Shown here: positions 1 through 64,000 of the stretch, one piece after another
Layout: each line of letters opens with the position of its first letter
Numbering within the stretch: the stretch's first letter is position 1
Origin: Pseudokineococcus lusitanus
GTDB taxonomy: Bacteria > Actinomycetota > Actinomycetes > Actinomycetales > Quadrisphaeraceae
Direction: 5' to 3'
Assembly (NCBI RefSeq): GCF_003751265.1
Contig: NZ_RJKN01000010.1
Location: forward strand, 1 to 64,000
Length of the DNA stretch: 64,000 nucleotides
The notes under the pieces: generated by a model
Told to the model about the DNA's origin: nothing
Database searches by the model: none
What the model saw: only the letters and a program-made list of their open reading frames with translations
Position numbers and translations under genes: made by a program

Positions 1-1
1 G

Positions 2-100
2 GCCTTCCTCCACCGGTACAACCATCACCGACCCCACTCCGCCATCGGCAAGGTCCCGCCCATCACCAGGTTGATCAACGTCCCTGGGCAGTACAACTAG
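2..100 (+). mobile_element. 3' end of an IS481-type transposase gene (partial)
   Basis: The last 32 codons of a reading frame that is open at the left edge and ends at TAG 98-100. The peptide contains FLHRYNHHRPHSAIG and PPITRLINVPGQYN. The YNxxRPHxxxG followed by PPxxR pattern is the usual C-terminus of the DDE integrase-core (rve) domain in IS481/IS3-type transposases. The stop overlaps the convergent stop of the neighbouring glycosyltransferase by 4 bp (CTAG), which leaves no room for a normal IS end before the next gene. The rest of the element lies outside the window, so intactness cannot be judged. Confidence 0.75.
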
Positions 101-1215
101 CGGGCGTCCGCCCAGGCCCGCAGCTGCTCCGCCAGGCGCCGTCCGTCGCGCCGCCAGTCCAGCTCCTCGAGGGCGTGGCGGCGCCCAGCGTCCGCGAGCG
201 ACCGGCGCCGCGCCTCGTCGTCGCGCAGGGCCCGGACGGCGGCGGCAGCCGCGGCCGGGTCCTCGAAGGGCACGACGACGCCGGCGCCGGCGGCCTCGAC
301 GAGCTCGACCGCGGCGCGGTTCGGCGTCGTGACGACGGGCAGCCCGTGCGCCATGTACTCCATGAGCTTCGTGGGCCGCGAGTGCGCGTAGTTGGGCTCG
401 TCGTGGAGCAGCGACAGGCCGGCGAGGGCCCCGGGCAGGCCGGCGAGCGCCTCGTCGTTGGGCACGAAGCCGCGCCAGCGGACGTGGCCCGCCTCGTGCG
501 CGGCGCGCAGCGCGTCGCGGACGTCGGCGTCGGCGGGGCCGACGACCTCGACCTCCACCTCGCCGGCCAGCTCGCGGCCCAGCGCGACGAGCTCGAGCCC
601 GCCGCGCGGCCGGGTCACCCGGCCGAGGTAGACCACACGGTCGGCGCCCGGCGGCGGCACGTCCGCCAGCGGCACGAGGACGCTGTTCGGCACCACGGGG
701 TGCGGCCGGCGGAAGCGGTCGGCGTACCCGGTCTCCGCGAGCGTGAGGTGCAGGTGCCGCTCGGCCACCCGCTCGGCCGCGCGCACCGCGGCCGGCAGCG
801 CGCGCCGGGCGGGCCCGGGCAGCCACGTCTTCATCGAGAGGGCGGCGGCGGTGTCCTCGTGGACGTCCCAGACGACCGCGGCCGCCCGGGTCGCGCGGGC
901 CCCGGCGACGGCGAGGAGCAGCTCGGGGTCGTGGACGAGCACGACGTCGTGGTGCGGGGCCTCCCGGCGTAGGAGCGCCGTCGCGGCGCGCAGGGCGGCC
1001 AGCCGTCGGCGGCCGACCGCGCGGGGCAGGTCCAGCGGGCGCACCCCGGGCGGCGGCGTCCGGTCGTACGCGGCGAAGGGCGCCGCGTAGGTGACGGCGC
1101 AGCCCGCGTCGAGCAGCGAGACGAGCTGGCGGTGCCGGATCCGGGCGTCCTCGGGGTCGTGGACCACCGTGACGACGAGGACCCGCAGGCCCTCGGCCGG
1201 CCGCTCGGCGCTCAC
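97..1215 (-). CDS. GT4-type glycosyltransferase
   Basis: 372 aa, GT-B fold glycosyltransferase of the group 1/GT4 type, expected to transfer a sugar from an NDP-sugar in the cytoplasm. The N-terminal half starts with a Rossmann strand (RVLVVTVVHDPEDARIRHRQ). The C-terminal half has VVYLGRVTRPRG, GFVPNDE and the donor-binding SRPTKLMEYMAHGLPVV, with the conserved Glu in LMEYM. I chose GTG 1215 because it overlaps the stop of the ABC ATPase in a GTGA junction; the longer frame upstream lies inside that gene. It is the last gene of a four-gene minus-strand operon with a polysaccharide exporter and a sugar-nucleotide dehydrogenase, so it probably adds a sugar to the exported glycan. Acceptor and donor cannot be told from sequence. 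Confidence 0.85.
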   Translation of the reverse strand: MSAERPAEGLRVLVVTVVHDPEDARIRHRQLVSLLDAGCAVTYAAPFAAYDRTPPPGVRPLDLPRAVGRRRLAALRAATALLRREAPHHDVVLVHDPELLLAVAGARATRAAAVVWDVHEDTAAALSMKTWLPGPARRALPAAVRAAERVAERHLHLTLAETGYADRFRRPHPVVPNSVLVPLADVPPPGADRVVYLGRVTRPRGGLELVALGRELAGEVEVEVVGPADADVRDALRAAHEAGHVRWRGFVPNDEALAGLPGALAGLSLLHDEPNYAHSRPTKLMEYMAHGLPVVTTPNRAAVELVEAAGAGVVVPFEDPAAAAAAVRALRDDEARRRSLADAGRRHALEELDWRRDGRRLAEQLRAWADAR

Positions 1216-1976
1216 TTGACGGACGCCTCGTAGGCCTTGACGACGTCGAGCACGGGCCCGTCCGCGCGCAGCTCGCCGTGGTCGATCCAGATGCCCCGCG
1301 TGCACGTCTCCTTGACGGTGCCCATGGAGTGGCTGACGAGGAAGACGGTGCCGGCCTCGGCGCGGAGCTCGCGGATGCGCTCCTCGCTCCGGCGGCGGAA
1401 GGCCGCGTCGCCGACCGCCAGCGCCTCGTCGACGAGCAGCACGCGGTGGGTGGCGGAGGCGGCGATGGCGAAGCGCAGCCGCGCGCCCATGCCGGCCGAG
1501 TACGTCTTCATGGGGAGGTCGACGGCCTCGCCGATGCCGGAGAAGTCGACGATCTCCTGGTACCGCCCACGGATCTCCTCGGGCGTCATCCCCAGGGCGA
1601 GGCCGCCGAGGATGACGTTGCGCTCGCCCGACAGCTCGTTGATGAGGGCGGCGTTGACGCCGAGGAGCGCGGGACGCCCGTCCGCGTAGACGGTGCCGCG
1701 GGTCGGCGTCGTGAGGCCCGCGATGGCGCGCAGCAGCGTGCTCTTGCCGGACCCGTTGTGGCCGATGACGCCGATGCTCTCGCCCTCGTGGGCGGTGAAG
1801 GAGACGCCCTTGAGGGCGTGGACGGTGCGCGCCTGGCGCAGCGACGGCGCCCGGCGCAGCAGCTTGCGCTCCGACGTCGCCCGCTTGCCGGCGGCGTAGA
1901 CCGTGTAGTCGACGGAGACGTCGTCGACGACGACGGTGGGCCGCGCGCCGGCGGGGGAGGTCTGCGGCTCACTCAC
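1212..1976 (-). CDS. Polysaccharide/teichoic-acid-type ABC exporter, ATP-binding protein
   Basis: 254 aa ATPase of the Wzt/TagH family, which energises export of lipid-linked polysaccharide or teichoic acid. Visible motifs: Walker A GHNGSGKST near residue 73, a family-typical ABC signature in YSAGMGARLRF, Walker B VLLVDEALAVGD and the switch His in VSHSM. The segment ALKGVSFTAHEGESIGVIG is typical of this subfamily. The protein stops after the nucleotide-binding domain, so it lacks the extra C-terminal glycan-binding domain found in some Wzt proteins. It starts at GTG 1976 and overlaps the permease stop by 8 bp; its own stop overlaps the glycosyltransferase start. The permease encoded just upstream is the obvious partner. 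Confidence 0.92.
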   Translation of the reverse strand: MSEPQTSPAGARPTVVVDDVSVDYTVYAAGKRATSERKLLRRAPSLRQARTVHALKGVSFTAHEGESIGVIGHNGSGKSTLLRAIAGLTTPTRGTVYADGRPALLGVNAALINELSGERNVILGGLALGMTPEEIRGRYQEIVDFSGIGEAVDLPMKTYSAGMGARLRFAIAASATHRVLLVDEALAVGDAAFRRRSEERIRELRAEAGTVFLVSHSMGTVKETCTRGIWIDHGELRADGPVLDVVKAYEASVK

Positions 1977-2838
1977 GGCCGTAGGCCTCCTCGGCCCGCC
2001 AGAAGAAGACGGCGCCGCCGACGAGCGTGACGACGGCCCAGCCGATCCCGAGCGCCCACACGTCCCAGCCGACCTGGACCTCGGTGAGGAGCCCGGTGCG
2101 GACGAGCGTGATGTAGACCTGCACGGGGTTGACCATGGCGACGGCCTCGGCTGCCGGCGGGAGGCCCACGCGCTCGATCGAGTAGAAGAGCCCGCTGATG
2201 TAGAAGAGCAGGCGCGTGACGAAGGGGAGCAGCTGCGCGACGTCCCGCACGTGCAGCGTGACGCGGGCCGCGACGAAGGCGACGCCCTGGCAGAACATCG
2301 TCATGAGGACGAGCGCGGGCACGACGAGGAGCCAGCGCCACGTCAGCGGCTCGCCGAAGACGAGGGCCACGACGGCGGCCATCCCCATCATCGGCGCGAG
2401 CGCGTAGACCTGCTGCAGCACGACGGAGATCGGCAGCACGGCGCGCGGGAAGTGCATCGTCCGGACGAGGCCGAGGTTGCTCGTGATGGCCTTCGAGCCG
2501 TCGTTGAGGCACCCGGCGAAGTACTGGAAGACGAAGATGCCGATGACGAGGAACGGCACGAAGTTGTCGGGCCGGGTGCTGCTGGCGAGCAGGAGGCCGA
2601 AGACGACGCCGTAGACCACGGCGTTGAGCAGGGGCCGCACGAGGACCCAGCCGAGGCCGAGGCGGTTCTCCTCGTTCTGGCCGCGGAACCGCGAGCGGGA
2701 CAGCTCGAGGAGGAAGTGCCGGCGCTGCCACAGCTCGCGCACGTACTCCCCGGCGGCCGGGCGCCGCCCGAGCCGCTCGAGCCCCGCCTCGCGCGCCAGC
2801 CGCGCGGCCGGGCTCGGGGACGCCTCCGCGGCGCTCAC
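1969..2838 (-). CDS. Polysaccharide ABC exporter, ABC-2 type permease
   Basis: 289 aa membrane protein of the ABC2 (Wzm/TagG) family with about six hydrophobic segments, for example LLNAVVYGVVFGLLLAS, FLVIGIFVFQYFAG and WALGIGWAVVTLVGGAVFF. The cytoplasmic N-terminus carries the typical ELWQRRHFLLELSRSRFRG amphipathic stretch before the first membrane helix. Start GTG 2838 forms a GTGA overlap with the stop of the dehydrogenase, showing tight translational coupling. It forms the membrane channel with the Wzt-like ATPase. Substrate is unknown; the adjacent dehydrogenase suggests a glycan containing an acidic sugar, which is inference. Confidence 0.92.
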   Translation of the reverse strand: MSAAEASPSPAARLAREAGLERLGRRPAAGEYVRELWQRRHFLLELSRSRFRGQNEENRLGLGWVLVRPLLNAVVYGVVFGLLLASSTRPDNFVPFLVIGIFVFQYFAGCLNDGSKAITSNLGLVRTMHFPRAVLPISVVLQQVYALAPMMGMAAVVALVFGEPLTWRWLLVVPALVLMTMFCQGVAFVAARVTLHVRDVAQLLPFVTRLLFYISGLFYSIERVGLPPAAEAVAMVNPVQVYITLVRTGLLTEVQVGWDVWALGIGWAVVTLVGGAVFFWRAEEAYGRE

Positions 2839-4097
2839 AGCCGGACCACGCCCTCCGCCGGCTCGAGGAGCCCGCGGGTGTCGAGGACGACCGGAGCGCT
2901 GTCCCGCAGGGCCCGGACGTCGAGGTCGCGGTGGGCCTGGAGCAGGACGGCGACGTCGGCGGGCCGCCCGTGGCCGCCGAGGGCCTCCCGCCGGGGGACC
3001 TCCGTGCCGTCGACGACGAAGCGGGGCGCCAGGGCGTCGTGCTGCTCGAGCTCCGCGCCGAGCTCGCGCAGCGCGCGGGCCACGCCGAAGGCCGGCGACT
3101 CCCGCTGGTCGCTGACGCCCGCCTTGTAGGTCGTCCCGACGAGGAGGACGCGGGCGCCGCGCACGGCGAGCGAGCGGTCGTTGAGGAGGTCCTGCACCCG
3201 GCGGGCGACGTAGGCGGGCATCGACTGGTTGATCTCCTGGGCGAGCTCGACGGAGCGGAAGGGGTAGCCGAGGCGCGCCCGCACCGTGTGGCTGAGGTAC
3301 GTCGGGTCGATGGGGATGCAGTGCCCGCCGACGCCGGGCCCGGGCCGGAAGGCCTGGAAGCCGAAGGGCTTGGTCGACGCGCACCGGACGACGTCCCAGA
3401 TGTCGATGCCGAGGTCGTGGCAGAACTTCGCCGTCTCGTTGACGAGGGCGATGTTGACGTGCCGGTAGGTGTTCTCGAGCAGCTTCGCCATCTCGGCCTC
3501 GCGGGTCGAGCGGGCCGGGACCACCTCGTCGACGAGCCGGGCGTACAGCGCCTCGGCGCGGCGGGAGCACGCGGGGGTGGCGCCGCCGACGACCTTGGGG
3601 GTGTTGCGGAAGCCGTGGAGGGCGTTGCCCGGGTCGATCCGCTCGGGGGAGAAGGCCAGGTGCACGTCCTGCCCGACGACGAGGCCGCGCGCCTCGAGCG
3701 CGGGCCGGACGACCTCCTCGGTCGTGCCCGGGGACACCGTGGACTCGAGGACGACGAGCTGGCCGGGGCGCAGGGCCGCCGCGACCGCGTCGACGGCGCC
3801 GCGCACCGCCCGCAGGTCCGGGCCGCCCTCGTCCGACAGCGGCGTGGGGACGCAGATGACGACGGCGTCCGCCTCGCCGAGGCGGGCCGCGTCCGTCGTG
3901 GTCTCGAGCCCCGCGGCCAGCGCCGCGGCGACGTCGGCGTCCGAGACGTCGTCGACGTGGGAGCGCCCGGCGGCGAGGCCGCCGACGACCGCCTCGTCGA
4001 CGTCGAGCCCCAGCACCCGCAGGCCGCTGCGGGCGGCCTCGCGCACGAGGGGGAGCCCCACGTAGCCGAGGCCGATGACGGCCAGGTCGAAGGTCAC
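2835..4097 (-). CDS. Nucleotide-sugar (UDP-HexNAc/UDP-glucose) 6-dehydrogenase
   Basis: 420 aa, UDP-glucose/GDP-mannose dehydrogenase superfamily, NAD-dependent two-step oxidation of C6 of a nucleotide sugar to a uronate. Seen: N-terminal Rossmann motif GLGYVGLPL, the substrate-domain NTYRHVNIALVNE, and the catalytic-cysteine motif GPGVGGHCIPIDP. The HCIPIDP form resembles WbpA/TviB/WecC enzymes that act on UDP-HexNAc rather than plain UDP-glucose dehydrogenases, but specificity is not certain. Start GTG 4097 was chosen because GAGAGGAC lies just before it and the Rossmann fold begins immediately after; an ATG frame 41 codons upstream adds only low-complexity sequence. First gene of the export operon. 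Confidence 0.88.
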   Translation of the reverse strand: MTFDLAVIGLGYVGLPLVREAARSGLRVLGLDVDEAVVGGLAAGRSHVDDVSDADVAAALAAGLETTTDAARLGEADAVVICVPTPLSDEGGPDLRAVRGAVDAVAAALRPGQLVVLESTVSPGTTEEVVRPALEARGLVVGQDVHLAFSPERIDPGNALHGFRNTPKVVGGATPACSRRAEALYARLVDEVVPARSTREAEMAKLLENTYRHVNIALVNETAKFCHDLGIDIWDVVRCASTKPFGFQAFRPGPGVGGHCIPIDPTYLSHTVRARLGYPFRSVELAQEINQSMPAYVARRVQDLLNDRSLAVRGARVLLVGTTYKAGVSDQRESPAFGVARALRELGAELEQHDALAPRFVVDGTEVPRREALGGHGRPADVAVLLQAHRDLDVRALRDSAPVVLDTRGLLEPAEGVVRL

Positions 4098-4221
4098 GGC
4101 AGTCCTCTCGGCGGCGGGGGCCCGGCAGGCGGTGGTCGCGCTCGCCCTCCCGGGCAGTGCGGGAGTCTGCCACCCGCCGCGCGGGAGGCCGCGCACGCCG
4201 GGCCGTCCCGCGGGCGGCACC

Positions 4222-4227
4222 TAGCAT
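4222..4227 (+). promoter_or_regulatory. -10-like box TAGCAT before the first large glycosyltransferase
   Basis: TAGCAT fits the TANNNT -10 pattern seen before many genes here. It is about 50 nt before the small leader frame and about 125 nt before the glycosyltransferase start. No convincing -35 was identified. The 256-bp gap 4098-4353 separates two divergent operons; apart from this box and the leader frame I see nothing else in it. Confidence 0.4.
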
Positions 4228-4276
4228 GCCGACCCGTCGTCCGAGCCCTCCCCGCCGCACCGAGGAGCACGCCCCC

Positions 4277-4360
4277 GTGGCCCAGCAGCACCCCCCTCGC
4301 CCGCCCCGCGGCACGGCCGCCGGCACCCCCGCCGGCACGTCCGGGGGCCGGGCGTGCTGA
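4277..4360 (+). CDS. Possible 27-residue leader peptide
   Basis: A short frame starting at GTG 4277 with a strong ribosome-binding site (GAGGAG 4262-4267, 9 nt spacing). It reads VAQQHPPRPPRGTAAG and ends in GGRAC-stop. Its TGA (4358-4360) sits directly over the beginning of the following glycosyltransferase, whose GTG 4354 has only a weak site of its own. It could be a translated leader that delivers ribosomes to the large gene by termination-reinitiation. Alternatives: a chance frame, or a real N-terminal extension separated by a sequencing frameshift. The Pro/Gly/Thr-rich composition argues against a folded protein. Confidence 0.35.
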   Translation: MAQQHPPRPPRGTAAGTPAGTSGGRAC

Positions 4361-7300
4361 CCCCGGCGCGCGTCCGCTCGGCGCTGCGGCGCCGGGCCCG
4401 GGGGAGCCGCCTGCTGCTCGCGGCGGGCCGTGCGGCGTCCGTGCCCGTGGTCCTGCGCTCGCCGCTCTTCGACCGCGGCTGGTACGAGGCGCAGGTGGGG
4501 CGGCGGCTGCCCGGGCGGACCGCGGCCGTCGTCCACTACGTGCGGCACGGCTCGCGCGCCGGCCTCAGCCCCTGCCGCCTCTTCGAGGCGGAGTGGTACC
4601 AGCCGGCGCGTTGGCGCAGCGCGCCCCTCGACCCCTTCGCCCACCTGCTCCTGCGGGGGCGGCCCGACGCGCAGCCCCACCCCCTGCTCGACCCGCTCGG
4701 CGCGGGCGGCGGCGCCCGCCCCGTGCCGGAGGTCCTGGCGGCCTGGCTCGCGGCGGCCGCGCCCACGACGCCGCTGCCGCTGCCCCCCGCGGAGGGCCGG
4801 CCGGGAGGGCCCTCGCCCGCGACGGCGCCCGCGCTCGGGCTCCGGCTGCCCGCGGGCGCGGCCCCCGTCACGTGGGGCGCGCTGCGGGCGGCGCAGGACG
4901 ACGCCGTCCGGCGCCACCTCGCCCAGGACCGGCTGCGCCACGACCCGCGGCTGACGCCCGCCGCCGACCGCGACCCGCACCAGGACGCGCTCGTCGCCGC
5001 CACGTGGGCCGACGCGCCGCTGCCCGCCCACGACGGCCCGCTCGTCACCGTCGTCATGCCCGTCCGCGACCGCGAGGCCGTCGTCGGCCGCGCCGTGCGG
5101 TCGGTCCTCGCCCAGACCCTCCCGTCGTGGGAGCTGCTCGTCGTCGACGACGGCTCGCGGGACGGCACGCGTGCCGCCGTCCTCGCGGCCGCGGGGGGCG
5201 ACCCCCGGGTGCGCGTCCTCGACGGCCCGGCGCGGGGCGTGGCCGCCGCCCGCAACGCCGCCCTGCCGCACGGGCGCGGCTGGTGCACGGCCTTCCTCGA
5301 CTCCGACAACGCCTGGGAGCCCGCCTTCCTGCGCACGGCCGTCGCGACGATGCACGCCCGGCACGCCCCGGTGGCCCACGCCGCGGCGCGCGTGGTGCGG
5401 GCGGGCGGCGACCTCGTGCGCGACCTGGACGCGCAGGCCGAGCACCTCGCCGTCCGCAACCACGTCGACCTCAACGTGCTCGTCGTCCGGTCCGACCTCC
5501 TCGCGGAGGTCGGCGGCTTCGACGAGACGCTGCGCCGCACCGTCGACTACGACCTCGTGTGGCGGCTGGCCCGCCGTGCGTCCCTGCTGCACGTGCCGCT
5601 GGTCGGCGTCGTCTACGACGACGACCGCACGGGCGACCGCCTGTCCACGACCGAGCGCCGCTCGTGGAAGGAGGTCGTCCGGCGCCGTCACCTCGTCGAC
5701 TGGGACGCCCTCGCCACGACGCCGACCGCCGTCGGCACGACGAGCGTGCTCCTCGTCGCCCGCCGCGGCTGGGCCGAGGCGTGGCGCGCCGTGACGGCCG
5801 CCCTCGGCGACGCCACCGCCGACGGGCGCGCCCGGGACGCCGACCGGGCCGTCGTCGTCGACGCCGGGGGACGCCCCTCGGTGGCCCGGCTCCTGGGCGC
5901 CCTCGCCCTCGTCGACCCCCGCGTCACCGTGCTGCGGACCCCCGACGACGTGGGCGTCCCGCTGGGGCTCGACCTCGCGCTCGCGGCGGCCACCGGCGAC
6001 GTCGCCGTCCTCCTGGCCGAGGACGCCGAGCCGGTGCCCGGCGCCCTGGCCGCCCTGCGCGCGGCCCTCGACGACGGGGCGCCGGCCGCCGGGGCCCTGC
6101 TCCTCGACCACCGCGACCTCGTCGTCGCCGCGGGGACGGGGGGAGCCCCGGGGGCGCCCGAGCCCCTGCTGGCCGACCTGCCGGCCGACGACGCCCGCCG
6201 CCTCGGCCCCGTCGTCGCCGTGCCCGCGCTCCGCGGGGAGGCGCTCGCCGCGCGCACCGCCGACCTCGTCGCCGAGCGGTGCGCCGACCCGCTGCTGGCC
6301 GGCGGCGGCTGGGACGTCGACCTGTCGGCCCGCCTGGCCGCGCGCCGCGGGGCGTCGCCCGTCCTCGTCACCGGCGCCGTCGTGCGCACCGGTGCGGCGG
6401 TCGGGACGACGCGCCGGGCCGCCCCCGCGACCCGCGCCACGAGGACCGACCCCGCCGAGGTCGCCGCCGACGCCGCGGAGAACGGCCGGCGCCACGGGGC
6501 GGCGGCGACCGCCTGGGCCGCCACGACGGCCGACCTGCGGCGGCGCGCCGACCCGCGGCACCGCCCCGCCGCCGTCGTGACCGCCGAGGCCCCGCCGCGC
6601 CTGCGGTGGGCGGTGCGGACCGCCGCGCTGGCGGGCCCGCGGGGCGACACGTGGGGCGACCGCCACTTCGGCCGGGCCGTCGCGGACGCGCTCGCCGCCC
6701 TCGGCCAGGAGGTCGTCGTCGACACGCGGCACTCGCTGGGCCGCAGCACCTCCGACCTCGACGACGTCGTCCTCGCCGTCCGGGGCAAGGTCCCGCTGGC
6801 GCCCGCCGACGGCGCGGTGCGCCTCGCGTGGGTCATCAGCCACCCCGACCTCGTCGGCGCGGAGGAGCTGGCCGCCTACGACCGGGTCTGGGCGGCCTCG
6901 GCGGCATGGGCGGCCGACCCCGCCCGCGGCCGGGACGTCGGGGTGCTCCTCCAGGCCACCGACCCGCGGCTGTTCCACCCGGCGGCGGGGGAGGGCGACG
7001 CGGTCGAGCACCACGACGTCCTCTTCGTCGGCAGCTCCCGGTCGGTGTACCGCCCCGTCGTCCGCGTCCTCGTCGAGGCGGGCCGCGACGTCGCCGTCTA
7101 CGGCGGGGGCTGGGAGCGCTTCCTGCCGCCGGGCGTGCTGCGCGGCAGCGGGATCGACAACGCGGCCCTGTCCGCGGCCTACCGCGGCGCGGGCCTCGTG
7201 CTCAACGACCACTGGGAGGACATGCGCCGCTCCGGCTTCGCGTCCAACCGCCTCTTCGACGCCGCGGCGTCGGGCGCCCGGGTGGTCAGCGACCACGTGG

Positions 7301-7524
7301 AGGGGCTCGGCGACGTCGTCGGCCCGCTCGTGCGGACCTACGCCGACGAGCGCGAGCTGCTGGCGCTCGTCGACGAGGGCCCGGCGGGGTTCCCGCCCGA
7401 CGCCGAGCGCGCCCGCCTGGGGCGCCGTGTCGGCGAGCTGCACTCCTTCGACGCCCGCGCGCGGGTGCTGCTCGAGGGGGCGCTCGCCGTGCGCGCCGGC
7501 CGCCCGGGGCGCGCCGCGCGCTGA
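4354..7524 (+). CDS. Large fused glycosyltransferase: FDxxWY module, GT2, degenerate GT2, CgeB-like GT
   Basis: 1056 aa. Order: basic amphipathic N-terminus; a tryptophan/tyrosine-rich module (LFDRGWYEAQ, then LFEAEWYQPARW) at about 38-100; a GT2 domain at about 228-450 with VVDDGSRDG and a DxD-like FLDSDNAW; a second GT2-like stretch at about 462-700 that lacks clear catalytic motifs; and a C-terminal GT-B half at about 747-1040 of the CgeB/Glyco_trans_1_2 type (LAWVISHPDLV, LFVGSSR, LNDHWEDM, SNRLFDAAASGARVV). It therefore probably adds two or more sugars to one growing surface glycan in the cytoplasm. It is a paralogue of the protein at 18638-21775 with the same domain order. Start GTG 4354 overlaps the end of a short leader frame. 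Donors are unknown; rhamnose is possible from the context. Confidence 0.85.
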   Translation: MLTPARVRSALRRRARGSRLLLAAGRAASVPVVLRSPLFDRGWYEAQVGRRLPGRTAAVVHYVRHGSRAGLSPCRLFEAEWYQPARWRSAPLDPFAHLLLRGRPDAQPHPLLDPLGAGGGARPVPEVLAAWLAAAAPTTPLPLPPAEGRPGGPSPATAPALGLRLPAGAAPVTWGALRAAQDDAVRRHLAQDRLRHDPRLTPAADRDPHQDALVAATWADAPLPAHDGPLVTVVMPVRDREAVVGRAVRSVLAQTLPSWELLVVDDGSRDGTRAAVLAAAGGDPRVRVLDGPARGVAAARNAALPHGRGWCTAFLDSDNAWEPAFLRTAVATMHARHAPVAHAAARVVRAGGDLVRDLDAQAEHLAVRNHVDLNVLVVRSDLLAEVGGFDETLRRTVDYDLVWRLARRASLLHVPLVGVVYDDDRTGDRLSTTERRSWKEVVRRRHLVDWDALATTPTAVGTTSVLLVARRGWAEAWRAVTAALGDATADGRARDADRAVVVDAGGRPSVARLLGALALVDPRVTVLRTPDDVGVPLGLDLALAAATGDVAVLLAEDAEPVPGALAALRAALDDGAPAAGALLLDHRDLVVAAGTGGAPGAPEPLLADLPADDARRLGPVVAVPALRGEALAARTADLVAERCADPLLAGGGWDVDLSARLAARRGASPVLVTGAVVRTGAAVGTTRRAAPATRATRTDPAEVAADAAENGRRHGAAATAWAATTADLRRRADPRHRPAAVVTAEAPPRLRWAVRTAALAGPRGDTWGDRHFGRAVADALAALGQEVVVDTRHSLGRSTSDLDDVVLAVRGKVPLAPADGAVRLAWVISHPDLVGAEELAAYDRVWAASAAWAADPARGRDVGVLLQATDPRLFHPAAGEGDAVEHHDVLFVGSSRSVYRPVVRVLVEAGRDVAVYGGGWERFLPPGVLRGSGIDNAALSAAYRGAGLVLNDHWEDMRRSGFASNRLFDAAASGARVVSDHVEGLGDVVGPLVRTYADERELLALVDEGPAGFPPDAERARLGRRVGELHSFDARARVLLEGALAVRAGRPGRAAR

Positions 7525-7547
7525 CCCGGCCCGGCGACCGGGTCAGC
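7520..7547. terminator. Bidirectional hairpin shared by two convergent stop codons
   Basis: Perfect 10-bp stem: GCTGACCCGG (7520-7529) pairs with CCGGGTCAGC (7538-7547), loop of 8 nt. The left arm contains the stop codon of the upstream plus-strand glycosyltransferase, and the right arm contains the stop of the minus-strand methyltransferase. No T tract follows, as is common in high-GC actinobacteria. Confidence 0.65.
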
Positions 7548-8610
7548 CCCCGGCGGCCGGTCCCGGCGCGTCCGGCCGCGGGCCGCCGTGGTCGTCGGGG
7601 ACGCGCAGCAGCGTGGCGCGGTCGGTCGTGGCCTCCACCCGGAGGCCGGGGACGTCCTCCAGCCACCGCGCGACGACCTCCCGCTCCTCCGGCCGGTCGG
7701 TGTCGTCGAGGACGACGGCGGCGCCGGGGGCGAGCAGCCCTGCGAGGGCCGGCAGCGCGGGACGGCGCGCCGCGGGGCCCGTCCCGCCGGGAGGGCCGTC
7801 GACGAAGAGCAGGTCGACGAGCGGCGGCAGCCGCCGGACGACGTCCTCCGGGTACCAGGCCGTGGTGTGGCCGGCCGGCCCCGTGCCGTCGGGCAGGGGC
7901 GCCAGCGCGCCGACGAGCACCTCGGAGAGGTCGTCGAGGCCCGCCGCCCGCAGCGCCCGGCGCGTGCCGTCGGCGTAGTGCTCGTCGTGCTCGACCGACA
8001 CCACGCGACCTCCGCCGCGCTCGCGGAGCGCGGCGGCGACCCATGCGGTGGAGGTGCCGCTGCCGAGCTCCACGACGACGGGGTGCTCCCGGCGCGCCAG
8101 CACCTCGCGGACGAGGAGCAGCACGGTCTCGGGGGTCGCCGCCCACCCGGCGGCCCCGCCCGGCGGGGGCAGCCGGGTGGCGCCCGGCAGGAGGTCGCGC
8201 AGGGCGAGGAGCGACCACGTGCCCACCTCGCCCGCCCGCACGCCCCGCCACAGCGCGGGGGCGACCTGGTGGGTGGCCAGCCGCGTGCCCACGCGGGCGT
8301 CGACGGCGCCCAGGCGGGCCAGGAGGTCCTCGTGGTGCGCGCCGGCGTCCCCGCGCACCGCGGCGACGGCGGCGCCGAGCTGCGCCCGCGACGCCTCCTC
8401 GCGGCGGGCGGCGTCGTCCCGGAGCCCCCGCACCTCCACCAGCAGCTCCTCGAGCTGCCGCCGGGCGTGCAGGGCCTCGCGGCGGGCGGCGCGGGCCTCG
8501 CCGCGCGCCTCGACCACCTCGGCCCGCAGGCGGCGCCACTCGCCACCCGCGCCGGTGGCGCGGGCGACGGCTCTGGCGACGGCGCGGGGCGCTGACGTGC
8601 TGCGCGACAT
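7543..8610 (-). CDS. Class I SAM-dependent methyltransferase with N-terminal coiled coil
   Basis: 355 aa. Residues about 25-110 are rich in Arg, Ala and Glu with heptad-like spacing (RRLRAEVVEARGEARAARRE and following), predicting a coiled coil. The C-terminal 200 residues form a methyltransferase_24-type domain: SAM-binding VVVELGSGTSTAW, then SVEHDEHYADGTR, and LLFVDGPPGGTGP with VVLDDTD. Start ATG 8610 has CCAGGAGGAGCC directly before it. Such proteins in glycan loci often methylate the terminal sugar or control chain length together with a coiled coil, but substrate and role here are inferred. It converges with the large glycosyltransferase and diverges from the SpoIID-like gene. Confidence 0.8.
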   Translation of the reverse strand: MSRSTSAPRAVARAVARATGAGGEWRRLRAEVVEARGEARAARREALHARRQLEELLVEVRGLRDDAARREEASRAQLGAAVAAVRGDAGAHHEDLLARLGAVDARVGTRLATHQVAPALWRGVRAGEVGTWSLLALRDLLPGATRLPPPGGAAGWAATPETVLLLVREVLARREHPVVVELGSGTSTAWVAAALRERGGGRVVSVEHDEHYADGTRRALRAAGLDDLSEVLVGALAPLPDGTGPAGHTTAWYPEDVVRRLPPLVDLLFVDGPPGGTGPAARRPALPALAGLLAPGAAVVLDDTDRPEEREVVARWLEDVPGLRVEATTDRATLLRVPDDHGGPRPDAPGPAAGG

Positions 8611-8653
8611 GGCTCCTCCTGGCGCGGGGGCCGGGCGGCTCCTCCGGGCGGTG

Positions 8654-8659
8654 AGGCTA
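8654..8659 (-). promoter_or_regulatory. -10-like box TAGCCT for the methyltransferase gene
   Basis: On the minus strand TAGCCT lies 44 nt before ATG 8610, giving a leader of about 35 nt that carries AGGAGG. It sits in the 145-bp divergent gap 8611-8755. No clear -35 is visible, and no equally good -10 is seen for the plus-strand gene at 8756. Confidence 0.45.
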
Positions 8660-8755
8660 GCGACCGGGCACCGCCACGCCGGCGGGACCACGCCGCCCGG
8701 GTGGTGCGCCGCCCCGACGCTCCAGCGTCGGCCCCCGCCCGCCGAGACGGCAGGC

Positions 8756-10882
8756 ATGAGCCCCCGCCCCACCCCCTCCGTCCGCCCGGTCGCCCGCCCG
8801 GCCGTCCGCCCGGTCGCCGGCAGGGCCCGTCGTGCGCTCGTCGTCGCCGTCGCCGTCGCCGCGCTGGGACTGCCCGGCCTGCCGGGTCCCGCCGCCGCGG
8901 CCGGCGTCGGCGTGGCCGCCGCGTCGACGACGTGCCCCGCCGCCGGCGGCGCCGTCGTCCCCGCGGCCGCGGCGCCCGCCGGGAGCCCGGACGTCGTCCT
9001 CGACGGCCACGGCTTCGGGCACGGGATGGGCCTGAGCCAGTACGGCGCCCGCGGCGCGGCGCTGCTGGGGTGCTCCTCCTCGACCATCCTCACGACGTAC
9101 TACCCCGGCCTCGTGCCGGCCCGGCGCGCCACCCGGCCCACGGTGCTCGTCGACCTCCTCACCGGCGGCGGCCCGTCCTCGCGCGCCGAGCTCCGCGCCG
9201 ACGCCGGCCCCGTCCGCTGGGTCAGCGGCGGGCAGGAGGTCGTCCAGCCGCAGGGGGCGACGTGGACGGTCCGCCGGGCCGCGTCCGACCGGCTCGAGGT
9301 CCTCGCCGGGACGGGAGCCGGGGCCGTCGCGCCGCGCGGCTTCGCCCCGGTCGCCGGGGCCCTCGTCCGGGCCGACCACGGGGGCCAGGAGGTCCGGCTG
9401 TCCACGTGGACGTCGTTGGGCGCCACGCCGCTCGTGCGCCGCTCGGACGCGGACGCCGCCCGTTTCGCCCCCCGGAAGGCGGGGCTCGAGGTGCGCGCCG
9501 TCCTCGTCGACGGCGCCCGCGGCTCCGCCGTCGACGCGTACCTGCGCGGTCTCGCGGAGATGCCGGTCACGTGGCCGCAGGCCGCCCAGGAGGCGCAGGT
9601 CGTCGCGGCCCGCACCTTCCTCCTCGGCCGCTACGTCTCCTCCGAGGACGCCTACGTCGTCCGCCCCACGACCGCCGACCAGGTCTGGGCGGGCGCCGAG
9701 CGGCGGGCCGAGGACACGCGGAACGGCGGCGGGCTGGCCCGCGCCGTCGCCGCGACGTCGACGACCGGCGCCGGGACCGTCCTCACGACGGCGTCGGGCG
9801 GCCTCGCCCGTGACCTCTTCTACGCGTCCAGCCACGGGGGCTGGTCGGAGACGAACACCTACGTGTGGGGCTCCGCCCCCGTGCCGCACCTGCGCCAGGT
9901 CGACGACAGCCGGTGGGCCCTGGCCTCCGGCGACCCCAACCTGTCGTGGACGGTCGGGCTGAGCTGGGCGCAGGTGGCGGACGCCTTCGGCCTCGCGACG
10001 GCCACCGACCTGCGCGTGGCCCCGCGCGGCCAGGCCGCCCGGACGGAGGTCGTCGTCGTCGGCACGCGCGCGGGCAAGCCCGTGACGCTGCGGGTCACGG
10101 GCCAGAAGGCGCGCGACGCGCTGCGCGCCGTCGCCCCGGGCGTCCGGTCGTCCGGCTTCACCGTCCGCCCGCCCGCGCCGGTGGCGCCGCCCGCGACGGC
10201 GGCCCCGGCGGCCGGCGCCGCCGCCGGCCGGCCCGTCGCGCTCGACGTCGACGGGGACGGGCGCGACGAGGTGGGCTGGTTCTCCGGCGGCACGTGGACG
10301 CTGCGGTCGGCGGACGGCAGCACCCGCTCCTTCACCTTCGGGCGCGCGGGCGACCTGCCCGTCACCGGCGACTGGGACGGCGACGGCCGCGACGGCGTCG
10401 GCGTCGTGCGCGCCGGCGTCTGGCACCTGCGCGAGCAGGCCGGCCCCGGCGCCGCCGACCGCTCCTTCGCGTACGGCCGGGCCGGGCAGCAGCCCGTCAC
10501 GGGCGTCTGGGCCCCCGGCCGCCCCACGGGGATCGGAGTCGTGGCGGGGGGCACGTGGCACCTGCGCGACGCCGTCGGGCCGGGAAATGCGTCCAGGACC
10601 TGGACATTCGGGGCACCTGGTGCGCAGGCTGTGCCCGGTGACTGGGACGGAGACGGGGTCGACGACCCGGGTGCCCTCGACGGGGCGCGCTGGACGTTCG
10701 GCTCCTCGGCCCGTCTGACGATCCCCCCGCTCGTGCTCGGACGCCCCGGCGTCCGGGGCGTGGCGGGGGACTGGCAGGGCCGCGGGGGCGACCTGCCGGG
10801 CGTCGGGCGTGCCGGTGTCGTCCACGTCGCCGCCCGCCTCGACGACGGGCGGTCCGCGACCCCCTGGCAGGTCCTGCGCTGA
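8756..10882 (+). CDS. Secreted SpoIID/LytB-domain protein with C-terminal WDGDG repeats
   Basis: 708 aa. An Arg-rich n-region and hydrophobic stretch ALVVAVAVAALGLPGLPG ending in PAAAAG form a signal peptide. Residues about 80-470 are SpoIID/LytB-like: HGFGHGMGLSQYGARG, VDAYLRGLAEMPVTWP with the Glu that is catalytic in SpoIID transglycosylases, and AQVVAARTFLLGRY. The last 220 residues hold four to five copies of a GDWDGDGxDxxG / WxLR / FGRxGDLPVTG unit with DxDxDG calcium-type loops, resembling FG-GAP/VCBS beta-propeller blades. It probably acts on peptidoglycan glycan strands outside the membrane. SpoIID domains occur in many non-sporulating actinobacteria, so this is not evidence of endospores. 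It is the first of three neighbouring wall genes sharing the repeat. Confidence 0.85.
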   Translation: MSPRPTPSVRPVARPAVRPVAGRARRALVVAVAVAALGLPGLPGPAAAAGVGVAAASTTCPAAGGAVVPAAAAPAGSPDVVLDGHGFGHGMGLSQYGARGAALLGCSSSTILTTYYPGLVPARRATRPTVLVDLLTGGGPSSRAELRADAGPVRWVSGGQEVVQPQGATWTVRRAASDRLEVLAGTGAGAVAPRGFAPVAGALVRADHGGQEVRLSTWTSLGATPLVRRSDADAARFAPRKAGLEVRAVLVDGARGSAVDAYLRGLAEMPVTWPQAAQEAQVVAARTFLLGRYVSSEDAYVVRPTTADQVWAGAERRAEDTRNGGGLARAVAATSTTGAGTVLTTASGGLARDLFYASSHGGWSETNTYVWGSAPVPHLRQVDDSRWALASGDPNLSWTVGLSWAQVADAFGLATATDLRVAPRGQAARTEVVVVGTRAGKPVTLRVTGQKARDALRAVAPGVRSSGFTVRPPAPVAPPATAAPAAGAAAGRPVALDVDGDGRDEVGWFSGGTWTLRSADGSTRSFTFGRAGDLPVTGDWDGDGRDGVGVVRAGVWHLREQAGPGAADRSFAYGRAGQQPVTGVWAPGRPTGIGVVAGGTWHLRDAVGPGNASRTWTFGAPGAQAVPGDWDGDGVDDPGALDGARWTFGSSARLTIPPLVLGRPGVRGVAGDWQGRGGDLPGVGRAGVVHVAARLDDGRSATPWQVLR

Positions 10883-10974
10883 CGACGGAGCAGCGATCAG
10901 GGGCTACAGGTGCGCGCGGGCCGTGACGACGTAAGGGCATGGCCCTGCACCCCCGTCCGACAGGAGCTCGCCCC

Positions 10975-12999
10975 GTGCCGCACCATCTCCTCCGCCTCGG
11001 CGGAGCCCTGACCTGCGCCGTCGCCGTCGTCGCCCCCCTCGGGCTCGCGGCGACGCCCGCGCTGGCCGCGCCCGTCACGGCCGCCGCGGCCGCCGCCGCG
11101 GTCGAGGACGCGCCGGTCGCCACGAGCACCGACGTCGTCCCCGAGGTCGGCGTCGACGCCGACGCGCTCGCGCAGCTGCGCGCGGCCGGCGACCCCGCCG
11201 CCCGCCCCGCCGTCCTCACGGACGAGGTGGCCACCGACGCCGACTTCGACGTCCTCGGCGTCACCTGGTCCGCCGCCGACACCTCGGCCGGCGCGGTCAC
11301 CGTGGCCGTGCGCGTCCTCGAGGACGGCGCCTGGTCGACGTGGGAGACCCTGCCCGTCGAGGACGCGGGCCCCGACGCCGGCTCCGCCGAGGCGCGATCG
11401 GCCGCGCCCGTCGTCGGCACGTCGCCGCTGGCGACCGACGGCGCCCGCGGCTACCAGCTGCGCGTCGACACGACGAGCGGTGCGGCGCCGCGGGACCTGC
11501 AGGTGCGCGTGGTCGACGGCGGCGACGGCGACGTCGCCCGCGTCGAGCGTGCGGCGGGCCCGGCCGCGGCCGCGGCCGCGGCGGAGGTGCGGGGAAGCAC
11601 CGTCGCCGCGTCGGCCTCGACCCCGGCGGCGGGCACGCTCTCCGCGGCCTCGGCGGGCACGCTCTCCGCGACCGCCTCGACAGCGGCCCAGCCGACCATC
11701 GTCACCCGCGCGCAGTGGGGGGCGGACGAGTCCCTGGCCCGCGGCACCGGGCGCAACGACACGGTCAAGGCGATGGTCGTCCACCACACCGCGTCGTCGA
11801 ACAGCTACTCCACGGCGAGCCAGTCGATGAGCCAGCTGCGGGGCATCTACGCGTACCACACGCAGTCCCTGGGCTGGTCCGACATCGGCTACAACTTCGT
11901 CGTCGACAAGTTCGGCACGATCTACGAGGGCCGCCGCGGCAGCATCACCGAGAAGGTCATGGGCGCCCACGCCGCCGGCTTCAACACCGACACCATGGGC
12001 GTCTCGGCGATGGGCAACTACGAGGAGGCGGCGCCCTCGTCCGCCCTCGTCCGCAGCATCGCGGCCGTCGTGGCGTGGAAGCTCGGCCAGTTCGGCGTCT
12101 CGCCCACGGCGACGACGACGCTCACGTCCGCCGGCGGCGGCACGGCCCGCTACTCCAAGGGCCGTGCGGTGACGCTGCCGACGGTCCTGCGGCACATGGA
12201 CGTCGGCTACACGGCGTGCCCCGGCTCGGGCCTGTCCGCGCAGATGGACACCATCCGCTCGCGGGCCGCCCAGCTCCAGGCCGCCGCGACGCCGACGCCC
12301 ACCCCGACGCCCACCCCGGCGCCCGCCCCCGTGCCGGCCGGCGCGCAGACCCTCGTCGGCGACTGGAACGGCGACGGCACCGACCAGGTCGGCCTCTTCG
12401 TCGACGGGGACATCTCCCTGCGCCGCGCCGACGGCGGGACGCTGCGCTACCGCTACGGCGGCAAGGGCGACATCGCCGTCGTCGGCGACTGGGACGGCGA
12501 CGGCCGCGACACGGTCTCGGTCTTCCGCCGCGGCCAGTGGCTCATCAACGACTCGCTGTCCGGCGGCAGCGCGGACCGTTCCTTCTGGCTCGGCCAGGCC
12601 GGCGACGTGCCCGTCACCGGCTCCTGGGACGGCCGCAGCCAGGGCGTCGGCGTCTACCGCGACGGGCGCTGGCTCCTGCGCAAGTACCCCTCGGCCGGGC
12701 CGGTCCACGTGTCGCTGAACTGGGGCCGCACGACCGACCGCCCCGTCGTCGGCGACTGGGACGGCGACGGCGCGGACACGCCGGGCCTCCAGCGCGGCGC
12801 GCAGCGCTTCCGCCTCGACTCCCTCTACCCGGGCTCGCCGGGGCCCATCAGCTTCGGCCGCGCGAGCATGCCGGGCTTCGCCGGCGACCTCGCCGGCAAG
12901 GGCCACGACGGCTGGGGGGCCCGCCAGGGCGCGACCTTCCTCTACCGCACCGACGTCCGCGGCGGCGTGGCGCAGGGCTCCGTGGCGGTCGTCCGATGA
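10975..12999 (+). CDS. Secreted PGRP/amidase_2 N-acetylmuramoyl-L-alanine amidase with C-terminal WDGDG repeats
   Basis: 674 aa. Start GTG 10975 has AGGAG 8 nt before it; an in-frame ATG at 10939 adds 12 residues but has a poor site. The signal peptide reads LTCAVAVVAPLGLAATPALA. A linker domain of about 200 residues precedes the PGRP-type amidase (about 225-435): TRAQWGADES, MVVHHTASSN with a zinc His, YNFVVDKFGTIYEGR, and RHMDVGYTACPG with the C-terminal zinc ligands. A PTPTPTPTPAPAP linker follows, then five propeller-type blades with VVGDWDGDGRD motifs. It should cleave the MurNAc-L-Ala bond of peptidoglycan in the wall. The last 222 codons align without gaps to the next gene, so this module was duplicated. 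Its stop overlaps the next ATG. Confidence 0.9.
   Translation: MPHHLLRLGGALTCAVAVVAPLGLAATPALAAPVTAAAAAAAVEDAPVATSTDVVPEVGVDADALAQLRAAGDPAARPAVLTDEVATDADFDVLGVTWSAADTSAGAVTVAVRVLEDGAWSTWETLPVEDAGPDAGSAEARSAAPVVGTSPLATDGARGYQLRVDTTSGAAPRDLQVRVVDGGDGDVARVERAAGPAAAAAAAEVRGSTVAASASTPAAGTLSAASAGTLSATASTAAQPTIVTRAQWGADESLARGTGRNDTVKAMVVHHTASSNSYSTASQSMSQLRGIYAYHTQSLGWSDIGYNFVVDKFGTIYEGRRGSITEKVMGAHAAGFNTDTMGVSAMGNYEEAAPSSALVRSIAAVVAWKLGQFGVSPTATTTLTSAGGGTARYSKGRAVTLPTVLRHMDVGYTACPGSGLSAQMDTIRSRAAQLQAAATPTPTPTPTPAPAPVPAGAQTLVGDWNGDGTDQVGLFVDGDISLRRADGGTLRYRYGGKGDIAVVGDWDGDGRDTVSVFRRGQWLINDSLSGGSADRSFWLGQAGDVPVTGSWDGRSQGVGVYRDGRWLLRKYPSAGPVHVSLNWGRTTDRPVVGDWDGDGADTPGLQRGAQRFRLDSLYPGSPGPISFGRASMPGFAGDLAGKGHDGWGARQGATFLYRTDVRGGVAQGSVAVVR
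12331..12996 (+). repeat. C-terminal repeat module, copy in the amidase (222 codons)
   Basis: From the VPAGAQ codons to the last sense codon, this 666-nt segment matches 13878-14543 codon for codon without an insertion or deletion. Shared landmarks are VGDWDGDGR, SLSGGSADR, SWDGR, LNWGR, DGADTPGLQRGAQRFRLDSL and GRA.MPGF. It encodes about five WDGDG blades. A more diverged relative forms the C-terminus of the SpoIID-like protein before it. Confidence 0.85.
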
Positions 13000-14546
13000 G
13001 CGGCGCGACCCGCGGCGGCACCCTGCGCCGGCTGCTCACCGCGTCCGCCCTCTGCGCCGGCGTCGTCGTCAGCGCGCTGCCCGCCGTCGCCGCCCCCGCG
13101 GTCGCGCCGGCCGCCGCGTCCACCGACGTGGACGGGCACCACGTCGACGACGGCCACGCGCACTCCCACGACCCGTCCCTCGAGGGCGCGGTCGTGCCGG
13201 GCCCGGGCACCGCCGGCTGGACGGGTCCCGACGCGGCGCCGTCCGCGGGCCGCGGCACGCTCTCCGCCGCGGCGGCGGTCCCCACGCCGAAGCCGGTGCA
13301 GCGCTACTCGGGCGAGCCCGAGGAGCTGGCCCGCTACGTGCCGCAGATCGCCTGCGACCCGGTCGAGCGCGTGGGCACCAACCGCCTGCGCGACCTGCTC
13401 CACGCCACCTACGGCGGCTACAAGGGCGGCACGACCCGCCAGTGCTCCGGGCGCAGCGAGCACTCCGACGGCCGGGCGTACGACTGGATGCTCGACGCCG
13501 GCGACCCCGCCGACGCGGCCAAGGCCGACGCCTTCCTCACGTGGCTCATCGGCCCGGACGCCCAGGGCCGGCCGTCCGGCAACGCCCGCCGGCTCGGGAT
13601 CATGTACGTCATCTGGGACCGCAAGATCTGGGGCTCCTACAACCAGACGTGGAAGGCGTACAGCGGCGCGAGCCCGCACACCGACCACATCCACATCTCG
13701 CTCAGCTGGGACGGGGCGCTCGCCCGCACGTCCTTCTGGACCGGGACGACGCTCACCGGCACCGACTACGGGCCCTGCGTCCGCTACACCGGCGAGGCCG
13801 CGCCGCGGTACTCGGGCCGCAACCCCTCGCCGTGCCCGACGCCGGGCCCGCGGCCCGCGCCGGTCGCCCCGACGCCGGTCCCGGCGGGCGCCCAGCCGCT
13901 CGCGGGCGACTGGGACGGCGACGGGGTCGACGAGGTCGGCCTCTACCTCGACGGCAACGTGTCGCTGCGCCGCGACGACGGCTCGACCGTCCGCTACCGG
14001 TACGGCCAGGCCGGCGACGTCGCCGTCGTGGGGGACTGGGACGGCGACGGCCGCGAGACCGTCGGCGTCTTCCGCCGCGGGCACTGGCTGCTGAAGAACT
14101 CCCTGTCGGGCGGCTCCGCCGACCGCGCCTTCTGGATGGGGCAGTCCGGCGACGTGCCCGTCGTCGGCTCGTGGGACGGCCGCCGCCTCGGCGTCGGCCT
14201 CTACCGGGACGGCCGCTGGATGCTCCGCACCTCGGTGGGCGCCGGCCCGGTCGACGTCTCGCTCAACTGGGGCCGTCCGACCGACGTCCCCGTCCCCGGC
14301 GACTGGGACGGCGACGGCGCGGACACCCCGGGCCTCCAGCGCGGCGCCCAGCGCTTCCGCCTCGACTCCCTGCGCGCGGCGTCCCCGTCGCCCGTCACCT
14401 TCGGCCGGGCCGGCATGCCGGGCTTCTCCGGCGACTTCGACGGCAACGCCCGCGACGGCTGGGGCGTCCGCTCCGGCGCCACCTTCCTGTGGCGCCACGA
14501 CACCCGCGGCGGCGACGCCCAGGGCTCGGTGGTCCTCTTCCGCTGA
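12996..14546 (+). CDS. Secreted LAS-peptidase-like protein (ARB-07466-type domain) with C-terminal WDGDG repeats
   Basis: 516 aa, ATG overlapping the amidase stop (ATGA). Signal peptide: LTASALCAGVVVSALPAVAAP. A His/Asp-rich segment near residue 45 (HHVDDGHAHSHD) could bind metal. Residues about 105-260 match the domain annotated in actinobacteria as ARB-07466-like: SEHSDGRAYDWML and HTDHIHISLSW. The spacing of His, Asp and HxH resembles LAS zinc metallopeptidases (M15/VanY type), so D-Ala peptidase activity is a reasonable guess but unproven. The final 222 residues are the same repeat module as in the amidase. Co-transcription with two wall hydrolases supports a role in peptidoglycan turnover. 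Confidence 0.8.
   Translation: MSGATRGGTLRRLLTASALCAGVVVSALPAVAAPAVAPAAASTDVDGHHVDDGHAHSHDPSLEGAVVPGPGTAGWTGPDAAPSAGRGTLSAAAAVPTPKPVQRYSGEPEELARYVPQIACDPVERVGTNRLRDLLHATYGGYKGGTTRQCSGRSEHSDGRAYDWMLDAGDPADAAKADAFLTWLIGPDAQGRPSGNARRLGIMYVIWDRKIWGSYNQTWKAYSGASPHTDHIHISLSWDGALARTSFWTGTTLTGTDYGPCVRYTGEAAPRYSGRNPSPCPTPGPRPAPVAPTPVPAGAQPLAGDWDGDGVDEVGLYLDGNVSLRRDDGSTVRYRYGQAGDVAVVGDWDGDGRETVGVFRRGHWLLKNSLSGGSADRAFWMGQSGDVPVVGSWDGRRLGVGLYRDGRWMLRTSVGAGPVDVSLNWGRPTDVPVPGDWDGDGADTPGLQRGAQRFRLDSLRAASPSPVTFGRAGMPGFSGDFDGNARDGWGVRSGATFLWRHDTRGGDAQGSVVLFR
13878..14543 (+). repeat. C-terminal repeat module, copy in the LAS-like gene (222 codons)
   Basis: Partner of 12331-12996: equal length, gap-free, and most blade motifs identical (GADTPGLQRGAQRFRLDSL in both). 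Differences are scattered substitutions, so the duplication is not extremely recent or has been partly homogenised. Confidence 0.85.
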
Positions 14547-14566
14547 CCCACCCGCACGGCACGACC

Positions 14567-14603
14567 GCAGAGGCCGGGACCCCGCAGGGGTCCCGGCCTC
14601 TGC
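14567..14603 (+). terminator. Strong hairpin terminator after the wall-protein operon
   Basis: Perfect 17-bp stem: GCAGAGGCCGGGACCCC (14567-14583), loop GCA, GGGGTCCCGGCCTCTGC (14587-14603), 20 nt after the stop. No T run follows. Confidence 0.8.
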
Positions 14604-14621
14604 CGTCCCCACCGCGAGGCC

Positions 14622-14659
14622 CTGCACGGGACCCGCCGTGCACGGCGGATCTCGTGCAG
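14622..14659. repeat. 38-bp near-perfect palindrome without a loop
   Basis: Arms 14622-14640 and 14641-14659 are complementary except for one C/A mismatch and one G/T pair; the centre is CCGTGCACGG. It lies between the terminator of the wall operon and the 3' end of the convergent acyltransferase gene. It may terminate transcription from the right or bind a dimeric protein. The remaining 250 bp (14660-14910) show no other recognisable feature. Confidence 0.6.
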
Positions 14660-14910
14660 ACCCTCGGCAGAGGGACGGCACCCAGCTCGGCACGGACGGC
14701 GCGCAGGCCGGAGCGGAGGCCGCACCGGTCCGAGAGCGGACGGCGCCGGGTGCGCGTCCGGCACGTCAGGCCGGCGCCCCGACCCGAGCGCGACCCGGCC
14801 GGAGCGCGCCGAGGCAGTGCCAGAGCGCACCCGACGCCGGCCGCGGACCCAGCCGGACGCGGTGAGCCGCACCCGGGTGACGGCCGCGCCGGACGCCGCG
14901 CGGGCGGGGC

Positions 14911-17052
14911 TCAGCGAGCCAGCGCGTCCACCCGCTCCGACAGGACCGTCCACGCCGAGCGGCTCCACGTGTTGGTGAAGTGGCTGTCGTCCGCGTAGAC
15001 GACGGCCCCGTTGGGGGCGACGACGGTGCACTCGTCGGGGCCGGGGCAGACGGCGTCGGTCATGTCGAGCCAGGCCACGCGGTCGCCGAGGCCCTCGGTG
15101 GCGGCGGCTCGCTCCTCGGCCTCGACGAGGACGGTGTCGAGGTGGACGTTGCCCTCGCGGGGGAAGTTGCAGGCGCGCCAGCCGGAGGGCTCCTGCTCGG
15201 ACAGGCAGGAGGGGACGTCCTGGGGGGACCAGGGGGTGTCCTGGACGACGACGACGCGGTCGGCCAGGTCGCCGAGGCGGCCGAGGGTGCGCTCGGCGGC
15301 GGCCTCCCAGACGGGGCCGGTGCCGGCCTCGTCGAGGACCTCGCCGTCGGGGCCGAGCGTCGCCGTCGTGTAGCCCTTGGAGCGGGCGACGAACACGGTC
15401 GTGAGGTCGTCGACCTCGGCGAGGCGCTCCTCGACGGAGGTGCGCCACTGGCCGCACTCGGAGTAGGCGCGGGTCTGGCGGGCCACCCAGACGTCGATGT
15501 CGACGGAGGGGCAGGCGGTCTTGCCCCACACCAGCAGGCGCTGGCCGCGCTCGCGGGCCATCTCGTCGAAGGCGGGCAGCCAGTGGATCGAGTGGCTGTC
15601 GCCGATGAGGGCCACGGTCTCCTCGCCCTCGGGGTCGCCGAAGACGCAGTCGTCGACGGGCGGGGCCTCGGTGCCGGGGTAGCTGACGTAGCAGCCGGAG
15701 GGGCGGGCCTGGTCGGCGCGCGCCTCCTCGGCGGTCATGGACGGGACGTCGACGTCGGGGACGCCGTCCTCGTCGACGGGGGCGGAGGCGGCGGGCGTGC
15801 CGAGGTCGGGCAGGCGCTCGACGTCGACGTCGCGGGAGGCGAAGGGCTGCAGGAGGAGCGCGGCGCCCACGGTGAGGACGGTGAGGCCCGCGCCGAGGGC
15901 CAGGGAGCGGCCGGGCACGGCCGACAGCCAGCGGTTGCGGCGGACCGGGTCCTCGACGAGGACGTGCGAGACGACCGACAGGACGAGCGAGGCGACGACG
16001 CCGAGGACGAGCTGCCAGGCGGTGGGGGAGCCGTCGGCGAGGAGCGCGACGACGACGAGGCACGGCCAGTGCCACAGGTACCAGGCGTAGGAGATGCGGC
16101 CGACGTAGCGGGGGCCGGGCCGCGACAGCAGGGCGCCGACGCCCGCGCCGCTCGCGACGGTGCCGGCGACGAGCAGGAGCACGGCGCCGCCGACGGGCGC
16201 CGCCGCGGCGATGCCCGGGAACAGCGTCGTGTCGTCGTAGGCGACGGCGGACCACAGGACGAGGCCGAGCCCGGCGGCCGCCGCCACGAGGGCGACGGCG
16301 CGGGGGAGGCGCTCGCAGAGCGGCAGGGCCAGCGCGACGGCCGCGCCGGCGGCCAGCTCCCACGCGCGGGTGTGGAGGCCGAAGTAGGCCCACGAGCCGC
16401 TGGTCGGCGTGAGGAGCACCGACAGCACGAGCGAGCCGCCGCCGAGGAGGACGAGGCCCACGGTGACGCGGCGGCGCACGCTGCCCCAGCCCTTCGGGCC
16501 GAGGGCCACGACGAGGAGGATGAGCAGGGGCCAGACGACGTAGAACTGCTCCTCGACGGCGAGCGACCAGAAGTGCAGGAACGGGCTGTCGTGCGAGTCG
16601 GCGCCGAGGTAGTCGGTGGCCCCGACGGCGTAGCGCCAGTTCGCCGCGTAGAGCGCGGCGCCCAGCGCGTCGACCCCGATGCGCGGGCGGTCCAGCGGCG
16701 GCACGAGGAGGTACGCGGCCGCGGCGCTCGCGACGACGACGAGCGCCGCCAGCGGGAGGAGCCGCCGCGCGCGCCGCGCGTAGAAGCGCCGCAGCGAGAT
16801 GGTGCCGCTGCGGCGGACCTCGTCGAGCAGGAGGCCGGTGATGAGGAAGCCGGAGAGCACGAAGAAGACGTCGACGCCGACGTAGCCGCCGGAGAGGAAC
16901 GGCACGCCCGCGTGGTAGAGCACGACGAGGGTCACGGCGACGGCGCGCATGCCCTCGATGTCGGGGCGGAAGCGGCGTCCGGCGTCCAGCCGGGGCCCCA
17001 CCGGCTCGGCGGGGGCGGGCGCGCTCGCGGGCGCGACGTCTCGGCTCTGCAC
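14911..17052 (-). CDS. OafA/YrhL-type acyltransferase with C-terminal SGNH domain
   Basis: 713 aa integral membrane acyltransferase. Residues about 28-400 form an acyltransferase_3 domain with about ten hydrophobic helices; motifs include RPDIEGMRAVAVTLVVLYHA, GGYVGVDVFFVLSGFLI and HFWSLAVEEQFYVVWP. The C-terminal 250 residues form a soluble SGNH domain: block I IGDSHSIHWLPA with the nucleophile Ser, and DDSHFTNTW with the Asp-x-x-His pair. Fusions of this kind O-acetylate surface polysaccharide or peptidoglycan on the outer side of the membrane. Start GTG 17052 begins a short polar N-terminus before the first helix. It stands alone on the minus strand inside the glycan region. Confidence 0.9.
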   Translation of the reverse strand: MQSRDVAPASAPAPAEPVGPRLDAGRRFRPDIEGMRAVAVTLVVLYHAGVPFLSGGYVGVDVFFVLSGFLITGLLLDEVRRSGTISLRRFYARRARRLLPLAALVVVASAAAAYLLVPPLDRPRIGVDALGAALYAANWRYAVGATDYLGADSHDSPFLHFWSLAVEEQFYVVWPLLILLVVALGPKGWGSVRRRVTVGLVLLGGGSLVLSVLLTPTSGSWAYFGLHTRAWELAAGAAVALALPLCERLPRAVALVAAAAGLGLVLWSAVAYDDTTLFPGIAAAAPVGGAVLLLVAGTVASGAGVGALLSRPGPRYVGRISYAWYLWHWPCLVVVALLADGSPTAWQLVLGVVASLVLSVVSHVLVEDPVRRNRWLSAVPGRSLALGAGLTVLTVGAALLLQPFASRDVDVERLPDLGTPAASAPVDEDGVPDVDVPSMTAEEARADQARPSGCYVSYPGTEAPPVDDCVFGDPEGEETVALIGDSHSIHWLPAFDEMARERGQRLLVWGKTACPSVDIDVWVARQTRAYSECGQWRTSVEERLAEVDDLTTVFVARSKGYTTATLGPDGEVLDEAGTGPVWEAAAERTLGRLGDLADRVVVVQDTPWSPQDVPSCLSEQEPSGWRACNFPREGNVHLDTVLVEAEERAAATEGLGDRVAWLDMTDAVCPGPDECTVVAPNGAVVYADDSHFTNTWSRSAWTVLSERVDALAR

Positions 17053-17134
17053 CGGGACAGTCTGGACGACGCCGGGCCGTGGGCCGTGACGCGCCGCCCC
17101 GCGCGCCGCGGCAGGGGCCGCCGACGGCGTTCGT

Positions 17135-17140
17135 TACTGT
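17135..17140 (+). promoter_or_regulatory. -10-like box TACTGT before the WsaF-like gene
   Basis: TACTGT fits TANNNT and lies about 85 nt before GTG 17226. The site is in the 173-bp divergent gap 17053-17225. No clear -35 was found. Confidence 0.3.
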
Positions 17141-17225
17141 CCCCGACGACCTGTTCGACCGGTGCGTCCCGCGACGGCGCCCGCCTGCCCCCGACCCGAG
17201 GGCCGACCCCCAGGGAGAGGTACCC

Positions 17226-18608
17226 GTGCGAGTGACCCGCAGCGGTCGGGTGGCGCTGGCCGCCGTCCGGAGCTACCTGACCGACAAGGACGTCCGCAGC
17301 GGCATCGCCTTCCACGCCCGCGAGGGCCGCTGGCCCGGCGCCGCGGCCTCGTGGTCCCGCTCGGTCACGCCGACCGCGCCGGCGTCGACGGGCGCGCCGC
17401 GCGTCGCGCTGCCCGGCGGCGGCGACGAGGGCACGCCCGCCGTCCCGGTGCCGCGCGTGCGGCTCGGCGAGATCGCCCGCGGCGGCTCGACCTTCGAGCG
17501 CACGTCGCTCGTCGACGCCCCGCCGCACGTCAACCTCGTCCTGCCCGGCCTGGACGTCGAGCGGATCTACGCCGGCCTGCTCACGGCCATGACCGTCGGC
17601 TGGCGGCTCGCGGAGGCGCGCGGCGTGCCGCTGCGCGTGGTCCTCACGAGCGAGGCCGTGGGCTCGACCTCCACGCGGACGCTGCGCCGCTGGTTCGTCG
17701 ACAACGGGTTCGACCCCGCGCGGGCGGCGACGGTCGACCTCGTCGAGCGCGCCCAGGTGCCGTCGGCGACCTTCGGCACCGGCGACGTGTGGGTGGCGAC
17801 GTACTGGACGACGGCCCACGCGCTCGACCTCGCGTGCCGCCGGGGCGCCGTCGACCGCGGCCGCGTCGTCTACCTCGTCCAGGACTTCGAGCCGTCGTTC
17901 AGCGGCTGGAGCGACCAGTACGCCATCGCGGAGAGCACCTACCGGGCCGGCTTCACGCCCATGGTCAACTCCCGCTCGCTGGCCGACTACCTCGCGTGGG
18001 CGGTCGGGCTCGAGGTCGACCCGCAGGTCGTCTTCGCGCCGCACCTCGACCTCCCGGCGCTGCAGGGCGCCGCGGCCGCGTGGGAGCCGGGCGACCCGGA
18101 GCGCCCGCGCGTCTTCTTCTACGCCCGGCCCCGTCACCCGCGGAACCTCTTCCGCATCGGCATCGAGGGCGTGCAGCGCTTCGCCGTCCTCGCCGAGGCC
18201 GAGGGGCTGCGGCCCGACGTCGTCACCGCGGGCGACCTGCACCGCGACGTCGCGCTGACGCCGACGACGGTGGCGCGCAGCGCGGGCAAGCTCTCGATGG
18301 CCGACTACTACGGCCTCGTGGGTCGCACCGACCTCGCGCTCTGCCTCATGCAGAGCCCCCACCCGAGCCACATGCCGCTCGAGCTGGCGTGCAGCGGCGT
18401 CCCCACGGTGACCAACAGCCTCGGCGGCTTCCGCGGCGACTGGCACGACCGGCTCGTCCGCGCGGAGGCCGACCCCGACGCGCTCGGCGCGGCGCTCCTC
18501 GAGGCCTGGCGCACGCGTCCGGAGGGGCACGCCTTCGCGCCGCCCCGCGGGCTCGGCGGCGAGCTGGACGCGGCCGTGGCCGCCGTGGCGCAGCGGGTGC
18601 CGCGCTGA
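17226..18608 (+). CDS. WsaF-like GT4 glycosyltransferase (putative rhamnosyltransferase)
   Basis: 460 aa. Start GTG 17226 follows GGGAGAGG by a short spacer; upstream in-frame sequence is low-complexity. Motifs: VNLVLPGLDVERIYAG, VYLVQDFEPSFSGWSDQYA, TYRAGFTPMVNS, RVFFYARPRHPRNLFRIG and a C-terminal LMQSPHPSHMPLELACSGV. The LVQDFEPxF and ARPxxPRNLF patterns are those of WsaF, the beta-1,2-rhamnosyltransferase of S-layer glycan assembly in Geobacillus, as I recall that family. Expected to transfer rhamnose to a glycan primer in the cytoplasm. The next gene begins at once, so the two are probably co-translated. The dTDP-glucose dehydratase at 24 kb fits a dTDP-rhamnose supply. Confidence 0.8.
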   Translation: MRVTRSGRVALAAVRSYLTDKDVRSGIAFHAREGRWPGAAASWSRSVTPTAPASTGAPRVALPGGGDEGTPAVPVPRVRLGEIARGGSTFERTSLVDAPPHVNLVLPGLDVERIYAGLLTAMTVGWRLAEARGVPLRVVLTSEAVGSTSTRTLRRWFVDNGFDPARAATVDLVERAQVPSATFGTGDVWVATYWTTAHALDLACRRGAVDRGRVVYLVQDFEPSFSGWSDQYAIAESTYRAGFTPMVNSRSLADYLAWAVGLEVDPQVVFAPHLDLPALQGAAAAWEPGDPERPRVFFYARPRHPRNLFRIGIEGVQRFAVLAEAEGLRPDVVTAGDLHRDVALTPTTVARSAGKLSMADYYGLVGRTDLALCLMQSPHPSHMPLELACSGVPTVTNSLGGFRGDWHDRLVRAEADPDALGAALLEAWRTRPEGHAFAPPRGLGGELDAAVAAVAQRVPR

Positions 18609-18637
18609 GCGCCGGGGCCCTGGGCGGGGCGCGGCGG

Positions 18638-21600
18638 GTGGCCGGACGGGCCGCGCGTCGCACGTCGCAGCGCGTCCGGTCGGCGGCGGCGCTCGCGCCG
18701 CGCCACCCCACCGCCACCCGCGACGAGGCGCGCGTCCTGGCCTCCGGGCTCTTCGACGCCCGCTGGTACCTCGCGCAGGCGGCCTTCCTCGGCGACGACG
18801 TCGACGAGCTCGCCGCCCTGCGCCACTACCTCGCCAAGGGCCGTCGCGCGGGCCGGACGCCGCACCGCTGGTTCCTGCCCGAGTGGATCGACCCCCGGGG
18901 CTGGGCGACCGCCGAGGAGGACCCGCTCGTCACGTACGTGCGGCGGTCGTCGGTGCGCCGCACGTCGGCCCCGCACCCCTGCTTCGACCCCGCCGCCCAC
19001 GTCGCGCGGCACCCGGGCGCCGCCCGCCACCCGATGGGCCCGCTGGGGGACCTGCTCGACCGCGGCCCCGAGACCCCGGTCGACGTCGCCGGCCCCGCCG
19101 GGACCGTCGTCACGACGCGCGGCGCGGTCGAGGCGCTGCTCGACGAGCACCTCGCGCGCTGGGCCGGCCAGGAGGCGCTGCGCACGGCGCCCCGCAAGAC
19201 CGAGCGCTTCACCGAGCCCTCGGGCGCCCGCACGCTGACGGCCGAGGAGGCCGCGCGCCTGGCGGCCACCTCGGTGTCCGTCGTCGTGCCCGTGTGGGAG
19301 CGCGAGGACCTCGTCGAGGTCGCCCTCACCTCGGCGCTGGCGCAGGAGGGCCTGGACCTCGAGGTCGTCGTCGTCGACGACGGCTCCCGGGACGGCTCGG
19401 TGGCCGCGGCGCGCGCCGTCGCCGCCCGCGACCCGCGCGTCGTCGTCGTCGAGCGCCCCCACGAGGGGGTCTCGGCCGCCCGCAACGCCGGCCTCGCGGT
19501 CGCGCGCGGCGAGTACGTCGCGTTCCTCGACTCCGACAACACCTGGCGCCCGGGCTTCCTCGCGCGGATGGTCGCCGAGCTGCGGCGCAGCGGGCGCGAC
19601 GTCGGCTACGGCGTCGTGGCCATGGACACGGGCGAGCGCACCGTCTACCGCGCGCTGGACGCGGGGCGGAGCCACCTCGAGGTCATCAACCACGTCGACC
19701 TCAACGTCCTCGTGGCCCGGGCCGACGCGGTCCGCGCCGTCGGCGGCTTCGACACCGACCTCAAGCGGGCCGTCGACTACGACCTCGTGTGGAAGCTGGC
19801 CACGGCCGGCCCGCTCGAGTTCGTGCCGGTCGTCGGGGTGGACTACCACGCGGACGACTCCGACGTCCGGCGCATCACCGTCACCCACGGCGACAGCTGG
19901 GGCGAGGTCGTCAAGAAGCGCCGGCTGCTCGACTGGGACGCCGTCGCCGCGGCGCCCCGGACCCCGGGCCTCACGTCCCTCGTCGTCGTGACGCGCGACA
20001 GCCCCCGGGCGCTCATGACGGCCCTGTCCGGGCTGTGCGCGGGGGAGGGTGCGCCGGGCGAGGTGGTCGTCGTCGACGACGGCTCGCGCCTGTCCGCCTC
20101 GCTGGCCACGGCGTGCGCCGAGCTGGCCGTGCCGGCGCTGCGCGTGCTGCGCCGTCCCGTGCAGGAGTTCTTCGCCCTCGGCGCCGACACCGGCTTCGCG
20201 GCCACGCACGGCGACGTCGTCGTCCTCGCCGACGACGACGTCACGGTCCTGCCCGGCGACGTCGGCCGCCTCGCCGCCGTCCTGCGCGAGCGGGGCGCCG
20301 CCGCGGTGCAGCCGGTCCTCGTGACCCGCCACGGCCTCGTGCAGCACGCCGGTGCCGTCCTGGAGACGTCGACGGCGCTGCCCGTGCCCTTCCTCGCGGG
20401 CCACCACCCGGACGACGTGGGGGAGGAGCCCTTCGAGGTGCCCGCGCCGGCGGCGTCGCTGCTGGCGCTGGACGCCGCCCGGCACGCGGCGGTCGGCGGC
20501 TTCGACACGCGTTTCCGGAACGGCCTGCACGACACCGACCTCGGGCTGCGGCTGCGGGCGGCGGGCGGGACGGTCCTCGTCGACCCCCGCGTCCACGCGG
20601 TGCACGTCGGCCGGTCCCTCGCCCGCGAGGACCCGCAGGCGCACCACAACTTCCGGCACTTCGTCGCCCGCTACGGCGGCTCGCGGCCGGACCCCGCGCC
20701 GACCTACGCGGACCGCGGCCTCGAGGTCGTCGGCTGGCAGCCGCCGCCCGTGGGGGAGCAGGGGGCGCCCCGCCGCCCGGCGACGCCGCTCGTGCGCCGG
20801 CTGCGGCCGGTCCGCACGCACGTCGAGGGCCACGAGGTCCCGCGCCTGCACTGGGCCATCAAGATCGCGGCCCCCTTCCGCGGCGCGCAGCGCTGGGGCG
20901 ACGAGCACTTCGCCGAGAGCCTGGCGCAGGGGCTGCGGCGCCTCGGCCAGCACGTCGTCGTCGACACCCGCGACACCCGGGTGCGCCCGAGCGCGCACCT
21001 CGACGACGTCGTCCTCCAGCTGCGCGGGCTCATGCCGCTGCCGCCGCAGCCGGGCGCCGTCAACCTCGCCTGGGTCATCAGCCACCCCGAGGACGTGCGC
21101 CGCGAGGAGGTCGTCGGCTACGACGGGGTCTTCGCCGCCAGCGAGACCTGGGCCGAGCAGGCCACCCGGGCGTGGGGCCTGCCGGTGCACCCGCTGCTGC
21201 AGTGCACCGACCCCGCCCGCTTCCACCCGGACGCGGCCGTCGCGGACACCGGCTACAAGGTGCTCTTCGTCGGCAACTCGCGGAACATCCGCCGTCGCGT
21301 CGTCGGCTGGGCCGTCGACGCCGACGTCCGCACGGACGTCGTCGGGCAGGGCTGGGACGGCGTCGTGCCGAGCTCGTGGGTGCGGGGCGAGTACCTGCCC
21401 AACGAGGGGCTCGCGGCGGCGTACCGCGGCGCCGGCGTCGTCCTCAACGACCACTGGGACGACATGCTGCGGGACGGGTTCGTCTCGAACCGCCTCTTCG
21501 ACGCGGTGGCCTCGGGCGCACGGGTCCTCACCGACCCGGTGCCGGGCCTCGAGGAGCTGTTCCAGGGCTGCGCCGTCGCGGTGCGGGACGCCGAGCACCT

Positions 21601-21775
21601 GCGGACGCTCGTCGACCTGCCCCGCGACCAGGTGTTCCCGCAGTCCGACGAGCGGGCCGTCATCGCCGACCAGGTGCGCGTGCACCACTCCTTCGAGGCG
21701 CGGGCCCGGACGCTGCTGACGCACGTCCTCGGCCTGCGCGGCGAGGAGCCGCTCGAGGAGCCGCCGACCGGGTGA
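18638..21775 (+). CDS. Large fused glycosyltransferase: FDxxWY module, two GT2 domains, CgeB-like GT
   Basis: 1045 aa, paralogue of 4354-7524. Order: SGLFDARWYLAQ module near 40-120; GT2 at about 212-430 with VVVPVWEREDLVE, VVDDGSRDG and FLDSDNTW; a second GT2 at about 446-680 that keeps VVVDDGSR and LADDDV, so it looks more active than in the paralogue; C-terminal CgeB-like GT at about 736-1030 (LAWVISHPEDV, LFVGNSRN, LNDHWDDM, SNRLFDAVASGARVL). Start is uncertain: GTG 18638 is the first standard codon, but CTG 18605 overlaps the previous stop as CTGAGCGCC, which copies the GTGAGCGCC junctions elsewhere in the window. It likely builds a multi-sugar repeat with the WsaF-like enzyme. Confidence 0.83.
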   Translation: MAGRAARRTSQRVRSAAALAPRHPTATRDEARVLASGLFDARWYLAQAAFLGDDVDELAALRHYLAKGRRAGRTPHRWFLPEWIDPRGWATAEEDPLVTYVRRSSVRRTSAPHPCFDPAAHVARHPGAARHPMGPLGDLLDRGPETPVDVAGPAGTVVTTRGAVEALLDEHLARWAGQEALRTAPRKTERFTEPSGARTLTAEEAARLAATSVSVVVPVWEREDLVEVALTSALAQEGLDLEVVVVDDGSRDGSVAAARAVAARDPRVVVVERPHEGVSAARNAGLAVARGEYVAFLDSDNTWRPGFLARMVAELRRSGRDVGYGVVAMDTGERTVYRALDAGRSHLEVINHVDLNVLVARADAVRAVGGFDTDLKRAVDYDLVWKLATAGPLEFVPVVGVDYHADDSDVRRITVTHGDSWGEVVKKRRLLDWDAVAAAPRTPGLTSLVVVTRDSPRALMTALSGLCAGEGAPGEVVVVDDGSRLSASLATACAELAVPALRVLRRPVQEFFALGADTGFAATHGDVVVLADDDVTVLPGDVGRLAAVLRERGAAAVQPVLVTRHGLVQHAGAVLETSTALPVPFLAGHHPDDVGEEPFEVPAPAASLLALDAARHAAVGGFDTRFRNGLHDTDLGLRLRAAGGTVLVDPRVHAVHVGRSLAREDPQAHHNFRHFVARYGGSRPDPAPTYADRGLEVVGWQPPPVGEQGAPRRPATPLVRRLRPVRTHVEGHEVPRLHWAIKIAAPFRGAQRWGDEHFAESLAQGLRRLGQHVVVDTRDTRVRPSAHLDDVVLQLRGLMPLPPQPGAVNLAWVISHPEDVRREEVVGYDGVFAASETWAEQATRAWGLPVHPLLQCTDPARFHPDAAVADTGYKVLFVGNSRNIRRRVVGWAVDADVRTDVVGQGWDGVVPSSWVRGEYLPNEGLAAAYRGAGVVLNDHWDDMLRDGFVSNRLFDAVASGARVLTDPVPGLEELFQGCAVAVRDAEHLRTLVDLPRDQVFPQSDERAVIADQVRVHHSFEARARTLLTHVLGLRGEEPLEEPPTG

Positions 21776-21841
21776 GACGGCTCCACCGCCGGGGGGCACG
21801 GCCCGATGCACGGGCAACCGCACACCTCCCGAGGAGCCTCC

Positions 21842-22900
21842 ATGCCCGCCCGTCGCCGTCCCCTGCGCCATGCCCTCGTGGCCCTGCTCGCCGTCGCCGC
21901 GGCCGTGGCCCCCCTCGCCCCGGCCTCGGCCGAGGACGGCTACCCGGCCCGCACCTACACGGCCGGGGCGGGGGACGACATGCGGCGCGCCTTCGAGGCG
22001 CTCCGGCCGGGCGACACCCTCCTGCTCGAGCCGGGGACGTACGACATCGGCTACATCCGGCCGGTCGTCGCGCGGGGCACGTCGAGGGCCCCCATCACGG
22101 TCAAGCCCCAGGTGTGGGCGTCCCCGCCCGTCCTCGTCGGTGGCATCGAGCTGAAGAGCCCCGACTTCTGGAGCCTCCAGCGGCTGCGCGTCAAGGCGGC
22201 GGCGGACCGCGCCCCGGCCCTCCACGTGCACGGCGGCACCGGGTGGCGCGTCACCGGCGGCGAGTTCTGGGGGGCCCGGGACACCGAGGCCTACGCCAAC
22301 GTCGCCATCGACGGCGGCGGCGGGTACCCCCGCGCGTTCACGTTCTCCCAGAACTGCGTCCACGACGCCGCGACGACCCAGCGCGCCAAGACCGACCACA
22401 ACATCTACGTGAAGTTCCACGGCGCCGCCGGCTCGGGCGGCGTCATCAGCCAGAACACGATCGTCGGCCACCCCAACGGCGCCGGCATCAAGCTCGGCGA
22501 CGGCGGCGAGACCAACGCCCCGGGCCCGTGGGGGGTGACGGTGTCCGGCAACACCATCGTCGACGGCGGCCGCCAGGTGCTCATGAGCCACGACGTCCGC
22601 GGCAACACGGTGACGGGCAACCTCCTCGGCCGCTCGCGCGAGCCCTTCACGGCCACGGACCGCCGCACGACCGGCCTCTACGCGCTCATGGTCGGCGGCA
22701 CCGGCAACGTCGTCGGCAACAACTACGTCTTCGGCGCCGACATGGCCCTTCGCGACCCGTACGGCAAGGTCCGGGTCGCCGGCGACATGGCGGTGCGCCC
22801 CGACGCGCAGCTCACGGGCCGCGGCTGCTCCGTGCAGCCCGGCTACTGGAAGGCCCGCTACTACGGCCGCACGAGCACGGGCGTCTACCCGCGCTGGTGA
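21842..22900 (+). CDS. Secreted right-handed parallel beta-helix protein
   Basis: 352 aa, ATG preceded by CGAGGAGCCTCC. Signal peptide: HALVALLAVAAAVAPLAPASA. The body has the short hydrophobic/Asn/Gly strands of parallel beta-helix proteins: GDTLLLEPGTYDIG, GVISQNTIVGHPNGAGIKLG, VTVSGNTIVDGG, VRGNTVTGNLL and NVVGNNYVFG. Folds like this occur in polysaccharide lyases, epimerases and hydrolases. No catalytic set could be assigned. Its place after glycosyltransferases suggests binding or trimming of the exported glycan; this is inference. Confidence 0.8.
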   Translation: MPARRRPLRHALVALLAVAAAVAPLAPASAEDGYPARTYTAGAGDDMRRAFEALRPGDTLLLEPGTYDIGYIRPVVARGTSRAPITVKPQVWASPPVLVGGIELKSPDFWSLQRLRVKAAADRAPALHVHGGTGWRVTGGEFWGARDTEAYANVAIDGGGGYPRAFTFSQNCVHDAATTQRAKTDHNIYVKFHGAAGSGGVISQNTIVGHPNGAGIKLGDGGETNAPGPWGVTVSGNTIVDGGRQVLMSHDVRGNTVTGNLLGRSREPFTATDRRTTGLYALMVGGTGNVVGNNYVFGADMALRDPYGKVRVAGDMAVRPDAQLTGRGCSVQPGYWKARYYGRTSTGVYPRW

Positions 22901-22911
22901 CCACGGGGCGT

Positions 22912-22938
22912 CGCGCCGCCGGGCTCCCCGGCGGCGCG
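22912..22938 (+). terminator. Hairpin terminator after the beta-helix gene
   Basis: 12-bp perfect stem, 22912-22923 (CGCGCCGCCGGG) with 22927-22938, loop CTC, starting 12 nt after the stop codon. The rest of the 208-bp gap to 23108 contains a -10-like box. Confidence 0.7.
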
Positions 22939-23007
22939 CGCCACCCGGTCGGCGCAGGGGACCGTCACGGTCCGGTCACGGGCGGGACGCCGGGCGCCGC
23001 GCCGTCG

Positions 23008-23013
23008 TAGCGT
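23008..23013 (+). promoter_or_regulatory. -10-like box TAGCGT before the secreted 235-residue protein
   Basis: TAGCGT matches the TAGCGT/TAGCCT boxes found before many genes in this window. The leader to GTG 23109 would be about 90 nt and includes GGAGGT. Confidence 0.45.
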
Positions 23014-23108
23014 CCGGCTGCCACCGCGCCGAGGACCCGCGGACGGCGTCCGCGGGCACCGCCCCGGGCGAGAGGTGGCCACCCCCCCGAGACCTCCGGA
23101 GGTCCACC

Positions 23109-23816
23109 GTGCGCTCGACGCCGCGCCGTGCCGTCACCGCCCTGCTCGCCGCCGCCCTGGGGGCCGCCGGCCTCGTGACCGCGGCGGTCCCCGCCTCGGC
23201 CGCCCCGGTCGCCGCGGCCGCCGCCCCGTGCAGCGTCACCACCGGCGGGCCCGCCCGCGTGAGCATCGACCGGGCCGAGCAGCTCGTGCCGGTCACGCTC
23301 CGCACGACGTGCGTCGGCCTGACCTACGCCAACGTGTTCGTCGTCGACCCCCGCGGCGACGACATCGACCTGGCCGAGTACGACCCCGCGACCGACGGGG
23401 CCGTCTACCCGCTCGCGATCTTCGGCGACGACCTGCCCGGCACCTACCGCACCGACGAGCTCTTCGTGGAGCCCGAGAGCACCGAGGTGACGGCCACCTA
23501 CGGCCGCACCGTCGCCAAGTTCGGCTCCAAGGCCGGGCTGACCGCGGCCCGGAGCGGCTCCTCGGTCACCCTCACCGCCTGCGCCTCCTACTACAACGGC
23601 CGCCGCGACGCCTTCGTCCCGTGGTCGGCGCACAAGGTGACGCTGCAGAAGCTGGGCGCCGACGGCCGCACCTGGGAGTTCGTCCGCACGGTCGGCACCA
23701 ACGCCCGCGGCTGCGCGGTCCACACGGTGCAGTCCGCCGCGGCGGGCACCTACCGCGCCACGACGTACGAGACCTACCAGATCTTCTCCCGCACGTCCCC
23801 GTCCGTCCGGGCCTGA
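23109..23816 (+). CDS. Secreted protein of unknown function
   Basis: 235 aa, GTG start with CCGGAGGTCCACC before it. A clear signal peptide (VTALLAAALGAAGLVTAAVPASA) is followed by about 200 residues that look beta-rich. There are four cysteines in the mature part (PCSV, TTCV, TACAS, RGCAV), enough for two disulfides. The C-terminal half (KVTLQKLGADGRTWEFVRTV, then AGTYRATTYETY) resembles Ig-like or fibronectin-like folds in other actinobacterial secreted proteins, but I do not recognise the family. Hairpins on both sides suggest it is a single-gene unit. Confidence 0.7.
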   Translation: MRSTPRRAVTALLAAALGAAGLVTAAVPASAAPVAAAAAPCSVTTGGPARVSIDRAEQLVPVTLRTTCVGLTYANVFVVDPRGDDIDLAEYDPATDGAVYPLAIFGDDLPGTYRTDELFVEPESTEVTATYGRTVAKFGSKAGLTAARSGSSVTLTACASYYNGRRDAFVPWSAHKVTLQKLGADGRTWEFVRTVGTNARGCAVHTVQSAAAGTYRATTYETYQIFSRTSPSVRA

Positions 23817-24974
<1,158 letters not shown>

Positions 24975-25013
24975 CGCCGCGGGCCCCCGGTCGGGTGACG
25001 GCGCCCGGCCGGG

Positions 25014-25042
25014 GTCAAGCGCCCCTCCCGCGGTCTCGATGA
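25014..25042 (+). promoter_or_regulatory. Possible FliA/WhiG-type promoter before DUF1800 gene
   Basis: GTCAAG (25014-25019) and CTCGATGA (25035-25042) are separated by 15 nt, resembling the CTCA/TCAAG ... GCCGATAA class used by motility and sporulation sigma-28 factors. Transcription would begin close to ATG 25050. The -10 has C-T instead of G-C in its first two positions, so it is only a candidate. Confidence 0.35.
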
Positions 25043-25049
25043 CCGTGGT

Positions 25050-26693
25050 ATGCCGCTGCTGACCGGACGACGCCTCCCGGCCCCCCGCACCTCGGCCGCC
25101 GCGGCGGGCGCCGTCGCGCCCCCCGTCTGCGTCCCCGGCGAGCCCGTCGTCCTCGTGCCGCCGGTACCGGTGCCCACGCCGGTCCCCACGCCGGTCCCCA
25201 CGCCCGTCCCGACGCCCACGCCGACCCCCACGCCGTCGGGGCCGGCGCCCGACCCTGTCGCCGTCGAGCGCGCCGCGGTGCTCCACCTCTTGCGCCGCGC
25301 GACCTTCGGCCCGACGCCCGGCCTCGTCGACGAGGTGGCCCGGACCGGCCGTGCCGCCTGGGTCGACGCCCAGCTCGCGCCGTCGCTCCTCGACGACGAC
25401 GCCGTCGAGACGTACGTGCGCCGGCTCCCCGACGCGCTGCGGAGCGCCGACGACTGCTGGACCGGCGCCATCCCGAAGTACTCCTGGAACAGCATGTTCG
25501 ACCAAGGGCGCGCGACGCTGGCCCGCCAGGCGTGGAGCCGCCGCCAGCTCCTCGAGGTCGTCGTCGACGTCATGGCCGACCACCTCCACGTCGCCAGCCC
25601 GTCGGACGACGTCTGGTACTGCCGCGCCGACTACGACGCCACGGTCCTGCGACCGCACGCCCTGGGACGCTTCGAGGACCTCCTCCTCGCCGCGGCGCAG
25701 CACCCGGCGATGCTCTGGTACCTCGACAACGCCCGGAGCTCGAAGGGCAAGGTCAACGAGAACTACGGCCGCGAGCTGCTCGAGCTCCACACCGTGGGCG
25801 TCGAGGCGGGGTACACCGAGACCGAGGTCAAGGCCTGCGCGCGGCTCATGACCGGCCTGACGGTCGACCGGAGGACCGGTCGCGGCACCTACGACCCGAA
25901 GCAGCACGACACCGGGGCCGTCAGCGTCCTCGGGTGGAGCTGCCCCGCCCACACGGCCGAGGAGGGCCGGGAGCTCCAGCTCTCCTTCCTGCGGCACCTC
26001 GCGTCCCACCCCGCCACCGCCCGTCGGGTCGTCACCAAGCTGGCCCGCCGCCTCGTCGGCGACACGCCTCCCGCCGCGCTCGTCGAGCGGGTCGCGGGCG
26101 TCTACCTGGCCCGCGGCACCGCGCTCGGGCCCGTCGTCCGGGAGCTGCTCCTCGCGCCCGACGCGCTGGCGGCGGCGACGCCGAAGGTCAAGCGCCCGCG
26201 CGAGGACGCGCTCTCGACCGTCCGGGCGCTCGGCGTGGCCCCCGACCCGAGCGGGACCAAGGGCGTCGAGGCCCTCTACTGGAACATCCGCGGCCGCGGT
26301 CACGCCCCCGCCGACTGGGCGCCGCCCAACGGCTTCCCCGACGTCGGCGCCGCGTGGCAGTCCGCCTCCGCGACGCTGGCCTCGTGGGACCAGCACCTGG
26401 AGCTGGCGCACGGGTGGTGGCCCAAGGGGCCGGTCTACCCGACGGCCGACCAGCTGCTGCCCACCCCGCGGCCCGCGACCTACGGCGCCCTCGTCGACGC
26501 CCTGGCCCTGCGCCTGCTCTCCGCCCCGCTGCCCGCCGCCCAGCGCGCCGCCGTCGTCGCCTTCACCGGCCGCGAGGCGTCCGCCGCCCTGCGCACCGAC
26601 AAGACCGGTGCCGTCGTCGACGAGTGGGTCGGCTGGCGGCTCGGCTCCCTCGTCTGCTGCGTCCTCGACAGCCCCTCCTTCGCGACCCGGTGA
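25050..26693 (+). CDS. DUF1800 family protein
   Basis: 547 aa. The N-terminus has no clear signal peptide but a proline/threonine/valine repeat (PVPTPVPTPVPTPVPTPT) at about 40-62 that looks like a wall-spanning linker. The DUF1800 domain begins near residue 70 (VLHLLRRATFGPTPGLVDEV) and continues with WVDAQL, YLDNARSSKGKVNENYGREL, ELLELHTVGVEAGYTETEV and FLRHLASHPATARRVVTKLARRLV. These are hallmark DUF1800 motifs. Function is unknown; across bacteria it is nearly always next to a DUF1501 gene, as here. Start ATG 25050 has no ribosome site, consistent with a leaderless message. Confidence 0.85.
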   Translation: MPLLTGRRLPAPRTSAAAAGAVAPPVCVPGEPVVLVPPVPVPTPVPTPVPTPVPTPTPTPTPSGPAPDPVAVERAAVLHLLRRATFGPTPGLVDEVARTGRAAWVDAQLAPSLLDDDAVETYVRRLPDALRSADDCWTGAIPKYSWNSMFDQGRATLARQAWSRRQLLEVVVDVMADHLHVASPSDDVWYCRADYDATVLRPHALGRFEDLLLAAAQHPAMLWYLDNARSSKGKVNENYGRELLELHTVGVEAGYTETEVKACARLMTGLTVDRRTGRGTYDPKQHDTGAVSVLGWSCPAHTAEEGRELQLSFLRHLASHPATARRVVTKLARRLVGDTPPAALVERVAGVYLARGTALGPVVRELLLAPDALAAATPKVKRPREDALSTVRALGVAPDPSGTKGVEALYWNIRGRGHAPADWAPPNGFPDVGAAWQSASATLASWDQHLELAHGWWPKGPVYPTADQLLPTPRPATYGALVDALALRLLSAPLPAAQRAAVVAFTGREASAALRTDKTGAVVDEWVGWRLGSLVCCVLDSPSFATR

Positions 26694-26701
26694 GGAACCC
26701 C

Positions 26702-28090
26702 GTGCCCAGCGCCCCGACCTCCGCCCGCCCGTCCCTGCGCGACCTCCTGCCCGGCCAGCGCCGGCATGCCGGTGCCGCCGGCCCGTCCGCGGCCCGCTGC
26801 GGCTGCGACGAGGGGCGCCGGGCGGGCGTCAGCCGCCGCAGCGTCCTCGGCGGTGCGCTCGCCGGCGCCGTCGCCCTCACCGCCGGCGACGCCGCCACGC
26901 AGGTCGCCTTCGCCGAGCCCGGCTACGCGGGCGACACGCTCGTCGTCCTCTCGCTGCGCGGCGGCCTCGACGGGCTGACGGCCGTCGCGCCGGTGGGCGA
27001 CCCGGACTACTACCGGCTGCGGCCCGGCATCGCCGTGCCCGCGTCCGTCGCGCTGCAGCTCGACGGCGTCCTCGGCCTCCACCCCGCGCTCGCGCCGCTC
27101 GTGGACCTCTACCGCCGGGGCAGCCTCGCCGTCCTCCACGCCGTGGGCATGACGCAGGCCAACCGGTCCCACTTCTCGGCGATGGAGGAGATGGAGCGCG
27201 CGGCCCCCGGGACGACGCTGCGCACCGGCTGGCTCGACCGGATGGTCGGCGGCACCGGCAGCGGCTCCGTCTTCTCGGCGGTGCAGGCCGGCCGCAGCAT
27301 GGCGGCCGCGAGCCTGCGCGGGCCGAGCCCCGAGCTCGCGTTCGGCCGGCTCGAGGGGCTCGCCCTACGGGCCATGAACAACGAGAAGGACCGGCGCGCG
27401 ACGGCCCTGCGCGCCATGCTCGCCGGCGCCGACCCGCTCGTGGCGCAGCCGGCCACGACGGCTCTCGACGCCGTCGACCGGGCCGGGGCGCTCGTGGCGG
27501 CGCGGACGGCCACCGCGGACGCCGCGGCGCAGGCCGCGAAGGGCGGCACGCCGGTCGCGTCCCCGCCGGTCGTCTACCCGACGTCCGACCTCGGGCAGTC
27601 GCTGCGGGACGTCGCCACGCTCGTCAAGGGCGGCACCGGCGTGCGGGCCGCGGCCGTCGACGTCGGCGACTGGGACATGCACGTCGGCATGGGCGCGGCC
27701 ACGGACACCGCGGGCTGGATGTACGGCAAGCTCGCCGACCTCGCGGCGTCCCTCGTGGCCTTCGCCGCGGACCTCGGACCGCACCTGGACCGGGTCTGCC
27801 TCGTGACGCTGTCGGAGTTCGGCCGCACGGCGAGCCAGAACGGCTCGGGCGGCACCGACCACGGCTACGGCAACGCGGCGCTCGTCCTCGGCGGCGGCGT
27901 GGTCGGCGGCCGGGTGCACGGGACGTGGCCGACCCTCGCGCCGACGGCGCGGGTGGGCGGCGACCTGGCCGTGACGACCGACTACCGCGCGCTGCTGGCC
28001 GAGGCGCTCGTCAAGCGCTGCGGGCTGTCGCCCTCCACCGTCTTCCCGGGCCAGGTGACCCCCACCGAGGGCGTCTTCCGGCGGCGCTGA
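26702..28090 (+). CDS. DUF1501 family protein with probable Tat signal
   Basis: 462 aa. Start GTG 26702 has GAGGA 5 nt upstream; GTG 26690, overlapping the previous stop, is an alternative adding four residues. A twin-arginine-like signal GVSRRSVLGGALAGAVALTAG lies near residue 42, with an unusual Cys-rich stretch before it (ARCGCDEG). The DUF1501 domain shows LVVLSLRGGLDGLTAV, NRSHFSAMEEMERA, VDVGDWDMHVGMG, VTLSEFGRTASQNGSGGTDHGYG and a C-terminal LVKRCGLSPSTVFPG. The GTDHG and GDWDxH motifs recall the alkaline-phosphatase/sulfatase superfamily to which DUF1501 is related. Partner of the DUF1800 protein; activity unknown. Confidence 0.87.
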   Translation: MPSAPTSARPSLRDLLPGQRRHAGAAGPSAARCGCDEGRRAGVSRRSVLGGALAGAVALTAGDAATQVAFAEPGYAGDTLVVLSLRGGLDGLTAVAPVGDPDYYRLRPGIAVPASVALQLDGVLGLHPALAPLVDLYRRGSLAVLHAVGMTQANRSHFSAMEEMERAAPGTTLRTGWLDRMVGGTGSGSVFSAVQAGRSMAAASLRGPSPELAFGRLEGLALRAMNNEKDRRATALRAMLAGADPLVAQPATTALDAVDRAGALVAARTATADAAAQAAKGGTPVASPPVVYPTSDLGQSLRDVATLVKGGTGVRAAAVDVGDWDMHVGMGAATDTAGWMYGKLADLAASLVAFAADLGPHLDRVCLVTLSEFGRTASQNGSGGTDHGYGNAALVLGGGVVGGRVHGTWPTLAPTARVGGDLAVTTDYRALLAEALVKRCGLSPSTVFPGQVTPTEGVFRRR

Positions 28091-28160
28091 GGCGACGTCG
28101 GGGCGGGAGGGCGCGCCACCCGTCCGCCGCACGGCGGCGTGCGGCGCACGACCCGGTCGT

Positions 28161-28166
28161 TAGCCT
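28161..28166 (+). promoter_or_regulatory. -10 box TAGCCT of a probably leaderless manA message
   Basis: TAGCCT is followed by 7 nt and then GTG 28174, so transcription should start at or next to the start codon. No ribosome-binding site is present. Confidence 0.6.
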
Positions 28167-28173
28167 CGCGCGG

Positions 28174-29352
28174 GTGGAGCTGCTGAACGGCGTCGTCCGG
28201 GACTACGCGTGGGGGTCGCGCACCGCGATCCCCGCCCTGCTGGGGCTCGAGGCCGACGGCGGGCCGCAGGCCGAGCTGTGGCTCGGGGCGCACCCCGGGG
28301 CACCGGCCGTGGCGGGCGACGAGCCCCTCGACGCGCTCGTCGAGAGGGACCCCGCCGGCCTCCTCGGCGCGCGCGTCCGGGAGCGCTTCGGCGACCGGCT
28401 GCCCTTCCTCCTCAAGGTGCTCGCCGCGGAGCAGCCCCTGTCGGTCCAGGTGCACCCCAGCGAGGAGCAGGCGCGCGAGGGCTTCGCCCGCGAGGACGCC
28501 GAGGGGGTGCCGCGCGACGCGGCGCACCGGAGCTACAAGGACCCGCACCACAAGCCCGAGATGGTCGTGGCCCTGACGCCCTTCGAGGCGCTGTGCGGGT
28601 TCCGCGACCCCGCCGTGTCACGGGCGGCGCTGCAGCGCCTCGACGTGCCCGCGCTGGCGCCGCTCCTCGACGTCCTCGACGACCCGGACCCCGAGGCCGC
28701 GCTGCGCGGCGCGCTCGCCCTGCTGCTCGGCGGGGAGGCCGACCTCGAGGCGATGGTCGAGGACGCCACCGCGGCGTGCGGCGACGTCGACCCGGACGCC
28801 GGCGACGTCGACCCCGACCGCCGGACCGTCGCCGAGCTGGCCGCGCACTTCCCGGGCGACCCCGGGGTCCTCGTGGCGCTGCTGCTGCACCGCGTCCGGC
28901 TCGAGCCGGGGGAGGCGGTCTGGCTGCCCGCCGGCAACGTCCACGCCTACCTGCACGGCACGAGCGTCGAGCTCATGGCCGCCTCGGACAACGTCCTGCG
29001 GGGCGGCCTCACGCCCAAGCACGTCGACGTCGCCGAGCTCCGGCGGGTCGTCGACCACCGCCCCGTGCCCGTGCCCCGCGTCGTGCCCGTCGAGCGCGCC
29101 GGCGCCCGCGTCTGGCGGCCGGGCCCCGACGAGCTCGAGCTGTGGCAGCTGCACCCGGACGGCGGCGCCCCCGTCGACGGCCCCGCCGACGGTCCCCGCG
29201 TCGTCCTGTGCACCGAGGGCCGGGTGGACCTCGCGACGGACGGCGGCGCGCTGCGCCTCGCCCGCGGCGGGGCGGCGCTCGTCCGCGACGACGACGGCCC
29301 CCTCCGCGTCGGCGGCGAGGGCGTCGTCTGGGTGGCGGCCGTCCCCGCCTGA
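28174..29352 (+). CDS. manA: Mannose-6-phosphate isomerase, type I
   Basis: 392 aa, usual length for class I phosphomannose isomerase. It interconverts fructose-6-phosphate and mannose-6-phosphate using zinc. Seen: NGVVRDYAWGSRTAIP; QVHPSEEQAREGFAREDAEG with zinc ligands; SYKDPHHKPEMVVALTPFEAL; LPAGNVHAYLHGTSVELMAASDNV; and GLTPKHVDVAELRRVV. A small internal duplication reads DVDPDAGDVDPDRR near residue 208. Start GTG 28174 fits a leaderless promoter. In many actinobacteria manA lies between the SIS-domain gene and ahcY; here it sits about 17 kb away. It supplies mannose-6-phosphate to the ManB enzyme encoded at 42-43.6 kb. Confidence 0.93.
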   Translation: MELLNGVVRDYAWGSRTAIPALLGLEADGGPQAELWLGAHPGAPAVAGDEPLDALVERDPAGLLGARVRERFGDRLPFLLKVLAAEQPLSVQVHPSEEQAREGFAREDAEGVPRDAAHRSYKDPHHKPEMVVALTPFEALCGFRDPAVSRAALQRLDVPALAPLLDVLDDPDPEAALRGALALLLGGEADLEAMVEDATAACGDVDPDAGDVDPDRRTVAELAAHFPGDPGVLVALLLHRVRLEPGEAVWLPAGNVHAYLHGTSVELMAASDNVLRGGLTPKHVDVAELRRVVDHRPVPVPRVVPVERAGARVWRPGPDELELWQLHPDGGAPVDGPADGPRVVLCTEGRVDLATDGGALRLARGGAALVRDDDGPLRVGGEGVVWVAAVPA

Positions 29353-29398
29353 CGCGCGGCCGCGGGGGGCCGCCCGTCGTCCGGCGCGGTCTTGGGTA

Positions 29399-29468
29399 CC
29401 GCGATGTGCGGCCGTGTCGCGGACGGTGACGCGCCCTCGACCGCGATGTGCGGCCGTGCCGCGGACGG
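29399..29468. repeat. Two copies of a 28-bp repeat, 42 bp apart
   Basis: 29399-29426 and 29441-29468 differ at one base (T/C). Each begins CCGCGATGTGCGGCCGTG and ends CGCGGACGG. The spacers are weakly similar, so this may be a 42-bp tandem repeat. It occupies most of the 146-bp gap between convergent manA and the TIGR03089 gene and could act as a boundary or terminator element. Confidence 0.7.
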
Positions 29469-29498
29469 GGGAGCGCCGTGCGGCGCGGCGCGGTCGGG

Positions 29499-30293
29499 TC
29501 AGGTGTGGGCGGTGGCCTGCTCCTGCGCGGCGAGGTCGTCGAGGGCCCCCGGCCGGGCGGCGACGTCCGGGTGGACCAGCACGACGGAGCCGTCGAGGTG
29601 CAGCGCCCCGAGGACGAGGTCGGGGGCGAGGTCCTCGGCCGGGCCGAGGACCCGGTCGCCGGCCACGAGCCCGCTGATGCCGGCGAGGGAGTCCCCGAGC
29701 TCGACGACCGATCGGTCCTGGAGCTGCTCGTCGGCGTCGAGGACGTCGTCGTGCCCCGCCACCTCGGCGTTGTAGTCGAGGGCGCCCGCGGGGCCGCCCT
29801 CGACGGCGCGCGAGAGGGCCGCGAGGTCGACGACGACGACGCGGCCGGCCGGCCCGACGGGTCCGTCGGGCGTCGTCACGAGGACGGCCGGGGGCGCGGG
29901 CTCGAGGTCGTCGAGCTCGTCGGGCTCGGAGAGGGACTCCTCGGGCCACGTCGGGTCGGCGCCGACGGACCAGGCGGCCAGCGCGAGGACGACGGTGCGC
30001 CAGTGCTGCGGGAGGGCGAGGTGGACCTCGTCGCCCGGCTCGACGTCGCAGTCCTCGACGAGGAGGTGCGCCGACTTGGACACCCAGTTGGCCAGCACCC
30101 GCGCCGAGAGCTCCACGCGCTCGCCGTCCGTGCCGTACCAGGTGACGCGCGGGCGGCCCGGGTCCGCCTCGACGAGGGCGTCCAGGAGCGTGGGGACGTC
30201 GCGGGCGCGCGCGACGGCCGGGGGCACCCGGTGGTCGGTCCCGTGGTCGGCCGGCACGGGGGACCGGTCGGGGGCGGGCTGGACGTCGGGCAC
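29499..30293 (-). CDS. TIGR03089 family protein (truncated AMP-binding-like)
   Basis: 264 aa. Matches the actinobacterial family TIGR03089: LLDALVEADPGRPRVTWYG, GERVELSARVLANWVSKSAHLL, PGDEVHLALPQHWRTVVLALAAWSVGA. These resemble the first third of acyl-CoA synthetases (AMP-binding enzymes), but the P-loop-like ATP site and C-terminal lid are missing, so no adenylating activity is expected. Function unknown. Start GTG 30293 with GGAGGT before it. It is often found close to F420, whiB and manA genes, as here. Confidence 0.82.
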   Translation of the reverse strand: MPDVQPAPDRSPVPADHGTDHRVPPAVARARDVPTLLDALVEADPGRPRVTWYGTDGERVELSARVLANWVSKSAHLLVEDCDVEPGDEVHLALPQHWRTVVLALAAWSVGADPTWPEESLSEPDELDDLEPAPPAVLVTTPDGPVGPAGRVVVVDLAALSRAVEGGPAGALDYNAEVAGHDDVLDADEQLQDRSVVELGDSLAGISGLVAGDRVLGPAEDLAPDLVLGALHLDGSVVLVHPDVAARPGALDDLAAQEQATAHT

Positions 30294-30394
30294 GGTGACC
30301 TCCGCGGGGACGGGGCGGGCGGGACGGCGGGGGACGGGACGGGCGGCGGCGCGCGGGCCCCGGCGACGGCACGCGGCTGCGGCGGCGCCCGATC

Positions 30395-30400
30395 ACCCTA
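30395..30400 (-). promoter_or_regulatory. -10-like box TAGGGT for the TIGR03089 gene
   Basis: On the minus strand TAGGGT lies about 100 nt before GTG 30293. The divergent gap (30294-30455) is otherwise repetitive G-rich sequence with no feature that I can name. Confidence 0.4.
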
Positions 30401-30455
30401 GGCGGCGGCGCGGTGGCGCTCGACCGGCGTCGGACCCCCGGTGCACACTGCCGAC

Positions 30456-31508
30456 GTGCCCCTCGCCGAGACCGCCGCCGTGCCGGAGGTCGCCGTCGCG
30501 CCGCCCGCGGCCCCGGCGGTCGTCCCGGCGGCCCGGCCCGGCGTCGCCGTCCCCGGGGACGGCCTCGCGCGGACGTGGCGGCCCGGCCGCGAGGTCGACG
30601 TCACGGCGGTGCTCGCGCCGCTGCGCCGGGGGGCGCAGGACCCGGCGGTCCGCCGCGGCCCCGGCGCCGAGCACTGGTGGGCCACGCGGACGCCGGCCGG
30701 CACGGCGCTGCTGCACCTGCGGCCGCGGCCGCTCGACGGCGTCGTCCTCGCCCGGGCGTGGGGCGAGGGGGCGGAGCACGTCCTCGACGGCGTCCCCGAC
30801 CTGCTGGGCGAGGCGGACGACCCCGCGGGCTTCGAGCCGCTGCCCCACCACCACCGCCTCGTCGAGGCGGCGCGTCGCCACCGCGGCTGGCGGGTGCCCC
30901 GCACGCGGGCGGTGCTCGAGGCGCTCGCCGGCGCGGCGGTCGAGCAGGTCGTCACCGGTGTGGAGGCGCACCGCGGGTGGCGCCGCCTGCTCCAGGTGGC
31001 GGGGGAGCCGGCGCCGGGCGCCCCGGCGGCCCCCGGCGGCCCGGCCGCGGGCATGCGCGTCCCGCCCACGGCGGCGGCCTGGCGCACGCTGCCCAGCTGG
31101 GAGTGGCTGCAGGCGGGCGTCGAGCAGCGGCGCTCGCGGGTCGTCCAGGTGGCGGCACGCTCCGCCGGCGGCCTCGAGCGCACGCTGGCCCTCCCGCGCG
31201 GCGAGGTCGAGCGCGCCCTCCGCAGCCTGCCGGGCGTCGGCGTCTGGACCGCGGCCGAGGTGCGCCACCGCGCGCACGGCGACGGCGACGCCTTCTCCTT
31301 CGCCGACTACCACGTGGCCAAGGACGTCACCTGGGCCCTGGTGGGTGAGGCCCTCGACGACGACGCGTGCGCCGAGCTGCTGGAGCCGTACCGGGGGCAC
31401 CGCTACCGGGTGCAGCGGCTCCTCGAGCTGTCCGGCGCCCGGCGGCCGCGCCGGGGCCCGCGGATGACGCTGCCGACGCACACGCCCGCCACCGCGCGCG
31501 GGCGCTGA
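30456..31508 (+). CDS. AlkA-like DNA-3-methyladenine glycosylase family protein
   Basis: 350 aa from GTG 30456; an in-frame GTG at 30441 adds five residues. The C-terminal third carries a helix-hairpin-helix with the catalytic Asp: LPGVGVWTAAEVRHRAHGD then AFSFADYHVAKDV, matching the AlkA/HhH-GPD superfamily. The Asp in FADYHV is the expected catalytic residue. The N-terminal 40 residues are Pro/Ala-rich. It should remove alkylated purines from DNA. Such proteins usually stand alone in actinobacterial genomes. The start region CACACT-6 nt-GTG may be a leaderless promoter of a weaker type. Confidence 0.85.
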   Translation: MPLAETAAVPEVAVAPPAAPAVVPAARPGVAVPGDGLARTWRPGREVDVTAVLAPLRRGAQDPAVRRGPGAEHWWATRTPAGTALLHLRPRPLDGVVLARAWGEGAEHVLDGVPDLLGEADDPAGFEPLPHHHRLVEAARRHRGWRVPRTRAVLEALAGAAVEQVVTGVEAHRGWRRLLQVAGEPAPGAPAAPGGPAAGMRVPPTAAAWRTLPSWEWLQAGVEQRRSRVVQVAARSAGGLERTLALPRGEVERALRSLPGVGVWTAAEVRHRAHGDGDAFSFADYHVAKDVTWALVGEALDDDACAELLEPYRGHRYRVQRLLELSGARRPRRGPRMTLPTHTPATARGR

Positions 31509-31559
31509 GGGCGGCCGCCCCCCGTCCGACGGGCGCCCCCGACGCCGTCGCGGCGCGGG

Positions 31560-31565
31560 TAGCGT
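31560..31565 (+). promoter_or_regulatory. -10 box TAGCGT of a probably leaderless VOC message
   Basis: TAGCGT is followed by 6 nt and GTG 31572, with no ribosome site. Confidence 0.6.
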
Positions 31566-31571
31566 CCCGGC

Positions 31572-31982
31572 GTGGTCGCGCCGACGCCGTACCTCCACCT
31601 CCCCGGCACCGCCCGTGACGCGCTGGGCACCTACGCCCGCGTCTTCGGCGGCCGGGCGGTGCTCCACACCTACGGGGACTTCGGGCGGGACGACGGCCCG
31701 CCCGACCTCGTCGCGCACGGCGAGCTCGTCGACGGGCCGGTCGCCCTCTTCGCCGCGGACGTCACCGGCGAGGCCCCCGCGGCGGGGGGCCTCGTGCTCG
31801 CCCTGCTCGGGACGGCGGAGCCGGCGACGCTGCACCGCTGGTTCGACGGCCTGGCCGAGGGCGGCGTCGTCGTCTCCCCCCTGCAGCGCCGTCCCTGGGG
31901 CGCCAGCGACGGCCGCGTCGACGACCCCTTCGGCGTCGCCTGGCTCGTCGGCTACGAGGGGGACGGGCCCGCGGGCGCCTGA
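31572..31982 (+). CDS. VOC/PhnB-like glyoxalase-fold protein
   Basis: 136 aa. PTPYLHLPGTARDALGTYARVFGG at the N-terminus and DDPFGVAWLVG at the C-terminus are PhnB-type vicinal-oxygen-chelate signatures. This branch rarely keeps all metal ligands, and substrate cannot be predicted. The 3' end overlaps the convergent cofE gene by 31 bp. Confidence 0.8.
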   Translation: MVAPTPYLHLPGTARDALGTYARVFGGRAVLHTYGDFGRDDGPPDLVAHGELVDGPVALFAADVTGEAPAAGGLVLALLGTAEPATLHRWFDGLAEGGVVVSPLQRRPWGASDGRVDDPFGVAWLVGYEGDGPAGA

Positions 31983-33178
31983 GCGTCCCGGACCTCGACC
32001 TCCGGGGCGGCGGGGCCGCCCGGCCCGGTGACGACGACGTCGAGCGCGGCGTCCGCGCGGTCGCCCGGGGCCGCGTCGCCGGGCCGGACCTCGGCGGCGA
32101 GGGCCTCGGCCCACAGGGCCAGCCGGACGCGCTCGGCGAGCGCGCCGACGGCCACCGCGGCGCCCCGCACGACGACGACCTCCTCGGCCACCGCGGCGGT
32201 GGCCCCCGCGGGCGCCCCCGGACCGGTGGCGACGGCGACCGCCCGGCGCAGCCGCCCCGCCGTCGTGTCCGCGGCCGGGTCGACGGGCGGGGCCTCCACG
32301 GCCCCGGGCGGCGAGCCGAGCGCCGCACGGACGGCCTCGACGTGGCCGTGGGCGAACCAGTCCGACGGCCCGGTCCGTGTGCAGGCGCCCGCCCCTGCGC
32401 CGTCCTCCCCGCCCACGGCAACGCCGCCGACGACCGGCGGGCGGCCGCCGTCGGAGCCTCCACCTGAGGTCGAGGGTGTGCCGGCGGCGAGCAGGGGACG
32501 GCCGAGGCCGCGCACGAGCGCCGCCGGGAGGCCGGCGGCCTTGCCCTTGACGAGGTCGGCCAGCGCGGCCACCTCGTCGGCGACGGCGCGGACCGTCACC
32601 TCGAGCGGGCGCCCGAAGCGGTCGGCCTCGCCGCGGACGTCGTCGAGGGCCGGCATGCCGGCCACGCCGAGCGCGACGTCGGCGACGCCGACCCGCCACG
32701 GCCGCCCGCTCGTGTCGGAGACGACGACGGCGGGGGAGCGGCCGGTCAGCTCGGCCACGCGCGCCCGCAGCCGCCGGGCGGAGCCGTCGGGGTCGGCCGG
32801 CAGCAGGAGGACCGTGCCGGGCTCGACGTCCGAGGCGTCGACGCCGGCGGCCGCGAGGACGGGACCGCTGCGGGACTGCACGACGCGGGTCGTCCCCCCG
32901 CCGGGGAGCGACCGCTCCGCGACGACGCGGACCGTCTGGGCGTCGACGGCGGCGGCCCGCCCGGTGGCGCGGACCGAGCGGCCCTCGGCCTTGGCGACGA
33001 CCTTGCTCGCGACGACGAGGACGTCGTCGTCCTCCAGGCGCAGCCCGGCGCGGGCGACGGCGTCGACGAGCAGCGCGCCGAGGTCGTGCCCGGCGCGCAC
33101 CTCGGGGACGCCCGGCAGGGCGACGGCGCGCAGGGCGAAGCCGTCGGGCGCGGGCCCGGGGCGGGCGCCCGCGCTCAC
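31952..33178 (-). CDS. cofE: Coenzyme F420-0:L-glutamate ligase with C-terminal extension
   Basis: 408 aa. Residues 1-255 are CofE/FbiB ligase: VPEVRAGHDLGALLVDAV, DVLVVASKVVAKAEGRSV, VVQSRSGPVLAAAGVDASDV, VVVSDTSGRPWRVGVADVALGVAG. It adds glutamate to F420-0. The C-terminal 150 residues (PSDWFAHGHVEAVRAALGS onward) do not show nitroreductase motifs of full-length FbiB and are shorter, so this is a CofE with an undefined extension. Start GTG 33178 makes a GTGA overlap with the cofD stop. It forms an operon with cofD. Whether the extension replaces the FbiB C-terminal reductase role is unknown. Confidence 0.88.
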   Translation of the reverse strand: MSAGARPGPAPDGFALRAVALPGVPEVRAGHDLGALLVDAVARAGLRLEDDDVLVVASKVVAKAEGRSVRATGRAAAVDAQTVRVVAERSLPGGGTTRVVQSRSGPVLAAAGVDASDVEPGTVLLLPADPDGSARRLRARVAELTGRSPAVVVSDTSGRPWRVGVADVALGVAGMPALDDVRGEADRFGRPLEVTVRAVADEVAALADLVKGKAAGLPAALVRGLGRPLLAAGTPSTSGGGSDGGRPPVVGGVAVGGEDGAGAGACTRTGPSDWFAHGHVEAVRAALGSPPGAVEAPPVDPAADTTAGRLRRAVAVATGPGAPAGATAAVAEEVVVVRGAAVAVGALAERVRLALWAEALAAEVRPGDAAPGDRADAALDVVVTGPGGPAAPEVEVRDAQAPAGPSPS

Positions 33179-34299
33179 GCCACCATCCCCGCGTGCGCAG
33201 CGGGGGCCGCCGTGGGCCTCGACCTCCGGCGGACGTCGAGGTCCGCGTCGGCCGCGAGGTCGGCGGCGAGGTCGAGCGCGGCGCGGGCGATCCGGGCGGC
33301 GTCGTCGCGGGTCGTCATGAGCAGCGGCTCCGCGCGGACGACGGCGCCCGGCAGCGCCGGGCCGTCCCCGTGCTCGTCGCCCGGGGCGACGAGCCAGCCG
33401 TCGAGGAGGTCGGCGTAGAGGGCGGCGACGTCGCGCGCCGTCGCGGGGACGCCGACGGCGCGCAGGCACGCGTCGGCGTGGCCGCGCACGGGCCGGCCGC
33501 CGACGAGCGGGGAGACGCCGACGACCGGGGCGGGGGTCCGTCGCAGCGCGTCCCGCAGCCCGGGCACGGCGAGCACGGCGCCGAGGGAGACGACCGGGTT
33601 GCTCGGCGGGAGGAGGACGACGTCGGCCGTCGCGACGGCCTCGAGGACCCCGGGCGCGGGACGTGCCGCCGCGGCCCCGGCGACCACCACGGCCCGGGGG
33701 AGCGGGCGGGCGCCGTGGCGGACCCACCACTCCTGGAAGTGCAGCGCGTGGGTGCCGGGCGGGGCGTCGAGCCCGGCGGCCAGCGGCGAGCGGACGGACG
33801 CCGCGTCGAGCGGGGCCTCCGCGGCGTCGACGAGGACGTGGGTCTCGGCGCGGTCGTCCGTCGCGGGCAGCAGGCGGACGCCGAGGTCGGCGAGCCCCCA
33901 CCGCGCCGCGAGCGCCGTCGTCACCTCGCCGAGGGGGACGCCGTCGGCGAGCATCCGGGTCCGCAGGACGTGCGTGGCCGTGTCGCGGTCGCCGAGGGCG
34001 AACCACTGCGGGGGCAGGCCCAGGGCGGCGTCGTGCGCGGCGAGCTCGCCGGCCGTCGTGAAGGTCTCGCCCTCGCGGCCCCAGCCGCGCGCCTCGTCGG
34101 CGCCGCCGCCGAGGGTGTACGTGACGCTGTCGAGGTCCGGGCAGACCCGCAGCCCGCGCAGTGTGACGTCGTCGGCGGTGTTGCCGACCACGGTCACCTC
34201 GGTCGTGGCCCCGGGCTCGCCGGTCGGGGGGAGGGCGTCGAGCAGCCCGCGCAGGAAGCGCGCCCCGCCGACGCCGCCGGACAGGGCGGTGATGCGCAT
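33175..34299 (-). CDS. cofD: 2-phospho-L-lactate transferase (F420 biosynthesis)
   Basis: 374 aa, CofD/FbiA family, which transfers a phospholactyl or phosphoenolpyruvyl group to FO to make (dehydro)F420-0. Motifs: ITALSGGVGGARFLRGLLDA, GNTADDVTLRGLRVCPDLDSV, and FQEWWVRHG, SNPVVSLGAVLAVPGLRDAL, VVGVSPLVGGRPVRG. Start ATG 34299 with GAGGA before it. The FO synthase gene (fbiC) is not in the window. It diverges from whiB. Confidence 0.95.
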   Translation of the reverse strand: MRITALSGGVGGARFLRGLLDALPPTGEPGATTEVTVVGNTADDVTLRGLRVCPDLDSVTYTLGGGADEARGWGREGETFTTAGELAAHDAALGLPPQWFALGDRDTATHVLRTRMLADGVPLGEVTTALAARWGLADLGVRLLPATDDRAETHVLVDAAEAPLDAASVRSPLAAGLDAPPGTHALHFQEWWVRHGARPLPRAVVVAGAAAARPAPGVLEAVATADVVLLPPSNPVVSLGAVLAVPGLRDALRRTPAPVVGVSPLVGGRPVRGHADACLRAVGVPATARDVAALYADLLDGWLVAPGDEHGDGPALPGAVVRAEPLLMTTRDDAARIARAALDLAADLAADADLDVRRRSRPTAAPAAHAGMVA

Positions 34300-34361
34300 G
34301 GACCCATCCTCGCCCGGTCCGCGGCGCGGTCCGCACGCCGGAGGAGATCCGGCACCTCCCT

Positions 34362-34440
34362 GTCACGGGCGTCACGCTGCGCAGTCGCCGCGGACGCTGC
34401 GTCGCACGAGCGCTCGTGTGACGCATGTGACTGACGTGAC
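34362..34440. promoter_or_regulatory. Array of GTGAC boxes at 9-bp spacing plus a 14-bp palindrome
   Basis: GTCAC occurs at 34362 and 34371; GTGAC occurs at 34418, 34427 and 34436. Each neighbouring pair is exactly 9 bp apart, with the left pair inverted relative to the right trio. Between them is the perfect palindrome CACGAGCGCTCGTG (34405-34418). The array lies 31 bp before the -35 of the whiB promoter and also just upstream of cofD, so it may serve both genes. The binding protein is unknown. Confidence 0.6.
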
Positions 34441-34470
34441 GCAAGTGCTTCTCCACTACACCGGCACGGC

Positions 34471-34500
34471 TTGACGGGGCTCGCACGACACGCGTGTAAT
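34471..34500 (+). promoter_or_regulatory. whiB promoter, -35 TTGACG and -10 TGTAAT
   Basis: TTGACG (34471-34476), 18-bp spacer, TGTAAT (34495-34500): the best vegetative-type promoter in the window. Start of transcription is expected near 34507, leaving a leader of about 70 nt. Confidence 0.7.
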
Positions 34501-34575
34501 TCGGTCACGCCGCGGGGCTCCCCCGAGGTGGCCAGGGCACCCGGCGGCCCGCCCCAGACCGAGGAGGTGGTCTCC

Positions 34576-35082
34576 GTGACGGAGACGACGCACGCACGGC
34601 ATCCCCGCCTCGGCACCGGCCGCGGCCACGAGCCCGGCCCGGTCCGCGAGCACCGGCCCACCGACCTCCTGGCCCGCCGGGCCGCCGAGCTCGACGTCGT
34701 CGTCGGCCCCTGGCCCGCCGCGGCGCCGCACGAGCAGGCCCTCGAGGAGCGGCCCGCCGTCCCCGCGGCGCGCGCCCCCCGTCCCGACGAGGACGCCGGT
34801 CGCCGCCCCGGCACCGACGGGCTCGCCGGCCTCGTCGGGCTCGAGGAGGAGGGCGACGAGGGCCTCCTCGGCTGGCAGGAGCGCGCCCTGTGCGCGCAGA
34901 CCGACCCCGAGGCGTTCTTCCCCGAGAAGGGCGGCTCCACCCGCGAGGCCAAGAAGGTCTGCGTCTCCTGCGACGTCCGCGCCGAGTGCCTCGAGTACGC
35001 GCTCCTGCACGACGAGCGCTTCGGCATCTGGGGCGGCCTCTCCGAGCGCGAGCGCCGCAAGCTCAAGAAGCGCGCGGGCTGA
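34576..35082 (+). CDS. WhiB-family iron-sulfur transcription regulator (WhiB2-like)
   Basis: 168 aa from GTG 34576, chosen because GAGGAGG ends 8 nt before it. The first 85 residues are an acidic, low-complexity extension. The WhiB domain follows: RALCAQTDPEAFFPEKGGS, KKVCVSCDVRAECLEYALL with the four cluster cysteines in C-x(n)-CxxC-x5-C order, and the beta-turn motif GIWGGLSERERRKLKKRAG with a basic tail for DNA contact. The EYALLHDERFGIWGG form is typical of WhiB2/WhmD, which controls septation and cell division in relatives. A strong promoter and a GTGAC array lie upstream. Confidence 0.93.
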   Translation: MTETTHARHPRLGTGRGHEPGPVREHRPTDLLARRAAELDVVVGPWPAAAPHEQALEERPAVPAARAPRPDEDAGRRPGTDGLAGLVGLEEEGDEGLLGWQERALCAQTDPEAFFPEKGGSTREAKKVCVSCDVRAECLEYALLHDERFGIWGGLSERERRKLKKRAG

Positions 35083-35135
35083 GCGCGCACCCTCGGCGGG
35101 CCGTCGCGGTGGGCGGGCGGAGGTCTCCGCTCCCG

Positions 35136-35141
35136 TACCGT
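35136..35141 (+). promoter_or_regulatory. -10 box TACCGT of a probably leaderless message
   Basis: TACCGT, then 8 nt, then GTG 35150. No ribosome-binding site. Confidence 0.6.
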
Positions 35142-35149
35142 TGCCGCAC

Positions 35150-38100
35150 GTGAGGCCCCCGTCCGAGACGCCGCCCGGCGCAGCACCCGACCCGTCCGCC
35201 CCCGCGACGGGCACCGGCCGGCGCGAGGCCGGCGCCGCCCTGCGGCACCCGGCCGCCACGGTGACGGCCCTCGTCCTCGCCTCCGACCCCTCGCCCGCCG
35301 CCGCCGAGCGGCTGGGCCGGGTCCTCGACGCCCTCGCGGCCCAGACCCGCCCGGCCGACACGGTCGTCGCCGTCGCGGCGGGCGCCGGTCCCGCCTCCCT
35401 CGAGCTGCTGCGGGCCCGCGGCGTCGAGCCCTACCTCCGCCGCCGCTCCACGCCGGCCGAGCTCGTCCGCGTCCTGCCCGGCGCGCGTCCCTCGGGGCGT
35501 CGCCGCCCCCGCGGCAGCGACGGGCGCCGGCGCCCGACCGGCAGCACCCGCGGCACCGTCGCGGCCCCGGGGGTCGCGGCCCCCGTCCCCGCCGCCCCCG
35601 TCGACGTCCCCGTCCCGTGGCTGTGGATCGTCACCGACGACGTCGTCGCCGCCCCGGACGCCCTCGAGCGGATGCTCGACGCCGTCGAGCTGCGCCCTGG
35701 CGTCGCCGCGGCCGGCCCCAAGGTCCGCGACCTCGACGTCCCCGGGCGCCTGCTGCAGGCCGGCTTCACGACGAGCCGCCGCGGCACCGCCCTCACGCGG
35801 GTCGGCGTCGACGAGGTGGACCAGGGCCAGGCCGACGACCGCGAGGACGTCCTCGCCGTCGCCACGGCCGGGATGCTGCTGCGCCGCGACGTCCTCGACG
35901 AGGTCGGGGGCTTCGACCCGGCGCTGCCCGTCGACGGCGCGGACCTCGACCTCTGCCGCAGGCTGAGGATGGCCGGCCACGACGTCGTCGTGGTCCCGGC
36001 GGCCGTCGTGGAGCGCCCCGGGCGCACCGCGGCCGCCGTCGGCGGGACGCCCGGTGCCGCGGCCTACACGCGGCTCGTCTCCGCCTCGCGCGCCGGCCTG
36101 CCCTTCGCGCTCGTCGGCGTCCTGCTGGCCGGCGTCCTCCGTGCGCTGTGGCGGGTGCTCGTCAAGGACCCCGGTCACGCCCCGGCCGAGCTCGGCCGGG
36201 TGGTCGGGGTCGTGCTGCGGCCCGACCGCGTGGTCGCCGCCCGCCGGCGTGCGGCCGCCGCCCAGGTGCGCGGCCGCTCGTCGCTCGAGCCGCTGCTGGC
36301 CTCGCGCGCGGAGGTCCGCCGCCACCACCGCGACCGCTGGTCCCTGCGCCGCGCGGGCGCCGACGCGGAGGCCGAGGACGCCGCCGAGGGCACGCGCCGC
36401 GCCCTGCCGCTGGCGCCCGGCGGGCTGCCGCCCCGCCGCGACCCGGTCCCCGCCCTGGTGCTCGCCGCCGTCCTGCTGCTGGCCTCCGCCCTCGGGCTGC
36501 GCCGGCTCCTCGGCGGCGGGGCCGTCCAGGCGCCCGCCCTCCCGCCGCCCCCCGCGTCGGCGGGCGACCTCTGGGCCGCGGCGACCTCCTCCTGGGCCGC
36601 CGTCGGCACCGGCTCGCCGACGGCGCCCGACCCGCTGCTCGCCCTCCTCGCCGCGGCCGCCGCCGTCACCGGCGGGGCGCCGGGCGTCGCCGTCGTGGCC
36701 CTGCTCGTGCTCGCGGCCCCGCTGGCCGCGCTCACCGCCTGGTGGGGCGCCGGGGTGCTCGTCCGCGGCCGCCTGCTGCGGCTCGCGGTCGCGCTCGTCT
36801 GGGCCGCCGGCGCGCCGCTGCTCGTGGGCGTGGCCACGGGCAGGCTGGGCCCGGTGCTCGCCCACGTGGCGCTGCCGTGGGTCGCCCGCTGCCTCGTGTC
36901 CGCCTACCGCGCCCGCTCGGTCCGCCGTGCCTGGGCCGTGACGGGCTCGACGGCGCTGGCGCTCGTCGTCGTCACCGCCGGCGCGCCCGTCCTCGGCGTC
37001 CTCGCGCTCGCGGGCGTCCTGGTGCTCGCCGTCACCGCCCGGCGCCGCCTGCCGCTGCTGGCGGCCGTCGTGCCCGTCGTCGCCGTCGCGGGGCCCTGGG
37101 CCGTCGCCCTCGTCGACCGCGCCGTGGACGGCGCGCCGGGCCAGGCGCAGGCCGCCCTCCTCGGCGGCCCGGTGCCCCCGGTCCTCGCGGCGGAGGTGCC
37201 CGCGTGGCAGCAGGCGCTCGGCCAGCCGCTGGACGCGGCGGCCTGGGCCGCCGTCGGCCTCGGCCTGCCCGCCGACGGCACGCTGCCCGCCTGGCTGCTC
37301 GTGAGCCTGCCGCTGCTGACCGCGGGCGTCGTCGCCGCGCTCGCCCTGGCCGCGGTGCTGCTGCGGCCCCGCGCCGTCGTCGGCTGGGCCCTCGTCGTCG
37401 TCGGCCTGCTCCTCGCGCTCGTCGCCGTCCGCACCGCCGTGGGCGTCGTCGGGGCCGGCGAGGTCCCGGCGGTGGCGACGGCGTGGGGCGGGCCGGGGAC
37501 GAGCCTCGTGCTGCTGGGCCTGCTCGTCGCGGCCGTCCCGCTGCTCGCCGGCCCCGTCGGCGCCACCGGGCCCCGGGTGCCCGCGCCGGACGGCCGGGCG
37601 GCGGTCCGCCTCCGGCACACGGCCACCGCCCTCGTCGCCGTCCTCGCGGCCCTGACGAGCGGCGCCGCCACCGCGGCCGCCGCCGGGACCGACCAGGCCG
37701 CGGCCGCCGCCGCCGGTCTCGTGGTCCGCGGCGAGGGGCCGCAGCTGCCGGAGGTCGCGCGGGGCAGCGCGACGACGGCGCAGGCGCTGCGCACCCTCGT
37801 CCTCCGTCCCGCCCCGCAGACCGCCGCGGCGACGACCGGGGACGCCCCCTCCGCCGAGGTGCCCGCGGCCGAGGCCGCGGAGGACGCCGCGGAGGCCGGC
37901 GCCCCGCCCGTCCTCGGGGCCGTGCTCGCCCGCGGCGACGTCGACCTCACGACGCTGCGGTCGCTGGCCGCGGCCGCGGCCGTCGAGCCCGGGGACCAGC
38001 CGTCGGACGAGGCCGCCGCCCCCGTGGCGGCCGCGGCCGCGGCCCTCGTCGGCGGCGACCCCGCCGCCCGGGCACGCCTCGCCGGGCTCGGCGCGGGCTT

Positions 38101-38608
38101 CGTCGTCGTGCTGCCCCCCGAGGGCGGCGGCACGGCGTCGGGCACGGACGCGGCCACCGCCGTGGACGCCGTGGCCGGGCTCGAGCGGGCCGCCGAGGTC
38201 GACGGGACGGTGCTCTGGCGCGTCACCCCGGCGGGCGACGCGGCCGCGGGCGGCGACCTCGGCGCGCTGCGCGTCGTCGGCCCGGACGGCGACGTCGCCG
38301 GTGTCGTCGACGCCGCCGCGCTGACCGGTTCCGCGCCCGTCGGGGCCGGCGAGGAGGGCCGACGGGTCGTGCTCGCCGAGCAGGCCGACACCGGCTGGAC
38401 CGCGACGCTCGACGGCGTCCCGCTCGAGCCCACGCGCAGCGGGACGTGGGCCCAGGCCTTCGCACTGCCGGCCGCGGGCGGCGACCTCGCCGTCCGGCAC
38501 GACGGCGGGTGGACCTCGGCCTCCGGCCCCTGGCCGTGGGTCGCGGGGGCGGGCCTGCTCCTCGCCGTCCTCCTCGCCGTGCCGCTGCCCGGGCGGAGGA
38601 CGGCGTGA
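35150..38608 (+). CDS. Large membrane GT2 glycosyltransferase
   Basis: 1152 aa. The N-terminal 300 residues are a GT2 domain: TVTALVLASDPSP, TDDVVAAPDALERML, AAGPKVRDLDVPGRLLQAGF, and LLRRDVLDEVGGFDPALPVDGADLDLCRRL. About a dozen or more hydrophobic helices follow between residues 316 and about 880, for example PVPALVLAAVLLLASALGL and LLLALVAVRTAVGVVGAGEV, and then an Ala-rich extracytoplasmic domain with a last helix near the C-terminus (WVAGAGLLLAVLLAVPLPG). This architecture is the actinobacterial GT2 protein regularly found between whiB and a DUF5719 gene. Substrate is unknown; a polyprenyl-linked wall glycan is likely. Start GTG 35150 fits a leaderless promoter. Confidence 0.85.
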   Translation: MRPPSETPPGAAPDPSAPATGTGRREAGAALRHPAATVTALVLASDPSPAAAERLGRVLDALAAQTRPADTVVAVAAGAGPASLELLRARGVEPYLRRRSTPAELVRVLPGARPSGRRRPRGSDGRRRPTGSTRGTVAAPGVAAPVPAAPVDVPVPWLWIVTDDVVAAPDALERMLDAVELRPGVAAAGPKVRDLDVPGRLLQAGFTTSRRGTALTRVGVDEVDQGQADDREDVLAVATAGMLLRRDVLDEVGGFDPALPVDGADLDLCRRLRMAGHDVVVVPAAVVERPGRTAAAVGGTPGAAAYTRLVSASRAGLPFALVGVLLAGVLRALWRVLVKDPGHAPAELGRVVGVVLRPDRVVAARRRAAAAQVRGRSSLEPLLASRAEVRRHHRDRWSLRRAGADAEAEDAAEGTRRALPLAPGGLPPRRDPVPALVLAAVLLLASALGLRRLLGGGAVQAPALPPPPASAGDLWAAATSSWAAVGTGSPTAPDPLLALLAAAAAVTGGAPGVAVVALLVLAAPLAALTAWWGAGVLVRGRLLRLAVALVWAAGAPLLVGVATGRLGPVLAHVALPWVARCLVSAYRARSVRRAWAVTGSTALALVVVTAGAPVLGVLALAGVLVLAVTARRRLPLLAAVVPVVAVAGPWAVALVDRAVDGAPGQAQAALLGGPVPPVLAAEVPAWQQALGQPLDAAAWAAVGLGLPADGTLPAWLLVSLPLLTAGVVAALALAAVLLRPRAVVGWALVVVGLLLALVAVRTAVGVVGAGEVPAVATAWGGPGTSLVLLGLLVAAVPLLAGPVGATGPRVPAPDGRAAVRLRHTATALVAVLAALTSGAATAAAAGTDQAAAAAAGLVVRGEGPQLPEVARGSATTAQALRTLVLRPAPQTAAATTGDAPSAEVPAAEAAEDAAEAGAPPVLGAVLARGDVDLTTLRSLAAAAAVEPGDQPSDEAAAPVAAAAAALVGGDPAARARLAGLGAGFVVVLPPEGGGTASGTDAATAVDAVAGLERAAEVDGTVLWRVTPAGDAAAGGDLGALRVVGPDGDVAGVVDAAALTGSAPVGAGEEGRRVVLAEQADTGWTATLDGVPLEPTRSGTWAQAFALPAAGGDLAVRHDGGWTSASGPWPWVAGAGLLLAVLLAVPLPGRRTA

Positions 38609-38703
38609 GCGCCGGCCGGACGGGCGGGCCGACGGAGGGCCCGCCGCGGGGCGGCGGTGCCGGGGACCACGGGCAGGGCGACGACGAGCGGGAGGAGCGA
38701 CCG

Positions 38704-40359
38704 GTGACGGGCAGCGGGAGCGGCTGGGTGCCGGCGGCGCCGACGGGCAGCAGCCCCGTCCCGGCCGGCCGTCGGCCGGACCGGCCCGACCGCGAGGGGC
38801 GCGTGACGCCCCGCGTCGTCGCCGCCGTCGTGGGCCTCGTCCTCGTGGCCGGCACCGCGGCGGCCGCGGCGACCGCCGGGAGCGCCGGCGTCGCGGGCAC
38901 CGCACCGACCGCCGGCGGGGCGGTCGAGGTCGACGCGGGACCCGTGACGACCTCGCGCGGCTGCGGCGGCGGACCCGTCGCCGCGCCCGACGAGGGCACG
39001 GACGGCGACTTCGCCACCGTGGTCACGCCGCCCGACACACGGCTGCGCGCGCTGGCCACCGGCGCCGGCACGCCGCTGGAGCTCGTCGGGGCGCCGGCGA
39101 CCTCGACCTCCACGGCGGGCGGCGCCGAGCCCGCGGCGGACGCCGCGGCGGAGCCGGTCGACGGGGCCGCCGTCCTCGGCGGGGCGGCGGGCTCGGGCGG
39201 CGCCGCCTCCGTGCGCGTCACCGGGGCCACGACGGCCGTGCCGGCGCTCGGCGCGCTCGCGACGACGTCGACCCCCGACGGCGACCTCCGCGGGCTCGCG
39301 GCCTCCTCGTGCGCGGCGCCCAGCTCCGACGCGTGGCTCGTGGGCGGCGCGACGGCGGCGGGGACGAGCACCCGGCTCACCCTCGTCAACCCGGGGGAGA
39401 CGACCGCGGAGGCCTCCCTCGAGGTGCTGACCCCCGAGGGGCTCGTGCAGCCCCCGGCCGGCCGCGGCGTCGTCGTTCCCCCCGGCGCCCGGGTCGACCT
39501 CCTGCTCGACGCGCTCGTGCCGGACGTCGAGGGGCTCGCGGTGCACGTCACGAGCACGGGCGGGGCCGTGGCGCCGTCGCTGTCCGTCGACCGGCTGTCC
39601 GGGGTCGTCGCCCGCGGCGTCGAGGAGGTGACGCCGGGCGCGTCGCCCGCCACGTCCGCCGTCGTGCCCGGGGTGCCGACCGTGGCCGGGAGCACGGCCG
39701 TCCTGCGCCTCGGCGTGCCGGGCGCCGAGGCCGCCGACGTCTCGTGGGACGTCGTCGCCGCCCCCGACCAGGCCGAGGCCGCCGCGCTGCTGTCCTCCGC
39801 GACCACCGTCCCCGCCGGGAGCGTCGTCGACGTGCCCCTCGGCGGCCTGCCCGTCGGGACGTCGGCCGTCGTCGTCGACGCGGACGTGCCCGTGCTCGCC
39901 TCCGTCGTCGTCGAGCGGGCGCCCGGCGGCGCCCCGGCCGTGGCCGACCTCGCGGTCGCCCCGTCGGCGTCGCCGCTCGCGGCGGGCACCGCGGTCGTCC
40001 TGCCCGACGCCGGCGCGGGCCTCACGTCCTCGCTCGCCCTCACCGCCACCGGCGACGTGGCCACCACCGTCGACCTGGCCCCCGTGGCCGCCGACGGCAC
40101 CGTCGGCGAGGCCGTCCCCGTCGAGCTCCTCGGCGGGACGACCGCGGCCGTGGACCCGGGCGCGCTCGCGCCGGGCGCGGCCGGCCTCGTCGTCACGGGC
40201 GTCACCGGCGCGGACGGGGGTGCCGCGGACGTCGTCGCGGCGCTCGTGCTCACGGCCGCCGCGGTGCCGGAGTCGGTCGCGGTCGTGGCGCCGTCCGCGC
40301 CGCCGGCCGCCGCGGGGAGCACCCCGGTGCTCGTGGCCCCGCCGGGGCGCTGGCCCTGA
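38704..40359 (+). CDS. DUF5719 family membrane-anchored protein
   Basis: 551 aa from GTG 38704, which has GGAGGAG 6 nt before it. GTG 38605, overlapping the previous stop, would add 33 low-complexity residues. One N-terminal helix (VVAAVVGLVLVAGTAAAAATA, about 37-57) is followed by an extracytoplasmic Ala/Val/Gly-rich domain made of beta-sandwich-like repeats (TRLTLVNPGETTAEASLEVL, VVVPPGARVDLLLDALVP). This is the DUF5719 partner of the GT2 membrane protein in actinobacteria. Function unknown; it may be a periplasmic accessory of that glycosyltransferase. Confidence 0.8.
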   Translation: MTGSGSGWVPAAPTGSSPVPAGRRPDRPDREGRVTPRVVAAVVGLVLVAGTAAAAATAGSAGVAGTAPTAGGAVEVDAGPVTTSRGCGGGPVAAPDEGTDGDFATVVTPPDTRLRALATGAGTPLELVGAPATSTSTAGGAEPAADAAAEPVDGAAVLGGAAGSGGAASVRVTGATTAVPALGALATTSTPDGDLRGLAASSCAAPSSDAWLVGGATAAGTSTRLTLVNPGETTAEASLEVLTPEGLVQPPAGRGVVVPPGARVDLLLDALVPDVEGLAVHVTSTGGAVAPSLSVDRLSGVVARGVEEVTPGASPATSAVVPGVPTVAGSTAVLRLGVPGAEAADVSWDVVAAPDQAEAAALLSSATTVPAGSVVDVPLGGLPVGTSAVVVDADVPVLASVVVERAPGGAPAVADLAVAPSASPLAAGTAVVLPDAGAGLTSSLALTATGDVATTVDLAPVAADGTVGEAVPVELLGGTTAAVDPGALAPGAAGLVVTGVTGADGGAADVVAALVLTAAAVPESVAVVAPSAPPAAAGSTPVLVAPPGRWP

Positions 40360-40368
40360 GCCGCACGG

Positions 40369-40399
40369 CCTGACCCTCGACCTCGGGTCGAGGGTCAGG
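40369..40399. terminator. Hairpin between DUF5719 gene and the convergent zincin-like gene
   Basis: Perfect 14-bp stem CCTGACCCTCGACC (40369-40382), loop TCG, GGTCGAGGGTCAGG (40386-40399). It is between two convergent genes, so it may work in both directions. Confidence 0.8.
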
Positions 40400-40417
40400 G
40401 CGGAGGTCGCCCCGGCG

Positions 40418-40855
40418 TCAGTCCTCGCCGTAGCGCGGGTCGAGCCGCTCCGGCTCCGTGCCCAGCGCGTGCGCGACCTGCTCGACGACCACCTGGTGCA
40501 CGAGGTCGCCGAGCTCGCCGACGTCCGCCGCGCGGGTCTCCACCGGCCGGCGGTAGACGACGACCCGGGCGGGCGCGGACCGGTCCGCCGCGGAGTAGCG
40601 GCCCAGCGGGACGGCCTCGCCGCCCACCTCGGAGGGGTCGGCCGGGGGCACGTCCTCGACGGCGAACTCGATGCGGTCCAGCGGCTCGCCGAGCACCCCC
40701 TCGACGTCCTCGACGGCGTCGAGGACGAGGTCGTCGAAGCGCTCGCCCCGCGTGCGCGCCGCGGGCAGCGTCGCGGGCAGCAGGGGGCCGCGCGGGCCGC
40801 GGCCGCGGCGGTCCCGCCGGCGCCGGCGGCGGCCGGGGGAGGAGGCGTCGGGCAC
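40418..40855 (-). CDS. Zincin-like metallopeptidase-family protein with degenerate active site
   Basis: 145 aa, GTG start. After a basic 30-residue N-terminus (RRRRRRDRRGRG) the protein matches the metallopeptidase family PF06262: RFDDLVLDAVEDVEG, IEFAVEDVPP, ARVVVYRRPVE, LGDLVHQVVVEQVAHALG. In active members the last segment carries HExxH; here the aligned residues are EQVAH, so the first His and the catalytic Glu are absent. Many actinobacterial members seem to share this change. Probably a non-enzymatic protein; role unknown. Confidence 0.78.
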   Translation of the reverse strand: MPDASSPGRRRRRRDRRGRGPRGPLLPATLPAARTRGERFDDLVLDAVEDVEGVLGEPLDRIEFAVEDVPPADPSEVGGEAVPLGRYSAADRSAPARVVVYRRPVETRAADVGELGDLVHQVVVEQVAHALGTEPERLDPRYGED

Positions 40856-40950
40856 GCCCGGAGCCTACGCAGCGGCCGTCCGCGCCCGGCCGCCCGACGG
40901 TGTCGGCGCGCCCGTCGGCCGGGCGTCCCGGGGCTGCCCGTCGCGGCGGG

Positions 40951-40956
40951 TAGCGT
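40951..40956 (+). promoter_or_regulatory. -10 box TAGCGT of a probably leaderless DUF3499 message
   Basis: TAGCGT, 8 nt, GTG 40965, no ribosome site. Confidence 0.6.
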
Positions 40957-40964
40957 CGTCGACC

Positions 40965-41381
40965 GTGAGCCCCCGACCCGCCGCGCGCCGCTGCTGTCGC
41001 AGCGCCTGCCCCGAGCCCGCGGTGGCCACGCTCACCTACGTCTACGCCGACTCCACGGCCGTCCTCGGCCCCCTGTCGGCGTCCGCCGAGCCGCACACGT
41101 ACGACCTCTGCGCCCGCCACTCGCAGCGGCTCACGGCCCCCCGCGGCTGGGAGGTCGTCCGGCTCGCCCCGGACGTCCCCGCCGAGCGGCGCAGCGACGA
41201 CGACCTCCTCGCCCTCGCGGACGCCGTCCGCGACGCCGCCCGCCCCCGCGCCGGAGCCGCCCCCGCGGCCCGCCCCGGCGCCCCGGCGACGTCGCCCCGC
41301 GCCGAGGAGCCCGCGCAGGAGACCGCCCGCCGGGGCCACCTCCGCGTCCTCCGCGACGCGGGCGGCCACCCCACCCGCTGA
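40965..41381 (+). CDS. DUF3499 family protein
   Basis: 138 aa. The N-terminal 75 residues match DUF3499: RRCCRSACPEPAVATLTYVY, TAVLGPLSASAEPHTYDLCARHSQRLTAPRGWEVVRL. Four cysteines (CC, AC, LC) and the His in ARH suggest a small zinc site. The C-terminal half is a Pro/Ala-rich tail. Conserved in actinobacteria beside manB; function unknown. The start fits a leaderless promoter. Confidence 0.85.
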   Translation: MSPRPAARRCCRSACPEPAVATLTYVYADSTAVLGPLSASAEPHTYDLCARHSQRLTAPRGWEVVRLAPDVPAERRSDDDLLALADAVRDAARPRAGAAPAARPGAPATSPRAEEPAQETARRGHLRVLRDAGGHPTR

Positions 41382-41565
41382 CCCCGGGGCCACGAGCCCC
41401 CCGGCGTGACGGCGCCCGACGCCCCCGACGTGCGACCTCGTCGGGCCGTCCACGCCTCCGCCGCGGCTGCCCGTCCCGCCCGGCTCGCCCCGCACGACCG
41501 GGTCGTCCGCCCCTGAGGCCTTCCGACCCTCCCGAAACCTCGCGTCACCCGATCGGGTCATCGGG

Positions 41566-41593
41566 CTCAAGTCCGGTCACCCTGTCGGCCGAA
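41566..41593 (+). promoter_or_regulatory. Possible FliA/WhiG-type promoter (CTCAAG ... GCCGAA)
   Basis: CTCAAG (41566-41571) and GCCGAA (41588-41593), 16 nt apart, in the 273-bp gap 41382-41654. This resembles the CTCA-N(15-17)-GCCGAA promoters described for the motility sigma factor of Actinoplanes, as I remember it, with the spacer one nucleotide longer. A leader of about 55 nt would remain before GTG 41655. The rest of the gap shows nothing recognisable. Confidence 0.4.
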
Positions 41594-41654
41594 GAGAGGG
41601 GTGTCCGCCGCAGCCGCCCGCCGGCCGCGCCGCCCCCCCGTCGGAGGTCCCGCC

Positions 41655-41939
41655 GTGACCAGCACCCGCACCGCTCCCCGCGTCCCCGCCCAGCGCCGCC
41701 GTGCCGCCGTCGACACGCCGCTCGGCTCGCTCGTCCGGGCCGGCGGGGTCGACGCCGCCCTCGTGCCCGGCTGCGTCTCCTGCGGCGCCGACCGCGTCAC
41801 GCGCCTCGCCATGACCCTCACCGACGGCACCGCCACGGTGTTCACCTCCTGCGGCCGCTGCGAGCACCGCGCCTGGGAGGCCGACGGCCGCGCGCTCGAC
41901 ATCACCGACGTCCTCGCCCGCACCCGCCGCCCCGCCTGA
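41655..41939 (+). CDS. Small zinc-ribbon-like protein of unknown function
   Basis: 94 aa, GTG 41655 with CGGAGGTCCCGCC before it. An Arg/Ala/Pro-rich N-terminus is followed by two CxxC knuckles (PGCVSCGADR and TSCGRCEHRAW), which make a four-cysteine zinc ribbon of about 35 residues, and a C-terminal DITDVLARTRR. The spacing suits a small nucleic-acid- or protein-binding zinc ribbon. I do not recognise a named family. The strong ribosome site distinguishes it from the leaderless genes on both sides. Confidence 0.75.
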   Translation: MTSTRTAPRVPAQRRRAAVDTPLGSLVRAGGVDAALVPGCVSCGADRVTRLAMTLTDGTATVFTSCGRCEHRAWEADGRALDITDVLARTRRPA

Positions 41940-42049
41940 GCCGTCCGGCCCGGCGCGCGCCACCCGCGCCACCCGCGCCACCCCTCCACCACCCCGGCCG
42001 GCGTCCGCCGACCGGCCCAGCACCGCCCCCCGCGGTCGGGGGGCGCCGG

Positions 42050-42055
42050 TAGCCT
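42050..42055 (+). promoter_or_regulatory. -10 box TAGCCT of a probably leaderless manB message
   Basis: TAGCCT, 8 nt, GTG 42064, no ribosome site. The gap 41940-42049 is C-rich and otherwise featureless. Confidence 0.6.
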
Positions 42056-42063
42056 CCGGCCCC

Positions 42064-43593
42064 GTGACCACTGCGAGCACCGCCCCGGACCTCAGCGCCA
42101 TCGTCAAGGCGTACGACGTGCGCGGCGTCGTCCCCGACCAGTGGGACGAGCGCACGGCGCGCGCCCTCGGGGCCGCCGTGGCCGACGTCCTCGTCCTCGA
42201 GGCCGGTCACCCCGCGGGCGGCTCGCCCGACACCGGCACGGGGGCCGGCGCCGCCCGCCGCCTCGTCGTCGGGCACGACATGCGCCCCAGCTCGCCCGGC
42301 CTCGTCGAGGCCTTCGCCGCCGGCGCCCAGGACCGCGGCGTCGACGTCGTCGTCGTCGGCCTCTGCTCGACGGACGGCCTCTACTACGCGAGCGGCGTCA
42401 TGGACGCGCCCGGCGCGATGTTCACCGCGAGCCACAACCCCGCGCAGTACAACGGCATCAAGCTGTGCCGCGCCGGCGCCCGCCCGGTGAGCCTGGAGAC
42501 CGGCCTCGCCGCCGTCCGCGACCACGCCGCGGCCTCCCTCGCCGGCGACGGCGTCGGTGTCGTCGACGACCGCGGCGCCCGCACCGACGAGGACGTCCTG
42601 CGCGGCTACGGCGAGCACCTGCGCGGCCTCGTCGACCTGTCCGGGTCCCGCCCCCTGCGCGTCGTCGTCGACGCCGGCAACGGCATGGCCGGCCTCACCG
42701 TCCCCGCCGTCCTCGAGGAGGCGGCCGGGCTGCCCGCGCTGCCCCTCGACGTCCGCCCGCTCTACTTCGAGCTCGACGGCACCTTCCCCAACCACGAGGC
42801 CAACCCGCTCGAGCCGGCCAACCTCGTGGACCTCCAGCGCGCCGTCGTCGAGCAGGGCGCCGACATCGGCCTCGCCTTCGACGGCGACGCCGACCGGTGC
42901 TTCGTCGTCGACGAGCGCGGGGAGGCCGTCAGCCCCTCCGCCGTCACGGCCCTCGTGGCCCTGCGGGAGATCGCGCGCGAGCGCGCCGCCGACCCCGACG
43001 CCCCGGTCACGGTGATCCACAACCTCATCACCTCCCAGGTCGTCCCCGAGCTCGTGACCGGTGCGGGCGCCACGGCCGTCCGCACCCGCGTCGGGCACTC
43101 CTTCATCAAGGAGCAGATGGCGACGACGGGCGCCGTCTTCGGCGGCGAGCACTCGGCGCACTACTACTTCGCGGCCTTCTGGGGCGCCGACACGGGCATG
43201 CTCGCGGCCATGCACGTCCTCGCCGCCCTCGGGGCCACCGACCAGCCGCTGTCGGAGCTCGTCGCCGACTACGCGCCGTACGCGGCCAGCGGCGAGATCA
43301 ACTCGACCGTCCACGACGTCCCCGCCGCCGTCGAGCGCGTCCGCCAGGTCTTCGCCGCCCGCGGCGCCGGCTTCGACGAGCTCGACGGCATGACCGTCAC
43401 CGCGCCCGTGGGCGACGGCGACGAGGCGGACGGCCCCGCGCCCGGGGCGGGCCCGGGCGGCCGCGCGTGGTGGTTCAACCTGCGCGCCAGCAACACCGAG
43501 CCGCTGCTGCGCCTCAACGTCGAGGCCGTGGACGCCGCCACGCTGGCCGCGGTCCGCGACGAGGTCCTCGCGCTCGTGCGGGCCGACGCGTGA
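42064..43593 (+). CDS. manB: Phosphomannomutase/phosphoglucomutase
   Basis: 509 aa. Alpha-D-phosphohexomutase: converts mannose-6-phosphate to mannose-1-phosphate for GDP-mannose. Four expected sites are visible: phosphoserine loop TASHNPAQYNGIKLC, metal loop FDGDADRCFVVDE, sugar-binding GEHSAHYYFAAFWGADTG and phosphate-binding RASNTEPLLRLNVE. A 15-residue Gly/Pro insertion (ADGPAPGAGPGG) precedes the last domain. First gene of a coupled run manB, Trm112-like, SIS. Together with ManA it feeds mannosylation of wall glycans or lipids. Confidence 0.94.
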   Translation: MTTASTAPDLSAIVKAYDVRGVVPDQWDERTARALGAAVADVLVLEAGHPAGGSPDTGTGAGAARRLVVGHDMRPSSPGLVEAFAAGAQDRGVDVVVVGLCSTDGLYYASGVMDAPGAMFTASHNPAQYNGIKLCRAGARPVSLETGLAAVRDHAAASLAGDGVGVVDDRGARTDEDVLRGYGEHLRGLVDLSGSRPLRVVVDAGNGMAGLTVPAVLEEAAGLPALPLDVRPLYFELDGTFPNHEANPLEPANLVDLQRAVVEQGADIGLAFDGDADRCFVVDERGEAVSPSAVTALVALREIARERAADPDAPVTVIHNLITSQVVPELVTGAGATAVRTRVGHSFIKEQMATTGAVFGGEHSAHYYFAAFWGADTGMLAAMHVLAALGATDQPLSELVADYAPYAASGEINSTVHDVPAAVERVRQVFAARGAGFDELDGMTVTAPVGDGDEADGPAPGAGPGGRAWWFNLRASNTEPLLRLNVEAVDAATLAAVRDEVLALVRADA

Positions 43594-43871
43594 GCGCCGG
43601 GCCGGGCGGGACGGCGCCCGCGGCGGCCGAGCCGCCGCGCTGGCTGCGCGAGGTGCTGCGCTGCCCGGCCACGGGCAGCCGGCTGGAGGACCGTCGCGAC
43701 GCGGACGGCCACCTCGTGGGGCTGCTGGCCGTCGAGGCCGACCCGCCGCTGCTCTACCCGGTGGTCGACGGCATCCCCGTCCTCCTCGTCGACGAGGGCG
43801 TCCCGCAGCCGCCGGCCGGTGGCTCGACGGCGGACGGCGACGCCGACGGCGCGCCGCGGTCCGGTGCCTGA
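43590..43871 (+). CDS. Trm112-like small protein
   Basis: 93 aa, GTG overlapping the manB stop (GTGAGCGCC). Core: WLREVLRCPATGSRLEDRR and PPLLYPVVDGIPVLLVDEG, the Trm112/YcaR fold signature, but only one cysteine remains, so it does not bind zinc in the classical way. The acidic Gly-rich tail is disordered. Always between manB and the SIS gene in this actinobacterial block; function unknown. Confidence 0.85.
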   Translation: MSAGPGGTAPAAAEPPRWLREVLRCPATGSRLEDRRDADGHLVGLLAVEADPPLLYPVVDGIPVLLVDEGVPQPPAGGSTADGDADGAPRSGA

Positions 43872-45024
43872 GCTCGACGAGGCCCTCCTCGACGACGAGG
43901 GCCGGCTCGCCGCGGCGGACCCGTCCGCCGTGCTCCGGGCGCTCGCGGGCGCGGGGGCCCAGGTGCGGCGGGCGCTCGAGCTCGTCGAGGAGTCGCCCGC
44001 CGCCCGCTGGGACCCCGCGGACCGGCCGCGCGCCGTCGTCGTCGCGGCCCGGGGCGGCTCGGCGGTCGTCGCCGGCGTCCTCGAGGCGCTCGCCGGCCAG
44101 CGCGCCGCCGTCCCCGTCGTCGCCCGCACGGGCGCGGTGCTGCCCGCGTGGGTCGGCGCGCTCGACCTCGTCGTCGCCGTGTCGCTGTCCGGCCGCGCGG
44201 AGTCCACCGTCGCCCTGGCCGCCGAGGCCGGCCGCCGCGGCGCGCGCCTGCTCACCGTGGGGGCCGCCGACTCGCCGCTGGCCGTCGCGTGCGCCCACGG
44301 CCGCGGCGTCCACGTGCCGCTGCCCGAGCCCGGCCGCGAGGCGACGTCCGCGCCGACCTCGCGGACCGCCCTGTGGTCCCTCCTGACGCCCGCGCTGTGG
44401 GCGGGGGAGCGCCTCGGCGTCCTCCCGCCGCTGGGCGGCACGGACGGGCGCGGCACGGTCGCGGCGCTCGAGGAGGTCGCCGACGCCCTCGACGTCGAGG
44501 CCGACGCCTGCCGGCCGTCGTCCGACACCTTCGTCAACCCGGCGAAGACGCTCGCGCTCGACCTCGCCACGGACGTGCCCGTCCTCCTCGGCGACGGCGA
44601 CCTCGCCGGCGTCGCGGCCCGCCGGGCCGCGTCGGTGCTGGCGCGGACGGCCCGCCTGCCCGCCGTCCACGGTCGGCTGCCGGACGACGCCGGCGACGTC
44701 GTGGCCACGTTCGGCGGCCCCTTCGCCGCGGCCGCCGAGGACGAGCTCTTCGAGGACCCCTTCCTCGACGGCCCGTCGCGCAGCCGGCTGCGGCTCGTCC
44801 TCCTCCGCGAGGAGGTCACGGGGCCGGGCTCGGCCGTGCTGCGCCTGGCCGAGCGCTCCGGCGTCCGCACGAGCGACGTCGTCGTCGACGAGGGCGGCCC
44901 GCTGGCGCGCTTCGCCCGGCTGGTCGCCCGCACCGACCTCGCCGCCACCTACCTGGCGCTGGGCACCGGGCTCGACCCCGCGACGTCGCCGCACGTCGCC
45001 GAGCTGCGGGACGCGCTGGGCTGA
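43864..45024 (+). CDS. SIS-domain phosphosugar isomerase-like protein
   Basis: 386 aa from GTG 43864, overlapping the previous stop by 8 bp. Two SIS-type halves: AVVVAARGGSAVVAGVLEAL, VVAVSLSGRAESTVALAAEA and, C-terminally, the bact-PGI_C type segment (PAKTLALDLATDVPVLLGDG, RTARLPAVHG, SRSRLRLVLLRE). It belongs near the bifunctional phosphoglucose/phosphomannose isomerase family. The catalytic Glu/His of true isomerases is not obvious, so activity is uncertain. Context favours sugar-phosphate metabolism linked to ManB. Confidence 0.82.
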   Translation: MPELDEALLDDEGRLAAADPSAVLRALAGAGAQVRRALELVEESPAARWDPADRPRAVVVAARGGSAVVAGVLEALAGQRAAVPVVARTGAVLPAWVGALDLVVAVSLSGRAESTVALAAEAGRRGARLLTVGAADSPLAVACAHGRGVHVPLPEPGREATSAPTSRTALWSLLTPALWAGERLGVLPPLGGTDGRGTVAALEEVADALDVEADACRPSSDTFVNPAKTLALDLATDVPVLLGDGDLAGVAARRAASVLARTARLPAVHGRLPDDAGDVVATFGGPFAAAAEDELFEDPFLDGPSRSRLRLVLLREEVTGPGSAVLRLAERSGVRTSDVVVDEGGPLARFARLVARTDLAATYLALGTGLDPATSPHVAELRDALG

Positions 45025-45027
45025 CGC

Positions 45028-45111
45028 CCGCACGCTCCTGGCCGCACGCCCCTGGCCGCACGCCCGCGGCCGCACGCCCGCGGCCGCACGCCCGCGGCCG
45101 CACGCCCGCGG
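45028..45111. repeat. Six tandem copies of a 14-bp unit
   Basis: Unit CCGCACGCCCGCGG. Copies 3-6 (45056-45111) are identical; copies 1 and 2 (45028-45055) vary at two or three positions. Each unit contains the short palindrome CCGCGG once joined to the next. The array begins 3 nt after the SIS gene stop. Confidence 0.9.
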
Positions 45112-45256
45112 CCGACGACCCCCGGCGAGCCCCGCCGGCGACCCGGCCGGGGCGGAACCGGACGCACCGGACGCGGCCTGGGCCGGACGGGGGGGGTGCT
45201 GCGCCGGTCGGATGACGGCCCTCCAGGGCCCTCCGCCGGCTGCCGACGACGCAGGC

Positions 45257-45625
45257 ATGGCCACGCCGGAGCTCCTCGAGCCCTCCTCGACCCCCGCCCG
45301 CACCGACGGCGCCGCCGGCACCGCCGTCGCCGCCTCCCCGGTGACGGCGCCCCCGTCGCAGGTGCGCCCGACGCACGACGACGCGACGGTGCTGCCCGTC
45401 CCGGCGCCGCGCGCGGCCGCGCCGTCCGAGGTCGTCGACGTCCCCGTCGCCGACCTCGTCGCCCCGGTGCAGGACGCCCCCGCGCCGCTGCAGGAGGTCC
45501 CCGCGACGCCGCTCGACACGACGCGCGGCACGCCGCTGCAGGCCCTCGCGGGCTGGTCGGGCGCGCTGGCCGCCGGCGTCGCCTGCTGGGCGGGCGTCGC
45601 GGCGGTCGTCAGCCGCGCCCTCTGA
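45257..45625 (+). CDS. Small protein with C-terminal membrane helix, unknown
   Basis: 122 aa from ATG 45257 (GCAGGC before it); an upstream in-frame ATG at 45212 is possible. Most of the protein is Pro/Ala/Val-rich and probably disordered. The last 30 residues (LQALAGWSGALAAGVACWAGVAAVVSRAL) form one hydrophobic helix with a single Cys, as in tail-anchored proteins. No family recognised. Codon bias is consistent with coding, but the low complexity leaves some doubt. Confidence 0.5.
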   Translation: MATPELLEPSSTPARTDGAAGTAVAASPVTAPPSQVRPTHDDATVLPVPAPRAAAPSEVVDVPVADLVAPVQDAPAPLQEVPATPLDTTRGTPLQALAGWSGALAAGVACWAGVAAVVSRAL

Positions 45626-45693
45626 GGCCGCGGCGAGGCCCCGCCGTCGGGGCTCACGCGGGCCTCGGCACGGGCCCCGCGACGGGGCGGCGG

Positions 45694-45699
45694 TAGGGT
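45694..45699 (+). promoter_or_regulatory. -10-like box TAGGGT for ahcY
   Basis: TAGGGT lies about 85 nt before GTG 45784, giving a structured leader of about 78 nt. Confidence 0.5.
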
Positions 45700-45705
45700 C
45701 GGGCG

Positions 45706-45783
45706 GAGCCCGGCGTCGGTGATGCCGCAGGCCCAGAGGGGCTGCGCCGGGAGACCTGACCGCCGCACCGCGAAGGACTCCCC
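45706..45783 (+). ncRNA. Structured 5' leader of ahcY, candidate regulatory RNA
   Basis: Two mutually exclusive helices are possible. CCCGGCG (45709-45715) pairs with CGCCGGG (45745-45751). CGCAGGCCC (45726-45734) pairs with GGGGCTGCG (45738-45746) with one mismatch and an AGA loop; it shares 45745-45746 with the first helix. GAAGGA (45772-45777) is the ribosome site. SAH riboswitches precede ahcY in many bacteria, but this sequence does not fit the SAH consensus as I remember it. Confidence 0.35.
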
Positions 45784-47337
45784 GTGACCCTCACCGTCCC
45801 CGCCCCCACCGACGACGCCGCCGCGCCGACCGGCTCGACCGCCCCGGCGGACCTGCCCGTCGCCGAGGTCGTCGGCGGCCTCGAGCACCTCGTCGCCGAC
45901 CGCGCCCTCGCCGAGGCCGGCCGCCACCAGATCCGTCTCGCCGAGCACGAGATGCCGGGGCTCATGGCCCTGCGCGCCGAGATGGGCGGGTCCCAGCCGC
46001 TCGCGGGCACCCGCATCACCGGCTCGTTGCACATGACGGTGCAGACCGCCGTCCTCATCGAGACCCTCACCGCGCTCGGCGCGGAGGTCCGCTGGGCCAG
46101 CTGCAACATCTTCTCCACGCAGGACGAGGCCGCCGCGGCGATCGTCGTCGGCAGCGGCACCCCCGAGGCCCCCGACGGCGTCCCGGTGTTCGCCTGGAAG
46201 GGCGAGACGCTCGCCGAGTACTGGTGGTGCACCGAGCGCGCGCTCGACTGGTCGGGCACCGGCCACGCCGGCCCCACGGCGATCCTCGACGACGGCGGCG
46301 ACGCGACCCTCCTCGTCCACCAGGGCGTCGAGGTCGAGAAGGCCGGCGAGGTCCCCGGCGACGAGGCGGCGGAGAACGCCGAGCACGCCGTCGTCCTGGC
46401 CACCCTGCGCCGCAGCCTCGAGCAGGACGCGCAGCGCTTCACGCGGCTGGCCGCCGAGCTCGTCGGCGTCACCGAGGAGACCACGACGGGCGTCCACCGC
46501 CTCGTCGAGATGCACCGCACCGGGCGGCTGCTCGTGCCGGCGGTCAACGTCAACGACGCCGTGACGAAGTCGAAGTTCGACAACACCTACGGCTGCCGCC
46601 ACTCGCTCGTCGACGGCCTCAACCGCGCGGTCGACGTCCTCCTCGGCGGCAAGGTCGCGGTGGTCTGCGGCTACGGCGACGTCGGCAAGGGCTGCGCCGA
46701 GTCGCTGCGCGGGCAGGGCGCCCGCGTCGTCGTCACCGAGGTCGACCCCATCTGCGCGCTGCAGGCCGCGATGGAGGGCTACCAGGTCGTCACGCTCGAG
46801 GACGTCATCGACCAGGCGGACGTCGTCGTCACGACGACGGGCTGCCGCGACGTCGTCACCGCCGACCAGATGTCGCGCCTCAAGGACAAGGCCGTCGTCG
46901 CGAACATCGGCCACTTCGACAACGAGATCGACATGGCGGGCCTCCAGTCGTGGCCCGGCGTCCGCCGCGTCGAGATCAAGCCGCAGGTGCACGAGTGGGT
47001 GTACCCGGCCACCGACGGCCCCGAGGGCCGCGGCGAGCACAGCATCATCGTGCTCTCCGAGGGCCGGCTCATGAACCTCGGCAACGCGACGGGCCACCCG
47101 TCCTTCGTCATGAGCTGCTCCTTCTCCAACCAGGTCATCGCGCAGGTGGAGCTGGCGCAGAACGTCGACGCCTACCCGGTCGGCGTCCACGTGCTGCCGA
47201 AGCACCTCGACGAGAAGGTCGCGCGCCTCCACCTCGACGCCCTCGGCGTCCGGCTCACCGAGCTGTCCGCCGACCAGGCCGGCTACCTCGGCGTCCCGGT
47301 CGAGGGGCCGTACAAGCCCGAGGCCTACCGCTACTGA
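45784..47337 (+). CDS. ahcY: Adenosylhomocysteinase
   Basis: 517 aa; somewhat longer than the 430-490 of many homologues because of insertions typical of actinobacterial and eukaryotic-type enzymes and an N-terminal Pro/Ala stretch. NAD-dependent reversible hydrolysis of S-adenosylhomocysteine to adenosine and homocysteine. Motifs: [66 protein letters not shown] with the catalytic Lys and Asp, the NAD loop [25 protein letters not shown] and the C-terminal KPEAYRY that reaches the neighbouring subunit. Start GTG preceded by GAAGGA. It recycles the methylation by-product, including that from the methyltransferase in region 1. Confidence 0.96.
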
Positions 47338-47354
47338 CCGCGGGCCCGACGTCC

Positions 47355-47400
47355 CCGAGGGGCGCCCGCGACGACCGACGTCGTCGCGGGCGCCCCTCGG
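47355..47400. terminator. Very strong hairpin terminator after ahcY
   Basis: Perfect 21-bp stem, left arm 47355-47375, loop CGAC, right arm 47380-47400, beginning 17 nt after the stop. It lies before the convergent RDD gene, so it may stop both transcripts. Confidence 0.9.
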
Positions 47401-47473
47401 CGCGTCGGTCTCCGGCGGCCCGTCACGGCGCCGGGGGCAGGAGGAGTCGGGGCGGGCCGGGAAGGGCCGGGGG

Positions 47474-48334
47474 TCAGCGACCGAAGGGCAGGCGCTGCAG
47501 GAGGTCGACGTCGCGACGGCGGGCGTCCTCCTGCCGGCGCAGCCGGTCGGTGTCCCGCCGGCGCCGCTCGGCCAGCACCGCGGCGAGGACGTCCTCGTCG
47601 GTCGCGCCGGCCGGGGGCGGCGGGAAGACGCGGCCGACGACGTCCCCCCGCAGCTGCCCGCCGAGCCGCGCGCGGGACGCCGGGTGGAGCGTCTGCCGCC
47701 GCGCGAGCAGCTGGCGGCAGGCGAGGGCGAGCGCGGGCGGGAGGGCGGCGACGTCGGCGGAGCCGGCCCACCCGGCGAGGCCCGGCGGCATCGTCACCGG
47801 CGCGACGTCCTGGCGCGCCGCCCGCTCGCGGACGACCACGGTGCCGGCCAGCAGGTCGCCGAGGCGTTTGGACCGCGGGGAGGCGAGCGCGCTGATGAGC
47901 GCGGGCCCGCCGGCCAGCCCCCACAGCTCGACGACGCCGGTGAGCGCCCGGACGAGGGCGTGCCGCAGGCGGACGGGGCCGCCGTCGTCGCGCACCACCC
48001 GTGTGCCGACGACGAGCCGCCCGAGCGAGCGGCCGCGGGTCAGCGTCTCCACGGCCGTCGGCAGGCCGACGACCACGAGGACGCCGAGCGCCGTCCCCAC
48101 GGCCGCGACGAGCGAGGTGTCGCCCGACGACGACAGCCGCGGCAGCGCGACGACCGCGACGACGACGCCCACCACGACGACGACGAGCGCGTCGAGGACG
48201 GCGGACAGCACGCGCAGGGCCGGCGACGCGCGGGGCAGCTCGAGGACGACCGCGTCGCCCGTGACGACGCCCGTCCCCAGCAGCGCCTCCAGCGCCTCGT
48301 CCTCGCGGCGGGCGGCGGCCGTCGGGGAGCTCAC
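47474..48334 (-). CDS. RDD family membrane protein
   Basis: 286 aa from GTG 48334. Residues about 30-190 form an RDD domain with three to four helices: SAVLDALVVVVVGVVVAVVAL, TALGVLVVVGLPTAVETLTRGRSLGRLVVGTRVV, and SPRSKRLGDLLAGTVVVRER, a family signature. The C-terminal 90 residues are cytoplasmic and Arg-rich (DEDVLAAVLAERRRRDTDRL). RDD proteins are often neighbours of SpoIIM, DUF58 and MoxR genes as here; function unknown. Confidence 0.85.
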   Translation of the reverse strand: MSSPTAAARREDEALEALLGTGVVTGDAVVLELPRASPALRVLSAVLDALVVVVVGVVVAVVALPRLSSSGDTSLVAAVGTALGVLVVVGLPTAVETLTRGRSLGRLVVGTRVVRDDGGPVRLRHALVRALTGVVELWGLAGGPALISALASPRSKRLGDLLAGTVVVRERAARQDVAPVTMPPGLAGWAGSADVAALPPALALACRQLLARRQTLHPASRARLGGQLRGDVVGRVFPPPPAGATDEDVLAAVLAERRRRDTDRLRRQEDARRRDVDLLQRLPFGR

Positions 48335-48557
48335 GGCCGCATGCTCGCAGGTGGGTGCGGTGCCCGGCCCGTCGACGCCCCCGCGTCGCCCGCGCGGCCC
48401 CGTCCCGTCACCGGCGTGTCGTCGGCACGACACGCCGGGGGCCCTGCGCGGCACGGCCGGGCCCACCTGCGAGGGTGCGGGCGCGGCCGAGCCAGGAGCC
48501 GCTGGTCCTGCGCGCCTCGCCCCGGGACCTGCCGTCCTGACCGGGGGGTCCGTCCAC

Positions 48558-49844
48558 GTGCCGTCGTCCGTCGCCGCGCCGCCGCGCGAGCGCCAGCAGT
48601 GGCTGGATGTGGCCCGCGGCGTCGCCGTGCTCCTCGTGGTGGCGGCGCACGTCGTCGACTTCGTCTCCATGCGCGGCGAGCGCGCCGCCCTCCTCGAGCC
48701 GGCGCTGCAGGTCGTCCAGGCCTTCCGGGTGCCGGCGCTCTTCTTCGTCGCCGGCCTCCTCCTCGCGGGCTACCGCGACCGGCCCTGGCGCCGCGTCGTC
48801 CGCGACCGCGTGCTCCTCTTCGCGTGGCTGCTCGTCGTGTGGCTCGTCGTCGAGCGCCTCGTCGACGTCGTGCTGGAGCGCGACCCGTGGCAGTCGCCGC
48901 TGGAGCTGCTCGGCTACGTCGCCACGTGGTTCGCCTTCCCCGACCACAACCTCTGGTTCCTCGCCGGCGTCCTCTGGATGACGCTCGTCGTCCGGCTCCT
49001 GGCGCGCCGCCTGTGGCTCATGCTGCTCGTCGCGGGCGTCATGCTCAGCGGCCTGCTGCCCGCGCTGCCGCTGGGGCCCCTCGAGCGCTTCTACGTCGTG
49101 CAGGCCCCGTACGTGCTCCTGGGCGTGGTCCTCGCGCCGCTCGTGCTGCGCGTCGGCGCCCGCGCGAGCCTGCGGGCCTGCTGGGGCGCCGTCGCCCTCT
49201 TCGTGCCGCTCGGGGTCCTGCGCTGGTACGGCGTCCTCGACCCGCTGCCGGGGGCGCTGGTGCGGGTGACCGTCGCGCTGACCGGCATCGCCGCGCTCCT
49301 GGCCGTCGGCCGCCTGCTGGCCGAGCTGCGGGGCGCCGCGGTGTGGGCGCACGTCGGGCGCAACACCCTGGCGGTGTACCTCGTCCACTACCCGCTGTCC
49401 CTGCTGGTCTTCCGGCGCCTCGACGTCGTGGCGCCCGAGCTCGTGCCGGACAACCCCTACGTCGCGGCGGTCCTCGTCGTCGCCGTCGGGGTGGGGGCCG
49501 GCCTCGGGCTGGCCGCGCTCGTGCGCGTGACCCGGCTCGGCGGCGTCCTCACGGCCCCGCGGTGGCTGCTGCGCCTGTTCGACCGCCTGTGGCCGGAGGG
49601 TGGTCGTCCGACCGTCCTCCGCCCGCTGCGCCGCCGCCCGGTCGCCCGCCGGGCGCCCGCTCCCGCCCCGGCACGCCTCACGCTGCTCGCCGAGGGCCCC
49701 GGTCGACCCGGGCGGGCCGCCGCGGCCCCCGCCGCCCCGTCGGCCCCCCTGCGGCCCGACCCGGCGCCGCCGTCCGTGGGGCTCTGCGGCGAGGAGTGCG
49801 TCTCGGCCGTGTGCAGCGGCGAGCGGCGCGACGCCGCTCGGTAG
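48558..49844 (+). CDS. Acyltransferase_3 family membrane protein
   Basis: 428 aa from GTG 48558 (GGGGGG 9 nt upstream). About ten hydrophobic helices: QWLDVARGVAVLLVVAAHVV with the conserved His, VPALFFVAGLLLAGY, HNLWFLAGVLWMTLVVRLL, HVGRNTLAVYLVHYPLSLLVF. This is the YcfT/OafA-type acyltransferase_3 fold without an SGNH domain. The last 75 residues are a Pro/Arg-rich cytoplasmic tail ending with three cysteines (CGEECVSAVC). It probably modifies a surface sugar or lipid. The divergent gap 48335-48557 holds no convincing promoter. Confidence 0.82.
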   Translation: MPSSVAAPPRERQQWLDVARGVAVLLVVAAHVVDFVSMRGERAALLEPALQVVQAFRVPALFFVAGLLLAGYRDRPWRRVVRDRVLLFAWLLVVWLVVERLVDVVLERDPWQSPLELLGYVATWFAFPDHNLWFLAGVLWMTLVVRLLARRLWLMLLVAGVMLSGLLPALPLGPLERFYVVQAPYVLLGVVLAPLVLRVGARASLRACWGAVALFVPLGVLRWYGVLDPLPGALVRVTVALTGIAALLAVGRLLAELRGAAVWAHVGRNTLAVYLVHYPLSLLVFRRLDVVAPELVPDNPYVAAVLVVAVGVGAGLGLAALVRVTRLGGVLTAPRWLLRLFDRLWPEGGRPTVLRPLRRRPVARRAPAPAPARLTLLAEGPGRPGRAAAAPAAPSAPLRPDPAPPSVGLCGEECVSAVCSGERRDAAR

Positions 49845-49847
49845 CGT
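49842..49847 (+). promoter_or_regulatory. -10-like box TAGCGT for the SpoIIM-like gene
   Basis: TAGCGT overlaps the TAG stop of the acyltransferase. The leader to ATG 49904 would be about 50 nt and carries AGGAGGG. Confidence 0.45.
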
Positions 49848-49903
49848 GGCCGGTGCCCGCCGTCGCCCGGCGGGGGACGGCGGGGGACGAGGAGGGCAGG
49901 GCC

Positions 49904-50899
49904 ATGGACGTCGACGCCTTCGTCGAGGTGCACGAGCCGACGTGGCAGCGGCTCGAGGAGCTCGTGGGGCGCCGTCGGCTCGACGGCGACTCCTCCGACG
50001 AGCTGGTCCGCCTCTACCAGCGCGTCGTCACGCACCTCTCGCAGGTGCAGGCCTCCGGCGGCGACCCCGTGCTCGCCTCCCGGCTCTCCCGCCTCGCCGC
50101 CCGGGCCCGGACCCGCATCGGGGGCGCCCGCGAGCCCGCCTGGCGCGAGCTCGCCCGCTTCGCGCTCGTGTCCTTCCCGGCCGCGGTCTTCCGGATCCGG
50201 TGGCTCGTCGTGGCCGTCGCGGCGGTCTTCGTCGCGGTGGCCGCCGCCGTGGCGGCGTGGGTGGCCACCGACCCGGCGGTGCTCGCGGCCCTCGGCAGCG
50301 AGGAGGACCTGCGGCAGTACGTCGAGCGGGACTTCGTCGACTACTACTCGCAGAACACGGCGGCGAGCTTCGCGGGCCAGGTGTGGACCAACAACGCCCG
50401 CATCGCGGCGCTCTGCGTCGCCCTCGGCATCGCCGGGCTCCCCGTGCTCTACGTGCTCTTCACGAACGCCGTGGGCGTCGGGCAGGCGGCGGGGATGCTC
50501 TTCGCCTTCGACCGCGGCGACGTCTTCTTCGCGTTCATCCTCCCGCACGGCTTCATGGAGCTGACCGCCGTCTTCGTCGCCGGGGCCGCGGGCCTGCGGA
50601 TCTTCTGGGCCTGGGTGGCGCCGGGCGGCCGGACGCGGGCCGACTCCCTCGCCGCGGAGGGCCGGGCGCTGTTCACGGTCGCCCTCGGGCTGGTCTTCGT
50701 GCTGGCGGTCTCGGGCGTCGTCGAGGGCTTCGTCACCCCGGCCCCCTGGCCCACGCCCGTGCGCGTCGGCGTGGGCCTGGCCGTGCTCGTCGCCTTCTGC
50801 GTCTACGTCCACGTCCTCGGCGGCCGGGCCGTCCGGGCCGGCGAGACCGGTGACCTCCGCGCCGCGGACACGGGCGACCTGGCCCCCGCGCGGGGCTGA
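49904..50899 (+). CDS. Stage II sporulation protein M-like (DUF95) membrane protein
   Basis: 331 aa, ATG with GAGGAGGGCAGGGCC before it. N-terminal 100 residues are soluble (MDVDAFVEVHEPTWQRLEEL, YQRVVTHLSQVQ). Five to six helices follow, with the family segments WTNNARIAALCVALGI, LPVLYVLFTNAVGVGQAAGM and FILPHGFMELTAVFVAGAAG; the HGFMEL motif is diagnostic. Despite the name, the family is widespread in non-sporulating bacteria and pairs with RDD and MoxR/DUF58 genes. Function outside Firmicutes is unknown. Confidence 0.9.
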   Translation: MDVDAFVEVHEPTWQRLEELVGRRRLDGDSSDELVRLYQRVVTHLSQVQASGGDPVLASRLSRLAARARTRIGGAREPAWRELARFALVSFPAAVFRIRWLVVAVAAVFVAVAAAVAAWVATDPAVLAALGSEEDLRQYVERDFVDYYSQNTAASFAGQVWTNNARIAALCVALGIAGLPVLYVLFTNAVGVGQAAGMLFAFDRGDVFFAFILPHGFMELTAVFVAGAAGLRIFWAWVAPGGRTRADSLAAEGRALFTVALGLVFVLAVSGVVEGFVTPAPWPTPVRVGVGLAVLVAFCVYVHVLGGRAVRAGETGDLRAADTGDLAPARG

Positions 50900-50956
50900 C
50901 GCGGGCGGCGGCGCCCGGGTCCCGCCGGACCGTCACCGGACGGGGGGCGGCACCCC

Positions 50957-50962
50957 TACGCT
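50957..50962 (+). promoter_or_regulatory. -10 box TACGCT of a probably leaderless permease message
   Basis: TACGCT, 8 nt, GTG 50971, no ribosome site. Confidence 0.6.
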
Positions 50963-50970
50963 CGCCCGAC

Positions 50971-52317
50971 GTGAGCGCGCCACGACCTGAGACCGGACGG
51001 CCCCGACGGACCCTCCGCGGCCCCGGCTGGACCCTGCACGGGGACGGGCGCAGCCCCGGCCCGGGCGAGGTGGTCGGCCCCTCCGAGCGGCTGACGTGGC
51101 CGCGCACGGTCGCCGTCGGCGCGCAGCACGTCGTCGCGATGTTCGGGGCGACCTTCCTCGTGCCCCTCATCACGGGCCTGCCCCCGGCCACGACGCTCTT
51201 CTTCTCCGCCGTCGGCACCCTGCTCTTCCTCGTCGTCACCGCCGGCCGGCTGCCCAGCTACCTCGGCTCGTCCTTCGCCTTCATCGCGCCCATCGCCGCG
51301 GCCACGCAGCAGGGCGGGCTCGCGACGGCGCTCGGCGGCGTCGCCGTCACGGGCGTCGCCCTCGCCCTCGTGGGCGTCGTCGTCCACGTCGCCGGGCCGG
51401 GGTGGGTGGCGCGCGTCATGCCCCCGCCGGTGACGGGCACGATCGTCGCGCTCATCGGCCTCAACCTCGCACCGGCGGCGTACGGCAACGTGCAGCTCGG
51501 CCCCGTGACGGCGGTCGTGACGATCGTCGCGATCCTCCTCGCCACGGTGCTCTTCACCGGGCTGCTCGGCCGCCTCGGGGTGCTCGTCGGCGTCGTCGTC
51601 GGGTACGCCGTCGCGGCCGTCCTCGGCGAGGTGGACCTGCAGCCCGTGCGCGACGCCGGCTGGGTGGGCCTGCCCCCGTTCACGACGCCGCAGCTGGACC
51701 TGTCCGTCCTCGGCCTCTTCCTGCCCGTGGTCCTCGTGCTCGTCGCCGAGAACGTCGGCCACGTCACGTCGGTCGGGGCGATGACCGGCACCGACGTCGA
51801 CCGCCTCACCGGCCGGGCGCTCATCGCGGACGGCGCGGCCACGACGCTCGCCGGCCTCGGCGGCGGCTCGGGCACGACGACGTACGCCGAGAACATCGGC
51901 GTCATGGCCGCCACCCGCGTCTACTCGACCGCGGCCTACCTCGTCGCCGGCGTCGTCGCGCTCGTGCTGAGCCTGTCGCCCAAGGTCGGCGCCCTCATCG
52001 CCACCGTCCCGGCGGGCGTCCTCGGCGGCGCGGCGACGGTGCTCTACGGCCTCATCGGCGTCCTCGGGGCCCGGATCTGGGTCCAGCGCCGCGTCGACTT
52101 CGCCGACCCGGTCAACCTCATGACCGCGGGCACCGCGCTGGTCATCGGCATCGCCGACTACCAGTGGAGCCCCGGGGGGCTGACCTTCGGCGGCATCGCG
52201 CTGGGCTCGGCGGCCGCCCTCGTGATCTACCACGGCATGCGCGCCGTCCAGCGCCTGCGCGGGACGCGACCCGAGGACCAGCGGGCCGACCTCGTCGACG
52301 CCGCCGAGGCGCCCTGA
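50971..52317 (+). CDS. NCS2 nucleobase permease (uracil/xanthine type)
   Basis: 448 aa with about 12-14 helices, nucleobase:cation symporter-2 family. Motifs: AVGAQHVVAMFGATFLVPLITG at the N-terminus, LPSYLGSSFAFIAP, LVAENVGHVTSVGAM with the substrate-coordinating Glu, and GGSGTTTYAENIGVMAATR, the NCS2 signature. The AENVGHV and TTYAENIG forms resemble uracil permeases (UraA) more than xanthine permeases. Imports nucleobases. It seems to be a single-gene unit from a leaderless promoter. Confidence 0.9.
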   Translation: MSAPRPETGRPRRTLRGPGWTLHGDGRSPGPGEVVGPSERLTWPRTVAVGAQHVVAMFGATFLVPLITGLPPATTLFFSAVGTLLFLVVTAGRLPSYLGSSFAFIAPIAAATQQGGLATALGGVAVTGVALALVGVVVHVAGPGWVARVMPPPVTGTIVALIGLNLAPAAYGNVQLGPVTAVVTIVAILLATVLFTGLLGRLGVLVGVVVGYAVAAVLGEVDLQPVRDAGWVGLPPFTTPQLDLSVLGLFLPVVLVLVAENVGHVTSVGAMTGTDVDRLTGRALIADGAATTLAGLGGGSGTTTYAENIGVMAATRVYSTAAYLVAGVVALVLSLSPKVGALIATVPAGVLGGAATVLYGLIGVLGARIWVQRRVDFADPVNLMTAGTALVIGIADYQWSPGGLTFGGIALGSAAALVIYHGMRAVQRLRGTRPEDQRADLVDAAEAP

Positions 52318-52330
52318 GGCACCCGGCGAC

Positions 52331-52382
52331 GGAGCCCGTGCGCTGCGGACGCGCTGCACCGCGCCCCGGGCGCACGGGCTCC
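52331..52382. terminator. Bidirectional hairpin between convergent permease and DUF58 genes
   Basis: 12-bp perfect stem GGAGCCCGTGCG (52331-52342) with CGCACGGGCTCC (52371-52382), 28-nt loop. It fills most of the 82-bp gap. Confidence 0.65.
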
Positions 52383-52399
52383 CGCGCCGGCGCCCGCCC

Positions 52400-53713
52400 T
52401 CAGAGCCGGCCGGCCGCCTTGAGCGCCAGGTAGGCGTCGGCCAGCCGGGGCGGCAGCTCCTCGGGCGTGCCGCGGACGACGTGGACGCCGTCGCGCGCGA
52501 GACGCTCGACGAGCCGGTCGGTCTCGAGGACGGTCCGCTCGGCGGCCGCCGCGTCGTAGACCTCGGCGACGTCCCCCCGGGCCGCCCGCATCTCCTCGAG
52601 GCGGGGGTCGGTGACCGCGGCGACGAGCACCTGGTGCCGCGAGGACAGCGACCCGAGCACCGGCAGGAGGCCCTCCTCGACGGCGGCCGGCTCGAGCGGC
52701 GTCAGGAGCACGACGAGCGCGCGGCGGGTCAGCGCCGTCCGGACCGTGCGGGCGGCGAGCGACCAGTCCGCCTCGACGAGGCGCGCCTCGAGCGGCGCCA
52801 TCGCCTGCACCAGCGCCGGCAGGAGCGCCGCCCGGTCGGCCCGCTCGACCCGCGCCCGGACGCGGCGGTCCAGCGCCACGAGGTCGACCCGGTCGCCCGC
52901 CCGGGACGCGAGCGCGGCGAGGAGCAGCGCGGCGTCCATGGCGGCGTCGAGGCGCGGCGCGTCGCCCACGCGGCCGGCGGCGGTGCGGGAGGTGTCGAGG
53001 ACGAGCAGGACGCGGCGGTCGCGCTCGGGCCGCCACGTGCGCACGACGAGGTCCTGCCGGCGCGCCGTCGCACGCCAGTCGATGGAGCGGACGTCGTCGC
53101 CCTGCACGTACTCGCGCAGGCTGTCGAACTCCGTGCCCTGGCCGCGCACCTGCACGGCCGAGCGGCCCTCGAGGTCACGCAGCCGCGCGAGGCGGCTGGG
53201 CAGGTGCCGCCGCGAGCGGAAGTGGGGGAGGACCCGCACGGTCGCGGGCGCCGGCAGGGAGCGCTGCCGCGCGAGCAGGCCCAGCGGGCCGCGCGACCGC
53301 ACGGTGACGAGGTCCGCCGCGCGGTCCCCGCGGCGGGTCGGCCGCAGCGGGGTGGCGACGCGGCGACGCTCGCCCGCGGGCACGTCGACCGCGTGCCGGT
53401 CGACCCCGGCGCCCGCGGACGGCGACCAGGCGTCGCGCACGAGCCCCCGCAGCCGTCGCGGCCCCGGGTTGGTGACGACGAGCTCGCTCGTCACCGCCTC
53501 GCCGAGCCGGACGCCCGCCGGCACCGTCCGCTCGAGGCCGAGCCGCCGCGGGTCGGCGGCCAGCGCCACGTCCACCGCGGCGAGGACGACGACGAGCACC
53601 GCCCAGGCCACGGCGGGCCAGGGGCCGGGCACGAGCGCGACGGGGACGGCGCCCAGCGCGACGAGCGCGACGAGGCGCCCGGTGGGGGCGACGCGGGGGA
53701 ACCAGGCGGGCAC
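52400..53713 (-). CDS. DUF58 (von Willebrand A-like) protein
   Basis: 437 aa from GTG 53713. CTG 53749 would start inside the MoxR stop (CTGAGCGCG) and add 12 residues. Two N-terminal helices (LVALVALGAVPVALVPG, AVAWAVLVVVLAAVDVALA) precede a periplasmic-like segment and then the DUF58 core: FDSLREYVQGDDVRSIDWRA, RQDLVVRTWRPERDRRVLLV and LDTSRTAAGR with a MIDAS-like DTS. DUF58 proteins pair with MoxR AAA ATPases in putative chaperone systems for membrane or secreted proteins. Last gene of the five-gene minus-strand unit. Confidence 0.88.
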   Translation of the reverse strand: MPAWFPRVAPTGRLVALVALGAVPVALVPGPWPAVAWAVLVVVLAAVDVALAADPRRLGLERTVPAGVRLGEAVTSELVVTNPGPRRLRGLVRDAWSPSAGAGVDRHAVDVPAGERRRVATPLRPTRRGDRAADLVTVRSRGPLGLLARQRSLPAPATVRVLPHFRSRRHLPSRLARLRDLEGRSAVQVRGQGTEFDSLREYVQGDDVRSIDWRATARRQDLVVRTWRPERDRRVLLVLDTSRTAAGRVGDAPRLDAAMDAALLLAALASRAGDRVDLVALDRRVRARVERADRAALLPALVQAMAPLEARLVEADWSLAARTVRTALTRRALVVLLTPLEPAAVEEGLLPVLGSLSSRHQVLVAAVTDPRLEEMRAARGDVAEVYDAAAAERTVLETDRLVERLARDGVHVVRGTPEELPPRLADAYLALKAAGRL

Positions 53714-53745
53714 GGGGGAGACCGGGGCGGCGGGGGCCGGCGCGC

Positions 53746-54867
53746 TCAGCGCGGGACCGGGACGCCGGCGAGCACGCTCGCCAGCACGGCCTCGACGGTG
53801 ACGCCCTCGAGCTCGGCCTCCGGGCGCAGCTGGACGCGGTGCCCGAGCGTGGCGGGCACGAGGGCCTTGACGTCGTCCGGCGTGACGTAGTCGCGGCCGG
53901 TCAGCCAGGCCCACGCGCGGGCGGCCGCGAGCAGCATCGTGGCCCCGCGGGGCGAGACGCCGAGGGACAGCGACGGGGCCTCGCGCGTGGCGCGGACGAC
54001 GTCGACGACGTAGCCGAGGACCTCTGGCGCGACCCGCACCCCGGTGACGGCGCGACGGGCGGCCTCGAGGTGCTCGGGGCCGGCGACGGGACGCAGCCCG
54101 GCGGCGTCGAGGTCGCGCGGGTCGAAGCCGGCGGCGTGCCGGGACAGCACCTCGAGCTCGGCCTCGCGCGGCGGCAGCGGCAGGCGCAGCTTGAGGAGGA
54201 AGCGGTCGAGCTGCGCCTCGGGCAGGGGGTAGGTGCCCTCCTGCTCGACGGGGTTCTGCGTCGCGGCGACGACGAAGGGCGCCGGCAGCGGCCGGGGGCG
54301 CCCGTCGACGGTGACCTGCCGCTCCTCCATGGCCTCGAGCAGCGACGCCTGCGTCTTCGGCGGCGTCCGGTTGATCTCGTCGGCGAGGAGGAGGTTGGTG
54401 AAGACCGGGCCCTCGCGGAAGACGAGGTCGGACTGCCCGGCGTCGTAGACGAGGGAGCCCGTCACGTCGCCCGGCATGAGGTCGGGCGTGAACTGCACCC
54501 GCGCCGTCCCCAGCCGCAGCGAGGCGGCGAGGGCGCGCACGAGGAGGGTCTTGGCCGTCCCGGGCACGCCCTCGAGCAGCACGTGGCCGCGGCACAGGAG
54601 CGCGACGACGAGGCCGGTGACGGCGACGTCCTGGCCGACCACCGCCTTGCCCACCTCGGCGCGGACGGCGAGCAGCGCGGCGCGGGCGTCCTCCGCGGTC
54701 GGGGCGCCGGCGCCGGGGGCGGGCACCGGGGCGGGGTCGCCCGGGCCCGGGTCGGGCAGCACGGGCATCGCGTCCTCCGGCCCGGCCGGGGCGCCGTCGT
54801 GCGCGCGGTCGTGCGCGTGGTCGTCGGGGTCACCGGGGGCGTCGTACGGGGCGGTCGGCTCGGTCAC
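53746..54867 (-). CDS. MoxR-family AAA ATPase
   Basis: 373 aa, GTG overlapping the DUF4350 stop. The first 65 residues are a His/Asp/Pro-rich low-complexity extension. AAA core: Walker A GVPGTAKT, ARVQFTPDLMPGDVTGS, Walker B LLLADEINR, sensor VVAATQNPVEQEGTYPLPEAQLDRF and a C-terminal lid ending LGVSPRGATMLLAAARAWAWL. All are MoxR hallmarks. It is thought to remodel or mature its partner proteins, here probably the DUF58 protein. Confidence 0.94.
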   Translation of the reverse strand: MTEPTAPYDAPGDPDDHAHDRAHDGAPAGPEDAMPVLPDPGPGDPAPVPAPGAGAPTAEDARAALLAVRAEVGKAVVGQDVAVTGLVVALLCRGHVLLEGVPGTAKTLLVRALAASLRLGTARVQFTPDLMPGDVTGSLVYDAGQSDLVFREGPVFTNLLLADEINRTPPKTQASLLEAMEERQVTVDGRPRPLPAPFVVAATQNPVEQEGTYPLPEAQLDRFLLKLRLPLPPREAELEVLSRHAAGFDPRDLDAAGLRPVAGPEHLEAARRAVTGVRVAPEVLGYVVDVVRATREAPSLSLGVSPRGATMLLAAARAWAWLTGRDYVTPDDVKALVPATLGHRVQLRPEAELEGVTVEAVLASVLAGVPVPR

Positions 54868-56114
54868 GAGCTGCTGACCTCCTTCTCCAGGTCGTCGAGG
54901 GCGGTGGCGAGGGCGACGAGCGCCGCGTCGTCGGCGGGCGCGTCCGGGCGGTAGAGGGCGGCGACGTCGGCGCGCGGGCGGCCGGACGCGCCCGCGGCGG
55001 CGCCCACGACGGCGTCCGCCCCGGCGCTCGCGGGGACGCCGAGGCGGCCCGCGAGCCGGGTGAGCGAGGCCGCGCGCAGGGTGGCCGCGGCGTGGTCGCG
55101 GGCGCCGGTGGCCCGGTAGAGGCGGCCGCGCCCCTCGACGGCCTCGGCGGCGCGGACGACGACGGGCAGCCGTTCGACGACGAGCGGCCCGAGCCGGCGG
55201 CCGCGCCACAGGAGCAGCAGGACGCCCGCGACGGCGAGCACCTGCGCCGCCCGTACGAGGCCCCGCGGCACGAGCGAGGAGAGCGGCACCGTCCCGTCGC
55301 CCTCCGCGAGGGCCGGGTCCAGGGGGTCCGGCAGGTACCAGACGAGCGTGGGGCGGGCACCGAGCGTCTGCAGCGCGAGGGCGGCGTTGCCCGCCTCGTC
55401 GACCGTCTCGTTGCGCAGCACGTCGGGCTGGCCGAGCACGACGACGTCGCCGCGCTCCCCGCCCCCGGCGCCGCCGTCGACCGTGACGTAGGGCGACCCG
55501 CCGAAGGGCAGGCCGTAGCAGGACACCACCGCCGGGTCCTCGTCGTCGCGGGCCTCGACGAGGGCACCACCGCCCGTGGCCTCGCCGGCCCGCTGGGCGG
55601 CGGGGAGGTCGCACTGCGGCGGCACGTCCTCGGCCGTCTCGATCTCGTCGGCCGCCCGGAGCGAGGGCGCGAGCGCCGCGAGGACGTCGGGGTCGGGCAC
55701 CAGCAGGAGGAGGTCGGCCCCGGCCTCGCCGAGCGCGGCGAGCCGGTCGGTCTGGGCGGACGACAGCGGTGACGTGGGCACGACGAGCACCGCCGCGTCC
55801 CCGCCGGCGGCCTCGACCGCGGCGTCGGTGGCGTCGCTCGTGGTCGTCCGCACGACGTCGACCCCGAGGTCGCCGAGGACCTGCGCCACGGCACGGCCGC
55901 CGTCGGGCGCGGGGCTGCCCGGGTCGAGCGGGCCGTCCGACGTCCCGAGCGAGGCGACGACGAGGGCCACGACGAGGAGGACGGCACCGAGGAGCACCAG
56001 GAGGGTCGCCCGGCGGGGGCGCCGGGTCGTCGTGGGCCCGGGGGCGGGCCCCGTGGTGGGCCCGGGGCCCGCCGTCGCGGGACCGGCCGGGGCGGCGGTG
56101 GCGGGGGCGCTCAC
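54864..56114 (-). CDS. DUF4350 domain membrane protein
   Basis: 416 aa, GTG 56114 overlapping the next gene's stop (GTGAGCGCC). A Pro/Thr-rich cytoplasmic N-terminus, helix ATLLVLLGAVLLVVALVVASL at about 37-57, then the DUF4350 domain (GRAVAQVLGDLGVDVVRTTT, VLVVPTSPLSSAQTDRLAAL, ADLLLLVPDPDVLAAL), and a second helix near 270 (AAQVLAVAGVLLLLWRG) followed by a cytoplasmic tail. It has the usual position between DUF4129 and MoxR genes. Function unknown; the domain resembles glutamine-amidotransferase-like folds. Confidence 0.85.
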   Translation of the reverse strand: MSAPATAAPAGPATAGPGPTTGPAPGPTTTRRPRRATLLVLLGAVLLVVALVVASLGTSDGPLDPGSPAPDGGRAVAQVLGDLGVDVVRTTTSDATDAAVEAAGGDAAVLVVPTSPLSSAQTDRLAALGEAGADLLLLVPDPDVLAALAPSLRAADEIETAEDVPPQCDLPAAQRAGEATGGGALVEARDDEDPAVVSCYGLPFGGSPYVTVDGGAGGGERGDVVVLGQPDVLRNETVDEAGNAALALQTLGARPTLVWYLPDPLDPALAEGDGTVPLSSLVPRGLVRAAQVLAVAGVLLLLWRGRRLGPLVVERLPVVVRAAEAVEGRGRLYRATGARDHAAATLRAASLTRLAGRLGVPASAGADAVVGAAAGASGRPRADVAALYRPDAPADDAALVALATALDDLEKEVSSS

Positions 56115-56749
56115 GGGACCTCCGGCCCCACGGCCGCGGGGAGCGCGGGCCGGGCGGCACGGACGGCGTCGTCGAGGCGACGCAGCCGGGCGTCGTCGTC
56201 CGCGGTGCCGGGCGCGGAGCCGTAGACGACGTCGTCGAAGACCCGGGCGCCCGTGGCCAGGTCGCCCGCGAGGTCGGGCATCACCCGGCCCAGCTCGCCC
56301 GCGACCTCGCCGGCCGTCCGGCCGGGCACCTCGTCGACGAGGACGCGCTCCTCGGCGCCGCGGACGACGGCGCGGAAGCGCTCGGCCACGGCCTCGGGCC
56401 AGCGGCCCTCGCCCGCCATGGCGTCGGCACGGGCCCGGTGGTCGTCGGCGCCCCGGCGGACGTCCCCGGCGAAGACCTCGGCGTCGGCCCCGGCGCGGCG
56501 CCGCCGCAGGACCGCCTGGCCGGCGACCCGGGCGGCCAGCAGGACGAGGAGGACGACGACGCCGACGACGAGGGCGTCGACGACGGGACCGCCGTCGAGG
56601 TCGTCGGGCACCAGCTCGCCGAGGCGCTCGAAGAGCCAGGACAGGAAGCGCTGCACGGGGGAGGGCTGGGCGTCCGCGTAGAGGCGCCCGGCGAGCTCGC
56701 GGGCCAGGAGGTCGCGTCCCTCCTCGCGGTCGACGACGATCCCGGCCAC
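56111..56749 (-). CDS. DUF4129 domain protein
   Basis: 212 aa from GTG 56749. CTG 56782, overlapping the previous stop as CTGA, would add 11 residues. One helix near residue 50 (VVDALVVGVVVLLVLLAARV) follows the conserved VVDREEGRDLLARELAGRLY. The C-terminal part matches DUF4129: RADAMAGEGRWPEAVAERFRAVVRGAEER and DEVPGRTAGEVA. In larger homologues this domain sits at the end of transglutaminase-like proteins; here it stands alone. Part of the MoxR/DUF58 block. Confidence 0.83.
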   Translation of the reverse strand: MAGIVVDREEGRDLLARELAGRLYADAQPSPVQRFLSWLFERLGELVPDDLDGGPVVDALVVGVVVLLVLLAARVAGQAVLRRRRAGADAEVFAGDVRRGADDHRARADAMAGEGRWPEAVAERFRAVVRGAEERVLVDEVPGRTAGEVAGELGRVMPDLAGDLATGARVFDDVVYGSAPGTADDDARLRRLDDAVRAARPALPAAVGPEVP

Positions 56750-56778
56750 CGGGCCGGGGACCGCCAGGAGCGCGGGTG

Positions 56779-57918
56779 TCAGGACGTGACCTCGTCGGCC
56801 GCCCGGGCCAGCTCGACGTCGAGGCCCTCCTGCCGGATCCGCAGGTCGGTGTAGAGGAGCGCCGTCACCGAGGCGACGAAGGGCTGGACGAGGACGCTGG
56901 CGACCGTCGAGAAGAGCAGCGTGATGAAGGTGCCCAGCGTCGTGGCCGTGCCCGTGGGCAACCAGAGGGTCAGCAGCCCGGCCACGACGCTCGCCGGCCC
57001 GACGAGCACGGCCGACGCGAGCCCGGCGAGGATGAAGGTCAGCAGCAGGACGCCGAAGACGCGCCACCACGTCCCCTTGACGAGCGCGCCGCTGCGCCGC
57101 AGCGCCTTGCCGATGCTGAGTCCCTCGAGGAGGAGGGCCACCGACGCCAGGCTCCACCGGGTGGAGAGCCAGACGGCGAGGACGACACCCGCGAGCAGGC
57201 CGAGGACGAGCCCGACGACGCCGGCGGCCTCGGAGACGAAGAAGCCCAGCGCCCCTGCGGCGGTGGCCAGCACCACCACCGCCCCGACCACGACGCTGAT
57301 GAGCAGCGACAGGCCCACGAGCGCGAGCAGGCGGCCCCGCACGCGTCGCCACAGCTCACCGGCGCCCGTTCGACGACCGATGACGGAGGCGCTGACGGAC
57401 ACCACGAGGATGCCCGTCAGCGCCACGGTGGCGACGAGCGAGACCAGTCCGGTGACCGGGTCGGCACCCGCGAAGGACAGGGTGGAGAACTCGGGGCCGG
57501 CCGCCCCCGCCGGGCCGCTCGCGGCGAGGTCGTTGAAGGCGCCCACCACCGGCCCCAGCAGCAGCGGGGCCATGAGCAGCGAGAGCACGGCGACGCCGCC
57601 GAAGACGAGCGCCGAGACGCCGAGCATGACCTTGGGGTTGGCGCTGATGGCGCGGAAGCCCCCCTCGAGCAGGTCCGTCACGCCCAGCGGGCGCAGCGGC
57701 ACGATGCCCGGCCGCGGCGGGGCGCTCCAGCCGGCGGAGGCGGGCGGGCGGCCGTCCCACCCGGCGGCGGCGGGCGCGGGGCCGGCGGGGCCGGACCAGC
57801 CGCCGGGGGCCTGCTGCTGCTCGCCCCGCGGCGCCGCCGGGGCGGGGGACGCGCCGCCCGTGCCGGGCTCGCGGCGGTCGTCCCCGCCGGGGGAGGCCCA
57901 GCCCTGGTCCTGCGTCAT
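56779..57918 (-). CDS. Membrane protein with GPDPase-membrane-type domain
   Basis: 379 aa, ATG with GGAAGGAC before it. The first 90 residues are Pro/Gly/Ala-rich with repeated GW pairs (GGWSGP, AGWDG, AGWSAPP). About eight helices follow, with the family motifs PLRPLGVTDLLEGGFRAISA, LSTRWSLASVALLLEGLSIG and ALRRSGALVKGTWWRVFGVL, typical of the glycerophosphoryl diester phosphodiesterase membrane domain (PF10110). There is no catalytic phosphodiesterase domain. First gene of the minus-strand MoxR block; function unknown. Confidence 0.82.
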   Translation of the reverse strand: MTQDQGWASPGGDDRREPGTGGASPAPAAPRGEQQQAPGGWSGPAGPAPAAAGWDGRPPASAGWSAPPRPGIVPLRPLGVTDLLEGGFRAISANPKVMLGVSALVFGGVAVLSLLMAPLLLGPVVGAFNDLAASGPAGAAGPEFSTLSFAGADPVTGLVSLVATVALTGILVVSVSASVIGRRTGAGELWRRVRGRLLALVGLSLLISVVVGAVVVLATAAGALGFFVSEAAGVVGLVLGLLAGVVLAVWLSTRWSLASVALLLEGLSIGKALRRSGALVKGTWWRVFGVLLLTFILAGLASAVLVGPASVVAGLLTLWLPTGTATTLGTFITLLFSTVASVLVQPFVASVTALLYTDLRIRQEGLDVELARAADEVTS

Positions 57919-58046
57919 CGTGCGTCCTTCCCCCTGGCGGGCACCGGCCCACGTCCGCACCGCGTGCCGCGGCCGCTCCCGATCTTGGCACGCACGGCCC
58001 CGCGGGGCCCGGACGCCGGGAGGCATGGGCGAGGGACGTGCGACCT

Positions 58047-58102
58047 TTACGGACAGTTGCCTCCAACGGCGTAGTCGGCCCCGTACAGTCCGTTACGGAC
58101 AG
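58047..58102. promoter_or_regulatory. Repeated TTACGGACAG sites around a -10-like box
   Basis: TTACGGACAG occurs at 58047-58056 and 58093-58102, 46 bp apart, each followed at 4 nt by CTCC or CGTCC-like sequence. The second copy is also the right half of the dyad GTCCG-TTA-CGGAC (58088-58100). TACAGT (58084-58089) fits a -10. The gap 57919-58166 separates the MoxR block from the second polysaccharide locus, so this may be an operator controlling that locus. Confidence 0.45.
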
Positions 58103-58166
58103 CGGCGTCCAGGACGACGGGGTGACGGACGGGCCGGATCGGCGCCGCTGACGGGGGAGTAGTGCC

Positions 58167-59759
58167 ATGGACGGAAGACCCGGACCTTCGGTCGCCGACG
58201 TCCCGCGACCGGCGGGGCCGCACGGCACGACGGCACCACCTCCCGCGGTGGCCTCCCTCGTCGCCCCTCCCACCCCGAGGCGGGCGCCGGCAGTCCTGCG
58301 CCGCGAGCGGGTCGTCGAGGACGTCCGCGACCGCGGGTGGGTCCGCCGCTACACCCGGCGCCTGCCCGTCCTCGACGCCGGGGCGGCCTTCGCGGCCGGT
58401 CTGGCGGCACACGCGGCGACCTTCTGGGACGAGGGCGGCCTGACGGCGTGGCTCGTCCACGTCTTCGGGGACCCGGCGCTGTCGGTCGTCCTGCTGCCCG
58501 TGCTGTGGGTCGCCGTCATCGCCTCGACGCGGGCCTACGAGGCCCGCTTCCTCTTCAGCGGTCCGGAGGAGCTGCGCCGGGTCGCCGTCGCCGGCGTCTC
58601 CACCGTCGCCGCCGTGTCCACGGCGGCCTACGTCCTCGGCCTCTCCGTCGAGCGCGGCTACGTCGTCACGGCCGTGCCGCTGGCCCTGCTGCTCACGCTC
58701 GCCCTGCGCCTGGCCGCCCGCCACCGCGTCCACGTCCTGCGTCGCTCCGGCCGGCGGACGGTGCCGACCCTCGTCGTGGGCCGCGCCGAGGGCGTCCGTG
58801 ACCTCGTGGAGCAGCTCGCGCTCTCGCCGCAGCAGGGCATGCGGGTCGTCGGATGCTGCACGACGTCGTCGTCGCTCGTCGACGCCGACGGTCTCGTGCG
58901 CGAGCTCCCGGTCCCCGTGCTCGGCGGGATGGACGACGTCGTCGAGGTGGTACGCCGGGAGGGCATCGCCACCGTCGCCGTGCTGCCCTGCGCCGAGATG
59001 GACAGCCGCCGGCTGCGCCGTCTCGGCTGGCGACTGGAGGAGACGACCGCGGAGCTCGTCGTCGCCCCGGGCATCGCCGAGGTCGCCGGCCCTCGCGTGG
59101 CCATCCGGCCCGTCGCGGGCCTGCCGCTGCTGCACCTCGAGCGACCGGAGCTGAGGGGCCTGCACCGCGTCGTCAAGGGCGGCGTCGACCGGGTGGGCGC
59201 GCTGCTCGCCGTCCTGGCCCTCGCGCCGGTGCTCGTGGCGGTCGCCGTGCTCGTGCGCACGACGAGCCCGGGGCCGGTGCTGTACCGCCAGGAGCGCGTC
59301 GGCGCCGATGGCCGGCCGTTCCCCATGCTCAAGTTCCGGAGCATGGTGGACCGCGCCGACGAGGAGCTCGCGGCGCTCATGGCCGTCAACGAGGGCAACG
59401 GGGTCCTCTTCAAGATGAAGGGCGACCCGCGCGTGACGACGGTCGGACGCGTGCTGCGGCGGTACTCGCTCGACGAGCTGCCCCAGCTGTTCAACGTCCT
59501 GCGCGGCGAGATGTCGCTCGTCGGCCCGCGTCCTCCGCTGGCCTCGGAGGTCGAGCGCTACGGCGAGGACATGCACCGCCGGTTCGCCGTCAAGCCCGGC
59601 ATCACCGGTCTCTGGCAGGTCAGCGGCAGGTCGCACCTGTCGGCCGAGGAGTCGGAGCGCCTCGACGTGCGGTACGTCGAGAGCTGGTCGCCCGCGACCG
59701 ACGCGATGATCCTCTGGAAGACCGTGGGCTCGGTCGTGCGCGGCAAGGGCGCGTACTGA
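58167..59759 (+). CDS. Polyprenyl-phosphate sugar phosphotransferase (WbaP-like), glycan initiation
   Basis: 530 aa. About four N-terminal helices, a Rossmann CoA-binding-like domain (TVPTLVVGRAEGVRDLVEQL) and a C-terminal catalytic bacterial sugar transferase domain from about residue 334: VLYRQERVGADGRPFPMLKFRSM with the key Arg-x-Gly and Lys, DPRVTTVGRVLRRYSLDELPQLFNVL, GEMSLVGPRPPL and RFAVKPGITGLWQVSGRS. It transfers sugar-1-phosphate to undecaprenyl phosphate to start exopolysaccharide or O-glycan synthesis. Start ATG 58167 with GGGGGAGTA upstream. First gene of the second surface-glycan locus. Confidence 0.95.
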   Translation: MDGRPGPSVADVPRPAGPHGTTAPPPAVASLVAPPTPRRAPAVLRRERVVEDVRDRGWVRRYTRRLPVLDAGAAFAAGLAAHAATFWDEGGLTAWLVHVFGDPALSVVLLPVLWVAVIASTRAYEARFLFSGPEELRRVAVAGVSTVAAVSTAAYVLGLSVERGYVVTAVPLALLLTLALRLAARHRVHVLRRSGRRTVPTLVVGRAEGVRDLVEQLALSPQQGMRVVGCCTTSSSLVDADGLVRELPVPVLGGMDDVVEVVRREGIATVAVLPCAEMDSRRLRRLGWRLEETTAELVVAPGIAEVAGPRVAIRPVAGLPLLHLERPELRGLHRVVKGGVDRVGALLAVLALAPVLVAVAVLVRTTSPGPVLYRQERVGADGRPFPMLKFRSMVDRADEELAALMAVNEGNGVLFKMKGDPRVTTVGRVLRRYSLDELPQLFNVLRGEMSLVGPRPPLASEVERYGEDMHRRFAVKPGITGLWQVSGRSHLSAEESERLDVRYVESWSPATDAMILWKTVGSVVRGKGAY

Positions 59760-59842
59760 TCCTCGTCCTGGTGCACGGGGCGGCAGGTCGAGTGCCGGTA
59801 CGGTTCGTCGCTGTCAGTTGAGACGTTCACGGAGGGTGGACA

Positions 59843-60385
59843 TTGAGGCATCCGCGGTCCCTCGTCCAGGCGCTCAGCTACGTCGGCTACTACGGGGTGG
59901 CCCGCCACCTCCCTTGGTCCATCGCGCCTGGTGGCGGCATCGCACGTCGCGCTCGGGCCGCGACCTGCCGCCGCTTGTTCCGCTCCTGCGGCGACGACGT
60001 CAACGTGGAGCAGGGGGCGTGGTTCGGGTCGGGCAGCGCGGTGACGATCGGCTCGCGCTCGGGCGTCGGCAAGGACGCCCTGCTCATGGGCGAGGTCGTC
60101 ATCGGCGACGACGTGATGATGGGGCCGCGAGTCGTCGTCCTCGCGACCAACCACGTCAGCGACGACGTCTCCCGCCCCATGCGTGAGCAGGGCCTGACAC
60201 GGCCGCGGCCGGTCGTCATCGAGGACGACGTCTGGATCGGCGCGAACGCCGTGCTGCTGCCGGGTCGCCGGATCGGCCAGGGCAGCATCGTCGCGGCGGG
60301 GTGCGTCGTGACGAAGGACGTCGAGCCCTACTCCGTCGTGGGAGGTAACCCCGGTCGCGTGCTCGGCAGCAGGGGTGCCTCGTGA
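59843..60385 (+). CDS. Left-handed beta-helix acetyltransferase (WcaF/Maa-like)
   Basis: 180 aa from TTG 59843, which has GGAGGGTGGACA before it. Hexapeptide repeats from about residue 50: [58 protein letters not shown] and [30 protein letters not shown]. The NPGRVLG end is typical of maltose/galactoside-type O-acetyltransferases in polysaccharide loci. The catalytic His lies in ATNHV. Translation runs into the next gene by a GTGA overlap. Confidence 0.88.
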
Positions 60386-60897
60386 ACGGGTGGCGCGACG
60401 AGGTGGTGATTCCCTTCGCCGTGGACCTCGGACGGGCAGGTGGTCGGCGCGCGCTGGCCCGTGAGTGGTCGGTGTGGGCGCTCGCGCTGCACCGCGCCGG
60501 GCGTTGGGCCGACGGTCGTACGGGAATGGCGGGACGCGTCGCTCGCCGCCTCTACTGGCCGCTGCACCGCGCCGCCGTCGCGATCACAGGCCTCGAGCTG
60601 CCCAAGGAGGTCGTCGTGGGGCCCGGTCTCCGCGTGCACCACGCCGGCACGGTGGTCGTCCATCCCCGGGCCCGGCTCGGGGCCCGATGCACGCTCCGTC
60701 AGGGCGTGACACTCGGTGAACGGCGTCCCGGAGCCGGAGCACCCACGCTGGGCGACGACGTGGAGGTGGGGGCGTACGCGCAGGTGCTCGGACCGGTCGT
60801 CGTCGGGGACGGCGCCCGGATCGGGGCGCTCGCGCTCGTCATCCACGACGTGCCGGCGGGTGCAGTGGTGGCCGCGGCTCCCGCCCGCCTCCTCTGA
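60382..60897 (+). CDS. Serine-acetyltransferase-like hexapeptide acetyltransferase
   Basis: 171 aa, GTG overlapping the preceding stop. A helical N-terminus ([34 protein letters not shown]) and hexapeptide repeats: [36 protein letters not shown] interrupted to stay short here, and [20 protein letters not shown]. Matches CysE-like WcaB/EpsC acetyltransferases of exopolysaccharide loci; the His in VHHAG is the expected catalytic residue. It probably O-acetylates a glycan together with the previous enzyme. Confidence 0.85.
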
Positions 60898-60915
60898 CGG
60901 AGGCACGCCGACGCG

Positions 60916-62223
60916 TCAGGCGTCCGCGGCTGCACGCAAGCGTTCTTCCAAGCGGACCACCTCGCGGCTCGAGTCGAAGGCGTCGAGCACACGAGCGCGG
61001 GCGGCAGCGCCCATGCGTGCACGTCGCTCCGGGGCCTGGAGCAGGTCGCGGATGGCTGAGACGAGGCCCGAGTGGTCCCCGGGTGTGCACAGCAGTCCAG
61101 AAACCTGGTCCTCCACCAGTTCGGGGATGCCGTCGATCCGGGTGCTGACGACCGGCAGGCCGCTGGCCATGGCCTCCATGAGCACCACGGGCACGCCTTC
61201 GACCGTCGACGGGAGGCACAGCAGATCTGCCCCGCGGTAGAGGTCGGGCAGCGCGTCGTTCGCCACCGGGCCCAGCAGCTCCACCGCGGGGGAGAGCCGG
61301 GAGGAGCCGGAGACGCGCGCCTTCAGCGTGTCTCGAAGGGGGCCGTCGCCGGCGACGAGCAGGCGGAGGTCGAGGCCCTCGTCCAGCAGCTGGTCGACCG
61401 CGTCGAGCAGTGCACCCGTGCCCTTCTCCTCCGCCCACCGGCCGACGAAGAGGAGGACGGCTGGGTCAGCCGGCTCTCCACCCGTGGTCTCGGCGGGCGA
61501 GGGCGAGAACCGTCCGACGTCGACGCCCATGTGGACGATCGGGAGGTCGGCAGAGAGCCCGTCGAGCACCTCGCGGGCCCTCTGACGGCAGAACTCGCTG
61601 ATGCAGGCCGTGAACGCCGCGCCCCGCACCTTGTCGGCGAGCGGGCCCCACCGCAGTGCGCCGCCGTCCGGCCAGTCGTCGTCGGGTCGATGACGCAACC
61701 CGTGCATCGCCATGCTGTGGAGGGTGAGGCTGTAGCTCGTCGGCCGGCCGGCCGCCGTCAGCCACCCGCAGGCGAGCCGGGCGACCTCGGCCGCGTTGTT
61801 GGCGAAGTGGACGTGGACGTGGCGCACCGCTGACGCGTCCAGCCGCTCCGCCAGGACCGCCGCCTGCAGCAGGTACGAGGCGCGAGTCGCGACGGCGAGG
61901 GCAAGAGCGCGGACCCCGACGGCACGCCCGCCGTGGGGGCGTACGACCCGGAGGGCGTTGCGCGACATCGATGCCGTGGCGTGAGGACTCCGCACCGCTG
62001 CGCGGAGGAGGGCGAGCGCGCCAGCGCCGACGGCGCCCCTGAGCACCGTCGTGCGGCGCGCCTCCGCCGCCACGGGCGCCAGCGTCAGGTGCTCCGGGTC
62101 GGGCGGGCGCACCGAGTAGCGCTGGACCGTCCAGCCGCGGTCCTCCAGGGCGCGGATCTCCTGGGTGATGAAGGCGTGTGACAGCGCGGGGTGCTGGCTG
62201 ACGAGGTAGGCGACCGCAGGCAT
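60916..62223 (-). CDS. GT4-type glycosyltransferase
   Basis: 435 aa. N-terminal acceptor domain begins VAYLVSQHPALSHAFITQEI, a common opening of exopolysaccharide GT4 enzymes. C-terminal donor domain: LFVGRWAEEKGTGALLDAV, LLVAGDGPLRDTL, LGPVANDALPDLYRGADLLC and STVEGVPVVLMEAMASGLPVVST with the EGxPxxxxEAM Glu pair. ATG 62223 overlaps the GT2 stop by one base (TGATG), so it is the second gene of a two-gene minus-strand unit. Donor sugar unknown. Confidence 0.9.
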   Translation of the reverse strand: MPAVAYLVSQHPALSHAFITQEIRALEDRGWTVQRYSVRPPDPEHLTLAPVAAEARRTTVLRGAVGAGALALLRAAVRSPHATASMSRNALRVVRPHGGRAVGVRALALAVATRASYLLQAAVLAERLDASAVRHVHVHFANNAAEVARLACGWLTAAGRPTSYSLTLHSMAMHGLRHRPDDDWPDGGALRWGPLADKVRGAAFTACISEFCRQRAREVLDGLSADLPIVHMGVDVGRFSPSPAETTGGEPADPAVLLFVGRWAEEKGTGALLDAVDQLLDEGLDLRLLVAGDGPLRDTLKARVSGSSRLSPAVELLGPVANDALPDLYRGADLLCLPSTVEGVPVVLMEAMASGLPVVSTRIDGIPELVEDQVSGLLCTPGDHSGLVSAIRDLLQAPERRARMGAAARARVLDAFDSSREVVRLEERLRAAADA

Positions 62224-63164
62224 CAGGCGGGGCCACCGCGACCGGCCATGGCCCTCTGACGCGTTCGCTCGGTCGCACGGTGCTTCCCCAGCACCAGCGA
62301 CTCGTGCTGGTAGCGCCTCAGGGATGAACGGAAGGCCTGGTCACCGTGCCGTTCGACCCGGGTGACGGCTGCCCAGGCCCAGCCCGCCAGCATGTTGAGG
62401 CTGCCGAGCAGAGCCGGCGGATCGGCCAGCCGACGTGCTGCGCTCGCGAGGACGAACAGAGGGCTCGACCCCATGAGGTACTGACCGTGCCCGTGGCGAC
62501 GTCGGCCGCGCAGGACGCCCCGGTCGGATGAGCCCATGGGGCGGAGGTGCTCGAAGGCGAGGGCGTCGTCGGGCACTGCCGCGGACCTCCAACCTCGCCG
62601 GCGGCTCTCGTGGCAGTCGATGCCGTCCCACATGAGGCGGGGCACGAAACCGCCGATGTCCTCGTACGCCTCCCGTCGGTAGAACTTCGCCATACCGACG
62701 CAGTTCTCGCCGCCGCACCGCTCCCAGGCGACCGTGCCGTCGGGGCGGCGGAACCACGGACGGCCACTGACGCTTGCCAGTGCGTGATCCGCCTCCAGGA
62801 GGTCCATGAGGCCGGCGAAGTAGGACGTGGGCAGCCGGAGGTCGAGGTCCAGCTTGCAGACGTAGTCGAAGTCGGTCAGCGGTCCTACGGACGCAAGACC
62901 TGCGTCGAAGGCTTCGACGACGCCTGAGCCAAGACGTCGCGGCGTGCCGGCGGGTCTCGTGAGCACTCGCACCCAGCTGTGCTGGGAGGCCAGGTGCCGG
63001 AGCAGGTCGGGGGTCCGGTCGTCCGAGCCGTCGTCGACGACCAGCCACAGCGCAGGGCGTTCCGTCTGGGCCAGCATGGAGGCCGCAGTGACCGGCAGCA
63101 GGTCAGCCTCGTCCTTGCAGGGCGAGACGACGAGGTAGCGGCGGCCGGGCCGTGGTGTCGACAT
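62223..63164 (-). CDS. GT2-type glycosyltransferase
   Basis: 313 aa, ATG with CGGAGAAGC directly before it. GT2 fold: YLVVSPCKDEADLLPVTAAS, VVDDGSDDRTPDLLRHL, FDYVCKLDLDLRLPTSYF with the DxD, and MWDGIDCHESRRRGWRS. Resembles polysaccharide-locus GT2 enzymes with a short C-terminal segment that may contact the membrane (LLGSLNMLAGWAWAAVTRV). First gene of the minus-strand pair; divergent from the secreted protein at the right end. Confidence 0.88.
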   Translation of the reverse strand: MSTPRPGRRYLVVSPCKDEADLLPVTAASMLAQTERPALWLVVDDGSDDRTPDLLRHLASQHSWVRVLTRPAGTPRRLGSGVVEAFDAGLASVGPLTDFDYVCKLDLDLRLPTSYFAGLMDLLEADHALASVSGRPWFRRPDGTVAWERCGGENCVGMAKFYRREAYEDIGGFVPRLMWDGIDCHESRRRGWRSAAVPDDALAFEHLRPMGSSDRGVLRGRRRHGHGQYLMGSSPLFVLASAARRLADPPALLGSLNMLAGWAWAAVTRVERHGDQAFRSSLRRYQHESLVLGKHRATERTRQRAMAGRGGPA

Positions 63165-63291
63165 GCTTCTCCGGACGGGCTGAAAGGCCCGGGCGGTCGG
63201 TCACCCGGACAGGCGAGTGACGCTACGCCGCGCCGGGGAACCATGTGTACCAGGGCTCGTCGCCGGTCGGGGGACGTTCGATGACCGGGAC

Positions 63292-64000
63292 ATGACCACT
63301 TCTCGCGCCCTCTGGGCCCTCCACCGGCCATCCGCGGTGAGCCATCGCCGCCATGGCCCGCGCGCCAACTCGTCCCGCGGCCGTCGGATCACCGCCGCCT
63401 CCGCCGTGCTGGTGGGTGCAGGCCTCCTCCTCCCCGTCTCGGCGGCCGTCGCCGAGCCGTCGTCGCCGCCCGCCGTCGCGGCGTCGTCCGTGGGGCGGCC
63501 CGCCCCGGTCGTCGCAGGTGCTGCCGTCTGCGCCGCACCGCACATCGTCCCGACCACGCTGATGCGGGGCGCCTACGGCAGTGCCGGTCTTGACCTCGTC
63601 GGGGGTATCACCGGCTGGGTGGCGGAGCAGGAGCCGACGAGGGGACGCGGCGGCCCGGTGCTGACCGACCGCATCAAGCAGCTGCCGGCGGGCAAGGTGC
63701 CGGGTACCGGCCCGGAGAAGCCTCGTGGCGGCGTGATGTCCGTCCACCTGGAGCGGTACGAGTCGGCGCCGGGCGCCGAGGACGGTGACGTGACAGTCAC
63801 CGGTGGTGTCAGCGGCAACCGTGCCGAGGTCTACGGCCGGTACCCCGAGCGAGCCAGCACCACCGAGCCGGGTGACTGGCCGGATCCGCCAGGGAGCACT
63901 CGCTACTACAGCTTTGCGGTGCTGGTGCCGGAGGGGCACACCTTCGCGACGGACACCAAGTGGATGACCCTCACGCAGTTCAAGGGTTTCCGTGGTGGCT
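63292..64000 (+). CDS. Secreted polysaccharide-lyase-like protein (5' part only)
   Basis: 236 codons, open at the right edge. Start ATG 63292. An Arg-rich n-region and signal peptide (ITAASAVLVGAGLLLPVSAAVA) precede a mature domain beginning near residue 70. The sequence YYSFAVLVPEGHTFATD and WMTLTQFKGFRGG resembles the first strands of the heparin lyase I / PF14099 polysaccharide-lyase family. No catalytic residues are reached. Its place beside a capsule-type locus suggests cleavage of the exported glycan; this is inference. The divergent gap 63165-63291 shows no strong promoter. Confidence 0.65.
   Translation, partial: MTTSRALWALHRPSAVSHRRHGPRANSSRGRRITAASAVLVGAGLLLPVSAAVAEPSSPPAVAASSVGRPAPVVAGAAVCAAPHIVPTTLMRGAYGSAGLDLVGGITGWVAEQEPTRGRGGPVLTDRIKQLPAGKVPGTGPEKPRGGVMSVHLERYESAPGAEDGDVTVTGGVSGNRAEVYGRYPERASTTEPGDWPDPPGSTRYYSFAVLVPEGHTFATDTKWMTLTQFKGFRGG

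Follow-up and report, generated by a model that had tools for sequence, protein, structure and literature searches.

Organisation of the locus

The window analysed here, a 64,000-nucleotide stretch of the genome of Pseudokineococcus lusitanus (G000; G004, G005 and G006 denote other genomes of the genus), contains three consecutive genes for secreted enzymes. They are surrounded by genes for an ABC exporter, a UDP-sugar dehydrogenase, glycosyltransferases and an acyltransferase, which together make up a glycan locus. The start of the third enzyme gene and the stop of the second share an ATGA overlap. The features are listed below.

1212-1976, minus strand: ABC ATPase with an ABC_tran match, putatively Wzt from its position
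1972-2799, minus strand: Wzm-type ABC-2 permease, whose orthologue in G006 is an ABC2_membrane protein
2835-4220, minus strand: UDP-glucose/GDP-mannose dehydrogenase, a uronic-acid precursor enzyme
4354-7524, plus strand: large GT2 plus GT4-like glycosyltransferase
8756-10882, plus strand: SpoIID/LytB-type secreted protein (708 aa), predicted lytic transglycosylase, with the invariant Glu268 at 9557-9559
10226-10879, plus strand: C-terminal propeller module of the SpoIID protein
10939-12999, plus strand: secreted PGRP/Amidase_2 protein (686 aa), predicted N-acetylmuramoyl-L-alanine amidase, with His282 at 11782-11784, His419 at 12193-12195 and Cys427 at 12217-12219
12331-12996, plus strand: propeller module of the amidase, with a Pro/Thr-rich linker in front
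12996-14546, plus strand: secreted protein (516 aa), predicted VldE-like LAS metallopeptidase
13287-13841, plus strand: catalytic head of the LAS protein, with H156 at 13461-13463, D163 at 13482-13484, H228 at 13677-13679, H231 at 13686-13688 and H233 at 13692-13694
13878-14543, plus strand: propeller module of the LAS protein, five blades
14911-17052, minus strand: AT3 acyltransferase fused to SGNH, putatively for glycan O-acylation
17079-18608, plus strand: WsaF-type glycosyltransferase
18638-21775, plus strand: large GT2 plus GT4-like glycosyltransferase

Catalytic heads

The SpoIID protein was recognised by PF08486 of Pfam (39.9 bits against a cut-off of 23) and by TIGR02669 of NCBIfam (101 bits against 83.3), and its glutamate, which we take to be the catalytic residue, is invariant in 18/18 aligned rows. 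The second protein matches PF01510 (Amidase_2) with 58.3 bits, the cut-off being 26, and carries the His-His-Cys zinc pattern of Amidase_2/PGRP, for which we assume the zinc ligands of T7 lysozyme. A scan of the third protein returned no Pfam or NCBIfam family, and no Pfam match fell on the VldE-like head in any of four proteins scanned (the window's protein, L089, L117 and L119). The head can be compared with the VldE structure 9fln at Z 11.5 (rmsd 1.8, 103 residues aligned), the next fold having a Z of only 4.4, and it also matches VldE by profile (E 5.1e-7). H156, D163, H228, H231 and H233 are invariant in 40/40 aligned rows; the HxDHxH motif aligns with that of VldE, and the first histidine and the aspartate are matched by spacing alone. 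The position of the zinc-zipper Glu368 of VldE is occupied by a serine, two residues before His228, and a four-zinc cluster is for that reason unexpected. Judged from sequence and structural comparison, the head resembles the L,D-endopeptidase VldE and is predicted to cut the L-Ala-D-Glu bond. Heads of this type are present in 58/396 genomes of the order. Collectively, the three heads are predicted to cleave different wall bonds.

Sequence and fold of the shared tail

The initial annotation had described SpoIID, PGRP amidase and LAS heads joined to a common C-terminal module, a description borne out by the Pfam matches, by fold and profile for the third head, and by the tail alignments. The module is ~220 aa long with a repeat of ~44 aa. 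The claimed gapless alignment of the amidase and LAS modules over 222 codons was reproduced, with 163/222 amino acids and 532/666 nucleotides (~79%) identical, and the SpoIID tail shows 41.7% identity (187 aa) to one of these modules and 46.7% (184 aa) to the other. Structure prediction of the LAS module gave a closed five-bladed β-propeller with four-stranded blades (pLDDT 91.0, pTM 0.87), which agrees with the repeat fold of about five blades proposed earlier. The cut-off of FG-GAP_3 (PF13517) was not reached by any of the three proteins, the SpoIID protein scoring 16.2 bits against 26.9 and the other two showing no match; L048, a relative in which the propeller accompanies a CE4 domain, scores 27.6.

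The top solved fold match of the LAS tail is the lectin UmbA4 with teichuronic acid (9oee; Z 12.7, rmsd 4.2, 216 residues aligned), followed by the lectins PVL (Z 11.7) and tachylectin-2 (Z 10.9). Non-lectin propellers rank alongside, namely a phage tail fibre (Z 10.8) and glutaminyl cyclase (10.7), with KICSTOR and BBSome just below. Sequence searches with the tail hit neither UmbA nor any PDB chain, even with E values up to 1 allowed.

A search of the window's genome (3.84 Mb, 19 contigs) revealed one further module gene, which lacks a catalytic head. All four carrier genes have a signal-like N-terminus by eye; a spread over unrelated cytoplasmic proteins, which the initial annotation named as a refutation, was not seen in this genome. 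No match was found in catalogued phages. Among viral contigs, three loci match the module, of which L243 was inspected, and our script called no genes in the other two. Eight further genomes of the family have propeller tails with no Wzm orthologue found in them, and the module is therefore not tied to the exporter.

Divergence and copying of tails within the genus

Between species of the genus the tails are 44-65% identical in amino acids, and within genomes the amidase and LAS tails can be indistinguishable. In G006 the two tail DNAs are identical at 708/708 positions, and in G005 they share an identical run of 699 bases. Fourfold-degenerate sites of the amidase and LAS tails within genomes are identical at 140/140, 137/138 and 75/111, as against 25-40 of 64-90 between orthologous tails, and in a tree the two tails group by genome (98/97 for the window pair). 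A segmental conversion patch was sought in the window pair and discarded: the longest identical run is 30 nt, shuffles average 26.7 and P is 0.26, so no patch is claimed there. The SpoIID tail lies outside this homogenisation and is missing in G006. Within the genus it is the amidase and the LAS protein that form the tight unit, with a more distant SpoIID tail.

Between G000 and G006 nothing in the locus has diverged more than the tails (62 and 65% amino acid identity), with Wzm, the UDP-sugar dehydrogenase, WsaF and the glycosyltransferase at 18638 being 95-96% identical. The glycosyltransferase at 4354 is only 85% and the SpoIID head 86% identical, so parts other than the tails have diverged as well. 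The G006 tail has a GC3 of 0.826, compared with 0.91-0.98 in surrounding genes. In G004 an orthologous LAS head (68-71% identical) carries a tail of LGFP repeats (PF08310), for which there are 12 matches in G004 and none in the window's genome. No orthologue of Wzm, SpoIID or the amidase was found in this fragmented assembly (580 contigs); the exchange is accordingly seen on one enzyme rather than on the set. Both the exchange and the copying of tails are new relative to the initial annotation.

Tail families across the order

Adjoining SpoIID and amidase genes carry the same tail family in 17/19 loci, against 57/324 combinations across genera, a count biased towards sharing because seven of the 19 loci (the window, L047, L050, L051, L055, L057 and L058) were found through the module search; the remaining loci give 10/12. 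The LAS tail belongs to one family with the SpoIID tail in only 5/19 adjoining pairs and with the amidase tail in 6/11. Forty loci were fetched for SpoIID and genes were called by a simple script, which gave no SpoIID or amidase call in L195, L211, L213, L222 and L226 and an amidase alone in L206 and L221, all of which are absent from the pair counts; L045, L203 and L207, with a tailless SpoIID, were left out. Direct pairwise BLAST matches alone were counted, because single-linkage clusters fused several families via chimeric tails.

The tail family varies by lineage, with propeller, LGFP, CWB2 and FG-GAP forms. On similar heads elsewhere the tail is of the LGFP, CW_binding_2 or PG_binding_1 type, all linked to the cell wall by their Pfam name or description. 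PG_binding_1 repeats are borne by a LAS protein from a different family, and by eye, in the portions of the tails that were listed, many others have similar repeats. The module occurs in 37/396 and LGFP in 126/396 genomes of the order, with both in five (Fisher P 0.015); this statistic is weak because related genomes are not independent. In Kineococcus LGFP trios, 30/31 tails have as best DNA partner the same enzyme in another genome. Homogenisation is lacking there, as it is in the propeller pairs of the remaining genera of the family, and was consequently rejected as a general rule of such clusters. The trio does not stand in isolation but is one instance of a cluster of Actinobacteria whose tail family depends on the lineage. 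A literature search in one open library found no paper on such a shared-tail enzyme set.

Possible role of the shared tail

Since the best fold matches are lectins and secreted hydrolases are clustered within a glycan locus, a common address is the best reading of the tail. We consider it on balance probable that the tail is a lectin, that it brings complementary hydrolases to the wall glycopolymer which the species itself makes, and that it is swapped as a set. The tail would be a five-bladed β-propeller lectin of the FG-GAP/tachylectin/UmbA type, most likely binding the wall glycopolymer of its own strain, probably a polymer with uronic acid that the surrounding locus makes and exports. We infer that the shared tail puts the three hydrolases at the same wall sites, where the amidase would remove stem peptides, the SpoIID transglycosylase would then cut the stripped glycan, and the VldE-like peptidase would cleave L-Ala-D-Glu. 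When the surface glycan changes, a divergent tail allele may be imported in place of the old one, and gene conversion would copy it into the partner gene, keeping one common address. The coordinated wall set with a common anchor suggested in the initial annotation is thereby partly supported, by the predicted repeat fold, secretion as judged by eye, the clustering in a glycan locus, the predicted distinct bonds and the lectin-like tail, though the set is not an isolated trio. The wider proposal, that Actinobacteria hold the hydrolase address as an exchangeable cassette, in which a glycan-matched lectin tail is imported, converted into co-operonic enzymes and replaced again with the glycan so that the enzymes are re-addressed together, can be advanced only tentatively.

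Several other explanations deserve consideration. The three of five DxDxDG loops that are intact in the LAS tail make a calcium-dependent scaffold role possible, in which the tail would link the three enzymes with one another or with a shared partner, for instance a headless secreted module protein, with no glycan involved. Such headless proteins exist in the window's genome and, several of them, in G005, and many non-lectin propellers match the tail fold. However, the top three fold matches are all lectins, similar heads elsewhere have wall-associated tails, and fast divergence between species would be unusual for a fixed scaffold, so we regard this role as improbable. Direct binding of peptidoglycan, the property for which PG_binding_1 is named, with exchange being neutral among equivalent anchors, is as improbable as the scaffold. 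It is consistent with the PG_binding_1 repeats on LAS proteins elsewhere and with the GlcNAc ligands given for PVL in PDB titles, and tachylectin-2 binds GlcNAc as well; but peptidoglycan is expected to be constant in the genus, whereas the tails differ more than anything else in the locus between G000 and G006, and one genome uses another tail family altogether.

The likeness to the UmbA lectin also raises the idea that the enzymes are anti-bacterial weapons whose tails recognise foreign glycans, as those of umbrella toxins do, and diversify in an arms race. Secretion, three different predicted cutting chemistries and divergent, possibly imported tails would suit such weapons. Their genes nevertheless lie in the cell's own glycan locus in three genomes, no immunity gene was recognised among the Pfam-scanned neighbours, and similar clusters are widespread with other tails, which makes this the most improbable of the explanations. 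The homogenisation itself may reflect neutral gene conversion between adjacent direct repeats, an account compatible with a lectin function. The homologous amidase and LAS stretches are indeed in direct orientation about 1.5 kb apart, but equally close Kineococcus LGFP trios retain enzyme-specific tails, and neutrality seems rather unlikely, though less so than the scaffold.

The lectin reading bears on how wall hydrolases stay correctly placed in the wall while surface glycopolymers diversify under toxins or phages. Because one locus contains the tail together with its partners and the genes for the glycan, the match between tail and glycan is directly testable. Moreover, the shared-tail pattern predicts function: an unknown head that lies next to SpoIID and amidase genes and bears their tail is likely to be a wall enzyme.

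Comparison with known systems

UmbA of the Streptomyces umbrella toxins has, like the window's enzymes, a C-terminal propeller on a secreted protein. According to the published account, UmbA lectins have five to seven blades, their core and Ca loops are conserved and their sugar pockets divergent, the propeller of UmbA4 confers binding to a teichuronic acid-like polymer in a species-specific manner, and a lectin swap retargets the particle (PMC13274773). UmbA has an N-terminal trypsin-like adaptor domain, whereas the window's tail is five-bladed, sits on SpoIID, Amidase_2 and LAS hydrolases, showed no sequence match to UmbA and is encoded in a glycan locus of its own genome. VldE (Spr1875), the MT3 LAS L,D-endopeptidase of S. 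pneumoniae, shares with the third protein the fold, the HxDHxH motif, in which the place of the proposed base His370 is kept, and the His-x6-Asp spacing of the other zinc ligands, but has a LysM domain and the zinc-zipper Glu368 where the window protein has a propeller tail and a serine (PMC11667670). FG-GAP_3 and FG-GAP (PF13517, PF01839) have the DxDxDG loop and propeller blades in common with the window's tails, whose repeat of ~44 aa does not reach the Pfam cut-off in any of the three. In the SpoIID/SpoIIP engulfment system of Bacillus, the transglycosylase likewise depends on the amidase product; that pair is membrane-bound and sporulation-specific and has no shared tail. The amidase-LAS-SpoIID cluster of Kineococcus has the same three adjacent head types and a single tail family, but there the tails are LGFP repeats, in place of the window's propeller, and follow orthology without copying.

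Catalytic Heads and the Common Tail

The three secreted wall enzymes are encoded consecutively, as the initial annotation had proposed; the first two genes are 56 nt apart, and the second and third are joined by an ATGA overlap.

8756-10882, g1: SpoIID head (PF08486, over the cut-off)
10939-12999, g2: Amidase_2 head (over the Pfam cut-off)
12996-14546, g3: LAS head

The g3 head matched neither a Pfam nor an NCBIfam family in the profile search. Its predicted structure (pLDDT 93.2) has pneumococcal VldE as fold match with a Z score of 11.5 (next fold, 4.4), and VldE was also matched in a profile comparison (E = 5.1e-7). The VldE residues used for comparison, His301, Asp308, His370, His373, and His375, come from PMC11667670; in the profile alignment the last three correspond to His228, His231, and His233 of g3, and His156 and Asp163 of g3 have the same spacing as His301 and Asp308. 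All five g3 residues are unchanged in 40 of 40 relatives.

The gap-free alignment of the g2 and g3 modules over 222 codons that had been noted earlier was reproduced, with 163 of the 222 residues identical, and the g1 module shows 41.7-46.7% identity to these two. Structure prediction, which had been suggested as a check of the repeat fold, returned a five-bladed propeller for the g3 tail (AlphaFold2, six sequences; pLDDT 91.0, pTM 0.87). By sequence, this tail matched none of the PDB chains at E values up to 1. Its top match among solved structures is UmbA4, a lectin described in PMC13274773 (9oee; Foldseek E = 6.8e-7, Z = 12.7), there with bound S. griseus teichuronic acid; two further lectins come next, PVL (Z = 11.7) and tachylectin-2 (Z = 10.9). 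Non-lectin matches score almost equally (phage tail fibre, 10.8; glutaminyl cyclase, 10.7), so sugar binding is not proven by the fold alone.

The proposed genome-wide search for further module genes yielded the trio plus one headless gene. The latter lies on a different contig (C5, ~26.9-27.9 kb, minus strand; region L014) and encodes a secreted-looking propeller without a catalytic head. Headless propeller genes also occur in G005, another genome of the genus, as two tandem pairs (four genes, region L046), with further ones on regions L053 and L054. The propeller additionally tails a CE4 polysaccharide deacetylase in G005 (L048:4697-6187) and, in the congeneric genome G006, a protein that is lysozyme-like by eye and has no Pfam match (L049:4482-5735). 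A five-blade WDGDG-type module is also encoded on a viral contig (L243:4953-6362), preceding a region that, by eye, may be a phage structural protein.

Tail Families across the Order

Among 396 genomes from the order, 58 encode a LAS head. The LAS sample comprised 40 regions from 38 of the 58, including the congeneric genome G004; the window genome (G000), G005, and G006 were read separately. For SpoIID, 150 of 386 genomes had a match, and 40 of them each contributed one more region, 40 in all. In 19 of 95 loci examined, SpoIID and amidase genes lie at most 3.5 kb apart with both tails of at least 100 aa, and in 17 of these 19 the tail family is common to both (direct BLAST, E 1e-5); the module search itself had supplied seven of these loci, and 10 of 12 share when they are excluded. 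Counted by genus, sharing is seen in 11 of 13, with a permuted mean of 2.3 and 0 of 5000 permutations reaching 11; for combinations between different genera, the figure is 57 of 324. For LAS-SpoIID and LAS-amidase pairs, the family is common in 5 of 19 and 6 of 11, respectively. LAS tails elsewhere are often PG_binding_1-type repeats, as judged by eye among the matches listed and by Pfam on one. The families confirmed by Pfam are LGFP, CW_binding_2, PG_binding_1, and FG-GAP_3.

Of 13 genomes in the family of the window genome, 11 have the propeller and the remaining two have LGFP; no genome has both. The LAS head of G004 is 68-71% identical to those of the other three members of the genus, and its tail is LGFP.

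Some individual loci carry other arrangements. Region L097 has adjacent LAS genes, one with PG-binding-type repeats and the other with such a repeat and then a propeller, possibly an intermediate of tail exchange. By eye, LAS heads also carry SLH-like (L098:8131-9393), bulb-lectin-like (L091:5943-7031), and DUF4214-like (L121:8952-10193) tails.

Probable Copying of Amidase and LAS Tails within the Genus

In G006, the DNA of the amidase tail agrees with that of the LAS tail at each of 708 bp, a stretch that takes in the linker, and in G005 the two tails have an identical run of 699 bp. Short-read assembly could mask a few differences between such near-identical copies. In the window, identity is 79% over 719 aligned bp. 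Between the two tails of one genome, 140/140 (G006), 137/138 (G005), and 75/111 (window) 4-fold sites agree, and between species only 25-40 of 64-90 agree for orthologous amidase or LAS tails. The tail tree likewise groups by genome, with support of 98/97 for the window pair.

Protein identity between G000 and G006 is 95-96% for Wzm, the dehydrogenase, WsaF, and the glycosyltransferase at 18638, 91% for the dehydratase at 23961, 86% for the SpoIID and amidase heads, 85% for the glycosyltransferase at 4354, 75% for the LAS head, and 62% and 65% for the two tails. At 4-fold sites, the first four genes show 66-69% identity, the remaining compared genes and heads 47-63%, and each of the two tails 33%. 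In the same genome comparison, the amidase tail is lower than both the glycosyltransferase at 18638 (P = 9e-11) and its own head (P = 0.008). GC3 is 0.826 in the G006 tail and 0.91-0.98 in surrounding genes; in G005, both the amidase and the LAS tail are at 0.92 and the corresponding heads at 0.98. The same two tails of the window (0.99) equal their surroundings, and the SpoIID tail and head there have 0.93 and 0.99. Since low GC3 by itself reduces 4-fold identity, these two lines are not independent. We read the sequence patterns as pointing to a divergent tail that would have been imported and then copied into the partner gene.

The SpoIID tail stands outside this pattern, being 42-46% identical to the amidase and LAS tails within G000 and G005 and missing in G006. 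Among eleven loci of Kineococcus and a sister genus, where all tails are LGFP-type, the best DNA partner is the same enzyme of another genome for 30 of 31 tails and lies in the own genome for 0 of 31. In the other genera of the window's family, the best protein partner is the same enzyme for 12 of 12 propeller tails; ten partners lie in another genome, and two are the mutually matching amidases of one genome, G001.

These two G001 amidases, on two contigs (regions L051 and L052), have propeller tails 89% identical. In a Kineococcus locus, LAS and amidase genes form a second coupled pair, also with LGFP-type tails (L117:12439-15089).

The Surrounding Glycan Locus

The trio is flanked on one side by an ABC exporter, a UDP-sugar dehydrogenase, and a large glycosyltransferase, and on the other by an AT3-SGNH acyltransferase, a WsaF-type glycosyltransferase, and a second large glycosyltransferase. 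Exporter, dehydrogenase, and glycosyltransferases likewise flank the wall-enzyme genes in G006 and G005. Because of the dehydrogenase, a polymer made with uronic acid is plausible.

Among the four genomes of the genus, a Wzm orthologue was found in the three propeller genomes and no other, and only a 32% identical relative of the dehydrogenase was found in G004. The co-occurrence of Wzm and propeller is only suggestive because it concerns four genomes, G004 is fragmented (580 contigs) and yielded no SpoIID or amidase orthologue, and in other genera eight genomes have the propeller with no orthologue of this Wzm found.

A secreted-looking protein with no Pfam match (21842-22900) is 64% identical between G000 and G006, against 91 and 95% for the compared neighbours, and so marks a further divergence spot in the locus. 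A DUF1800-DUF1501 gene pair lies at 25050-28090 (Pfam). By eye, the pair recurs adjoining an LGFP gene in G004 (region L191) and within the LGFP cluster of one Kineococcus genome (region L117).

Proposed Mechanism and Comparison with Known Systems

The three heads would make three different predicted cuts in the wall: the amidase at the MurNAc-L-Ala bond, SpoIID in the glycan, and the VldE-like LAS head at the L-Ala-D-Glu bond. SpoIID of Bacillus acts on peptide-free strands. Consecutive cutting steps could be co-located by a common lectin tail, with no scaffold needed. The tail fold, the glycan locus, the divergence of the tails, and their replacement by other wall-associated modules lead us to favour the tail as a putative binder of the strain's own glycopolymer. 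In searches covering one open library, we found in print neither the shared-tail pattern, nor a changing tail family on similar heads, nor the copied amidase and LAS tails of Pseudokineococcus. The domains and folds themselves are already known.
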